Source: an uncultured Ruminococcus sp. (GTDB lineage: Bacteria; Bacillota; Clostridia; Oscillospirales; Ruminococcaceae). From it: a stretch of DNA of 38,808 nucleotides. The stretch lies in NCBI RefSeq assembly GCF_902762735.1, contig NZ_CACWPP010000022.1, positions 1 through 38,808 of the forward strand, read 5' to 3'. Shown piece by piece: positions 1 to 38,808 of the stretch (positions are counted from its first letter, which is position 1; every line of letters begins with the position of its first letter). The notes under the pieces are model-generated. The model saw only the letters and a list, made by a program, of their open reading frames with translations. It searched no databases and was not told where the DNA came from. Position numbers and translations under genes: made by a program.

Positions 1-1
1 T

Positions 2-190
2 GTTGACGAGTTTATCCGCCGTCTGAAAAGCTATGCAGGTGCGGAGGAGCTTACAAGACAGATGTGTCTGGAACTTATCGAGTATGTGACCATCGACAAG
101 TATGTGGATATGAAAACTCAACGTGACATTCACATTTACTACAAGCTGATCGACAAACCGCTTAGGGATAAAACGAATGCCCTTGCTTAA
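2..190 (+). CDS. Large serine recombinase, C-terminal fragment (cut by window edge)
   Basis: An open frame enters from the left edge and ends at TAA 188-190, giving 62 residues. It reads VDEFIRRLKSYAGAEELTRQ, then a segment ending in IHIYYKLIDKPL. This resembles the C-terminal DUF4368-type tail of large serine recombinases from Tn916-like and phage-like elements, where 'F...L..Y....ELT..M...LI..V.I' precedes a strand of the form 'IHIYY'. The catalytic serine domain would lie to the left of the window. Such recombinases usually sit at the end of the element they mobilise and read toward its boundary. A truncated gene begins 90 bp downstream, which fits an element end here. The family call is from memory and based on a short tail. 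Confidence 0.62.
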   Translation, partial: VDEFIRRLKSYAGAEELTRQMCLELIEYVTIDKYVDMKTQRDIHIYYKLIDKPLRDKTNALA

Positions 191-229
191 AGCAGGGGCA
201 AATATCCCGAAATCCGCAATATACCGCTA

Positions 230-251
230 AAAGCCGTATGGCTATTTTTTT
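230..251 (+). terminator. Probable terminator of the recombinase gene
   Basis: A short stem AGCC-GTAT-GGCT (232-243) is followed by A and seven T's (245-251), 40 bp after the recombinase stop codon. The stem is short, so termination may be inefficient. Confidence 0.5.
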
Positions 252-280
252 GAAATCAATACCCAGTCCATATAGGTCTG

Positions 281-1003
281 TTATCCCTGTTCACGATTTA
301 AAGCAATTCTGAAAATAGTTTTGGGATTATCTGCCCTAAATCTTTCAGCATAATCAAGTGTTGTCGGAAATTCAAGCGTTGTATTGCCGAAAATATGTAC
401 TAAACTTGGCTCACTAAGAGCTTTGACAGCAAGATCAGCTGTTACAGTTGAATCCTTACCGCCTGAAAAAGAAACAACTACACTTTCAGTAGGGTAGTGA
501 GAAGCTTCTTCACGAATGAATCTATGTGCTTCATCTATTATATAGTAGTTCCTTTGAGCATTTGCTTTAGTAAAATCCGAAATAAAGCAGTCGAAATACT
601 CATATGTGTTTAATTTTTTATATTTTTCTAGTTCAGAAATAATATACTCAGGATCATACTTTTTATAATACTTTGTAGTTATCACTTTAGATTTGCCGTT
701 AAAATAATAGCGGTTATTATTTGCCCACACAGATTGATCGTGGTATTTCATTGGTTCATCCAATAATATTTCAACAAGAAGTCTTTCTTCTGGAAAAACA
801 GGACGAATATCTGCTGAAAGATAGTTTAAATCACTTTGACATAATGGGCATTTTTTTGTCTTACTATCGTTAACTTCTTTAATAATAGGTATGTTGCAAT
901 GGTCGCACCAAAACACCTCGGTAGGGATTACAGGTTCTGTTTCATTTCCACACAATTCACACTTTGCCCCATTTGTTTCGTGATTACAGTTTCTACACCA
1001 CAT
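281..1003 (-). pseudogene. PAPS-reductase-family (PP-loop) protein, 3' end cut off
   Basis: This encodes 240 residues starting at the ATG at 1003, which has GGAGGG 6 nt upstream; an upstream in-frame ATG at 1027 lacks such a site. Residues 3-6, 15-18, 33-36 and 52-55 are CxxC pairs, forming two zinc ribbons. Residues 178-186 (SFSGGKDST) are the PP-loop that binds ATP in the adenylyl-sulfate reductase / DndC / PAPS-reductase superfamily. The frame stops right after NREQG. From family knowledge, full-length relatives continue with an F/Y-rich stretch and a Cys-Cys motif (roughly 'GPPxRxxRWCC') and are several hundred residues longer. Most of the domain that handles the sulfur or nucleotide substrate is therefore missing. 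The break lies 90 bp from the end of the serine recombinase, so disruption by element integration is the likely cause. Confidence 0.7.
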
Positions 1004-1058
1004 AATATCCCTCCCTTTTAAAGCCAAATAGATTACTATATATCATAAGTTAATATCA

Positions 1059-1088
1059 ATTATAATTTCTAAAACGAAACAACGTAAA
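1059..1088 (-). promoter_or_regulatory. Possible promoter of the truncated PP-loop gene
   Basis: On the minus strand TTTACG (1083-1088), 18 nt, then TATAAT (1059-1064), about 55 bp upstream of the ATG at 1003. The -10 is perfect and the -35 matches at four of six positions. Confidence 0.45.
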
Positions 1089-1316
1089 CTACAACGAGAA
1101 TTAGTCTACTTGCACATAGTTACACCTTTAATAATACCACATTTTCGACAAAAAATCAAGAGATTTGCATGATTTCAGTTATATTTTTGTGTTCTCATTA
1201 TAAACTTAGGCGAGTTTTTTACTAAGTTTTTCAATCAAGGCTGTTATAGTATAAATATACCAATTAAACAATCATTAATATATTCAAATCTAACTGAATA
1301 ACAATCAAAAACAGCT

Positions 1317-1360
1317 TATTTTACGTTTGTAACGTTTTTTTAGGTTACAAACGTAAAATA
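1317..1360. repeat. Perfect 17-bp inverted repeat
   Basis: TATTTTACGTTTGTAAC at 1317-1333 is followed by a 10-nt T-rich loop and its exact complement at 1344-1360. It lies in the 439-bp gene-free stretch between the PP-loop gene and the DUF4143 ATPase. The stem is A/T-rich with no flanking T-run of the terminator kind, so a protein-binding site or a structured RNA is more likely than a terminator. Apart from this, the nearby hairpin at 1405-1434 and a possible promoter, I see nothing in 1004-1442. Confidence 0.7.
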
Positions 1361-1404
1361 GTATATTCTCAACAATTCTTCGTTCAACAAACAATAATCA
1401 TTAA

Positions 1405-1439
1405 CCGCCGCTCAGGTACGTACCTGAACGGCGGTGTTT
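1405..1439. terminator. GC-rich hairpin, probable terminator (possibly both directions)
   Basis: CCGCCG (1405-1410) pairs with CGGCGG (1429-1434), and between them TCAGGTACGTACCTGA is itself a perfect palindrome. On the plus strand it runs into TGTTTTTG. On the minus strand it follows the ATPase stop codon (1443) by a few bases, with only a weak T-rich tail. It could end the ATPase transcript, a short plus-strand RNA, or both. Confidence 0.6.
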
Positions 1440-1442
1440 TTG

Positions 1443-2801
1443 TTATAAACAAATCGTCATATAAGGCGGTATGCAAACAATGTCCTCTTTGAAACTGAGA
1501 TTGCGTGGGTGTATCACATAGCACTCTCCGATCCTCGCCTTGTACTTCTCCTTGAAGCGTTTGAGAGACTCGATAGAATACTTCTTCCCCGACTTGACTT
1601 CGATCGGGAACATCTTGTATTTAAGCTTGCTGTTATTGGATATCAGGAAGTCGATCTCGATATCGTTGCGGTGCTTCTCGGCGTTGTACTGCGTATAGAA
1701 GTACAGCTTGTGACCGTTAGCCGTCAGCATCTGAGCGATAGCATTCTCATAGAGCATACCCTCGTTCATGTTCAGTTTGTCACCGAGTATCTGCTTGTAG
1801 ACCTCATCTTCAAGCAGTTCATTCTCATCAAAGGCATGGCTTACGAGCAGTCCCGTGTCGCCGAGATAGCACTTTACATAAGCTCTGTTCTCATTGATCG
1901 ACAGTCCCACATTCGGGTCATTGCACAGGAAACACTCGTTGGATATCATCGAATCAGAAAGCCAGAAAAAAGTGTCCTCATATTGATCCGCCGTGCTTTT
2001 GGCAGCTACATCGCTGAACACCACACGCTTTTCATGTTGAGAGAGCAGCCCCGGTATCTGATCGAATATTGTGAGGACTTTGCTCCTGTATTTGCTGTCA
2101 ATCTTCATGATATCGCTACGGTAAAGTGCAAGGATATCACGCTTTTCAATATCGGCTTTATCAAAGTCCTTGCGACTTTCAAGGAAAGCGATAACACTCT
2201 GAGGCATACCGCCCACAAGCATATACTGCTTGAACAGGAGCATCGCCTTGTGGTGAAGTTCATTTTCAAGGGGAACTCTATCGGCAAAGCACTTACGAAT
2301 ATAACTGCATATCTGTTCCTCGCCCAATGCATCACAGAATTCTTCAAAATCCAGCGGATACATACTCAGGTGACGTTCCTCTGAGGGAATGACGATATCC
2401 TTGACGTTCTCCTTGATAGAAATGAGCGAGCCTGTTTCGATATAGTCGTATCTGCCGTCAGCAACAAGGTACTTGATACACTCCCTTGCCTTTGGGTACA
2501 TCTGAACCTCGTCAAAGATGATAAGCGACTCACGCTCATACAGTTTAACGCCGTAATATGTGGAAAGCAGCATGAAGAACGTATCGAGGTCGTTCATGTG
2601 CTTTACAAAATATTCCTTAACTTCATCGGGACACTTGGCAAAGTCGATCAGGATATAGCTCTTATATTCATTCTTACCGAATTCTTCGCATATCGTTGAT
2701 TTTCCGATACGTCTTGCCCCTTCGATAAGAAAGGCTTTCTTGCCACTCAGCTCGGTTTTCAGAGTTAGAAGCTTGTCATACATCTTTCGTTTCAGTATCA
2801 T
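1443..2801 (-). CDS. AAA-type ATPase with DUF4143 nuclease-fold domain
   Basis: This is a 452-residue protein of the AAA_14/DUF4143 ATPase family, widespread in gut anaerobes and of unknown physiological role. The Walker A motif is GARRIGKST (about residues 28-36). Walker B is SLIIFDEVQ (about 92-100), followed by the sensor-like ETGSLIS. The C-terminal part (about 345-430) carries 'EIDFLI...FPIEVKSGKKYS', the D...E-x-K signature of a PD-(D/E)XK restriction-endonuclease fold. The length is normal for the family. The gene is monocistronic, with a strong promoter at 2907-2935 and an unusual repeat-bearing leader. The family is often discussed as toxin-, defence- or DNA-related, but no function is proven. 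The start is the ATG at 2801; GAGGTG lies upstream of it. Confidence 0.85.
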   Translation of the reverse strand: MILKRKMYDKLLTLKTELSGKKAFLIEGARRIGKSTICEEFGKNEYKSYILIDFAKCPDEVKEYFVKHMNDLDTFFMLLSTYYGVKLYERESLIIFDEVQMYPKARECIKYLVADGRYDYIETGSLISIKENVKDIVIPSEERHLSMYPLDFEEFCDALGEEQICSYIRKCFADRVPLENELHHKAMLLFKQYMLVGGMPQSVIAFLESRKDFDKADIEKRDILALYRSDIMKIDSKYRSKVLTIFDQIPGLLSQHEKRVVFSDVAAKSTADQYEDTFFWLSDSMISNECFLCNDPNVGLSINENRAYVKCYLGDTGLLVSHAFDENELLEDEVYKQILGDKLNMNEGMLYENAIAQMLTANGHKLYFYTQYNAEKHRNDIEIDFLISNNSKLKYKMFPIEVKSGKKYSIESLKRFKEKYKARIGECYVIHPRNLSFKEDIVCIPPYMTICL

Positions 2802-2815
2802 AACAACACCTCTTG

Positions 2816-2901
2816 GGATAATACGCAGGTTTATTCATCGTGTCAAATAGGATAATACGCAGATTTACTTTTGCTGTATAACAGTATAATACGCAGGTTT
2901 A
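2816..2901 (-). repeat. Three direct repeats with a 34-bp period in the ATPase leader
   Basis: The 18-mer GGATAATACGCAGGTTTA recurs at 2816-2833, 2850-2867 (one change) and 2884-2901 (one change), each start exactly 34 bp apart. All three lie between the promoter and the ATG, so they would be in the 5' untranslated RNA or act as downstream operators. The shared core ACGCANNTTTA also appears, more loosely, at 2942-2951 and 2973-2983, upstream of the -35 box. Confidence 0.85.
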
Positions 2902-2906
2902 TGATA

Positions 2907-2935
2907 ATTATACTACATGGTAGTGAAAAAGTCAA
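2907..2935 (-). promoter_or_regulatory. Strong sigma-A-type promoter of the DUF4143 ATPase
   Basis: On the minus strand TTGACT (2930-2935), 17-nt spacer, TATAAT (2907-2912). The predicted start of transcription, near 2900, falls at the first of the 34-bp-spaced repeats, so a protein binding those repeats would probably block initiation or clearance. Confidence 0.85.
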
Positions 2936-3007
2936 GTAAAAACGCATTTTACGTAAAAAACCGTCAACTAAAACGCACATTTACATAAAACGCCAATATT
3001 TCAAGCC

Positions 3008-3041
3008 ACAAAAAAGCTCTCACAGCCGAAACTGTGAGAGC
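3008..3041 (-). terminator. Intrinsic terminator downstream of ppdK
   Basis: On the minus strand a 10-bp stem GCTCTCACAG / CTGTGAGAGC with loop TTTCGG runs into TTTTTTG. It lies about 150 bp after the ppdK stop codon. Confidence 0.9.
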
Positions 3042-3065
3042 CTTATTATTAACTATTCTATCGGC

Positions 3066-3193
3066 TCAGACATACACGTTTACACGGATGTCACGCCAAT
3101 TATGGAATTCACGCTTCTCGGACTTAGCTTTGAAGTACATCTCCGCATCGCCCTGAAACAGCGTATGATCGCCGATTTTTAGATAGTCGTGAA
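3066..3193 (-). pseudogene. Possible gene remnant between ppdK and its terminator
   Basis: The 128 bp between the ppdK stop codon and the terminator stay open in one frame and encode a protein-like segment (HDYLKIGDHTLF, then AKSEKREFHNWRDIRVNVYV) ending 25 bp before the terminator hairpin. It has no start codon with a ribosome site, and the frame continues only as a shadow inside ppdK. It may be the tail of a lost gene or chance. I do not recognise a family. Confidence 0.25.
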
Positions 3194-5821
3194 TTACTTC
3201 TTGTCCTTGATTGCAGCCTGAGCAGCAGCCAGTCTTGCGATCGGCACTCTGAAAGGCGAGCAAGAAACGTAATCCAGACCAATCTTGTGGCAGAACTCTA
3301 CGGATGTAGGATCGCCGCCATGCTCACCGCAGATACCGCAGTGGAGATTAGGATTAACAGGCTTGCCCAGCTTGATAGCCATTTCCATCAGCTTGCCAAC
3401 ACCGACCTGATCCAGCTTTGCGAAAGGATCGTTCTCGAAGATCTTCTTGTCGTAGTAAGCGCCCAGGAACTTGCCTGCGTCATCTCTGGAGAAGCCGTAG
3501 GTCATCTGAGTCAGGTCGTTAGTACCGAAGCAGAAGAAGTCAGCGTTTGCAGCGATCTCATCAGCAGTCAGAGCAGCTCTTGGGATCTCGATCATAGTAC
3601 CAACTTCATACTTCAGATCGGAACCAGCCTCAGCGATAACAGCGTCAGCAGTCTCAACTACTACTTTCTTAACGTACTTCAGCTCCTTAACGTCGCCAAC
3701 CAGAGGGATCATTATCTCAGGCTTAACGTTCCAGTCAGAGTGCTTCTTCTGAACGTTGATAGCAGCCTTGATAACAGCAGCAGTCTGCATCTTAGCGATC
3801 TCGGGATAAGTTACAGCCAGACGGCAGCCACGGTGACCCATCATTGGGTTGAACTCGTGCAGACCAGCGATCAGAGCCTTGATGTCCTCAACGGACTTGC
3901 CCTGAGCATCAGCCAGAGCCTTGATGTCAGCTTCCTCAGTAGGAACGAACTCGTGGAGAGGAGGATCCAGGAATCTGATAGTAACAGGGCAGCCTTCCAG
4001 AGCCTCATACAGAGCCTCAAAGTCAGCCTGCTGCATAGGCTCGATCTTAGCCAGAGCAGCTTCTCTCTCTTCAACGGTGTCAGCGCAGATCATCTCTCTG
4101 AATGCAGCTATTCTGTCAGCCTCGAAGAACATGTGCTCGGTACGGCACAGACCGATACCTTCAGCGCCCAGCTCTCTAGCCTTCTTAGCATCAGCAGGAG
4201 TATCAGCGTTAGTTCTTACCTTCAGAGTTCTGTACTTGTCAGCCCAAGCCATGATCCTGCCGAATTCGCCTGCGATCTGAGCGTCAACGGTAGGAATGAT
4301 ACCATCATAGATGTTACCTGTTGTACCGTCGATGGAGATGTAGTCGCCTTCAACGAAGGTCTTGCCGCCCAGCTCGAACTTCTTGTTAGCTTCGTCCATC
4401 TTGATGTCGCCGCAGCCCGATACGCAGCACTCGCCCATACCTCTAGCAACAACGGCAGCGTGAGAGGTCATACCGCCGCGAACAGTCAGGATACCCTGAG
4501 CAGCCTTCATGCCTGTGATGTCCTCAGGAGAAGTTTCCAGTCTTACCAGAACTACCTTCTCACCCTTTTCAGCCCACTCAACAGCGTCGTCAGCAGTGAA
4601 TACGATCTTACCGCAAGCAGCTCCGGGAGAAGCGCCCAGACCCTTGCCAACAGGCTCAGCAGCCTTCAGTGCCTTAGCGTCGAACTGAGGGTGCAGCAGA
4701 GTGTCGAGGTTTCTTGGGTCGATCATTGCAACTGCTTCCTGCTCGGTCTTCATGCCCTCATCAACGAGGTCGCAAGCGATCTTCAGAGCAGCCTGAGCAG
4801 TTCTCTTACCGTTTCTGGTCTGCAGCATGTAGAGCTTCTTGTTCTCAACAGTGAACTCCATATCCTGCATGTCGTGATAGTGGTTCTCCAGAGTCTGGCA
4901 AACTTCCTTGAACTGAGCGAAAGCCTCAGGGAAGGTCTCAGCCATCTGCTGGATAGGCATAGGAGTACGAACGCCTGCAACAACGTCCTCGCCCTGTGCA
5001 TTGGTCAGGAACTCGCCCATCAGCTTCTTCTCGCCGGTAGCGGGATCTCTTGTGAAGGCAACGCCTGTACCGCAGTCATCACCCATGTTGCCGAATGCCA
5101 TAGACTGTACGTTAACAGCAGTACCCCAGCTGAAAGGAATATCGTTGTCACGTCTGTAAACGTTAGCTCTGGGGTTATCCCAAGAACGGAATACAGCCTT
5201 GATAGCGCCCATCAGCTGCTCCTTAGGATCGTCAGGGAAGTCAACGCCGATCTTAGACTTGTATTCAGCCTTGAACTGACCAGCCAGTACCTTCAGGTCA
5301 TCAGCAGTCAGCTCAACGTCCTGAGTTACGCCCCTCTCTTCCTTCATCTTGTCGATCAGCTCTTCAAAGTACTTCTTGCCGACCTCCATAACAACGTCAG
5401 AATACATCTGGATAAATCTTCTGTAACAGTCCCAAGCCCATCTGGGGTTATTGGACTTCTCAGCGATGGTGTTAACAACAGTTTCGTTCAGACCCAGATT
5501 GAGGATAGTATCCATCATACCTGGCATCGAAGCTCTTGCGCCCGAACGAACGGAAACGAGCAGAGGATTTTCCTTGTCGCCGAACTTCTTGCCGGTGATA
5601 CCCTCCATCTTAACGATATACTCATTGATCTCCTTCTGGATCTCCTCAGAGATACCGCCGTCCTCATAATACTGTGTGCAAGCCTCAGTAGTGATAGTGA
5701 AGCCCTGGGGAACAGGAAGACCGATGTTGGTCATCTCAGCCAGGTTAGCGCCCTTACCGCCGAGCAGCTCTCTCATGTTGGCATTACCCTCAGAGAAGAG
5801 ATAGCAATACTTTGTTGCCAT
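3194..5821 (-). CDS. ppdK: Pyruvate, phosphate dikinase
   Basis: This 875-residue cytoplasmic enzyme interconverts pyruvate + ATP + phosphate and PEP + AMP + pyrophosphate, and is typical of anaerobes with PPi-linked glycolysis. The N-terminal nucleotide-binding domain begins with KYCYLFSEGNA and includes LLGGKGANLAEM. The swivelling phosphohistidine domain contains GGMTSHAAVVARG with His454. The C-terminal PEP/pyruvate TIM barrel ends with the CGICGEHGGDP motif, with Cys831 as the catalytic acid. Length and residue numbers match the well-studied clostridial enzyme (His455, Cys831). GGAGG lies 9 nt before the ATG. The gene is single, with its own promoter and terminator. A long antisense frame on the opposite strand is only a codon-bias shadow. 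Confidence 0.98.
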   Translation of the reverse strand: MATKYCYLFSEGNANMRELLGGKGANLAEMTNIGLPVPQGFTITTEACTQYYEDGGISEEIQKEINEYIVKMEGITGKKFGDKENPLLVSVRSGARASMPGMMDTILNLGLNETVVNTIAEKSNNPRWAWDCYRRFIQMYSDVVMEVGKKYFEELIDKMKEERGVTQDVELTADDLKVLAGQFKAEYKSKIGVDFPDDPKEQLMGAIKAVFRSWDNPRANVYRRDNDIPFSWGTAVNVQSMAFGNMGDDCGTGVAFTRDPATGEKKLMGEFLTNAQGEDVVAGVRTPMPIQQMAETFPEAFAQFKEVCQTLENHYHDMQDMEFTVENKKLYMLQTRNGKRTAQAALKIACDLVDEGMKTEQEAVAMIDPRNLDTLLHPQFDAKALKAAEPVGKGLGASPGAACGKIVFTADDAVEWAEKGEKVVLVRLETSPEDITGMKAAQGILTVRGGMTSHAAVVARGMGECCVSGCGDIKMDEANKKFELGGKTFVEGDYISIDGTTGNIYDGIIPTVDAQIAGEFGRIMAWADKYRTLKVRTNADTPADAKKARELGAEGIGLCRTEHMFFEADRIAAFREMICADTVEEREAALAKIEPMQQADFEALYEALEGCPVTIRFLDPPLHEFVPTEEADIKALADAQGKSVEDIKALIAGLHEFNPMMGHRGCRLAVTYPEIAKMQTAAVIKAAINVQKKHSDWNVKPEIMIPLVGDVKELKYVKKVVVETADAVIAEAGSDLKYEVGTMIEIPRAALTADEIAANADFFCFGTNDLTQMTYGFSRDDAGKFLGAYYDKKIFENDPFAKLDQVGVGKLMEMAIKLGKPVNPNLHCGICGEHGGDPTSVEFCHKIGLDYVSCSPFRVPIARLAAAQAAIKDKK

Positions 5822-5900
5822 AGGTTATCTACCTCCATAAATTATTTTGAATTCCCGTCTTATTGCACAGCCTTGCGCCGACAATCACGGTCGTAAATAT

Positions 5901-5909
5901 ATTATAACA
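5901..5909 (-). promoter_or_regulatory. Extended -10 promoter of ppdK
   Basis: Minus strand TGTTATAAT, an extended -10 (TGnTATAAT) about 80 bp upstream of the ppdK start. No good -35 box is visible 16-18 nt upstream, which fits an extended -10 promoter. Confidence 0.65.
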
Positions 5910-5989
5910 GATTTCACCCAAAATTACCATACTTTAAGCCCAATTTACACCGAAAAATATTCTACAATGTTTATATGCCATTTCTATGC

Positions 5990-6370
5990 AATTTTCACAA
6001 AACAGCTTTGTTGATGGACTTTTAAGACAAGTTTATTGCTGTTTTGCGATAGATCGACATGGTTGGCAGACTTTTTGGGCGGGCGAACGGCGGGGGCAAG
6101 CACCCGCTCTGCAAGTGGGAACAGCAAAGCTGTCGTGAGAATATGGAGCGGGCAATTCGTTTTTCTGTACAAAGAAAGAGCGTGAACGAAAAATTTCGTC
6201 CACGCCCGATGATCTGTGAATTGTCGGCATGATGCAACCTAATTTTGCGCCTTGATCTATTGACATTCTTGGGAGCGATGACCGACCGCTTTGACTTGCA
6301 CACAGCTTTGCGTTCTTGCTTTGCTGGCGGTAAAATTCGCTGAAACGGCATTCTCTGATGCATGTCAATA
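5990..6370. other. Gene-free stretch, possibly an interspersed repeat
   Basis: These 380 bp between the ppdK promoter and trmK are less A/T-rich than other intergenic DNA here and stay open in two minus-strand frames for about 110 codons each. The predicted peptides (rich in Arg, Cys, Ser and Pro) do not look like a folded protein and lack a ribosome site. It contains the near-perfect hairpin 6178-6207 (GCGTGAACGAAA / TTTCGTCCACGC, one mismatch). The double-open pattern is typical of dispersed noncoding repeats that get annotated as hypothetical proteins; that reading is inference. Confidence 0.35.
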
Positions 6371-6402
6371 ATTATGAATTATGAATTATGAATTATGAAT
6401 TA
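6371..6402. repeat. Heptanucleotide tandem repeat (ATTATGA) x4.5
   Basis: Four exact ATTATGA units (6371-6398) plus ATTA. The stop codon of trmK (6386-6388) lies inside the third unit, so the last residues of that protein are encoded by the repeat. Confidence 0.95.
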
Positions 6403-7057
6403 AACTCCCAGCCAGTGTGCGCATATCGAGGGCGGTCTTGATGTCGCCCGATGCTTCTTTGCCTTTGGCGGCGGCGGAAAGCCGCGTTGACTGCCGCAGA
6501 AGATATTCTCTGCCGTCATCGGTCTCTGCTGTTACCATGCCGCAGTAGAGGTATCTCAGGTCACAGGGATAAGGCGGTGTTTCGCCCGTATAATGCGCCT
6601 GCATAACTGAATAGACAAAGCGTCCGCTTTGGCAGGCGCGTTCTTCGGTCACAAGGAAGCTGTTCTCATACAGCCAGCGGCGCAGAGTATCCCATTTTGT
6701 CATGGGCTGTAACACAAGGTTTATGGGAGGTTCGGCGCTTTTCAGCCAGCCGCATTTTTCCAGTATGGCTGAGATGAGTTCGCCGCCCATGCCCGCTATG
6801 ACGATGTCTGTCAGCCCCTCGCGCGGGACTTTCTCCAGCCCGTCCGAAAGTATGGCTGTGACTTTGTTTTCAAGGTGGTTCTCGGCGATATGCGCTTTGG
6901 CGCTTTCCAGCGGGAGGGGAGCGGTATCGCAGGCGAGTGCGCTGTCGCACAGACCTTCAGCCGCCATATAGCATGGCAGATAACCGTGATCTGTGCCAAT
7001 ATCGGCTATGCGCCTGCCTTTGCACAGCGCGGCGCATGTCAGCAGTCTTTTATCCAT
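6386..7057 (-). CDS. trmK: tRNA (adenine(22)-N1)-methyltransferase
   Basis: This 223-residue Rossmann-fold enzyme belongs to the TrmK/YqfN family, which uses S-adenosylmethionine to methylate N1 of A22 in bacterial tRNA. The SAM-binding motif I is IADIGTDHGYLP (about residues 17-28), followed by the acidic ALACD segment. The family motif IAGMGGELI is near residues 86-94. The length is typical. The start codon overlaps the last codons of the upstream gene by 8 nt (ATGGATAA), with GGAGAGG just before it, so the two are translationally coupled. It is the last gene of the operon that starts at 9623-9652. The extreme C-terminus (LIHNS) comes from the heptad repeat and is probably not conserved. 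Confidence 0.92.
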   Translation of the reverse strand: MDKRLLTCAALCKGRRIADIGTDHGYLPCYMAAEGLCDSALACDTAPLPLESAKAHIAENHLENKVTAILSDGLEKVPREGLTDIVIAGMGGELISAILEKCGWLKSAEPPINLVLQPMTKWDTLRRWLYENSFLVTEERACQSGRFVYSVMQAHYTGETPPYPCDLRYLYCGMVTAETDDGREYLLRQSTRLSAAAKGKEASGDIKTALDMRTLAGSLIHNS

Positions 7058-7937
7058 AGAAGTCCTCTCCGCCGTTTTTGGTCAGGCTGACCTGCGGCTT
7101 GTTTTCGGTATTCTGCTGCCCCTCAGCCTGCGGGTATACGTTCTGCATGGGGTACTGCTGTTCGGGCGGGACAGGTGCATAAGCTGTAAACTGCGGCTGA
7201 CCGTACTGCGCATGTCCGTAATTCGGCTGAGCATATTGCGGCTGTCCGTAAGCAGGCTGACCGTATTGCGGCTGTCCGTAAGCGGGCTGAGCATATTGCG
7301 GCTGTCCGTAAGCAGGCTGACCATATTGCGGCTGTCCGTAAGCTGGCTGACCGTATGGCGGCTGTCCGTAAGCGGGCTGTGCAAACTGTGGGGGCATCAC
7401 GCCGTAGCCGTATATCGGCATGGGACCTTTTATTGCCTCTACTCTGTTTTTGATAGCCATGACTATCTGCGGGGCGTTGGTGATGTGGGGGAATGTCAGC
7501 ATGGTGTTGGGCAGGTAAAGTTCGACAGTATCGCCGTTGAGACTGCTGAACACGTTCGGCTTTACCCTGATGTTCATTATGGCTTCGTAGGGAAGTTCGG
7601 TGGGCACGGGAGGGGCGCTGCGCTTTGCGGGCTTGGCACCGTAGATGATGCAGTTTTCCTCAGATACCAGTATAGTATTACGCGCCTTATTTTTAAAGTC
7701 TATCTGCACTGCAAACCCTGCTATGGCGGGGAATGATGCCACGAACAGGAAAAATATCACCTCAGCTATACCGTCCAGATAGACGACAGCCATTATGATC
7801 GGTATGAGAAAGACCGCCGCTATCATCCACATCGCAACTGCGCCGCCCGAAAATTTCGGCTTTGACTCGCCTATCACCGTACTGTTCGGCATATTCTGCA
7901 TACCCTGCATGTTCGGGACGTTTTCGTTATTGTTCAA
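7050..7937 (-). CDS. Membrane protein with YGQP-repeat cytoplasmic tail
   Basis: This 295-residue protein is of unknown function. It has a polar N-terminus rich in Asn and Met (1-30), then two hydrophobic segments (about 34-56 and 60-78) likely to span the membrane as a hairpin. Residues 85-165 form a beta-rich domain that could be a bacterial PH-like fold. The tail has about 17 copies of a Tyr-Gly/Ala-Gln-Pro motif, then a charged end. The start is TTG at 7937, supported by GGAGG 7 nt upstream and by the 4-nt TTGA overlap with the aroK stop. The tail is encoded by 30-bp tandem repeats, so its length may vary between strains. Similar P/Q/Y-rich tails on small membrane proteins are common in Firmicutes; no specific role can be given. 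Confidence 0.8.
   Translation of the reverse strand: MNNNENVPNMQGMQNMPNSTVIGESKPKFSGGAVAMWMIAAVFLIPIIMAVVYLDGIAEVIFFLFVASFPAIAGFAVQIDFKNKARNTILVSEENCIIYGAKPAKRSAPPVPTELPYEAIMNIRVKPNVFSSLNGDTVELYLPNTMLTFPHITNAPQIVMAIKNRVEAIKGPMPIYGYGVMPPQFAQPAYGQPPYGQPAYGQPQYGQPAYGQPQYAQPAYGQPQYGQPAYGQPQYAQPNYGHAQYGQPQFTAYAPVPPEQQYPMQNVYPQAEGQQNTENKPQVSLTKNGGEDFYG
7201..7380 (-). repeat. 30-bp tandem repeat coding for the YGQP tail
   Basis: Six consecutive 30-bp units start at 7201, 7231, 7261, 7291, 7321 and 7351, each encoding two Q/A-Y-G-Q-P-like motifs. A 60-bp higher-order unit is visible in the middle, since 7231-7290 and 7291-7350 are nearly identical. This indicates recent duplication of a two-unit block. 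Confidence 0.9.
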
Positions 7938-8467
7938 TGCTGTTCCTCCGTATCTTTTGTTTCTCTTATGAACTTCTTGTACAGCCGTTCTATCTTTACG
8001 GCTATTACCAGCGGCGGGTAGCCGCCCGCTATGGTGAAGTGTGAATGCGCCTGATATTTCGGGTGTCTGTCATCGAACCTTGCTTTAAGCTGTTCGCGGG
8101 TGGAACTTGCCGCTATGGGGCGGTGAGGGTCGTCCTTTATCCTGTCATAGCAGGTGTTGAAATCGGTGTCGATGAACACCACCATGCCTGCATTTTTTGC
8201 AGTTTCGCCGTTCAGGTCGGAAAGCAGAGCGCCGCCGCCTGTTGCCACGATGCCGCCTATATCCCTGAAAGCCGCCAGCGCCTGCGTTTCCTTTTCGCGG
8301 AAGTACGGCTCGCCTTTTTTCTCAAATATTTCGGGTATGGACATGCCCTCCTGTTCCTCTATGTAGTCATCGAGGTCTATGCACTGACATTTCAGCCTTT
8401 TTGCGGCTATCCTGCCGACTGTGCTTTTACCGCAGCCCATAAAGCCGCACAAAAATATGGGTCTCAT
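7934..8467 (-). CDS. aroK: Shikimate kinase
   Basis: This 177-residue P-loop kinase phosphorylates shikimate at the 3-hydroxyl in the chorismate pathway. The Walker A motif is GFMGCGKSTVG (residues 8-18). The shikimate-binding region has DLDDYIE (about 32-38) and the catalytic/binding set GGGALL (about 77-82). The lid Arg lies in DPHRPIA. The length is standard. It starts 13 bp after the esterase stop and overlaps the next gene by 4 nt, so it is embedded in an operon with genes of unrelated function. No other aromatic-amino-acid genes are nearby. Confidence 0.96.
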   Translation of the reverse strand: MRPIFLCGFMGCGKSTVGRIAAKRLKCQCIDLDDYIEEQEGMSIPEIFEKKGEPYFREKETQALAAFRDIGGIVATGGGALLSDLNGETAKNAGMVVFIDTDFNTCYDRIKDDPHRPIAASSTREQLKARFDDRHPKYQAHSHFTIAGGYPPLVIAVKIERLYKKFIRETKDTEEQH

Positions 8468-8480
8468 AGTATCGCCTTCC

Positions 8481-9569
8481 TTATTTCCAGAGCTTGTCGC
8501 CTTTGCTTGAAAGATATGCTGTCAGTTCGGTCGCCATTTCGTACTGTTCGCTGAGTCTCGGGTGACCCGGTGTAGCCCTGCCGCTTCGCTTGAATGTGAA
8601 GTGGCTTACCCTCTCATCGGCGAGTTCATTTGCTATCTCGTCTATCGCCTTATCCCATTCGGGGTCATGGTTGAGGACTGTCAGCGTCAGCACGAAGTCT
8701 GCGCGGGGGTACTTTGCCATAAGGTCTTTTATGATGTCCTTGTAACGCTCTTTCCAGCGTGTGCGGAAAGCGGGGTCGTTTATATCGGGGTCGCCGTCAG
8801 CTTCGTTGTGCTGGTCGTTCTGTCCCACTGCGAAGATTACCACATCGGGTATGTACGCCGAGAAGTCCCAGTCGGTATAGCCCTTTTCGCCATCGGGGAA
8901 ATAGAACAGCTTGTTATAGGCAGTTTCCATGCCGATGAAGTTCGGGGCATGATACCAGCCTGTATTATCGAATATGGCGATACCTCCCTGTGCGGTATCG
9001 TTCAGCTGTGCGCCCAGATTTCTTGCGGTTATGGCGGCATAGCTGTGCCATGCGTTGTCGTATATGCCCTCAGTGTTTTCGGGGTCGCTGCTGCCCACGC
9101 AGTCCATAGCTTCAACCACTGCGCCCGCCGACACCGAGTCGCCGAAGCACTCTATCTTGCGTGTCGGGAGTTTCGGCGCGTCAAGCACCTCACCGCCCTC
9201 GTCAATGACAAAACCGAAGAATTTGAAGTAATGTGAAGCGTCCTGACGTTTGAAGAGTATTATCTCATGTTCGCCGTCTTCCAGACCCTCAGCCAGCGGG
9301 ACGATATACTCTTTCTCCCATTCATCGGCAGTGCCGAAGTCAGCCCTGCCCTCTTTGCCGTCTATCAGGAAGCCCAGCGACATCTTATTGAAAAAGCGCT
9401 TGTTGAACAAAGCCGCGCTCACGGAAGTTCCCGTGAAGCGCATGCGCACATTTGAGCCCGCCCACACGAACGCGGGGGCAGTCCTGTCCGAAAAGTCTAT
9501 CCTGCCCATGTATGACATCTTGTCATCGGCAGTTATCAGTTTTTTGCCTGCGGGTATTTTTATATCCAT
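8481..9569 (-). CDS. SGNH-type carbohydrate esterase, CE2-like, without signal peptide
   Basis: This 362-residue protein has the two-domain plan of family CE2 esterases. An N-terminal jelly-roll (about 1-125) is followed by an SGNH/GDSL hydrolase domain. The nucleophile Ser lies in FGDSVSAG (about residues 142-149), block III is VGQNDQ, and the catalytic His is in GHPRLSEQYEMA near the C-terminus. Known CE2 enzymes remove acetyl groups from xylo- or manno-oligosaccharides at O-6. This one has no export signal, so it probably acts in the cytoplasm on imported acetylated oligosaccharides. It is first in the operon, behind a strong promoter, with GGAGG before the ATG. The exact substrate cannot be read from sequence. 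Confidence 0.85.
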   Translation of the reverse strand: MDIKIPAGKKLITADDKMSYMGRIDFSDRTAPAFVWAGSNVRMRFTGTSVSAALFNKRFFNKMSLGFLIDGKEGRADFGTADEWEKEYIVPLAEGLEDGEHEIILFKRQDASHYFKFFGFVIDEGGEVLDAPKLPTRKIECFGDSVSAGAVVEAMDCVGSSDPENTEGIYDNAWHSYAAITARNLGAQLNDTAQGGIAIFDNTGWYHAPNFIGMETAYNKLFYFPDGEKGYTDWDFSAYIPDVVIFAVGQNDQHNEADGDPDINDPAFRTRWKERYKDIIKDLMAKYPRADFVLTLTVLNHDPEWDKAIDEIANELADERVSHFTFKRSGRATPGHPRLSEQYEMATELTAYLSSKGDKLWK

Positions 9570-9622
9570 TTTTATATCCTCCGTTTTATGATCCGTTTCT
9601 CCGCGGCAAAGCGGATATTCAT

Positions 9623-9652
9623 ATTATATAATGTACAATGCCATTCTGTCAA
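9623..9652 (-). promoter_or_regulatory. Promoter of the esterase-aroK-trmK operon
   Basis: Minus strand TTGACA (9647-9652), 18-nt spacer, TATAAT (9623-9628): both boxes are perfect. The start of translation is about 50 bp downstream. Confidence 0.85.
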
Positions 9653-9682
9653 GGGCTTTTTTGACCGAATGGAAAATTATAC

Positions 9683-9714
9683 AAAAAGGCTGACACCCGT
9701 GCGGGGCATCAGCC
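9683..9714 (-). terminator. Terminator of the polysaccharide operon
   Basis: Minus-strand stem GGCTGA...TCAGCC with an inner CCC/GGG pair and G-T wobbles, then TTTTTG, 13 bp after the stop codon of the last operon gene. Confidence 0.88.
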
Positions 9715-9726
9715 TGTGAACATTTC

Positions 9727-10887
9727 CTATTTCTTGCAGGAGATGATAATATCGCAGATAATATCCACCTGTTCTGCGGTGAGGTCTGCATAGAGGGGCA
9801 GTGTCAGCACTCTCCTGCTTATATCCAGCGCCACAGGAGTTTCAGCGGCATCGTACTTGCCTGCAAAGCACTCGAAAGTGTTGGTCAGCGGGTAGAAATA
9901 CTTTCTCGCGAAGATGTTGTGAACTGCCAGTTCGTCAAAGACTTCATCGCGGCCGCAGCCGAACTTTTCAGCATCAAATACAGCGGGCAGATAAGCGTAA
10001 TTGGGCTTGACATCTTTGCCCGTCTTGTTTAGTCTTACGCCCTCGATATTATCGAGTCTTTCGTGATAACGCTCGACAACTGCCCTGCGCTTTGCTATCT
10101 CTTCATCTACGTGGCGCAGGTTGCAAAGTCCCATAGCCGCGCAGAATTCGTTCATCTTGGCATTAGCGCCCACCGACTCGACTATTTCGGGACCGTGTAT
10201 GCCGAAGTTTTTCAGGTTGTATATCTTGTCGCCGAAAGCCTGATCCTTAAAGCACACCGCGCCGCCCTCAATTGTGTTGAACACCTTTGTTGCGTGGAAG
10301 CTGAAGCAGGAAACATCGCCGAAAGAGCCTATTCCCTGCCCCTTGTAGCTCTCGCCGAAAGTGTGTGCCGCATCGTATATGACTTTCAGACCGTACTTGT
10401 CAGCTATGCGCTGTATCTCTTCGATATTGCACACGTTGCCGTAAACATGCACAGGCACTATGGCGGAAGTCTTGTCGGTTATCAGCGACTCCAGCTTTGT
10501 CACATCTATGGTGAAGTCATCGGGGTCAATATCGCAGAAAACAGGTGTCAGCCCATTCCTGACGATTGCGTGGGTGGTGGAAGCGAACGTGAAAGGCGTG
10601 GTTATGACCTCACCTGTCAGCCCAAGTGCCTGCATGGTAAGTTCCAGCGCCATGTGACCGTTGGTCAGCAGGTCTATCTTCTCAACGCCCAGATAGCTTT
10701 TCAGTTCTTCCTGAAATTTTTTGTGCTTGGGACCCATGTTGGTCAGCCAGCGGGTGTCCCAGATGTCCTTTATCTCTTCGCAGTATTCCTCATAATCGGG
10801 CATTGATGAACGTGTCACCAGTATCTTGCCTGTCACGAATTTATCTATCATGCCCGTATAGTTCTTGTCATTTGAGTTCATTTGCAT
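9727..10887 (-). CDS. DegT/DnrJ/EryC1/StrS-family PLP aminotransferase
   Basis: This 386-residue enzyme belongs to the family that converts keto-sugar nucleotides into amino sugars (the VioA, PglE and ArnB group). Lys201 in SFHATKVFNTIEGG should form the Schiff base with PLP, and Asp172 in YDAAHTFGE should pair with the pyridine nitrogen. The substrate is probably a dTDP- or UDP-4-keto-6-deoxy sugar; a dTDP-4-keto intermediate is made by rfbB elsewhere in the window. It is the last gene of the polysaccharide operon and overlaps the upstream ATP-grasp gene by 20 nt. GGGAG lies 5 nt before the ATG at 10887; the ATG two codons later is also possible. An aminotransferase beside ATP-grasp ligases suggests the new amine may be acylated. 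That link is inference. Confidence 0.9.
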   Translation of the reverse strand: MQMNSNDKNYTGMIDKFVTGKILVTRSSMPDYEEYCEEIKDIWDTRWLTNMGPKHKKFQEELKSYLGVEKIDLLTNGHMALELTMQALGLTGEVITTPFTFASTTHAIVRNGLTPVFCDIDPDDFTIDVTKLESLITDKTSAIVPVHVYGNVCNIEEIQRIADKYGLKVIYDAAHTFGESYKGQGIGSFGDVSCFSFHATKVFNTIEGGAVCFKDQAFGDKIYNLKNFGIHGPEIVESVGANAKMNEFCAAMGLCNLRHVDEEIAKRRAVVERYHERLDNIEGVRLNKTGKDVKPNYAYLPAVFDAEKFGCGRDEVFDELAVHNIFARKYFYPLTNTFECFAGKYDAAETPVALDISRRVLTLPLYADLTAEQVDIICDIIISCKK

Positions 10888-12145
10888 CGTATCTCCCTAT
10901 CAGCATATTTTTACCGTTTTCGTCAAGGACTTTTACGGTGCTGTAAATTTTATCTATCGTGCGGATAAGCTCCTGCCTGTCGTCCGAGCAAAGGTAGATG
11001 CGCCCGAACACCTGCGAATAATCCGCAAGCCGTGTACAAACAGTACCCTCGCGCATTTTTTGTGAAACGTAGATGACGCATTTCTCGCGGCTTATCTCGT
11101 CCAGCCCGCTGATGCTTGTGACAGTGCCCTTTGTGGCGAGCAGTGTTATCGTAACGCCGTGTTTTGCAAGGCGCGGAACGTCTTTTTCATTGATAAGAGC
11201 GTCATCGCCCATCGTACCTGTCAGCGCGTGGCGTATCATCATCTGCACAACGTTCATGCCGTTGATGAAGTCTGAATAATGGAAGGAAAGCGAGCCTTCG
11301 AGCCTGAAACCGAGATCCACGCAGACGAAACTGCCGTTTTTCATCTTGCCCTGCATCAGCGCACAGCCGTTCTGCATGCCCAGTGAGCGGAAAACTTCTC
11401 TGAACTGTCTGTCCTGCTTTTCCATAAAGCCCTCAAGATATTTGGAGGGGTAGACATTCCCGACAGCCTGTTTTATCATGCCGCCGCCGAAGCCGAAATC
11501 TACCATTATCCTGTCAAGCGAGTTTGAAAGTGTTGCTGTGCCGTTGTGTATGGTATAGAAAAAGACAGGTTCATATCTCGGATCGTCGCCATCGAGGAAT
11601 TCCTCGATGATCGCTCTGCCGCTTACGGAACTATTGCAGGCGGCTTCGTATGCCCTGTTCAGTTCATCGCGGTCCTTGCAGACGGATACACCTCTGCTTC
11701 CCGCATTGTCAACGGGCTTGACTATCACGGGGAAAACAATATCTTCATCGTCGATGCTGTATGCGGCAGTTGCAGGTATGCCTGCATTTACGCATGCCTC
11801 GCGGAATTTATCCTTGCTGAATATCACTCCCAGATCGGCACCTTCTGTGTAGCAGTGAAAGCCCATTCTTTTGCAGAGCGCCGTCAGGCATTCGACACGC
11901 CTCTCGCTGTAACCTGCAAGGCAGCCGTCCACATTTCTGTCTCTGCATATCTTTTCCAGCGCGTCCATATCGGACCAGCTTATGTCAAAGGCTTCATCAG
12001 CCGCATACTTTGCGGGTGCAAGTGACCAGTCGGTGTGGTTATCGGTGACTATGGTGTACACGCCCAGCTTTTTTGCTTCGTTAACTATCTCTGTCTCGGT
12101 GGCAGTCGCGCCGAGTATCAGCAGTTTTTTACCTTTAAGCTCCAT
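10868..12145 (-). CDS. ATP-grasp ligase (carbamoyl-phosphate-synthase-like), second of two
   Basis: This 425-residue protein has an N-terminal Rossmann-like pre-ATP-grasp domain (KKLLILGATATETEIV at about 6-21). Its ATP-grasp core includes VFPVIVKPVDNAGSRGVSV, where Lys binds ATP and the Gly-rich loop covers the phosphates. Where the usual metal-binding motif has a P-R-x-G-G-N pattern it reads LGFRLEGSLSFHY, so the acidic ligands may be arranged differently. ATP-grasp enzymes of this type activate a carboxylate as an acyl phosphate and join it to an amine or thiol. In a polysaccharide operon, amidation of an amino sugar or attachment of an amino acid is plausible. It shares one base (TAATG) with the preceding gene and overlaps the following aminotransferase. 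Confidence 0.85.
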   Translation of the reverse strand: MELKGKKLLILGATATETEIVNEAKKLGVYTIVTDNHTDWSLAPAKYAADEAFDISWSDMDALEKICRDRNVDGCLAGYSERRVECLTALCKRMGFHCYTEGADLGVIFSKDKFREACVNAGIPATAAYSIDDEDIVFPVIVKPVDNAGSRGVSVCKDRDELNRAYEAACNSSVSGRAIIEEFLDGDDPRYEPVFFYTIHNGTATLSNSLDRIMVDFGFGGGMIKQAVGNVYPSKYLEGFMEKQDRQFREVFRSLGMQNGCALMQGKMKNGSFVCVDLGFRLEGSLSFHYSDFINGMNVVQMMIRHALTGTMGDDALINEKDVPRLAKHGVTITLLATKGTVTSISGLDEISREKCVIYVSQKMREGTVCTRLADYSQVFGRIYLCSDDRQELIRTIDKIYSTVKVLDENGKNMLIGRYDANELK

Positions 12146-13101
12146 TACAGAACTCCTTCTTCTTTAAGTTTTGTCAGTATATACCCCATATCTTCAATGT
12201 CATATCTCTGGTCAATGGGCAGGGGGACTATATTTTTCGCATAGTCGTATTCAAGGCTGTTTTCGTCACAGCATTCAAACACATCTCCCCAGAGTGTGGG
12301 CACGAATATCTTAGCCTCACACAGCGCCTTTTTGACCTCAGCGCCGTTTTCAAGGTACAGCGGGTACATGAAAGCCCCCTCAGGCACTGTCAGCGTCAGT
12401 TTATTTATGCCGCCCAGCCTGTCATGCAGGTATGTGAAATTCTCCGTCCTGCGGGCGATGATGCGCTCGTAATCAAAAGACCTCAGCAGGTCTTTTGTCA
12501 GCTTTGACATGCGCTTTATCGGTTCACCCGCGAAAAACTTATTGTTATCGGCAGACTCTTTATAAAACTCGCCCGCATTTCTTTCATATCTGCCCATTAT
12601 GTAATGTATGCGCTCGAAGGATTCATCTGCGGGCAGTTCAACGTCAAGCCTTTTGTCGGTATAGAGAAATGCACCGTCGGGCACACCGAAAAACTTGCGG
12701 CAGGTATATATCGTGTCAACATTTTTGACAGGGGGGAGAAAATAGCTTTGTGCGTTGTCAAATATCACCCGCCCGAACTTCTGTTTGTAAGCGGCGGCTT
12801 CATCATTTGTCAGCTGACCGTAGTAGTTTACGATATACAGCCATTCATCGTCGGCAAGTGCAAGATCACCGACGGGTCTGAAAGCCGAGTCGATGTGGTA
12901 GAATGTTGTATCGACCCCGTATCTCGCGCAGACATCCTTCACCGAACTGCACAGAAAATACGGCAGTTTTATCCGCTTTATGCCGCAGGCTTCGATAAGG
13001 TAAGCAAGGCAGTTCCTGCCGCAGTTCAGCCTTAACGCGCCCTCGTGGAAAAGCGTGCCGTGATAGCTCTCAAATTCGATATATCCGCCTATCTCTTTCA
13101 T
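12145..13101 (-). CDS. Short PLP-fold (DegT-like) protein
   Basis: This 318-residue protein looks like a reduced DegT-family member (usual length about 370-400). GRNCLAYLIEACGIKRIKLP aligns with the substrate-loop and first PLP region. Asp115 in VIFDNAQ matches the PLP-nitrogen Asp. Lys136 in CRKFFGVPDGAFLY matches the Schiff-base Lys, with 'G-x-PDGA' in place of 'GDGG'. The active-site residues therefore seem present, although the N-terminal arm and parts of the C-terminal domain are short. It starts immediately after the stop codon of the first ATP-grasp gene (TAA-ATG) and shares a base with the second, so the three are made together. It could be an aminotransferase, a dehydratase or a different PLP enzyme. 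Confidence 0.72.
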   Translation of the reverse strand: MKEIGGYIEFESYHGTLFHEGALRLNCGRNCLAYLIEACGIKRIKLPYFLCSSVKDVCARYGVDTTFYHIDSAFRPVGDLALADDEWLYIVNYYGQLTNDEAAAYKQKFGRVIFDNAQSYFLPPVKNVDTIYTCRKFFGVPDGAFLYTDKRLDVELPADESFERIHYIMGRYERNAGEFYKESADNNKFFAGEPIKRMSKLTKDLLRSFDYERIIARRTENFTYLHDRLGGINKLTLTVPEGAFMYPLYLENGAEVKKALCEAKIFVPTLWGDVFECCDENSLEYDYAKNIVPLPIDQRYDIEDMGYILTKLKEEGVL

Positions 13102-14301
13102 TTACTTCAAAACCACCCTGATGTGCTTTTTCATGCTGTTCATTATTTCGTACATTTCCTGTTCGCTGTCAAAACTCAGGAATATTATGCCCATCGCCTT
13201 AGCCGCGTTGTCGAAATGTTCTATCCTGTCGCCCTGCTTGTTGTAGATGCATTTTTTGAAGATATGCTTTTCAAGCGTTTTGGAAAACTCGATGTCCTCG
13301 AATATGCCGTCGCTGTCGGAATGCAGTACATAAGTAGCGCAGTAAGGGAGCTTCAGCTCGGGCTTTATCACCAGCGGTTCGCCCATAGCGCATTTTACCG
13401 ACATTTCGACAATATCAATGCCAAAGATACAGCTGAGCTGAATGGGTATCATGTTGCCGCCTGCTCTCGGTCCCACGTCTATCGGGTACACTTTGCCGCT
13501 TTTGTCTATGACCAGTTCAACATTCATAGCGCCGCTGACTATGCCCAGCTTAGTGACCATATCCTGCAATACAGCCTTTACCTTTTCGAGGTCATCAGCG
13601 TCCAGCAGTACAGGGTACATTTTGCCTGAGGGTACAAGGGGAAAATCCGCATTCTCGCGAAAACAGTTCATCAGTCCCCAGACAGCCACTTTTCCGTCAT
13701 AAACGAAAATATCGCCGCCGATGAGATAGGGGTGTTTCTTTTCTATAAAGCGTTCAGCGATGATCTCACCGCACCTTGAAAATGAAAATGCCAGGTCGAT
13801 AGCCTGTTCGATGCCATCGGCGCTTTGCAGTATGGTAACGCCCTTGCTGCCCGATGAATCGACGGGCTTCATAATTATGGGGTAATCAAATGCCGCACTG
13901 TCGGCAAGCGCCGCCGCCTTGTCGGTATATCCCTTTGCTGTGGGACATTCAAAGCCGTTTTCTGCCAGAAAAGTCCTGAACTTATCCTTATTGCACAGAA
14001 TATCCACAGCCGTGTAAGGATTTGTCGGCAGACCCAGCGTTTGTGCGACATAAGCCGCCGTAGGTGCGGCGGGGTCGGATGCATAAGCTATGACACCGTC
14101 GATATTTTCAGCTTTTGCGACCTCAAGCACAGCCTCTTTGTCGGTGGTGCTTACAAGGTAGAATTTGTCGCAGACATACTGTCCCGGATTATCGGGGAGG
14201 TAATCGCACACCACCGTGTAATAGCCCAGACGCTTTGCCGTTTCTATTGCAATTATCTGCTGTGCCGAACCGCCCAGCATCAGAATTTTTTTCAATCTCA
14301 T
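13102..14301 (-). CDS. ATP-grasp ligase, first of two
   Basis: This 399-residue protein has the pre-ATP-grasp nucleotide-fold start KKILMLGGSAQQIIAIETAK. The ATP-grasp core has DYPIIMKPVDSSGSKGVTI (about residues 140-158) and a canonical metal-ligand motif IDVGPRAGGNMIP (about 268-280). It is a clearer, probably fully active relative of the other ATP-grasp protein of this operon. The start overlaps the wzx stop by 4 nt (ATGA) and its stop abuts the next ATG. Family knowledge predicts carboxylate-amine ligation with ATP hydrolysed to ADP. The acceptor is unknown, but placement right after the flippase gene in a glycan operon suggests modification of a sugar or its carrier-bound repeat unit. 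Confidence 0.87.
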   Translation of the reverse strand: MRLKKILMLGGSAQQIIAIETAKRLGYYTVVCDYLPDNPGQYVCDKFYLVSTTDKEAVLEVAKAENIDGVIAYASDPAAPTAAYVAQTLGLPTNPYTAVDILCNKDKFRTFLAENGFECPTAKGYTDKAAALADSAAFDYPIIMKPVDSSGSKGVTILQSADGIEQAIDLAFSFSRCGEIIAERFIEKKHPYLIGGDIFVYDGKVAVWGLMNCFRENADFPLVPSGKMYPVLLDADDLEKVKAVLQDMVTKLGIVSGAMNVELVIDKSGKVYPIDVGPRAGGNMIPIQLSCIFGIDIVEMSVKCAMGEPLVIKPELKLPYCATYVLHSDSDGIFEDIEFSKTLEKHIFKKCIYNKQGDRIEHFDNAAKAMGIIFLSFDSEQEMYEIMNSMKKHIRVVLK

Positions 14302-15776
14302 CTTCCTCTTTTCAGAACCTTTTTTCCCATGTTCAGGATATATTCAAAGCATTCCAGCTTGAAAAGTTTCGCCAGACCCGCATATACCGCCACGCCCAGC
14401 GGAAGCTGTATCAGCAGTGTCTGCACATCGCTCAGTTTCAGGAAATTTATCGAATACACGACTGCGCCCATTATAACAGCTATGCCCAGCGACGGCAGTA
14501 TATCCATCATCTGTTCTTTATAGCCGTAACTCAGCAGTTTCCTGTTGGGCGATGCGTTTACGAAGCATGAAAGCAGTGTGGTAACACACTGACCCAGCAC
14601 TATCGCCAGCGGCGTGTTGAAATAGAACACTGTTATCAGCAGTATTATCAGTCCGTAGGTTTTTTTGATAAGTTCCAGTATAAGGAAAATGCCGCTCCTG
14701 CCCTGCGCATTCAGCGCCTGAAGATTTGCCGTATGTATGGGCCAGAATGCGTACACGAAGCAGTAAGCCTGCAAATACGGCACGCAGGGCATCCACTTGT
14801 CGGTCAGCACCAGATGCACCATTGGCGATGCTATAACTGCCAGTCCCATACATATCGGGAATATCAGGAAAGAACTGGTAACTATCGAACGCCTCATCAT
14901 GCTTTTGACCTTTGCGTTGTCGCCGTTGTGCTTTGAGAGCGCAGGCAGCATGACGCTTTGTATAGCGCCGTTTACATTGTTTATGATTATATCGGGGAAC
15001 TGTTTGCCTCTGTTATAATAGCCCAGCATTCCCGTATTGTATTTTTTGCCGATGACCAGGCTTTGCAGTTCACGGAAGATGGTATCTATCAGTGCCGATG
15101 TCATAAGTTTCCAGCCGAACCCGAAAAGCAGTCTTACTCTTTTCCATTCAAGCACCCGCTTGGGTCTCCACTTGACTATCAGCATCAGCAGTATGCATAT
15201 CGCCACGCGGCTTGAAAGCTGCTGACCTACCAGCGCCCACACGCCCAAGCCGTTAAGCGCCATGATGATGCCCACCGTACCTGAGATGATAACTGCGCCG
15301 ATGGTACATAACATCAGTTCCTTAAAGCGCATCTCTCTTGCGACTTTTGCATTCTGTATCGAGTTGAAAGCACCCGGTATCAGCACCAGTGCCAGCACCC
15401 TCAGTATGGGTGTCAGAGGCGGAGTGTTATAGAATGCCGCGATGAAAGGGGCGGCGAAAAACAGTACTATGTACAGCACCACCGATATGAAAAGGCTCAC
15501 ATAGAATATCGACGAATAGTCGTTCTCGGTAACGTCCTTGCGCTGTATCAGCGCGGTGTTGAGACCACTCTGCACGAAAACCTGCGATATGCTGATAAAT
15601 ATGGTCAGCAGTGTCAGCATGCCGTAGTCAGTAGGGTCAAGCAGACGCGCCAGCACCAGCTGCACCACGAAAGCTATGCCCTGGTATCCTGCACGTTCAA
15701 GAAACTTGAACGCCAGTGACTTTATAACTACCGAATTTTCGGTCTGTGTATTTGTATTCAAATCAACACTCCTCAC
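14298..15776 (-). CDS. wzx: Wzx-type polysaccharide flippase
   Basis: This 492-residue integral membrane protein of the MOP superfamily (polysaccharide transporter group) has 12-14 predicted hydrophobic helices. The N-terminal FLERAGYQGIAFVVQLVLAR and LLDPTDYGMLTLLTIF are hallmark segments of WzxC/RfbX-like flippases. These move the undecaprenyl-diphosphate-linked repeat unit across the cytoplasmic membrane. An internal HTANLQALNAQGRS block matches the conserved mid-protein region of this family. It is followed by the two ATP-grasp genes and preceded by the Wzy polymerase gene. The symbol is functional, not a claim of close orthology. Confidence 0.92.
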   Translation of the reverse strand: MRSVDLNTNTQTENSVVIKSLAFKFLERAGYQGIAFVVQLVLARLLDPTDYGMLTLLTIFISISQVFVQSGLNTALIQRKDVTENDYSSIFYVSLFISVVLYIVLFFAAPFIAAFYNTPPLTPILRVLALVLIPGAFNSIQNAKVAREMRFKELMLCTIGAVIISGTVGIIMALNGLGVWALVGQQLSSRVAICILLMLIVKWRPKRVLEWKRVRLLFGFGWKLMTSALIDTIFRELQSLVIGKKYNTGMLGYYNRGKQFPDIIINNVNGAIQSVMLPALSKHNGDNAKVKSMMRRSIVTSSFLIFPICMGLAVIASPMVHLVLTDKWMPCVPYLQAYCFVYAFWPIHTANLQALNAQGRSGIFLILELIKKTYGLIILLITVFYFNTPLAIVLGQCVTTLLSCFVNASPNRKLLSYGYKEQMMDILPSLGIAVIMGAVVYSINFLKLSDVQTLLIQLPLGVAVYAGLAKLFKLECFEYILNMGKKVLKRGR

Positions 15777-15816
15777 TTCTCGCCTTTACGACATCGAAAG
15801 GCGACGGGGCTTGGCT

Positions 15817-16974
15817 TTAAAACCTGAATTTAAAGTAGTTTGATGCAGACCAGCCCGAGACCATTACCCACAAGTACCAGTATATGCCCATAAAGCTGAC
15901 GATGACGGCATTGGCAGCCGTTCTTTCAGCGAATGATCTGCGCGTGAATACCTTCTGTACGCGGGGCACCAGAAGTATCAGGAAGAAGTCGCAGTACATC
16001 GAGATCCTTCCGCCGTAGACCGTCCTGAAAGCGAACAGCACGTAGGTGTAGAAAATAAGACCGATAACAGTCAGTATCTTAACGTTCTCATCGACTTTTT
16101 TGTTGACCCTGCTAAAGCCCAGTATCGGCAGCACCACCAACAGCACCCTGAATATCCAGTCCATAAAAACGTGTGCATTGAAGCCGACGATACGCAGGTA
16201 AACATCAGCATCAAGGTCAAACACGGCATAGATGTTTCGCGTGTATTTTTCAGGCAGGAAGGAATTCTCTATCAGGAAAGTACTGAGACCTTCCAAATTC
16301 ATTATTACCAGGAAGAATACCGTAGCCATGATGATCTTTGAGGTAGTATCCGTCTTGTTTTTAACGAAGCTAGACAGCAGTATGAACAAAAGACCAAATA
16401 CAGCCGAAAAATGGAAAGAGATAGCTATGACAAAGCATATTGCGGCTTTGATCAGCTTTTTCTCTTTTATAAAACAGTAACACAGCACTATAAATGCCGC
16501 TGAAACGCTCTGTTTCATTATATTGAACGAGTTGTTGTAGAACACGAAAAGGTATGTACACATACCAAGCCACATGGGGAAGCGTTTTCGGTTCTTATAC
16601 AGCGCGTAATATACGGGTCCTATTACCATCAGCTGTGAAGCAAACAGGAAATAACCCGTATCATTGAATAATCGTGATGTGATGTATGCCAGTATAACGT
16701 AACCGACAGGTTCTTTTGACAGTTCCTGCATCTGCGTGAATGAGGTCGACATTTCGGCGTAATTGAAAGTACGCACCGCGTATTGCAGCACGTCCTTGCC
16801 GACGGTGTCATCACGCACGCCTGCCAGTATCGACGGTATAAGTACCGCTATCAGTGACAGCACGACAGCTTCGCGGTCACTGTGTAACTTAAATTTCTTT
16901 TCTGCACAGTAGGTAAAAAAGCATGAAAGCAGAAAGACAAACAGGTATAATAATGTGCTTTCTCCGATACTCAT
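15817..16974 (-). CDS. EpsG/Wzy-type polysaccharide polymerase
   Basis: This is a 385-residue, highly hydrophobic protein with about 10 membrane segments. The EpsG-family signature region RDDTVGKDVLQYA (about residues 55-67), with a charged loop after the second helix, is present, as is the later mid-membrane NNSFNIMKQSVSAAF segment. Such proteins polymerise lipid-linked repeat units on the outer face of the membrane. The start is the ATG at 16974, where AGGAGAG lies 6 nt upstream; the 23-residue longer frame upstream lacks a ribosome site. It sits between glycosyltransferases and the flippase, as is usual in Wzx/Wzy clusters. The intercistronic region before it is 189 bp and strongly structured. 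Confidence 0.88.
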   Translation of the reverse strand: MSIGESTLLYLFVFLLSCFFTYCAEKKFKLHSDREAVVLSLIAVLIPSILAGVRDDTVGKDVLQYAVRTFNYAEMSTSFTQMQELSKEPVGYVILAYITSRLFNDTGYFLFASQLMVIGPVYYALYKNRKRFPMWLGMCTYLFVFYNNSFNIMKQSVSAAFIVLCYCFIKEKKLIKAAICFVIAISFHFSAVFGLLFILLSSFVKNKTDTTSKIIMATVFFLVIMNLEGLSTFLIENSFLPEKYTRNIYAVFDLDADVYLRIVGFNAHVFMDWIFRVLLVVLPILGFSRVNKKVDENVKILTVIGLIFYTYVLFAFRTVYGGRISMYCDFFLILLVPRVQKVFTRRSFAERTAANAVIVSFMGIYWYLWVMVSGWSASNYFKFRF

Positions 16975-17002
16975 TAAAACTCTCCTATTATTTATATATG
17001 AC

Positions 17003-17159
17003 CTGCTGTCTGTATAGCTGACAGCAGAGATTGAAATTTTCATTTTTGCCGACCGTCATGCAGATCGGCATCATACACCCGCAGACGTGTGCTTCCGGGG
17101 TGATACTTTTGACCTGACTTTATTTATGCCCGTCCCTCATGGCGATGTGCGGGCTTTTT
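17003..17159. other. Hairpin-rich intercistronic region before the Wzy gene
   Basis: Four stems lie in the 189 bp between two operon genes: 17003-17027 (CTGCTGTC/GACAGCAG), 17048-17069 (GCCGACC/GATCGGC), 17076-17102 (CACCC/GGGTG) and 17128-17154 (GCCCG/CGGGC). On the plus strand the last is followed by TTTTT (17155-17159), so it could stop antisense transcription. On the operon (minus) strand none has a T-run. A leader or processing structure for the wzy part of the operon is possible. Confidence 0.5.
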
Positions 17160-17163
17160 CTAT

Positions 17164-18126
17164 TCATTTCCTTTTCTTAAACTTCATTATAAAAGGCAGC
17201 ATATCCTTGACCACGTACTTTACCCTCTCATACATGATAAGTTCATTGTATACCCCTGTTGCCTTCATAGCTTTCAGGTCGCCAAGATGCTGATAGTATA
17301 TAAGTTCCTTACGTTTTATCTGGTGTTCAATATCGCTGTGATACTGACCCTTTGTAAATTTATCGAACTCTCTCAGCAGGCTTGAATGCCTGTCTAGGAA
17401 ATTCTTTTTCAGCCTTTCGGCAGATGTTTTTATCGAGCCTGATGCCGAATTCGGGTTATTTGTGCGGTAAGCGCTCATTACCTCATTGAAATAGTGCGCC
17501 TTGCCGTCATAGGTAGTCACCAGCCGCACCACCAGATCCATAGAGGTCGAAAATTCGAGAAGTCTCCGCATTTTCTCCGTCCTGCCGACGGTAGATGCAG
17601 TCGGCGTGAAATCCAGCTTTATCAGCTCGGGCACTGTTATATCCGCACCCGCGGGATCGTTCATCGCTTTGTTCAGCGCCTTGTCGTTCCACATTTTGCG
17701 CGGGTAGAAAAACTTTATGAAATTATCATCTGTATCCACTACTTTTGCGTTGTGGAAACACATATTGCATTCGGGGTGTGTTCTCAGGTGATCCACCTGT
17801 TTTTGGAGTTTATTTTCATCACACCAGTAGTCATCGCCCTCACATATGGCGAAATACTCGGTCTTTATCGCGGGTATCACGTACTTCTGCACTATATTTA
17901 TGCCTTTGCTGTACTGATTTTCCTGCTGATATATGGTCTGTATCTTATCGGGATATTTTTTTTCAAACTCCTCCACGACAGCTTTTGAGCCGTCAGTCGA
18001 GCAGTCCTCATGGACAAGCACTGTAAACTCAAAGTCAGTTTTTTGTGTGCAGATACTTTCAAGGCATTTTCTCAGCCATTTTTCATGGTTATAGCTCAGC
18101 ACACAAGCAGTCAGCAAGGCAGCCAT
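17164..18126 (-). CDS. Family 2 glycosyltransferase (GT-A fold)
   Basis: This 320-residue cytoplasmic glycosyltransferase starts with LLTACVLSYNHEKWLRKCLE, the GT2 nucleotide-binding strand. HEDCSTDGS (about 40-48) and CEGDDYWCDENKL (about 95-107) supply the DxD-like metal site (E-G-D-D). The C-terminal basic helix region (MKFKKRK end) may contact the membrane. The sugar donor cannot be named. It starts 40 bp downstream of small element A (18166-18329), which separates it from the previous glycosyltransferase gene. Confidence 0.9.
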   Translation of the reverse strand: MAALLTACVLSYNHEKWLRKCLESICTQKTDFEFTVLVHEDCSTDGSKAVVEEFEKKYPDKIQTIYQQENQYSKGINIVQKYVIPAIKTEYFAICEGDDYWCDENKLQKQVDHLRTHPECNMCFHNAKVVDTDDNFIKFFYPRKMWNDKALNKAMNDPAGADITVPELIKLDFTPTASTVGRTEKMRRLLEFSTSMDLVVRLVTTYDGKAHYFNEVMSAYRTNNPNSASGSIKTSAERLKKNFLDRHSSLLREFDKFTKGQYHSDIEHQIKRKELIYYQHLGDLKAMKATGVYNELIMYERVKYVVKDMLPFIMKFKKRK

Positions 18127-18165
18127 TATGTTTCACCCCATTTTATCCATATTATAATTTTATAA

Positions 18166-18329
18166 TGTGATTATCCCGCTGATACACCAAAATAAATGAT
18201 GTTATATCGGGATTTGAATACAGTTGGCGGTTATCTTTCCACCGCCTGCGGAGGGGGAAAGATAACATCAACTCAGTTTTTCCTCATTGATAAAGGTATT
18301 TTGCAGTGGTGTGCCAAAGGGATAGTCAT
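18166..18329. mobile_element. MITE-like element A, complete, 9-bp target duplication
   Basis: The 164-bp element has imperfect terminal inverted repeats (left TTATCCCGCTGATACACC, right GGTGTGCCAAAGGGATA) and a central hairpin TTATCTTTCC...GGGGGAAAGATAA that is partly decayed. It is flanked by ATTTTATAA at 18157-18165 and 18330-18338. The right copy contains the stop codon (18333-18335) of the minus-strand glycosyltransferase. It shares ends and centre with elements at 25468, 25639 and 38610. It has no coding capacity, so it would be moved by a transposase elsewhere. Confidence 0.85.
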
Positions 18330-18332
18330 ATT

Positions 18333-19151
18333 TTATAATTTATATCCGTCAGCCACGCCTTTACACATGCTTTTCAGCTTATTGAATCTGTCTTTTTCGT
18401 AAAGCAGTGTCTGTATCATTCGCTTGATTATCCTCACATCAGCCTTAATGCCCAGTTTATACTTGCGCTTGAGGTAAATGCTGTTGCGCACCCAGTAATA
18501 CTTGCGCAGAGGCGAGTGATTGTATATTATTATGTCTTTGCCGAAAAATCTCCTTGTGGTGCTTTTGCCGACCTCATGGAGAAATCCCGTGTAATTCATT
18601 CGCAGTATCTTATACCCGCCGCGCACCAGTGCGAAGCAGATGTCATAATCCACCATATCTATAAACAGCTTTTCGTCGAAGCCGCCGACGGCTTTGATAC
18701 AGCTTATCCTGTTGAGTGAACCCGAAGTTATGCAGAGATCCACCTTTTCATAGTCGCGTGTCACGCCTGAGGAGACTTTAACGTTCCTGTCCTCAAAGTT
18801 CGATGTTATCACAGCAACATCGGGCTTTACGCGCTTTGCAAGGCTGTCATATCTTTCCATCAGGTCGGGTCTGCAAACCGTATCCTGATCCAGTGTGAGC
18901 ACCCATTCAGCGCCCAGTTCTTCAGCCTTGCCGATGATCTGGCTGAGTGCTTTTGCTATGCCGCAGTTTTTCGCATTTCTCACGTAAGTGATATTATCAT
19001 ATCCCGACATCAGCGCTTCAATATCGGCTTTGTTTTTTGAGCCGTTGTCTATCAGTATCAGGTCTTTTACCTGCGGGCTGATGGCAGAGATATTCTCTTT
19101 CAGCCTTTTTATATCAGGTTCATACAGCACTATCCCTGCGGCGTAACCCAT
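18333..19151 (-). CDS. Family 2 glycosyltransferase, rhamnosyltransferase-like
   Basis: This 272-residue GT2 enzyme begins GYAAGIVLYEPDIKRLKENI. It carries IDNGSKNK (about 33-40) and the diagnostic TLDQDTVC (about 85-92) found in the RfbN/RhaN-like rhamnosyltransferases, followed by a conserved ITSGSLNR and MVDYDICFAL block. A dTDP-rhamnose pathway is encoded in the same window at 30267-33654, which supports rhamnose as donor. The stop codon and last residue lie inside the target duplication of element A, so the protein is unchanged by that insertion. Specificity remains inferred. Confidence 0.88.
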   Translation of the reverse strand: MGYAAGIVLYEPDIKRLKENISAISPQVKDLILIDNGSKNKADIEALMSGYDNITYVRNAKNCGIAKALSQIIGKAEELGAEWVLTLDQDTVCRPDLMERYDSLAKRVKPDVAVITSNFEDRNVKVSSGVTRDYEKVDLCITSGSLNRISCIKAVGGFDEKLFIDMVDYDICFALVRGGYKILRMNYTGFLHEVGKSTTRRFFGKDIIIYNHSPLRKYYWVRNSIYLKRKYKLGIKADVRIIKRMIQTLLYEKDRFNKLKSMCKGVADGYKL

Positions 19152-19167
19152 AAATCAAACCACCCTG

Positions 19168-20331
19168 TTATTTTTTGTATTCAGCCAGAAAAATATCATA
19201 GAACGCTTCGCGCTTCTTTATCAGCTTTTCTCTGCTGAACTCACCTGACTTCAGAAAGTTTCTCTTAGCCAGCCTTTTCAGATCGACTTTCATCATACGG
19301 CAGACCGCTTTTACCACCTCATCGGTACTGCCCTTTCTGAACAGGCAGACTTTCGGTATAAGTTCGGGAATGCCCGCGATGTTTGTGCCTATGACGGGAC
19401 AGCCCCTGCTCATCGCCTCTATCACTGCGCGGGGCAGACCTTCCTGCTTGCTGGGCTGGACGTAAATATCCAGCGAGTCATAATATTCGGGCATTTTGTC
19501 TGCTGACAGGTTGCCCACGAACTTTACCCTGTCAGAAACTCCCAGCTCTTTTGCCAGGTCACGCAGGAAATAGTCGTGCTTTGTGCCGTTATAGCCGCCT
19601 GCCAGACGGTATTCGACATCATAGCCCATCTCAGTCAGCGGTCTTATCGCCCTGATGACATACTCCTGTCCTTTATATCTTGTATCCAGTGCGGCAGCAG
19701 TGCCAAGCACCAGCTTTTTGTGTGCATCGAAGCCTTCCAGCGCGGCAAGGCGCTTATCCAGTGTAGCTTTTGCGGGTCTGTCGATAACAACGTTTGAACA
19801 GCTCACAGTTACGCCTTTTGTGGGATAGCGGCGCTGTAAAAATTTGCCTGTCACGTAATACACGTACTTTGCCCCTGCGATTATACTGCGGGTCTTATAG
19901 TACATATAGGGCGCAACAGCCTTGCCCAGCAGACCGTGATTCCAGTAGCTGTCCCATGAACAGCCCACACTTTCGACGATATAGGGCTTATTGTACTTCT
20001 TTATATATTTTACTGCCAGCTGAGCGATAGAGCTTTGAGTCCTCAGCACGAAATAGTCATTTTCCCTGACGCATTTCTCGACTATCTTCTCAGCTTTCGG
20101 CTTGTTTACCAGTATAGTTTTCGGGCTTTTGAAGTTAGGCACACTTATGACCTTTATCTGCGGCGGCACAAGTGTGAACGTTTTGCCCTCAACGGGTTTT
20201 GTCCTTATAAGAAAGGTTATCTCATCAGCCAGATAGGAATATCTCTCATAAAGCTCATGGTAAGCGAACTCATAATAATTGCCGTCTTTATCATAAAAAA
20301 GCGGTCCGTCGTGAATAAAAACCAGTTTCAT
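19168..20331 (-). CDS. Family 4 glycosyltransferase
   Basis: This 387-residue GT-B retaining glycosyltransferase begins KLVFIHDGPLFYDKDGNYYE in the acceptor domain. The donor domain has VLGTAAALDTRYKGQEYVI (about 207-225) and the family signature QPSKQEGLPRAVIEAMSRGC (about 305-324), where the E-x7-E pair binds the nucleotide sugar. It lies in the middle of the operon, 16 bp from the previous and 13 bp from the next gene. The donor and linkage are unknown. Confidence 0.92.
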   Translation of the reverse strand: MKLVFIHDGPLFYDKDGNYYEFAYHELYERYSYLADEITFLIRTKPVEGKTFTLVPPQIKVISVPNFKSPKTILVNKPKAEKIVEKCVRENDYFVLRTQSSIAQLAVKYIKKYNKPYIVESVGCSWDSYWNHGLLGKAVAPYMYYKTRSIIAGAKYVYYVTGKFLQRRYPTKGVTVSCSNVVIDRPAKATLDKRLAALEGFDAHKKLVLGTAAALDTRYKGQEYVIRAIRPLTEMGYDVEYRLAGGYNGTKHDYFLRDLAKELGVSDRVKFVGNLSADKMPEYYDSLDIYVQPSKQEGLPRAVIEAMSRGCPVIGTNIAGIPELIPKVCLFRKGSTDEVVKAVCRMMKVDLKRLAKRNFLKSGEFSREKLIKKREAFYDIFLAEYKK

Positions 20332-20344
20332 CTGTACTAACTTC

Positions 20345-21439
20345 CTATTCTGTCAGATTTTTTCGCCAGAAGTCAAGATTTCTCTCAAATGAGAAATCCT
20401 CTTCCCACTTTTCAGCCGATGCCCTGCTGAATTTCTCCCACTTTGCGCGGTCAGAAGCCAGTTCAAGCACTGCATCAGCCCAGCAGTCGGTATTTTCGGT
20501 ATCGTCTATCAGATAACCTGTTTTGCCGTCAGCCACAACATTTTCGTTATAGCCGATGGCAGATGCTATGGCAGGCAGACCTGCCGACATATACTGCACC
20601 AGTTTGAAACCGCCCTTGCCCATCGAACGCTTGATGTTCAGCAGGGGCATGATGCCGATGTGTGCTTTTAGCATCTCATCGCGCACGATGTCTCTTGCCC
20701 AGCGGATATTCCTTATTTTAAGATGTTTTGCATCGTATTTCAGCGGCAGGTTGCAGATAACTGTCAGCGTGACGGGCTTGCCCGTTTCTGCCTTTACTTT
20801 CTCAGCCGCCTTATCCAGCGCACCCACCACATTATTTACGTGTTTAAGACCTGATGAAGCCCCCACCCAGAGGATATTTACGCACTTGTCATAGCTTTTC
20901 ATACGCGGGCTTTCAAGGCATGTTTTCTCGTCCGCGATGAGGTCGCCGTCGGTAGTCGGCAGCAGGCAGACCTTATCACGGCACTTTTTGTTCAGCATTT
21001 TTTTGAGATACTCGCTGGTCACGATGATCTTATCGCTGTATTTCTGAAGCAGGCGCGCTTCATTTCTGGTTATCTCGTTTATGCCGAAAATATCGTCATC
21101 AAAGTCCCATATGACCTTTGAATGTTTCAGCACATGTTCATACATAAAACTCAGCGGGAAAAAGCACACTTTCGGCACTGCCGCCCTGGAGATCACCACA
21201 GTATCGGGTCTTGACACCATATCTGCGGCAAAGTTTGCAAGGTTTCTGAAAAAGATCATCAGGTGGTACTCTATTTTATTGAGGAGGTTTGGCGCATCAG
21301 TATAGCGGCGGTACATTTTTTCAGTCACAGTAAACCTGTTTGTGATCTTCGCATCGCTTATTTTTTCTGTATACTGCAATATCCTGTAATAGCTTGCCGC
21401 ATGGGTGAAGCCCCTTGTGTATACCGAGATCGTTTTCAT
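20345..21439 (-). CDS. Family 4-like glycosyltransferase
   Basis: This 364-residue GT-B protein has an N-terminal acceptor domain (VYTRGFTHAASYYRILQY) and a donor domain with NILWVGASSGLKHV (about 188-201). The sugar-nucleotide loop MSAGLPAIASAIGYNENVV (about 283-301) is followed by GKTGYLID. An IWDFDDDIF segment near residue 115 is typical of the group 1 subset acting in cell-wall polysaccharide synthesis. The expected first Glu of the E-x7-E motif is replaced in the visible loop (KLVQYMSAGLP), which is common in this subgroup. Confidence 0.88.
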   Translation of the reverse strand: MKTISVYTRGFTHAASYYRILQYTEKISDAKITNRFTVTEKMYRRYTDAPNLLNKIEYHLMIFFRNLANFAADMVSRPDTVVISRAAVPKVCFFPLSFMYEHVLKHSKVIWDFDDDIFGINEITRNEARLLQKYSDKIIVTSEYLKKMLNKKCRDKVCLLPTTDGDLIADEKTCLESPRMKSYDKCVNILWVGASSGLKHVNNVVGALDKAAEKVKAETGKPVTLTVICNLPLKYDAKHLKIRNIRWARDIVRDEMLKAHIGIMPLLNIKRSMGKGGFKLVQYMSAGLPAIASAIGYNENVVADGKTGYLIDDTENTDCWADAVLELASDRAKWEKFSRASAEKWEEDFSFERNLDFWRKNLTE

Positions 21440-21481
21440 TTAAGCCTTTTCCTCCAATAAAGCGGGCGGTTGCCGCATGAT

Positions 21482-22621
21482 CTAGTTTTTAAGAGAATTT
21501 GAAAGGTAATTCCAGGAAAATTTCCTGAGTTTGCCGATGTTTTTGTGAACTTCGTCATAGTCGATGCTGTCTTTTAAGAACCTGTCCTCCCACACATCGT
21601 TAACGATGCGGTCTTTCATGCCCGCAACGGAAAGCAGTGATTCCAGCCTTGAGAAGGTATTTTTACTGCTGTCAGCGCTGTGCCGTCTGAACACCAGCAC
21701 TTTCTTGCGGTAAAGTATTGAAAAGACAGTGCCATGATACGAGTCTGTGCAGACATACTCAGCGTTCCTGATGGCGCTGACAAAATGTGACGGGTCAGGA
21801 TTGTCGGCAAATTTTGCGTTGAGTTTGTTGTCATACTCGCATATCTCGCCGAAAAACGGCATCATCACGATCGGCAGACCTGTTTTCTTCGCCAGTTTGA
21901 GTACGCAGTCGCGCGGTTCTTTCCTGTTGCCCAGAAAATAGCAGAAGATATATCTGCCCTCAGCGACAGGTTTTTCAGGCAGTATCTCGTCCCAGTCCTC
22001 TGCCTTGAAAAGCAGTGTGGGGTCACACACCACAGGCACTTTTTTCCCTGTCAGCTGAGCGACGATCTTTTTGCCTCTTATCTCGCGCACCGAGATGTGG
22101 TCGAACCTGTTGAGAAATCTCTTGTAAAAACCTTCCAGCAGCATCGGCACATGCGATACCCCGAAACTGGGTGCATAAGCTATGCGCTTTGTGTTTTCGC
22201 CCAGCCAGTTCAGCGTATAAAAATCAGAACCGCTGTTGATGGGGTTCCAGACCTGGTCACTGCCAAGCACAGCCATGCTGTACTTATCCGCCGCTTTTTT
22301 CAGCGCCTCATAGCCCACATATTTCGGTGAAGCCACCATGTACTTATCCACAAATGCGTCGAACGCCTTGTTGCGACGGTCGATAAAGCCCTTGTTTTTG
22401 CGCTGGAAAAACTTTCTTTTCAGCACAGAGTACCGCTCAGCCATGATCGACGGTATCAGCAGTTGTATGAGGTACTTATAAGCCGTTTTGCGGGTCTTGG
22501 TATACTTTATATATTCATTGTCATATCCCAGCTTCGTGACAGCTTTCTGGGTTGCGTATGACTGCAAAACGCTTCCGAAATTCCTTATATTCGGGCAGAC
22601 TACCACAGCGACTTTTTTCAT
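21482..22621 (-). CDS. Polysaccharide pyruvyl transferase family protein
   Basis: This 379-residue enzyme of the CsaB/WcaK-like family transfers pyruvate from PEP to a sugar as a ketal, giving the polymer a negative charge. The N-terminal VVCPNIRNFGSVLQSYATQ (about 7-25) and AVLGSDQVWNP (about 98-108) are family motifs. The C-terminal half has the CTDSYHGTVFSI segment (about 300-311). The start at 22621 is preceded by AGGAGG at 6 nt; a 36-residue upstream extension of the frame runs into the preceding terminator and is not real. The gene sits directly after an intrinsic terminator, so its expression depends on readthrough or on a promoter I cannot see. Confidence 0.9.
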   Translation of the reverse strand: MKKVAVVVCPNIRNFGSVLQSYATQKAVTKLGYDNEYIKYTKTRKTAYKYLIQLLIPSIMAERYSVLKRKFFQRKNKGFIDRRNKAFDAFVDKYMVASPKYVGYEALKKAADKYSMAVLGSDQVWNPINSGSDFYTLNWLGENTKRIAYAPSFGVSHVPMLLEGFYKRFLNRFDHISVREIRGKKIVAQLTGKKVPVVCDPTLLFKAEDWDEILPEKPVAEGRYIFCYFLGNRKEPRDCVLKLAKKTGLPIVMMPFFGEICEYDNKLNAKFADNPDPSHFVSAIRNAEYVCTDSYHGTVFSILYRKKVLVFRRHSADSSKNTFSRLESLLSVAGMKDRIVNDVWEDRFLKDSIDYDEVHKNIGKLRKFSWNYLSNSLKN

Positions 22622-22653
22622 ACAGTTCCTCCTGATATGCAATTTATTACACA

Positions 22654-22689
22654 TAAAAAACGGTGCAAAATCACAGCGGACCTGCACCG
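22654..22689 (-). terminator. Intrinsic terminator inside the polysaccharide operon
   Basis: Minus strand CGGTGCA (22683-22689), a 15-nt loop, TGCACCG (22661-22667), then TTTTTTA. It lies 15 bp after the stop codon of the first operon gene, before eleven further co-directional genes. Confidence 0.88.
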
Positions 22690-22703
22690 GTTCTGATCTT
22701 GAT

Positions 22704-23432
22704 TTATGAATTGCCGATTTTGAAAACAAAAAGAATAGTTTTTATGATTATCTTGATGTCAACAGCAATAGAACGATCTTCTATGTACTTTCTGTCCAGC
22801 GCTATCTGCTCTTCCTTTGTAAGGGAGTTTTTGCCGCCTACCTGCCAGTAGCAGGAAAGACCGGGGTTCACCAGCAGTCTGTCATCGGGAAGATTTGCCT
22901 GCTCTCTCGGGATAAAGGGTCTTGGTCCTATCACGGACATCTCGCCTTTCAGGATGTTTACCAGCTGGGGCAGCTCGTCGATAGAAGTCTTTCTGATTAT
23001 ATGGCCTATCCTTGTGATGCGCGGGTCGTTCTTCATTTTGAAAGTCGCACCCCTGCACTCGTCCTTAGCCATAAGTTCTTCACGTATCTTATCGGCTTTT
23101 TTGTACATCGAACGGAATTTGTAGATCTTAAAGATCCTGCCGTCCCTGCCGACCCTCTCCTGCGTGTAGACAGGACTGCCGAAATCGTCGATCATTATAA
23201 GTATCATAACGATCAGCATGAGCGGTGACAGCACAGCGAGGGCTGAAACTGAACATATTATGTCAAATATCCTCTTTACGACCTCATAGACGGGTCTTTC
23301 TTCATAATGTACTTCGCGGCTTGAGGTCGAGACAGTTATTTTGTTCTCGTTCAATGCAGTTTCATTGAATGAGGTCATCTCGATTTTGCCGTTCAGTAAA
23401 CTTGAATCAGTCTGCACATTTAAAGTAGTCAT
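22704..23432 (-). CDS. Initiating sugar-phosphate transferase (polyprenyl phosphate)
   Basis: This 242-residue protein of the bacterial sugar transferase family (WbaP/WcaJ C-terminal domain type) puts the first sugar-1-phosphate on undecaprenyl phosphate. After a polar 50-residue start comes VVKRIFDIICSVSALAVLSP and one membrane segment (about 55-80). Then come YKFRSMYKKAD, KMKNDPRITRIGHIIRKTSI with the family Asp/Arg pair, the DELPQL motif and the VIGPRPFIPRE motif (about 170-180). It is the first gene of the operon, which fits a priming enzyme. The ATG at 23432 has AGGA upstream. The donor (UDP-Gal, UDP-Glc or other) cannot be told from sequence. Confidence 0.94.
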   Translation of the reverse strand: MTTLNVQTDSSLLNGKIEMTSFNETALNENKITVSTSSREVHYEERPVYEVVKRIFDIICSVSALAVLSPLMLIVMILIMIDDFGSPVYTQERVGRDGRIFKIYKFRSMYKKADKIREELMAKDECRGATFKMKNDPRITRIGHIIRKTSIDELPQLVNILKGEMSVIGPRPFIPREQANLPDDRLLVNPGLSCYWQVGGKNSLTKEEQIALDRKYIEDRSIAVDIKIIIKTILFVFKIGNS

Positions 23433-23464
23433 TAAAATTCCTCATAACTAAATAATTTTACCAA

Positions 23465-23495
23465 GCATTTTCTGCACAGAAAAGGCAGAAAACGC
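23465..23495 (-). promoter_or_regulatory. Leader hairpin upstream of the polysaccharide operon
   Basis: On the minus strand an 11-bp stem (GCGTTTTCTGC / GCAGAAAATGC, one G-U pair) with a 9-nt loop lies 33-63 nt before the first start codon, inside a leader of about 195 nt. A second stem, CTTCATC/GATGAAG, lies upstream in the same leader. No T-run follows, so this is a structural or attenuator-like element rather than a plain terminator. Confidence 0.55.
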
Positions 23496-23633
23496 CGATA
23501 TAAGTCAACATATCAACTTCATCATAAAAGCCGATGGCATCGCACCCGAAAGATGAAGAAGCAGAGAAAACGAGTAAATTTAATTGATCGTAATGCATAC
23601 TATTTGTTAAATTATATATACTTCTCCACCATT

Positions 23634-23662
23634 ATTATAGCACACTTAAACGATAAAGTCAA
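23634..23662 (-). promoter_or_regulatory. Main promoter of the polysaccharide operon
   Basis: Minus strand TTGACT (23657-23662), 17-nt spacer, TATAAT (23634-23639) preceded by TGTGC. Nearly consensus. The leader to the first start codon is about 195 nt. Confidence 0.88.
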
Positions 23663-23928
23663 TAATTTTCTATCTTTTCATCAGTATAAATAATAAGCTC
23701 TGTATTAAAATAAATGTTATTGTAAGCGTAAACACTTTATTCATTGATTAGTGATTTTATGTGCATACTTTAGGCTGCATATGACCTTTCAAAAACGCGG
23801 AATTTGTCGTAATTGTCAAAAATTCCGGCAGTTATCAGACTGATTTTTTATATTGTAATTCTGCATAAAAGAATGTATATATTATTTGAATTGAGATAGC
23901 GTGTTTGTCAATATTCAGCTCATCTTCA
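23663..23928. other. A/T-rich divergent intergenic region
   Basis: This is the core of the 709-bp gap between the sugar transferase and manC. Between the two divergent promoters I see only A/T-rich DNA, with no open frame, terminator or clear repeat. Confidence 0.6.
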
Positions 23929-23957
23929 TTGACAAAACGGCTTAAATGTAGTAAAAT
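23929..23957 (+). promoter_or_regulatory. Promoter of manC
   Basis: Plus strand TTGACA (23929-23934), 17-nt spacer, TAAAAT (23952-23957). It gives a leader of about 178 nt to the manC ATG. The leader includes GTGCCTGCTG at 23978-23987, also found in the rfbA leader. Confidence 0.78.
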
Positions 23958-24141
23958 AACAATGTATATGTAAACATGTGCCTGCTGTACTGTCGGACTA
24001 TGAGAACGTTTTCATAACGGCGCGGGCGCGAACGGCTGATCCTGCGGCTGAATATCAGTGTTAAAGCGCTTGATCGCTGTATATAACGGTGTTCAGCAAA
24101 GGTTACAGTCATGCATATAACAGTAGATTTAAGGTGATCAA

Positions 24142-25467
24142 ATGAACATTATCTTACTGTCAGGCGGAAGCGGCAAAAGGCTCTGGCCGCTTTCAAACGA
24201 TATACAAAGCAAGCAGTTTTTGCGGCTGTTCAAGAATGGTGACGGCCGTTATGAGTCAATGCTCCAGCGGGTATACCGCCAGATAAAATCGGTCAGCGAT
24301 GCGGAGATCACTATTGCCACATCTCAGCCGCAGGTCAGCGCCATAAGAAATCAGCTTGGCAACAAGGTATCTGTCTGCATCGAACCGTGCAGGAGGGACA
24401 CTTTCCCTGCTATCGCGCTGGCATCGGTATTTCTGCGTGATTTTCAGAAGGTGGACAGGGACGAATGCATAATAGTATGCCCTGTTGATCCATATGTTGA
24501 CAACAGCTACTATGAGTGCGTGAAGTCGCTGGAAAAGCTGGTGTGCGAGGGCAGCACTGCTCTTACGCTCATGGGCATCGAGCCTACTTATCCGTCGGAC
24601 AAGTATGGGTACATCATACCTGAGGAAAAGTCTGTGATAAGCAGGGTGAGGTCTTTTAAGGAAAAGCCTGACAAGAAAACTGCGGGCGAGTACCTGAAGC
24701 AGGGCGCACTCTGGAATGCGGGCGTTTTCGCTTTCAGGCTGGGGTACATACTTGACAAGGTGGAAGAGATAACGGGCACAGTGAGTTATGAGGAGCTTCT
24801 GGAGAGGTATGAGACACTCAACAGGATCTCGTTTGACTACGCGGTGGTCGAGAAGGAAAGTTCTATACAGGTGGTGCGCTATTCGGGCGAGTGGAAAGAC
24901 GTTGGTACGTGGAACATGATGACCGAAGTTATGGCGGATACCTCAAAGGGCGATGTCACGCTTGATGATACCTGCGAGAACACGCAGGTGGTGAACGAGC
25001 TGGGAATTCCCGTGCTTTGCATGGGCTGTCATAATATGGTAATAGCTGCCAGCGGTGACGGCATACTGGTCTCGGACAAGGAAAGAAGCGACGACATGAA
25101 GCCCTACGTGGAGAAGATCGCGGGTGCGGCGCATTTTGCCGAGAAATCCTGGGGCACGTACACGGTCATAGACACCGAGCCTGAGACTATGACTGTCAAG
25201 ATAAAGCTGTTTGCGGGCAAGCGCATGAAGTATCAGACGCACAAGCATCGCGACGAGGTCTGGACGATACTTTCGGGCGAGGGCAGGTTCATCATAGATG
25301 ACAGGGAGATACCTGTGAAGCAGGGCGACACGGTCAGCGCAAAAGCGGGTGTCAAGCACATGATAATAGCTGAGACTAATATGAGCATTCTCGAAGTGCA
25401 GATAGGCAAAGAGATAAGCCGCAAGGACAAGGTGATATACGACCACGAGCAGGTCAGGAAAAAATAA
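24142..25467 (+). CDS. manC: Mannose-1-phosphate guanylyltransferase with cupin (PMI-type) domain
   Basis: This 441-residue protein makes GDP-mannose from mannose-1-phosphate and GTP. Residues 1-20 hold the nucleotidyltransferase signature LLSGGSGKRLWPLS. EPCRRDTFPAIALAS (about 82-96), FKEKPDKKTA and LWNAGVFAF follow as family motifs. The C-terminal cupin (about 330-430) includes MKYQTHKHRDEVWTILSGEG with metal-binding His residues, as in type II phosphomannose isomerases. It is divergent from the polysaccharide operon and supplies a likely donor for it. No phosphomannomutase gene is visible. The last codons AAA AAA TAA lie inside the target duplication of element B, which sits directly behind the gene. 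Confidence 0.93.
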   Translation: MNIILLSGGSGKRLWPLSNDIQSKQFLRLFKNGDGRYESMLQRVYRQIKSVSDAEITIATSQPQVSAIRNQLGNKVSVCIEPCRRDTFPAIALASVFLRDFQKVDRDECIIVCPVDPYVDNSYYECVKSLEKLVCEGSTALTLMGIEPTYPSDKYGYIIPEEKSVISRVRSFKEKPDKKTAGEYLKQGALWNAGVFAFRLGYILDKVEEITGTVSYEELLERYETLNRISFDYAVVEKESSIQVVRYSGEWKDVGTWNMMTEVMADTSKGDVTLDDTCENTQVVNELGIPVLCMGCHNMVIAASGDGILVSDKERSDDMKPYVEKIAGAAHFAEKSWGTYTVIDTEPETMTVKIKLFAGKRMKYQTHKHRDEVWTILSGEGRFIIDDREIPVKQGDTVSAKAGVKHMIIAETNMSILEVQIGKEISRKDKVIYDHEQVRKK

Positions 25468-25629
25468 TGTGGTTATCCCGCTGACACACCAAAATAAACG
25501 ATGTTATATCGGGAATTGAATACAGTTGGTGGTTATCTTTCCCCCGCCGCAGGCGGGGGAAAGATATGGGGCGCTCAATTATCCTTTTGTTTACCGCATT
25601 TTTAGTTGGTGTGCTAAAGGGATAGTCAT
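25468..25629. mobile_element. MITE-like element B, complete, inserted at the manC stop codon
   Basis: This 162-bp element has inverted ends (GTTATCCCGCTGACACACC at left, GGTGTGCTAAAGGGATAG at right) and a perfect 15-bp central stem, TATCTTTCCCCCGCC (25534-25548) against 25552-25566 with loop GCA. It is flanked by AAAAAATAA at 25459-25467 and 25630-25638. The left copy is the end of manC including its TAA. A minus-strand open frame through the element is an artefact shared with the other copies. Confidence 0.9.
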
Positions 25630-25638
25630 AAAAAATAA

Positions 25639-25735
25639 TGTGGTTATCCTGCTGACACACCACTAAAACAGCGGCTGTACAGAACTTAAGGTCCTTGGCG
25701 TATATTTTTAGTTGGTGTGCTAAAGGGATAGTCAT
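25639..25735. mobile_element. MITE-like element C, short form, in tandem with B
   Basis: This 97-bp element has the same ends as B (GTGGTTATCCTGCTGACACA, GGTGTGCTAAAGGGATAG) but an unrelated interior and no C-rich central hairpin. The ends pair more extensively (CACACC-ACTAAAA with TTTTTAGTT-GGTGTG). A third copy of AAAAAATAA follows at 25736-25744, so B and C share one target duplication between them. Confidence 0.87.
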
Positions 25736-25789
25736 AAAAAATAAAGCAACGCCGTTTTACGGTGTTTTGACAGAACGAGGCTGTAAATT

Positions 25790-26947
25790 ATGAAGAAAAA
25801 GGTATTACACATATCAAAGTATTACTACCCGTTTATAGGCGGCGTTGAGGAAGTCGCGGCAGACATAACGATGGCGCTGGGGAATGGCGGATATGAGCAG
25901 AAGATAATCTGCTTCAACGAGGATTCGACCACTGACGGTGTGACTACCCACAGGGGGGAGACTGTACACGACCATATCGGCGACGTTGAGGTCATCAGGT
26001 GCGGGACTGCTGTGAAAGTGGCATCGCAGGCGCTTTCTGCGACGTATTTCAGTGAGCTGAAAAAGCTGATGGAAGGCTACAAGCCTGATATTGTGGTGTT
26101 CCATTACCCGAACCCGTTTGTGTCGGAACTTCTGCTGAGATACAAAAAGAATGATTTTAAGCTGGTGGTGTACTGGCATCTTGATATTACAAAGCAGAAG
26201 GTGCTTTCAAAGTTCTTCTACCACCAGAATATAGAATTGCTGGAGAGGGCTGACAAGATAGTTGCAACAAGCCCGAACTACATAAAGGGAAGCCCGTTTT
26301 TAAGGCGTTTCAGGAAAAAGTGCGTGGTAATACCCAACTGCATCAATAACAAGAGGCTGACGGTGACACCCGAGATAGAGGCGCTGGCGGCAAAGATACG
26401 CCGCAAGTACAAGGATAAGATCATCTGTTTCGGGCTGGGAAGGCACATACCTTACAAGGGCTTTATCAAGCTGGTGGAGGCAAGCCGTTATCTTGATGAC
26501 AGATTTGAGATACTTATCGGCGGCAAGGGCGATCTGACGGGCATGCTGATGAAAGAGGCTTCGGGCGACAGCAAGGTGCATTTTCTCGGCAAGATAAGCG
26601 ATAGTCAGCTGATAGCCTGCCTGCTGGCGTGTGATGTTTTCTGCTTCCCGTCGGTGACTAAGAACGAGGCGTTCGGCATAGCGCTGGCTGAGGGCATGTA
26701 CTTCGGCAAGCCTGCGGTGACTTTCACCATCGAGGGCAGTGGTGTCAACTATGTGAATGTCAAGGACGTTACCGGACTTGAATGCCCGAATTCGGACAGT
26801 GCGGCTTACGCGGGTGCGCTGGAAAAGCTGGCGGCAGACCCTGAACTCAGGAAAAAGCTGGGTGAAGCGGGCAGAGCGAGGGTGCTTAAAAAGTTCACCT
26901 ATGATACTTTCCGCACCAATATACTTGAACTGATGGAAAAACTTTGA
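25790..26947 (+). CDS. Family 4 glycosyltransferase
   Basis: This 385-residue GT-B glycosyltransferase begins KVLHISKYYYPFIGGVEEVA, the acceptor-side Gly-Gly loop of this family. The donor domain has CFGLGRHIPYKGFIKLVEA (about 207-225) and the signature PSVTKNEAFGIALAEGMYFG (about 285-304) with the E-x7-E pair. It probably uses GDP-mannose, since it follows manC on the same strand, but two small mobile elements now separate the two genes by 322 bp. GAGG lies 9 nt before the ATG. No own promoter was found, so it may depend on transcription through the elements. Confidence 0.91.
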   Translation: MKKKVLHISKYYYPFIGGVEEVAADITMALGNGGYEQKIICFNEDSTTDGVTTHRGETVHDHIGDVEVIRCGTAVKVASQALSATYFSELKKLMEGYKPDIVVFHYPNPFVSELLLRYKKNDFKLVVYWHLDITKQKVLSKFFYHQNIELLERADKIVATSPNYIKGSPFLRRFRKKCVVIPNCINNKRLTVTPEIEALAAKIRRKYKDKIICFGLGRHIPYKGFIKLVEASRYLDDRFEILIGGKGDLTGMLMKEASGDSKVHFLGKISDSQLIACLLACDVFCFPSVTKNEAFGIALAEGMYFGKPAVTFTIEGSGVNYVNVKDVTGLECPNSDSAAYAGALEKLAADPELRKKLGEAGRARVLKKFTYDTFRTNILELMEKL

Positions 26948-26959
26948 TACTGACTTACG

Positions 26960-26986
26960 GCATCGCCTGCGGGCGGTGCTTTTTTT
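26960..26986 (+). terminator. Terminator of the manC/glycosyltransferase unit
   Basis: Stem GCATCGCC-TGCG-GGCGGTGC (26960-26979) followed by seven T's, 12 bp after the stop codon. Confidence 0.92.
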
Positions 26987-27007
26987 GTACGCGAACGTTT
27001 TACAGGC

Positions 27008-27043
27008 ACAAAAAAATCGGCAGTCTCATAAGAAACTGCCGAT
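27008..27043 (-). terminator. Terminator of the secreted protein gene at 27059
   Basis: Minus strand ATCGGCAGT / ACTGCCGAT stem (27016-27043) followed by TTTTTTTG, 15 bp after the stop codon. Confidence 0.92.
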
Positions 27044-27058
27044 ATATGTGCTATTTTA

Positions 27059-28201
27059 TTACTTTACAGTAACATTGAATGTGTGCTGATTGATGTTATC
27101 TTTTACCCACTCGCCGTTGACCTTAGCGCAAACAGCCATCTTGTAAGTGCCGTTGCCTACCTGAGGAGAAGTCCAGGAAGTAACGCTGCCGTCTACCTGC
27201 TTCTTAACTACCCACTTGTTAGCCTGGAATACAGCGATGCCGTACTTTTCAGCACCGTCAATTGCGTTCCACTTAAAGCCGATCTTGTGATCCTTGACCT
27301 GTGTCTGAACAGAAGGATACAGAGCCTTCAGAGTAGTGTCAACAGTGGTGTTTTTGAAATTAACGCCGTAAACTATATTGCCGTCAATGCCTTCGCCTGT
27401 TACAGTGGAATCACCGCGAGCGCGCAGCTTGAGAGTCTGACCGTTCACCTTGCTCATATCTTTAGCATGAACATAGAAGTAGCCATACAGACCATAGGAA
27501 TTAACGGTGTTAGGCTTCATTACAGTGTAGGTGATGTGGTTGTAAACGCCAGCCTCATCAGGATCGGGATAAGCAGAGAATGCCTGATCTACGTCACCTG
27601 TATCGCAATCGAATTCGAATTCACAATCATCAAATACGTTGGGGTTAACAACCAGCGAGCAGCCCAGGCTGGAGATCTGGTTTTTGAGAGCGCCCTTTAC
27701 ATATACAGGAACTTTCAGCCAGTTATCGCCATCATAGGTAGGAACACCCAGAGAAGCTGTGATCTCAGTGCAGCTAACAGTTCTTACAGGCAGTTCCTTC
27801 TTTTCGCCGGTGGTCTTGTTTACCTTTACAGCCTTGATGTGAGCGCCATTGAAAGCAGTGCTCATCTTTAAGGTAACAGACTTAGTGGTGTAAGAAAGCT
27901 GAGTCCAGTTATCACTGTTTGCAGGAGCATAGTACCACTCATAGGTGAAGCCGTCCAGACCATACTTTTCATCCTCTGCGCCCAGAGTAACTGTCATGGT
28001 GAAGCTCTCGCCTGCTTTGCAGAACAGGTCACCTGTCAGGAAATTGCCCTGGTACTGGAAATCGGTAACAGCAGCGCTTGCTACGATAGCATTGGAGCTG
28101 AATACAGAAGTACCGGGTACTGCAACTGCTGCTGCAGGTACCATTACTGCCATTGCGCACAGGACTGCTGCGCACTTTGATGCGAACTTTGTCATCTTCA
28201 T
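27059..28201 (-). CDS. Secreted protein: Ig-like, cohesin-like and C-terminal beta-sandwich domains
   Basis: This 380-residue exported protein has a signal peptide at about 1-44 (ASKCAAVLCAMAVMVPAAAV, cleavage near ASA-A). Residues about 45-140 form an Ig-like domain (YEWYYAPANSDNW). About 145-280 form a beta domain with 'LKVPVYVKGAL..' and 'SSLGCSLVVNPNVFDD', which resembles the first strands of a cohesin. The last 90 residues form a conserved domain (GFKWNAIDGAEKYGIAVFQA) shared with its paralogue and related to fibronectin type III repeats. The ATG at 28201 has GGAGG 8 nt upstream; the earlier in-frame ATG does not. It is downstream of the second paralogue, with no clear own promoter. Cell-surface attachment or scaffold-like binding is a guess. 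Confidence 0.8.
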   Translation of the reverse strand: MKMTKFASKCAAVLCAMAVMVPAAAVAVPGTSVFSSNAIVASAAVTDFQYQGNFLTGDLFCKAGESFTMTVTLGAEDEKYGLDGFTYEWYYAPANSDNWTQLSYTTKSVTLKMSTAFNGAHIKAVKVNKTTGEKKELPVRTVSCTEITASLGVPTYDGDNWLKVPVYVKGALKNQISSLGCSLVVNPNVFDDCEFEFDCDTGDVDQAFSAYPDPDEAGVYNHITYTVMKPNTVNSYGLYGYFYVHAKDMSKVNGQTLKLRARGDSTVTGEGIDGNIVYGVNFKNTTVDTTLKALYPSVQTQVKDHKIGFKWNAIDGAEKYGIAVFQANKWVVKKQVDGSVTSWTSPQVGNGTYKMAVCAKVNGEWVKDNINQHTFNVTVK

Positions 28202-28218
28202 TTTAAAAGCCTCCATTT

Positions 28219-28237
28219 CGTTAAACATTGTTTAACG
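28219..28237. promoter_or_regulatory. Perfect 19-bp palindrome next to the ribosome site
   Basis: CGTTAAACATTGTTTAACG reads as two 9-bp arms around one central base. It ends 5 bp upstream of the GGAGG of the 27059 gene. It could be an operator or an RNA hairpin that hides the ribosome site. Confidence 0.6.
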
Positions 28238-28253
28238 TCCCTTAATATATTTT

Positions 28254-28286
28254 CAAAAAATCCGACAGTTCTAACCGAACCGTCGG
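28254..28286 (-). terminator. Terminator left behind the gene remnant
   Basis: Minus strand CCGAC-GGTTC...GAACT-GTCGG stem (28262-28286) followed by ATTTTTTG. It follows the decayed paralogue by about 30 bp and would limit readthrough into the 27059 gene. Confidence 0.8.
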
Positions 28287-28315
28287 TTTTAATGAACGTA
28301 GTAAATTAAGCGGTA

Positions 28316-28387
28316 TCACTTTTCAGTAACGGAGAATGAGTATTTGCCGATGTCATCAATGATCCATTTGCGAATAACTGTATGAAT
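28316..28387 (-). pseudogene. C-terminal remnant of a third paralogue
   Basis: A frame of 23 codons ending in TGA encodes VIRKWIIDDIGKYSFSVTEK. This lines up residue for residue with the last 20 residues of the two neighbouring secreted proteins (VNGEWVKDNINQHTFNVTVK and VNGSWVKADVFKHAFYVTVK). A stop codon lies just upstream, so only the tail survives. It is followed by its own terminator. The rest of the 297-bp gap holds nothing else coding. Confidence 0.8.
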
Positions 28388-28441
28388 TCAGATGAAAGTT
28401 TTCCCGTTAGTTTTAGCGGATCCCCCATTTATTCCAGAAAC

Positions 28442-28466
28442 CCGACAGCCTCAGAGAAGCTGTCGG
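28442..28466 (-). terminator. Weak terminator of the 28499 gene
   Basis: Minus strand CCGACAG / CTGTCGG stem with an 11-nt loop, about 33 bp after the stop codon; only a short T-run (GTTTCTGG) follows. The stem sequence is nearly the same as that of the terminator at 28254-28286, consistent with duplication. Confidence 0.5.
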
Positions 28467-28498
28467 TATCTGAAAAAATTATTGTAATATACTGTAAA

Positions 28499-29626
28499 TT
28501 ACTTAACAGTTACGTAGAAAGCGTGCTTGAATACGTCAGCTTTTACCCAAGAACCGTTGACCTTAGCAAGAACAACGAGTCTGTAAGTGCCTGTACCTAC
28601 CTGAGGTGAAGTCCAGGTGTGAACGCTGCCGTCTACCTGCTTCTTAACTACCCACTTGTTAGCCTGATATATACCTACGCCATACTTCTCAGCGCCTGGA
28701 ACTGCGTTCCACTTAAAGCCGATCTTGCGATCCTTGACCTGTGTCTGAACAACAGGATACAGAGAAGTGGTGGAAGAACCTGTGCTGATGGTGGTGCTGG
28801 AATTAGTTGTACCATACTGAACAACGCCTGTCAGATTGCCGCCGCTTGCCATCAGGTCGAGGTCGGTCAGTGTCAGCTTGGAGCCGTTAGCGCTCTTGCC
28901 GCTCTTAGGCTTCAGCATGAAGTAACCGAGATCACCGCCTGAAACGGTAACAGGAGAAACAGATGCAGCGCTTACGCGGTAAACGCCTGCGCTTACATTG
29001 TTGTCCAGAACGCTCAGGTTTGTGTTTGAATAGAACTTAACAGCCTCAAATACGTTGCTGTCATAATTCAGCTCGAAAGAAGCACCTGATAACAGGTTGT
29101 TGTACAGACCTGACAGGCTTACAGGTACTTTAACATAGCCGTTGCTCTGAACAGATGCAGTGCCGAACTTTGCAGTAACTGCGTTGCAGTTAACTGTTCT
29201 CATGGAGAACCAGTCAGTGTCGTGAACTTCATTGGTCTTGGTATTGGTGATCTCTACCTTGTAGTGTCTCATATTCTTGGCAGCGGTCATCGTGTCAGTG
29301 AAAACAGTGCCGGTAGCGCCGCTTATCTTGTTCCACTGGAGATTGCCGCTCTGGGTATCGCTGTAATACCACTGATATTTGAAATCGCTGTTGCTGTAAT
29401 TGCCGCGATAATATGCGCCGAGATTGACCTCGAACTTGATCTGGCCGCCGATAGCAACATACTGGTCGCCTGTTAACGAGGCGTAATCGTTCTCGGCAGC
29501 GCTTGCTACGATAGCGTTGCTGCTGAATGCAGTGTTTGCAGGAACTGCAACGGCTGCTGCGGGCAGCATTACGGTCATAGCACAAAGTACAGCTGCGCAT
29601 TTACTTGCTACTTTTGTAATTTTCAT
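28499..29626 (-). CDS. Secreted protein, paralogue with Ig-like and cohesin-like domains
   Basis: This 375-residue protein has the same plan as its neighbour at 27059. Its signal peptide at about 1-43 is nearly identical (SKCAAVLCAMTVMLPAAAVA). An Ig-like domain (about 50-145, FKYQWYYSDT) is followed by a cohesin-like domain (about 155-280) with YVKVPVSLSGLY, GASFELNYDSNVFEAVKF and GGDLGYFMLKPKSGK. That order of strands matches cohesins, where 'VPV.L.......G..F.L.YD..V.E' opens the domain. Residues 290-375 hold the shared C-terminal domain. GGAGG lies 8 nt upstream of the ATG at 29626. It has its own promoter and a leader of about 170 nt. Dockerin binding is possible but unproven. Confidence 0.82.
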   Translation of the reverse strand: MKITKVASKCAAVLCAMTVMLPAAAVAVPANTAFSSNAIVASAAENDYASLTGDQYVAIGGQIKFEVNLGAYYRGNYSNSDFKYQWYYSDTQSGNLQWNKISGATGTVFTDTMTAAKNMRHYKVEITNTKTNEVHDTDWFSMRTVNCNAVTAKFGTASVQSNGYVKVPVSLSGLYNNLLSGASFELNYDSNVFEAVKFYSNTNLSVLDNNVSAGVYRVSAASVSPVTVSGGDLGYFMLKPKSGKSANGSKLTLTDLDLMASGGNLTGVVQYGTTNSSTTISTGSSTTSLYPVVQTQVKDRKIGFKWNAVPGAEKYGVGIYQANKWVVKKQVDGSVHTWTSPQVGTGTYRLVVLAKVNGSWVKADVFKHAFYVTVK

Positions 29627-29805
29627 TGAATAGACCTCCATTTAAAATTTTACCTTTACTTCCGTTCTGCTCTCATTCAGGACGGACAAATTTTCGATGT
29701 TAAAGCCGCTCAAACCGATCCGAAGCCCTGCACGCTGAACTGATATGCAGATCAGAAACTTCATTTCAGACTTATACTGTTCGGTTTAAACTTTTAACTG
29801 TCCTT

Positions 29806-29834
29806 ATTATAACACGATTAAAAATCCATTTCAA
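29806..29834 (-). promoter_or_regulatory. Promoter of the secreted-protein pair
   Basis: Minus strand TTGAAA (29829-29834), 17-nt spacer, TATAAT (29806-29811) preceded by CGTGT. The leader contains AAACCGA / TCGGTTT as a possible stem. Confidence 0.82.
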
Positions 29835-30111
29835 TAGTTATAGTTAACAAATTTTACTCTTATGTTTTATAAATTTCATATAGGTTAAGGTTAATTCCCC
29901 GAAATACATGTTTATTTTAGAACTTAAATAATAAGCATTAATGGCTATTTTATTACTTGCTTATGTTAATTTAACCTTTACAAAAACAGCTCATTTTCGG
30001 CGATTTTATGGAGAACTAATATTACTTGAATAAATTTACAATATATTAATATTTTGCACGGCAGACAATGACAGTTTGCAGCAGTATTTAAAGTTTAGTG
30101 ATATTAATTAC
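29835..30111. other. A/T-rich divergent spacer
   Basis: Gene-free DNA between the divergent promoters of the secreted proteins and rfbA. Very A/T-rich; I see no hairpin, repeat or open frame worth calling. Confidence 0.6.
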
Positions 30112-30140
30112 TTTACATTAGCTGATTTATGTGTTATAAT
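30112..30140 (+). promoter_or_regulatory. Promoter of the rfbACBD operon
   Basis: TTTACA (30112-30117), 17-nt spacer, TATAAT (30135-30140) preceded by TGTGT. A leader of about 120 nt follows; GTGCCTGCTG (30172-30181) recurs in the manC leader. Confidence 0.85.
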
Positions 30141-30266
30141 GTTGTTGATATAATTTTGTGCGCTGATACTTGTGCCTGCTGACAGCCGCAGAGCTGATGA
30201 TGAAATACGGTGTATCTGTGGGAGGCGCGCACTGTATCGCGGAAAAAATTGAACAGGAGAGACAAT

Positions 30267-31154
30267 ATGAAAGGTATAATTTTAGCGGGCGGTTCGGGTA
30301 CAAGGCTTTACCCGCTGACGATGGTTACATCGAAGCAGCTGCTGCCCATTTATGACAAGCCGATGGTCTACTATCCGCTGTCAACGCTGATGCTGGCTGG
30401 CATAAAGGACATACTGATAATCTCCACGCCGACGGATCTGCCTAACTTTGAGCGCCTGCTGGGTGACGGTTCGGAGTTTGGCATAAATTTGAGCTACAAG
30501 GTGCAGCCTTCCCCTGACGGGCTTGCACAGGCGTTCATTCTCGGAGAAGAATTCATCGGCGGTGATGCCTGCGCTATGGTGCTGGGCGACAACATCTTCT
30601 ACGGAAACGGCTTCAGCACACTGCTGAGGTCTGCCGTCAAAGATGCTGAGGAAAACAAGCGTGCTACTGTATTCGGCTACTATGTGTCCGACCCTGAGCG
30701 CTTTGGAGTGGTGGCTTTTGACGAGAACGGAAAGGCTACTTCCATTGAAGAAAAGCCTGCACAGCCTAAGAGCAATTATGCGGTGACGGGGCTGTATTTC
30801 TATCCGTCAGGTGTATCTGCCAAGGCTAATCAGGTCAAGCCGTCGGCGAGGGGCGAGCTGGAGATAACCACCCTCAACGAAATGTATCTTGATGACGATC
30901 TGCTGGACGTTCAGCTTCTCGGACGCGGTTTTGCATGGCTTGATACGGGAACGATGGACAGCCTTGCTGAGGCTACCAACTTCGTTCAGATGATACAGAA
31001 TCGTCAGGGAATTGAAATATCTGCTCCCGAAGAAATTGCGTTTATCAATGGTTGGATCGGAAAAGATGAACTCATTCAGTCGGCAGAAAAATACGGAAAG
31101 TCCCCATACGGCGCACATCTTAGAAAAGTTGCCGAGGGCAAGATAAAATATTAA
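30267..31154 (+). CDS. rfbA: Glucose-1-phosphate thymidylyltransferase
   Basis: This 295-residue first enzyme of dTDP-L-rhamnose synthesis joins glucose-1-phosphate and dTTP. The nucleotide-binding loop is [13 protein letters not shown] (about 6-18), followed by [29 protein letters not shown] and LGDNIFYG carry the active-site Asp residues. The start is the ATG at 30267, with AGGAGA upstream; the frame extends 19 codons further back without a ribosome site. Four rhamnose genes follow in order with short gaps. Confidence 0.97.
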
Positions 31155-31170
31155 GGGGAATTGTGGAAAA

Positions 31171-31722
31171 ATGAGTAATTTTACATTCAACGAAACTAAG
31201 ATCAAGGGCGTTTACATAATTGATGTCAAGACTTACGGTGACAATCGCGGCTATTTCATGGAGACTTACAAGGAGAGCGACTTTAAGGCGGCAGGGCTTG
31301 ATTACAACTTCGTGCAGGACAATCAGTCCAGTTCGCGCAAAGGTGTGCTGAGGGGGCTGCACTTCCAGAAAACTCACCCGCAGGCTAAGCTGGTGAGGGT
31401 CATAAAGGGCGAGGTCTTTGATGTGGCTGTTGACCTGCGCAAGGGCAGTGAGACTTACGGACAGTGGGTAGGCGTTCTGCTTTCAGAGGAGAACCACAAG
31501 CAGTTTATGATACCGCGCGGATTTGCACACGGTTTTGTTGTTGTGAGCGATTATGCCGAGTTCGCCTACAAGTGCGATGACCTTTACCACCCCGAAGACG
31601 AGGGCGGCATCATGTGGAACGACCCTGCAATCGGTATTGAATGGGTAGATGTCGGTGAAGTGATACTTAGCGAGAAAGACAAGCATCACCCCTCGCTCGC
31701 TGAATCTAAGATCGAATTTTAA
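31171..31722 (+). CDS. rfbC: dTDP-4-dehydrorhamnose 3,5-epimerase
   Basis: This 183-residue cupin-fold epimerase is the third step of the rhamnose pathway. RGYFMETYKESDF, QDNQSSSRKGVLRGLHFQ (catalytic His in the RGLHFQ motif, about residue 65) and PRGFAHGFVV are the family's conserved blocks. Tyr in EFAYKCDDLYHP is the likely general acid. It starts 16 bp after rfbA and ends 13 bp before rfbB. Confidence 0.97.
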   Translation: MSNFTFNETKIKGVYIIDVKTYGDNRGYFMETYKESDFKAAGLDYNFVQDNQSSSRKGVLRGLHFQKTHPQAKLVRVIKGEVFDVAVDLRKGSETYGQWVGVLLSEENHKQFMIPRGFAHGFVVVSDYAEFAYKCDDLYHPEDEGGIMWNDPAIGIEWVDVGEVILSEKDKHHPSLAESKIEF

Positions 31723-31735
31723 GGAGAAAAAGAAC

Positions 31736-32764
31736 ATGAATATATTTGTAACAGGCGGTGCGGGCTTCATCGGCTCGAACTTCGTTTTCCATATGCTGGA
31801 TGCTTACCCCGACTACCGCATAGTATGTCTCGACAAGCTGACTTATGCGGGCAATCTTTCAACGCTTGAACCTGTGATGAAGAACCCCAATTTCCGCTTT
31901 GTGAAGATAGATATCTGCGACCGTGAAGCTATTTACAAGCTGTTTGAGGAAGAACACCCCGACATTGTTGTGAACTTTGCGGCTGAAAGCCATGTTGACC
32001 GTTCTATCGAAAATCCCGAGATCTTTTTGCAGACAAACATTCTCGGCACGCAGGTGCTGATGGACGCTTGCAGAAAGTACGGCATCAAGCGTTATCATCA
32101 GGTTTCCACCGATGAAGTTTACGGCGATCTTCCGCTTGACCGTCCCGATCTGTTCTTTACTGAGGAAACTCCGATACACACTTCCTCTCCCTATTCTTCG
32201 TCAAAGGCTGGTGCTGACCTGCTTGTTATGGCGTATCACAGGACTTACGGTCTGCCTGTGACAATTTCGAGATGTTCCAACAACTATGGTCCTTATCACT
32301 TCCCCGAGAAGCTGATACCGCTGATGATAGCGAATGCGCTGGCTGACAAGCCTCTGCCTGTTTACGGTGAGGGTCTGAATGTGCGTGACTGGCTGTATGT
32401 TGAGGATCACTGCCGTGCGATCGACCTTATCATTCACAAGGGCAGAGTGGGCGAAGTCTACAATGTGGGCGGTCACAACGAGATGAAAAATATCGACATT
32501 GTAAAGCTGATATGCAAGGAGTTGGGCAAGCCCGAAAGCCTGATAACTCACGTTGAGGACAGAAAGGGTCACGATATGCGCTACGCCATCGACCCGACAA
32601 AGATACACAACGAACTGGGCTGGCTTCCCGAGACAAAGTTCGCTGACGGCATCAAAAAGACCATTCAGTGGTATCTCGACAACAAGGAATGGTGGGAGAC
32701 TATCATTTCGGGTGAATACCAGAACTACTACGAAAAGATGTACGGAAACAGAGGTACGTTATAA
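31736..32764 (+). CDS. rfbB: dTDP-glucose 4,6-dehydratase
   Basis: This 342-residue extended short-chain dehydrogenase binds NAD through VTGGAGFIGSNF (about 4-15). The active site has STDEVYGDL (Thr-Asp-Glu) and the Tyr-x3-Lys pair in SPYSSSKAGADL (about 155-166). It produces dTDP-4-keto-6-deoxyglucose, which can go to rhamnose or be diverted to an amino sugar by a DegT-type aminotransferase such as the one at 9727. GGAG lies before the ATG and the stop overlaps the rfbD start by one base. Confidence 0.97.
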   Translation: MNIFVTGGAGFIGSNFVFHMLDAYPDYRIVCLDKLTYAGNLSTLEPVMKNPNFRFVKIDICDREAIYKLFEEEHPDIVVNFAAESHVDRSIENPEIFLQTNILGTQVLMDACRKYGIKRYHQVSTDEVYGDLPLDRPDLFFTEETPIHTSSPYSSSKAGADLLVMAYHRTYGLPVTISRCSNNYGPYHFPEKLIPLMIANALADKPLPVYGEGLNVRDWLYVEDHCRAIDLIIHKGRVGEVYNVGGHNEMKNIDIVKLICKELGKPESLITHVEDRKGHDMRYAIDPTKIHNELGWLPETKFADGIKKTIQWYLDNKEWWETIISGEYQNYYEKMYGNRGTL

Positions 32765-33654
32765 TGAAGTTTTTTGTGACAGGCGTAGGCGGTCAGCTGG
32801 GCTATGATGTGATGAATGAGCTGAAAAAGCGCGGCTATGAAGCGATCGGCTCGGATATTCTTGACAGCGTTCCGCAGGATTTTCAGTACAAAAAGCTGGA
32901 CATAACCGACAAGTCGGCTGTTGAACAGGTCATCACTGAGGTCAAGCCCGATGCGGTGGTACACTGCGCCGCATGGACGGCTGTTGATGCCGCTGAGGAC
33001 GAGGAGAATATCCCGAAAGTGCGGGCTATAAACGTTGACGGCACACGCAATATCGCAGAGGTCTGCAAGGCGCTGGACTGCAAGATGATATACATATCCA
33101 CCGATTATGTTTTTGACGGTCAGGGCGAAGAAGCGTGGAAGCCCGACTGCAAGGACTACGCTCCGCAGAATGTCTATGGGCAGTCCAAACTGGACGGCGA
33201 ACTTGCGGTGTCCGAAATTTTGGATAAATACTTCATCGTGCGCATAGCGTGGGTGTTCGGCAAAAACGGAAAGAACTTTATCAAGACCATGCTGAACGTT
33301 GGCAAGAAGTATCCCGAAGTTCGTGTGGTAAACGATCAGATCGGTACGCCGACTTATACTTTTGACCTTGCGAGGCTGCTTGTGGATATGGCTGAGACTG
33401 AGAAGTATGGGTATTATCACGCTACCAATGAGGGCGGTTTCATATCGTGGTATGACTTCACCTGCGAGATCTTCAGGCAGGCGGGGTACGATACCAAAGT
33501 TACGCCTGTGACGACGGCAGAGTATGGTCTGTCAAAGGCGGCAAGACCGTTTAATTCAAGACTTGATAAAACAAAGCTGGCTGAGAACGGATTTACTCCT
33601 CTTCCCACATGGAAGGACGCACTTGCGAGATTTCTGAAAGAGGCAGATTTATAA
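32764..33654 (+). CDS. rfbD: dTDP-4-dehydrorhamnose reductase
   Basis: This 296-residue last enzyme of dTDP-L-rhamnose synthesis is an NAD(P)H-dependent reductase. It has the glycine-rich FVTGVGGQLGYDV start, STDYVFDG (about 113-120) and the catalytic NVYGQSKLDGE Tyr-x3-Lys motif (about 137-147). It overlaps rfbB by one nt (TAATG), so translation is coupled. Confidence 0.97.
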   Translation: MKFFVTGVGGQLGYDVMNELKKRGYEAIGSDILDSVPQDFQYKKLDITDKSAVEQVITEVKPDAVVHCAAWTAVDAAEDEENIPKVRAINVDGTRNIAEVCKALDCKMIYISTDYVFDGQGEEAWKPDCKDYAPQNVYGQSKLDGELAVSEILDKYFIVRIAWVFGKNGKNFIKTMLNVGKKYPEVRVVNDQIGTPTYTFDLARLLVDMAETEKYGYYHATNEGGFISWYDFTCEIFRQAGYDTKVTPVTTAEYGLSKAARPFNSRLDKTKLAENGFTPLPTWKDALARFLKEADL

Positions 33655-33695
33655 TATCCGTGGCTGACGCTGTTTGTCAGCCGTTTGTGGTGAAA

Positions 33696-33731
33696 AAAAG
33701 ACACTTCTGCACAGCCGCAGAAGTGTCTTTT
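33696..33731. terminator. Bidirectional terminator between rfbD and the GGDEF gene
   Basis: A 15-bp stem (AAAAGACACTTCTGC / GCAGAAGTGTCTTTT) with loop ACAGCC has A-runs on the left and T-runs on the right, so it works on both strands. A second, weaker hairpin GGCTGAC/GTCAGCC lies just upstream on the rfbD side. Confidence 0.93.
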
Positions 33732-33734
33732 GTA

Positions 33735-35150
33735 TTATGTTGCGGAACGTCCGCGTTTTTTCTCGGGGTGAAGCTCATAGTAATGCTTTTTGTTGGCATA
33801 CATGCGCTCATCAGCGTTGTGGAGGGCTTCGCGCACATTTCTGACATCATTTTCGTAACCTGTGCCCACTGCGAAAACCACATTTTCATACTTTTCTGAT
33901 GCATTTTTCAGCTTTTTCGCCTTTTCATAAAGCTCATTCTCGGTAATATCCGTCAGCACGACCACAAATTCATCGCCGCCCGCGCGGAATATCTGGTGAA
34001 TGGCGAAAACATCGCGCATGGCATTTGCGGCGTTTTTGAGCATTCTGTCACCTGCGATATGACCCTCGCTGTCATTGATGGTCTTTAAGCCGTTTAGATC
34101 GGCAAACAGTATGCCGACTGTTTTTACAGATGCGCTCTTCGCCAGCGCGTCAACATAATTGTTCATCTCGTTGCGGTTCATAACGCCTGTCAGCATATCC
34201 GTTGAGCTGAGAATGTGCAGCTTGTCTATCATGCGGTAGCTGTACAGTTCTGATGCCAGTATGAATGTGGTCAGTTCAAGGGTCTCCTTGATGGTGCCGG
34301 CATTTTCGGCACGGAAGTTTATAGTCCAGATATAGCCCAGCAGTTCGCCTTTGAATTCCAGCGGGAACAGGACGATATTTTTGCCGCCTGCGTTGGTGAT
34401 GGAATGATACCAGGCAGGATTGCGCTCTTTAACGACTCCCATTTCGTGACTGTTTTTGACGATAAGGCAGTTGCTTCCCGCGATGGTGTCTTTCCACGAA
34501 TCTGCTATGTCATAGAATTTGTCATCAAGGTATCTGTCCATCGGCAGAAGTTTCGTATCCTGCGAGAATGCTTCACACAGTACCGAACAGCTGCGCTTTT
34601 CGGTATCCATCATCAGTATGCAGCAGTGTTCCGATTCGCACTGTGCGCGTATATCTTTGCAGATGGAAGCCATGGTCTCTTTGAAATTTCCCGGACTTCT
34701 CAGCTTTATACAAGTCTCCAATACAGCCGATGCTATGTCGGCGGATATTGACGACATGCGCTTTGCATCAGGCACAAAGTTTATCTCCATGATGTAAACG
34801 CAGTAGCAGATGCTGCCGTCCTCCGGCAAAAGCGGGAGAAATGTCATATTGAACCACACATCAAATCTGGCAGGGTGGGCATACGAATGCAGGACTTTCT
34901 TTTTGACAGCGGCGTTATAGCATGCGTCCTCAAAGTTGAGGTCACGGTTGAGATAATTGGTATACTCACTGTTCGGTATGAACTTTTTGGTGAGCATAGT
35001 CACGTTCTCATAAGGTTTTTCGATACTGTCGATATAGCTTGGATTACCTGTGACGATCCTTATCTTGCCATAATTATCTTCGCCCAGCTTTTCCACCGAG
35101 ACCACGCAGGCGGCAGTGGGGATATTATCTACGAAGGACTGGAAATCCAT
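33735..35150 (-). CDS. Diguanylate cyclase with PAS-like and GAF-like sensor domains
   Basis: This 471-residue cytoplasmic protein should make cyclic di-GMP. Its N-terminal part (1-130) looks PAS-like, and the middle (about 150-300) GAF-like, with Cys residues in EHCCILMMDTEKRSC. The GGDEF domain has STDMLTGVMNRNEM and the intact signature RAGGDEFVVVL (GGDEF at 391-395). The RxxD inhibitory site normally found just before it is absent (Phe and His at those positions), so product feedback is probably weak. No transmembrane segment is visible. It is convergent with rfbD; a link to polysaccharide control is common for c-di-GMP but not shown here. Confidence 0.92.
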   Translation of the reverse strand: MDFQSFVDNIPTAACVVSVEKLGEDNYGKIRIVTGNPSYIDSIEKPYENVTMLTKKFIPNSEYTNYLNRDLNFEDACYNAAVKKKVLHSYAHPARFDVWFNMTFLPLLPEDGSICYCVYIMEINFVPDAKRMSSISADIASAVLETCIKLRSPGNFKETMASICKDIRAQCESEHCCILMMDTEKRSCSVLCEAFSQDTKLLPMDRYLDDKFYDIADSWKDTIAGSNCLIVKNSHEMGVVKERNPAWYHSITNAGGKNIVLFPLEFKGELLGYIWTINFRAENAGTIKETLELTTFILASELYSYRMIDKLHILSSTDMLTGVMNRNEMNNYVDALAKSASVKTVGILFADLNGLKTINDSEGHIAGDRMLKNAANAMRDVFAIHQIFRAGGDEFVVVLTDITENELYEKAKKLKNASEKYENVVFAVGTGYENDVRNVREALHNADERMYANKKHYYELHPEKKRGRSAT

Positions 35151-35191
35151 GATACCCTCTCCTTTATATATATTGTAATTAAATTATTTAT

Positions 35192-35220
35192 ATTATAGCA
35201 CATATTTCAGAAATTTGCAA
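35192..35220 (-). promoter_or_regulatory. Promoter of the GGDEF gene
   Basis: Minus strand TTGCAA (35215-35220), 17-nt spacer, TATAAT (35192-35197) preceded by TGTGC; AGGAGAGG precedes the ATG. Confidence 0.8.
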
Positions 35221-35384
35221 CAAATTGTGAGAGAAAATCTTTCACAGCGTGCAAAAAAATGCAGGGCAAAGTAGGTGATAATATCCAAAAAAATGCATGA
35301 AAAATATTCTGGAATGTAAAAAATAACCAATTGTGAGGAGCTGTTGACCTGTGCCGTTCCTTGCGGCGGGGCGCGGATATGTCA

Positions 35385-35420
35385 GAAAAATACCCTCTCC
35401 GCCTTAATTCGGAGAGGGTA
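35385..35420 (-). terminator. Terminator of the GH43 gene
   Basis: Minus-strand 11-bp stem TACCCTCTCCG / CGGAGAGGGTA followed by TTTTTC, 22 bp after the stop codon. Confidence 0.92.
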
Positions 35421-35441
35421 TTGCTTTTATTTACCGTGTTT

Positions 35442-38210
35442 TCAGCGGAGCGCCCACATTTCGGTAAGGGCATTCAGGTCTTTCTTATTTACAGCATCAT
35501 CGCCGTTCACATCAGCCGCCTGAGGAACAGGAAGCTCGCTGATATTTCCTGAGAGCCATTTTGACAGCAATATGGAGTCAAAGACATTGACCTCGCCATC
35601 AGCGTTGACATCGCCTGTCAGGTACTTTGCGGTCACGGGTTCAGGCTTTGCGGGTACAGTTGGTTCGAGTATGAACTTCTGACCGTCGCCGCCCCAGTAT
35701 TCCCACTGGCAGATATTTGCGCCGTCTGCAAGGCTTATCTCGTAAACGTCAGCGCATCTTGCGCCGTTGGATGCAGCTGTCAGCAGTGAGTAAGTGCCGT
35801 CCTTGTTGCACTGTATCCTGAACTTCTGCGAGTTGTCGCCCTTGAATGCCGCAAGGGAGATGTTCGCGCCGTCAGCGGAAGAACCGTTCTCTACCGTCAG
35901 CGCAAGACCCTTTGTATCCTGTATTATGAAAGTGCCGTCTGACTGCTTGGTGAAGTTCCACTTCTGTGCGGAGGACTGCACAACGTTGCCCGACTTGCCT
36001 GCGAAGAACAGACCGCTGTTGAGGTTTCTGATGGTGTATGTGCCGTCCTTTACAGCAGGGTGTACGGGTTCTATTTTCCACAGCTGGCAGTCATATTCGT
36101 GGTAGGGGTACTGGGCGATATTTCCGCCGTTCTCCTTAGACCACTCGAAAACGTCCAGTGCGCTTTTGCCGCTTGAACATTTCGATACTATGCCGTAGTA
36201 GCTGCCGCTCTTCACCAGCTTGAACAGCTGTCCGTTTGCGCCTGTGTATGGCTGTAATTCAACGTTCGTGCCGTCGTTTGCGGAACTGCCCGATACGGTG
36301 ATGCACTTTGACTCGTCACCGAGAGAGACTATCCTGAAATAGGTATCGTCAACAGCTACCATTCTCCACTGCTGTGCCCACGACTTGTTGAAGTCCCACT
36401 GCTGGATATTTGTGCCTGCGTCCAGTGCGCCTGAGGGCAGGTCGAGGGACATGCCGCTGTTTTTGTTGGTGATAAAGTAAGTCGCGCCGCTGATGAGGTC
36501 TGTTCCGCTGAGTTTTACCGAACTGCTTGCCGCGCCGATGGTGTCGGGGGACATTACAAGCTCAGCATCAGCGTTGGTGTAGTCGGTCACTGCCGCCCTT
36601 GCTTTGCCCGAATAAGCCTTGTTCTTAGCGCCCCACACGGTCTGACCGTTGCTGCCGACTGCGGTGAAGGACATGACTTTTGTGCCCTTTTCGTTAGCCG
36701 CCGCGATGAAATAACCGCTGTATTTCTGACCGCCTATCGTTATCTCAGCCGCCGCGCTGTCAGCCGCCTGCGACCATGTACCGCTTACCGCGCCTGAAAT
36801 GGTGTGGTCGGAGTTCAGCTTTATGTTTTGGTAATTTATAACGTTGCCGTCGGTGGCTTTGCCGTGATCTATGTATTCGTAATCGCCGACTATATCGCTC
36901 TCTTCATAGCCGCTCTGCGAGATGTGGTCGCCCGAATACTCAAAAGGCGTAACTGTGGGCCAGCCCTCTTCATTGAAGAACATTTCGTGTACGCGGACTT
37001 CGTGATACTCGTTTCCTGAGTCGAAGCGTGCGTGGTAGAGCAGATACCATCTGCCGTCATCGTCCTTGAAAACCGAGTTGTGACCGCATGCCATGTAAGC
37101 GGTGTCAAGGGTGCTGAACTTGTAGTTGCCCATGACTTTCAGACCGATGCTGTTGACGTTGCCGCTGCTGCCGATGACTGCCGCGTTGCCAGACGGGTCA
37201 GTGAAAGGACCTGTGGGGCTGGTGGAACGGAACACGCGCATGTTATAGCCGCCTTTAGCGGTCAGTCCGCCGAGAGTCGTCCAGAGATAGTAGTAGCCTG
37301 TATCAGCGTTATACTCGATGAAAGGACCTTCACCCGACTTTGTGTAGCCGCCTGCTATCTTTGTGCCGAAATAGCTGTCCACCATTCTGCCGTCAGAGGT
37401 CGTGCCTGTCTTGGGGTGGATGCACTTGCCTGTTTTGGGGTCTATCTCAATGGTGAAGATGCCGCCTGACCACGAACCGTAGGTCATATACATCTTTCCG
37501 TCGGTGGAGGTGTATATGGTGGGGTCGATGGCGTTGGGGAACAGCGAGTTGTTGTAGTTGTTGCTGCTGAACCAGCTGTTGTTCATGGTAACTTCGCCTG
37601 ATGAGATAAGTTCATCTATATTGGTGGAAGTGTACTTCTTGTTGACGTTCTTGGTGGAACTGGTAACATACTGGTCGTTCTTGGTAAATCCTGAATATAT
37701 CAGCGTATCAGCGAACGTGTATGGACCTTCGATATTCTTCGAGGTCGCAAAGCATATCACCGAGCGGATATAGGTGGAAGATGTGCAGAAGTACATCAGG
37801 TATGCGCCTTTTGTGCCGTCGGAATTCTGATACTGAGCGTCCCAGTAAACATCGGGTGCCCATACCGAGAAACCGCCTGCGCAGTCCTCAAGGTCTTCGC
37901 CGCACCATGCGAAAGCCTTTTTCAGATTGGTCGAAAGATTGCCGAACTCCACATTATTAGGTGTGGTGTAGCCGTTGGTGAAGCGTGTCCAGTTTTGCAG
38001 GTCGTTGGTCTTAGCCGCTTCGATATGCGAGCCGAACACATAGTAGGTGCTGCCGTTTTTCACGATAGAAGGGTCATGCACCGATACGCGGGATTTGTTG
38101 GCGGCGGCATCAGCAGTCAGACCATTCTGTGAGATAGCAGGCATTAGCGCCAGCATCATCGTGCCTGACATGACAAGTGCCATGCCTTTGCGGAAAATTC
38201 TTTTTTTCAT
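35442..38210 (-). CDS. Secreted GH43 arabinan-degrading enzyme with two CBM13 domains and a dockerin
   Basis: This is a 922-residue exported protein with a signal peptide at about 1-36. The GH43 five-bladed propeller runs from about 40 to 430: Asp46 in VHDPSIV is the general base, Asp229 in PNAIDPTIY is the pKa modulator and Glu294 in KSGEGPFIEY is the general acid. The layout resembles endo-1,5-alpha-arabinanases of the AbnB/Abn2 type, which have a small beta domain after the propeller (about 440-570). Two ricin-type CBM13 regions follow (about 580-860; QQW, QLW and QKF repeats), then a type I dockerin (about 866-922) with two Ca-binding segments DVNADGEVNVFD and DVNGDDAVNKKD. The start is the ATG at 38210, with GAGGTG upstream. 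Confidence 0.94.
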   Translation of the reverse strand: MKKRIFRKGMALVMSGTMMLALMPAISQNGLTADAAANKSRVSVHDPSIVKNGSTYYVFGSHIEAAKTNDLQNWTRFTNGYTTPNNVEFGNLSTNLKKAFAWCGEDLEDCAGGFSVWAPDVYWDAQYQNSDGTKGAYLMYFCTSSTYIRSVICFATSKNIEGPYTFADTLIYSGFTKNDQYVTSSTKNVNKKYTSTNIDELISSGEVTMNNSWFSSNNYNNSLFPNAIDPTIYTSTDGKMYMTYGSWSGGIFTIEIDPKTGKCIHPKTGTTSDGRMVDSYFGTKIAGGYTKSGEGPFIEYNADTGYYYLWTTLGGLTAKGGYNMRVFRSTSPTGPFTDPSGNAAVIGSSGNVNSIGLKVMGNYKFSTLDTAYMACGHNSVFKDDDGRWYLLYHARFDSGNEYHEVRVHEMFFNEEGWPTVTPFEYSGDHISQSGYEESDIVGDYEYIDHGKATDGNVINYQNIKLNSDHTISGAVSGTWSQAADSAAAEITIGGQKYSGYFIAAANEKGTKVMSFTAVGSNGQTVWGAKNKAYSGKARAAVTDYTNADAELVMSPDTIGAASSSVKLSGTDLISGATYFITNKNSGMSLDLPSGALDAGTNIQQWDFNKSWAQQWRMVAVDDTYFRIVSLGDESKCITVSGSSANDGTNVELQPYTGANGQLFKLVKSGSYYGIVSKCSSGKSALDVFEWSKENGGNIAQYPYHEYDCQLWKIEPVHPAVKDGTYTIRNLNSGLFFAGKSGNVVQSSAQKWNFTKQSDGTFIIQDTKGLALTVENGSSADGANISLAAFKGDNSQKFRIQCNKDGTYSLLTAASNGARCADVYEISLADGANICQWEYWGGDGQKFILEPTVPAKPEPVTAKYLTGDVNADGEVNVFDSILLSKWLSGNISELPVPQAADVNGDDAVNKKDLNALTEMWALR

Positions 38211-38297
38211 TCTGTTACACCTCATTACACATCAAAAATGTTGCGGCTGTGCCTTTGTGAGCAGACAGACAGTCAGCCGAAATAGTTTACAATTTTT

Positions 38298-38326
38298 ATG
38301 ATAACATATTTTGTGACAAAATGCAA
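38298..38326 (-). promoter_or_regulatory. Promoter of the GH43 gene
   Basis: Minus strand TTGCAT (38321-38326), 17-nt spacer, TATCAT (38298-38303) preceded by TGT, about 90 bp before the ATG. The leader can form CGGCTG/CAGCCG. Confidence 0.7.
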
Positions 38327-38448
38327 TACACTATTCGGATATTTTTTATAAAATATACCGATAATTTTTAAGATATATAGTTATATTAAACGATGCGTGT
38401 GTTTATATGCTTTCACGCTGACGTTTTTTGGGGCGGCATTTTTACTGA

Positions 38449-38549
38449 GATCCCAATTTGGTTGTGTATTGTTCCCCCGCCGAAGTCGGGGGAACAATAC
38501 GAAAGAACAGCCATTTTGTATCATCAGCAATACACATCAAAATTGGGAG
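38449..38549. mobile_element. MITE-like element of a second family, 7-bp target duplication
   Basis: A 101-bp element with inverted ends: CCCAATTTGGTTGTGTATTG (38452-38471) against 38528-38547, 18 of 20 matching. Inside is a perfect hairpin GTATTGTTCCCCC (38466-38478) / 38488-38500. TTACTGA flanks it at 38442-38448 and 38550-38556. The ends are unrelated to those of elements A-D, but the C-rich centre is similar in style. Confidence 0.82.
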
Positions 38550-38609
38550 TTACTGAAAGCGCGTCTGTCGGGTGTTGAAAAAAGTGCGGCGATATGTTAT
38601 AATGGTAAA

Positions 38610-38710
38610 TGAGATTATCTCGCTGATACACCAAAATAAACGATGTTATATCGGGAACCAAATACAGTTGGCGGTTATCTTTCCCCCGCCTGCGGCGGGG
38701 GAAAGATAAC
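38610..38710. mobile_element. MITE-like element D, left half only
   Basis: It has the same left end and first ~100 bp as element B (TTATCTCGCTGATACACC, then the perfect C-rich hairpin ending near 38710). The right end (GGTGTG...GGGATAG) is not found before the window edge; instead a gene terminator follows directly. It is probably a truncated or recombined copy. Confidence 0.75.
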
Positions 38711-38722
38711 ACAGTCTGTCTC

Positions 38723-38751
38723 AAAACCCCATATCCTCCTCGGATATGGGG
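38723..38751 (-). terminator. Terminator of a gene beyond the right edge
   Basis: Minus-strand 10-bp stem CCCCATATCC / GGATATGGGG with loop GAGGA followed by TTTTG. Confidence 0.75.
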
Positions 38752-38756
38752 TTAAA

Positions 38757-38807
38757 TCATGCTGTGAACAGCCAATATCTGTCAAAAACAGCAAAAAAAC
38801 AAGTAAA
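38757..38807 (-). CDS. Possible C-terminal end of a gene cut by the window edge
   Basis: A minus-strand frame open to the right edge ends in FAVFDRYWLFTA and a TGA at 38757-38759, six bases before a strong terminator stem. The position fits the end of a gene, but 16 residues are too few to assign a family. Confidence 0.3.
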   Translation of the reverse strand, partial: FTCFFAVFDRYWLFTA

Positions 38808-38808
38808 T

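Follow-up and report, generated by a model that had tools for sequence, protein, structure and literature searches.

A putative two-module amino-sugar N-acylation gene set terminating a Wzx-dependent polysaccharide operon in Ruminococcus

Organization of the locus

The window, i.e. the whole analysed stretch of 38,808 nucleotides from an uncultured Ruminococcus sp., contains a polysaccharide operon that ends in four intact minus-strand open reading frames, A1, P1, A2 and D, located 3' of a Wzx gene. The relevant features are:

9687..9715, minus strand: terminator-like hairpin of 12 pairs with a T tail, immediately 3' of D
9727..10887, minus strand: D, DegT aminotransferase, 386 aa, nearest to the DesI/PseC/WecE models (4-amino-4,6-dideoxyhexose type)
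10868..12145, minus strand: A2, ATP-grasp ligase with an L-amino acid ligase C-terminal domain (PF18603), 425 aa
12145..13101, minus strand: P1 (318 aa), a short protein of PLP type with a shortened sugar-aminotransferase fold according to predicted model and alignment
13102..14301, minus strand: A1, ATP-grasp ligase, 399 aa, class I allele (Pfam, alignments)
14298..15776, minus strand: Wzx-type flippase
15817..17043, minus strand: EpsG-family protein (candidate polymerase)
17164..21439, minus strand: four glycosyltransferases, two GT2 and two group 1
21482..22729, minus strand: polysaccharide pyruvyl transferase
22704..23432, minus strand: initiating sugar-phosphate transferase (Bac_transf), encoded by the gene that opens the operon
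23634..23662, minus strand: promoter-like site (11/12) 5' of the operon, consensus match only
30210..33654, plus strand: RmlA, RmlC, RmlB and RmlD (RmlB above its NCBIfam cut-off, the other three by Pfam)

Wzx and A1 overlap by 4 nt, A1 and P1 abut with a gap of 0 (TAA-ATG), and P1 overlaps A2 by 1 nt (TAATG) and A2 overlaps D by 20 nt, with purine-rich, ribosome-binding-like stretches 5' of A1, A2 and D. Coordinates, junctions and the common minus strand bear out the sequence-only reading that the four genes are joined by 0-20 nt directly after Wzx, and it is fair to infer that they are translated as a block. A 12/12 sigma-70-like site beyond the D hairpin belongs to the next gene; as the consensus scans returned 33 promoter-like sites in the window versus 22.9 in shuffles, single sites of this kind prove little. 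The Rfam scan of the window gave no match. One GT2 glycosyltransferase is nearest to a rhamnosyltransferase model, with a score below its cut-off, and RmlA, RmlC, RmlB and RmlD would, judging from their sequences, supply dTDP-4-keto-6-deoxyglucose and dTDP-rhamnose.

The short PLP-type protein P1

P1 has no Pfam or NCBIfam match at E 0.01, the PF01041 cut-off not being reached, and by sequence no PDB match at E 1. In a Foldseek search with the predicted model (pLDDT 95.8), all 50 matches listed are sugar aminotransferases and their close kin (TM 0.58-0.68), and the P1 profile matches D at E 2.8e-10. The earlier designation of P1 as DegT-like hence holds for fold and profile, but not at the level of Pfam and NCBIfam families. 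Compared to the DegT/DnrJ/EryC1/StrS sugar aminotransferases (DesI, PseC, WbpE, ArnB, DesV), of which D is a member, P1 has the fold, the PLP lysine (K136) and the PLP aspartate (D115) in common, and by these features it has the DegT fold and active site. It is however shorter by 30-124 residues (318 aa, the DegT-type structures listed having 348-442), superimposes on the structures listed with an rmsd of 6.7-11, carries motifs of its own (CRKFFGVxDG and DQRY) and lacks a family-model match. P1 is probably a shortened sugar-aminotransferase-like PLP protein with a presumptive reaction and product.

K136, D115 and R135 are invariant in 89 of 89 alignment rows, which include distant P1-like rows omitted from the P1 tree (L014, L015, L017, L018 and L020), while L019, L021, L022 and L023 were left out of both. 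On these grounds, together with open frames of 310-324 aa in all 80 loci compared, the idea that P1 is a dead protein was rejected. At least 505 relatives exist, and P1 was found in just 7 of 247 family genomes.

A role of P1 as a C-3 aminotransferase was considered and set aside. The first four PDB matches of the P1 profile (7n63, QdtB 3frk, 8e77 and 8e75; E 0.0018-0.0084) are enzymes that we take to act at C-3, and P1 mostly has YGQ and DxxQ in the alignments at places where D has YG and DAAH, C-4 aminotransferases typically having H and C-3 aminotransferases Q. Enzymes of both kinds appear on the Foldseek list, and because blastp detected no homologue of the 3,4-ketoisomerase FdtA in the 80 P1 loci, this weak resemblance is left without a partner and is kept as a hint.

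The aminotransferase D and the ligases A1 and A2

D belongs to PF01041 (333 bits versus a cut-off of 19.8), and its PLP lysine (K201) and aspartate (D172) are present in 47 of 47 aligned rows, i.e. the D of the window and 46 of the 72 D hits from the loci, some of the 72 being fragments. The best NCBIfam model, TIGR04427 (dTDP-4-dehydro-6-deoxyglucose aminotransferase equivalog), scores 310 bits, under its cut-off of 650, and sugar and position are for this reason presumptive.

Both A1 and A2 exceed the cut-offs of Pfam ATP-grasp models and conserve the ATP and metal residues (the alignments comprise the A1 of the window with 57 of 65 A1 hits, and its A2 with 37 of 39 A2 hits). For the LAL_C2 domain PF18603 (cut-off 29.4 bits), A2 reaches 31.3 and A1 16.9. 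The closest sequence match of A1 with a named ligase function is the L-amino acid ligase BL00235 (3vot, 2e-20), outscored only by 4dim, named phosphoribosylglycinamide synthetase. Similarity to L-amino acid ligases (BL00235, 4wd3) extends over most of A1 and part of A2; A1 and A2 differ from these enzymes in their linkage to genes for polysaccharide synthesis and sugar amination, and in being two diverged copies. They are best read as ATP-dependent amide ligases that would place variable acyl or aminoacyl groups onto amino sugars.

In favour of this reading, a distant A1 (L137) adjoins FdtA and a DegT gene, and a class I aminotransferase lies immediately 5' of A1 in five loci (one of the five family-searched). 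Against it, A1 scores 538 and 438 bits in two genomes with no P1 match (G234 and G079), and A2 exceeds 370 bits in eight genomes, two of them (G246 and G005) without D at the limit used.

Two separable modules in P1 loci

Gene neighbourhoods were counted in the 80 nearest P1 loci, with a distance limit of 8.5 kb. These loci were selected by P1 similarity and are mutually related, their gene labels derive from cluster-built profiles with one member per cluster family-searched, and the p-values, several of them around 0.05, carry no adjustment for kinship or test number. The sequence-only reading would have been undermined by rare co-occurrence of the four genes; among P1 loci, 27 of 80 have all four within 8.5 kb of P1, 10 of them in identical order, a recurrence beyond chance. 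The set behaves as two separable modules: P1 goes with A1 or WbqC (PF08889), and D with A2, a GNAT or a NeuD/VioB-like acyltransferase.

In the first module, A1 lies immediately 5' of P1 in 55 of the 80 loci (median gap 8 nt), and WbqC takes its place in eight. Within 8.5 kb of P1, 63 loci have A1 only, nine WbqC only, one both (L076) and seven neither (L036, L062, L067, L073, L087, L097 and L099, some being short records; n=80, p 4.5e-7). A1 was here counted at a 500-bit limit, below which seven loci have an A1-like gene, in L038 next to WbqC. On the P1 tree the A1/WbqC label changes eight times by parsimony, two changes being forced by well-supported branches, with labels assigned manually for the window, L012, L013, L016 and L162, and A1 classes likewise for L028, L030, L044 and L060.

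The top match of the predicted WbqC structure is the bacillithiol synthase BshC (4wbd), a weak one (E 0.0077, probability 0.87, TM 0.41, rmsd 17.9), and there is no structural match at E 0.001; BshC couples cysteine to an amino sugar. By sequence, the WbqC profile matched 14 PDB entries up to E 1, all chance-like, with kinesin light chain the best at 0.015 and BshC absent, and no described function for PF08889 was found in the searches made. P1, WbqC and D also occur together in a Proteus O-antigen-type locus, on the cpxA side in Proteus mirabilis H63, whose WbqC-P1 stretch has no E. coli relatives by distant blastn. Because most Proteus O-antigen structures are known, according to the available text of PMC5560731, this locus offers a direct test.

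The second module can exist apart from the first, as D and A2 share one contig without P1 in G108 and G126. RmlA or RmlB adjoins D in several genomes without P1, and one of them is present within 8.5 kb in 30 of the 61 loci having D within 8.5 kb of P1. Of the 80 loci, 42 have no A2 within 8.5 kb of P1; loci lacking A2 often carry a GNAT (PseH-like in the one member searched, 77 bits versus a cut-off of 93) or a hexapeptide enzyme (NeuD/PglB/VioB in the one member searched, 129 versus 161). A2 coincides with the GNAT in three of 80 loci (L037, L052 and L071; Fisher p 0.006), and with the hexapeptide enzyme likewise in three (L055, L092 and L102). Acid genes fit the enzyme type, with amino-acid transporters and free-acid enzymes accompanying some A2 and CoA-type acid enzymes accompanying five acyltransferase loci: A2 is present in 6/7 amino-acid permease loci (p 0.049), 6/7 PrpD loci (p 0.049) and 3/3 OCD loci (p 0.10), a glutamate symporter separates P1 and A2 in L056, and the five MaoC loci all have the hexapeptide enzyme (p 5e-5) and none has A2.

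Allele exchange among Ruminococcus loci

In closely related Ruminococcus loci, both A1 and A2 are present as exchanged alleles (for L060, A2 was taken from its own open frame). The A1 N-domain (1-125) is common to the alleles, and the remainder is exchanged. In a base-by-base comparison from Wzx to D, R. albus AR67 and KH2T6 have 86-100% DNA identity in windows that cover Wzx, A1, P1 and D, falling to 54-72% in the A2 core; over this stretch the two strains are alike but for a putative N-acylation gene, differing chiefly in A2. EpsG is as variable as the ligases among close loci (50-91%), and general locus shuffling hence accounts for part of the pattern. Pairwise identities of different genes show rank correlations of -0.10 to 0.26 in 19 four-gene loci.

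Discussion

We propose, with moderate confidence, that A1-P1-A2-D constitutes a two-module system for amino-sugar N-acylation that terminates a Wzx-dependent polysaccharide operon. D would transaminate a 4-keto-6-deoxy nucleotide sugar, in keeping with RmlA and RmlB in the window, to yield a 4-amino-4,6-dideoxyhexose. A2 would use ATP to activate a free carboxylic or amino acid, which it would then link as an amide to the amino group made by D. P1 and A1 would form a second, partly independent module, most likely making and acylating another amino group. The variable group would be determined by the ligases rather than the aminotransferases, with ligases swapped between strains as alleles, and the modification would precede export. 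Being shorter than the structures listed and distant from them in rmsd, P1 could also have another role.

The sequence-only reading had the block form an amino sugar and amidate it, perhaps twice, before or after export. The two-module split, the sugar N-acyltransferase-like alternatives to A2, the acid-related and amino-acid-related genes that accompany A2 in some loci, and RmlABCD in the window speak for this, while the identity of acids and sugars, the action of P1 on a sugar and the timing before export are presumptive.

The alternative that survives best, although we regard it as unlikely, involves a single amino sugar, made by D: P1 would make or alter an amino acid, A1, as a dipeptide-type L-amino acid ligase, would join two amino acids, and A2 would attach the product to the sugar. 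This is compatible with BL00235 as the nearest named-function ligase of A1, with the divergence of P1 from sugar aminotransferases, and with P1 lacking A2 far more often than it lacks both A1 and WbqC (42 versus just 7 of 80 loci). It agrees poorly with the structural matches of the P1 model, with the sub-threshold LAL_C2 score of A1, and with P1-A1 loci in which GNAT or hexapeptide acyltransferases replace A2, where a dipeptide is not expected. That the exchange of A1 and A2 is what any polysaccharide gene undergoes, with the pairings a by-product of shuffling and the ligases acting elsewhere, is improbable; the low rank correlations between genes and the variability of EpsG would be expected from it, but not the tight A1-P1 arrangement, the near exclusion of A1 and WbqC, the pairing of acid genes to enzyme type, or two near-identical R. 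albus operons with exchange confined to A2. Amidation by the ATP-grasp enzymes of the carboxyl of a uronic acid, with amino acids as the partner as in Acinetobacter K17, is very improbable. Polysaccharides with such amides exist (in the available text of PMC3210612 and PMC9676051), and with one nucleotide-sugar dehydrogenase above cut-off in the genome a uronic acid is conceivable, but that gene is on another contig than the window, and the ligases occur alongside aminotransferases, with N-acyltransferase-like enzymes as their alternatives.

The proposed N-acylation system can be compared to known ones. ATP-grasp-dependent placement of an acid on an amino sugar is known from Neisseria PglB2 (glyceramido-bacillosamine), where the ATP-grasp domain is fused to a phosphoglycosyl transferase. 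In Flavobacterium psychrophilum, according to the available text of PMC6519341, the 4-amino group of Qui2NAc4N in the O-polysaccharide bears a variable R-group, encoded by PglE/PglF, PglD-like WfpG/H/I and acid genes; strains differing only in R-group genes show LPS antigenic differences, and the predicted acyl donor of the PglD-like acyltransferase is acyl carrier protein. As far as that text goes, both systems combine an aminotransferase with amino-sugar N-acylation, acid-making genes in the locus and strain differences in R-group genes, whereas the Ruminococcus locus has two ATP-grasp ligases and the additional P1 protein. By analogy, the Ruminococcus system may resemble the swapping of R-groups in Flavobacterium O-antigens, with ATP-grasp ligases as the enzymes. 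The earlier suggestion of an undescribed system accordingly stands for the A1-P1-A2-D set, no description of which was found in the titles and abstract openings of the open-licence literature searched, but not for strain-variable N-acylation as such.

More tentatively, and doubtful as a whole, the loci might represent a widespread combinatorial two-position glycan code of gut and rumen Clostridia. P1 would found an undescribed family of minimal sugar aminotransferases. An exchangeable ATP-grasp ligase, with the shared N-domain kept and the catalytic part swapped, would supply every amino group with an amino or organic acid of its own, and WbqC would be a second, unrelated amino acid:amino sugar ligase of BshC-like fold doing the job of A1.

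If the proposed mechanism is correct, a substrate class could be named for P1, which has no family-model match, and for WbqC, and glycan decorations would become readable from genomes. Gut Clostridia would then vary their surface sugars via exchange of one ligase gene, and such cassette-like ligase exchange among close relatives would alter the cell exterior.

Operon organization

No space separates the Wzx flippase gene from the genes A1, P1, A2 and D that come after it; the Rml genes lie elsewhere in the window:

13102-14301, minus strand: A1, ATP-grasp protein, 399 aa
12145-13101, minus strand: P1, short PLP-type protein, 318 aa
10868-12145, minus strand: A2, ATP-grasp protein, 425 aa
9727-10887, minus strand: D, DegT aminotransferase, 386 aa
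30210-33654: RmlA, C, B and D

The tight block 3' of Wzx proposed in the sequence-only reading is borne out by the junctions, as Wzx and A1 overlap by 4 nt, A1 and P1 are separated by a gap of 0, and P1/A2 and A2/D overlap by 1 and 20 nt, respectively. Upstream genes of the operon encode an initiating sugar transferase, a pyruvyl transferase, four glycosyltransferases, EpsG and Wzx. Consensus scans alone place an 11/12 promoter-like site ahead of the initiating transferase gene, a terminator-like hairpin 3' of D, and a 12/12 promoter-like site opening the next unit after the hairpin. This last site (9652-9623), right behind the hairpin, belongs to a CE2-type carbohydrate esterase (8481-9569). 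The window also encodes cellulosome parts close to the polysaccharide locus, namely a cohesin-bearing protein and a GH43 protein with dockerin and ricin-type lectin repeats (28499-29641 and 35442-38225); a 389-aa ORF adjoining the cohesin gene (27059-28228) has no Pfam match at E 0.0001.

Two separable modules

The four-gene set is real and conserved. Its co-occurrence in other genomes, on which the earlier proposal depended, was confirmed in the best 80 of at least 505 P1 relatives found in a scan of named genomes: all four genes lie within 8.5 kb in 27/80 loci (21/55 when long-flanked loci are taken alone), and 10/80 have them precisely in the order A1-P1-A2-D; one further locus (L060), whose A2 was overlooked by the neighbourhood script, would make eleven. 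The gene directly 5' of P1 is A1 in 55/80 loci, with a median gap of 8 nt (at most 20 nt in 44/55), and WbqC (PF08889) in 8/80. Within 8.5 kb of P1, A1 (counted from 500 bits upward) is found alone in 63 loci, WbqC alone in nine, both in one and neither in seven, an avoidance with p 4.5e-7, uncorrected for kinship. Mapped onto an 85-row P1 tree, the A1/WbqC label needs eight changes, two of them forced by starred branches. The same 80 neighbourhoods hold D in 61, Wzx in 46, A2 in 38, a PseH-like GNAT in 17 and a NeuD/VioB-like hexapeptide enzyme in 13. Where D is present (61), RmlA or RmlB accompanies it in 30, and at least one of A2, GNAT, the hexapeptide enzyme and a second A1-like gene does so in 45.

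Of 247 family genomes, 19 have D; eight have A2 at more than 370 bits, and six of these eight have D as well. Every genome with P1 at 43% identity or more (five, counting the window's own) has D, together with A1 in four and WbqC in the fifth; A1 scoring above 430 bits in the absence of P1 is seen in two genomes. In G108 and G126, A2 and D share a contig, with Wzx directly 5' of A2, and P1 is absent. Because these two genomes carry D and A2 without P1, and considering the other co-occurrence counts, A2-D and A1-P1 are separable modules.

P1 family and fold

Neither Pfam nor NCBIfam gives a P1 match at E 0.01, and searching the PDB by sequence gave none at E 1. Its AlphaFold model (89 input sequences) has a mean pLDDT of 95.8, and 820 PDB entries match it at E 0.001, the best 50 of which are sugar aminotransferases or close relatives of these, with TM 0.58-0.68. 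The P1 and D profiles match at E 2.8e-10, aligning K136 and D115 with the PLP lysine and aspartate; K136, D115 and R135 are invariant in 89/89 rows.

The closest named relatives are Ruminococcus species (70-74% identity). P1 occurs in 7/247 family and 9/398 phylum genomes, own genome counted, numbers that include several merely distant matches. The best 80 loci are chiefly from gut or rumen Clostridia, with a few metagenome bins under other labels, and the frame is open in 80/80. A homologue of 44% identity (MT838042.1, 3532-4464) lies in a 5.8-kb record named Bacteriophage sp., presumably bacterial DNA. Distant P1-like genes (28-30%) in L017, L020 and L021 sit in loci resembling nonulosonic acid loci; neighbours in L017 match NeuB and UDP-GlcNAc 2-epimerase, and for L020 and L021 the label rests on a reading of the sequence. 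An epimerase-family gene (cluster EpiC21) repeatedly adjoins P1 (L034, L047, L068, L101, L162; one gene off in L058).

Ligases and their neighbours

D belongs to PF01041, with DesI, PseC and WecE as closest models, each scored under cut-off. A1 and A2 are both ATP-grasp proteins, and are old paralogues, as their profiles align over nearly the full length. The L-amino acid ligase C-terminal model is passed by A2 and not by A1; among solved structures, 4dim and the L-amino acid ligase BL00235 are closest in sequence. Invariant residues are K105, K145, E183 and R279 in A1 (58/58 rows), and K111 and R281 in A2 (38/38).

Neighbours of A2 include PrpD-type genes, in some loci with an aldo-keto reductase and a phosphonopyruvate decarboxylase (one member scoring above cut-off), an ornithine-cyclodeaminase-family gene together with an amino-acid permease, a 2-hydroxyacid dehydrogenase, and glutamate and sodium/solute symporters. 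The hexapeptide enzyme is accompanied by MaoC (one member matching mesaconyl-CoA hydratase), a CitE-type lyase and a carboxyl transferase. In small numbers of mutually akin loci, MaoC coincides with the hexapeptide enzyme in 5/5 and A2 in 0/5, and CitE in 5/7 and 1/7; PrpD occurs once without A2 (L082). This is the pattern expected if A2 takes free acids and the hexapeptide acyltransferase CoA esters, the putative assignment. A class I aminotransferase gene lies directly 5' of A1 in five loci.

On a Bacteroides finegoldii plasmid, annotated DegT, ATP-grasp and ATP-grasp genes are consecutive. A 32-kb Brachyspira plasmid (L165, NZ_CP046929.1) carries an A1-family gene (39% identity) adjoining a radical SAM/SPASM gene; two genes annotated as ATP-grasp fold amidoligases follow 3'.

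WbqC and the Proteus locus

The WbqC model (26 sequences, pLDDT 95.1) has no PDB match reaching E 0.001; BshC is the sole standout (E 0.0077, probability 0.87, TM 0.41, rmsd 17.9), and the sequence profile gave chance-like matches only. BshC couples cysteine with an amino sugar. The model's resemblance to BshC hints that WbqC may join an amino acid and an amino sugar, and that A1, whose place it takes, may do so too. WbqC is present in 14/398 phylum genomes; in 15 loci read, Pfam-confirmed DegT adjoins it in four and ATP-grasp in six, two of the six with the L-amino acid ligase C-terminal domain.

In Proteus mirabilis H63, a CpxA-type gene is followed 3' by a P1 homologue (42% identity) within the apparent O-antigen locus, which has D, a glycosyltransferase, WbqC, P1, an epimerase-family gene, an FnlA-like gene (slightly under cut-off), two more UDP-FucNAc-type genes, a nucleotide-sugar dehydrogenase and a flippase-family gene. 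The order D, glycosyltransferase, WbqC, P1 recurs in G157 of the window's family. According to PMC5560731, the O-antigen clusters of Proteus are flanked by cpxA and secB and most of the structures have been solved, making the WbqC-P1 locus testable there. A chromosome-sized Proteus mirabilis record of 4.08 Mb filed as plasmid (L162, NZ_OL790811.1) has an O-antigen-type locus with D, WbqC, P1 and the epimerase-family gene.

Allele exchange

When the window and its eight nearest Ruminococcus loci are compared in pairs, identities are 84-97% for D, 69-94% for P1, 70-98% for Wzx and 50-91% for the likewise variable EpsG. A1 forms two alleles (identity 69-82% inside one, 84-99% inside the other and 48-54% from one to the other), which share 75-88% over residues 1-125 and only 18-48% over 126-399; A2 comprises a close group at 84-95% plus outliers at 56-72%. 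Across 58 rows, the A1 catalytic part splits into three classes at 45% linkage (20/13/25 rows); along the P1 tree, class membership switches 23 times. Since the identities of all gene pairs correlate weakly, exchange is a general property of these loci. The special point is that ligase A2 alone is swapped in one near-identical operon pair, R. albus AR67 and KH2T6: in 200-base windows, DNA identity is 86-100% across Wzx, A1, P1 and D and 54-72% in the A2 core, with A2 edges at 80%, blurred by the windows.

Proposed function

Compared to the Flavobacterium psychrophilum R-group system (PMC6519341), the set is predicted to work alike, but uses another enzyme class, ATP-grasp, and has an extra PLP-type family without match among the models searched. 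The genes are best read as a putative system for amino-sugar N-acylation by exchangeable ATP-grasp ligases.
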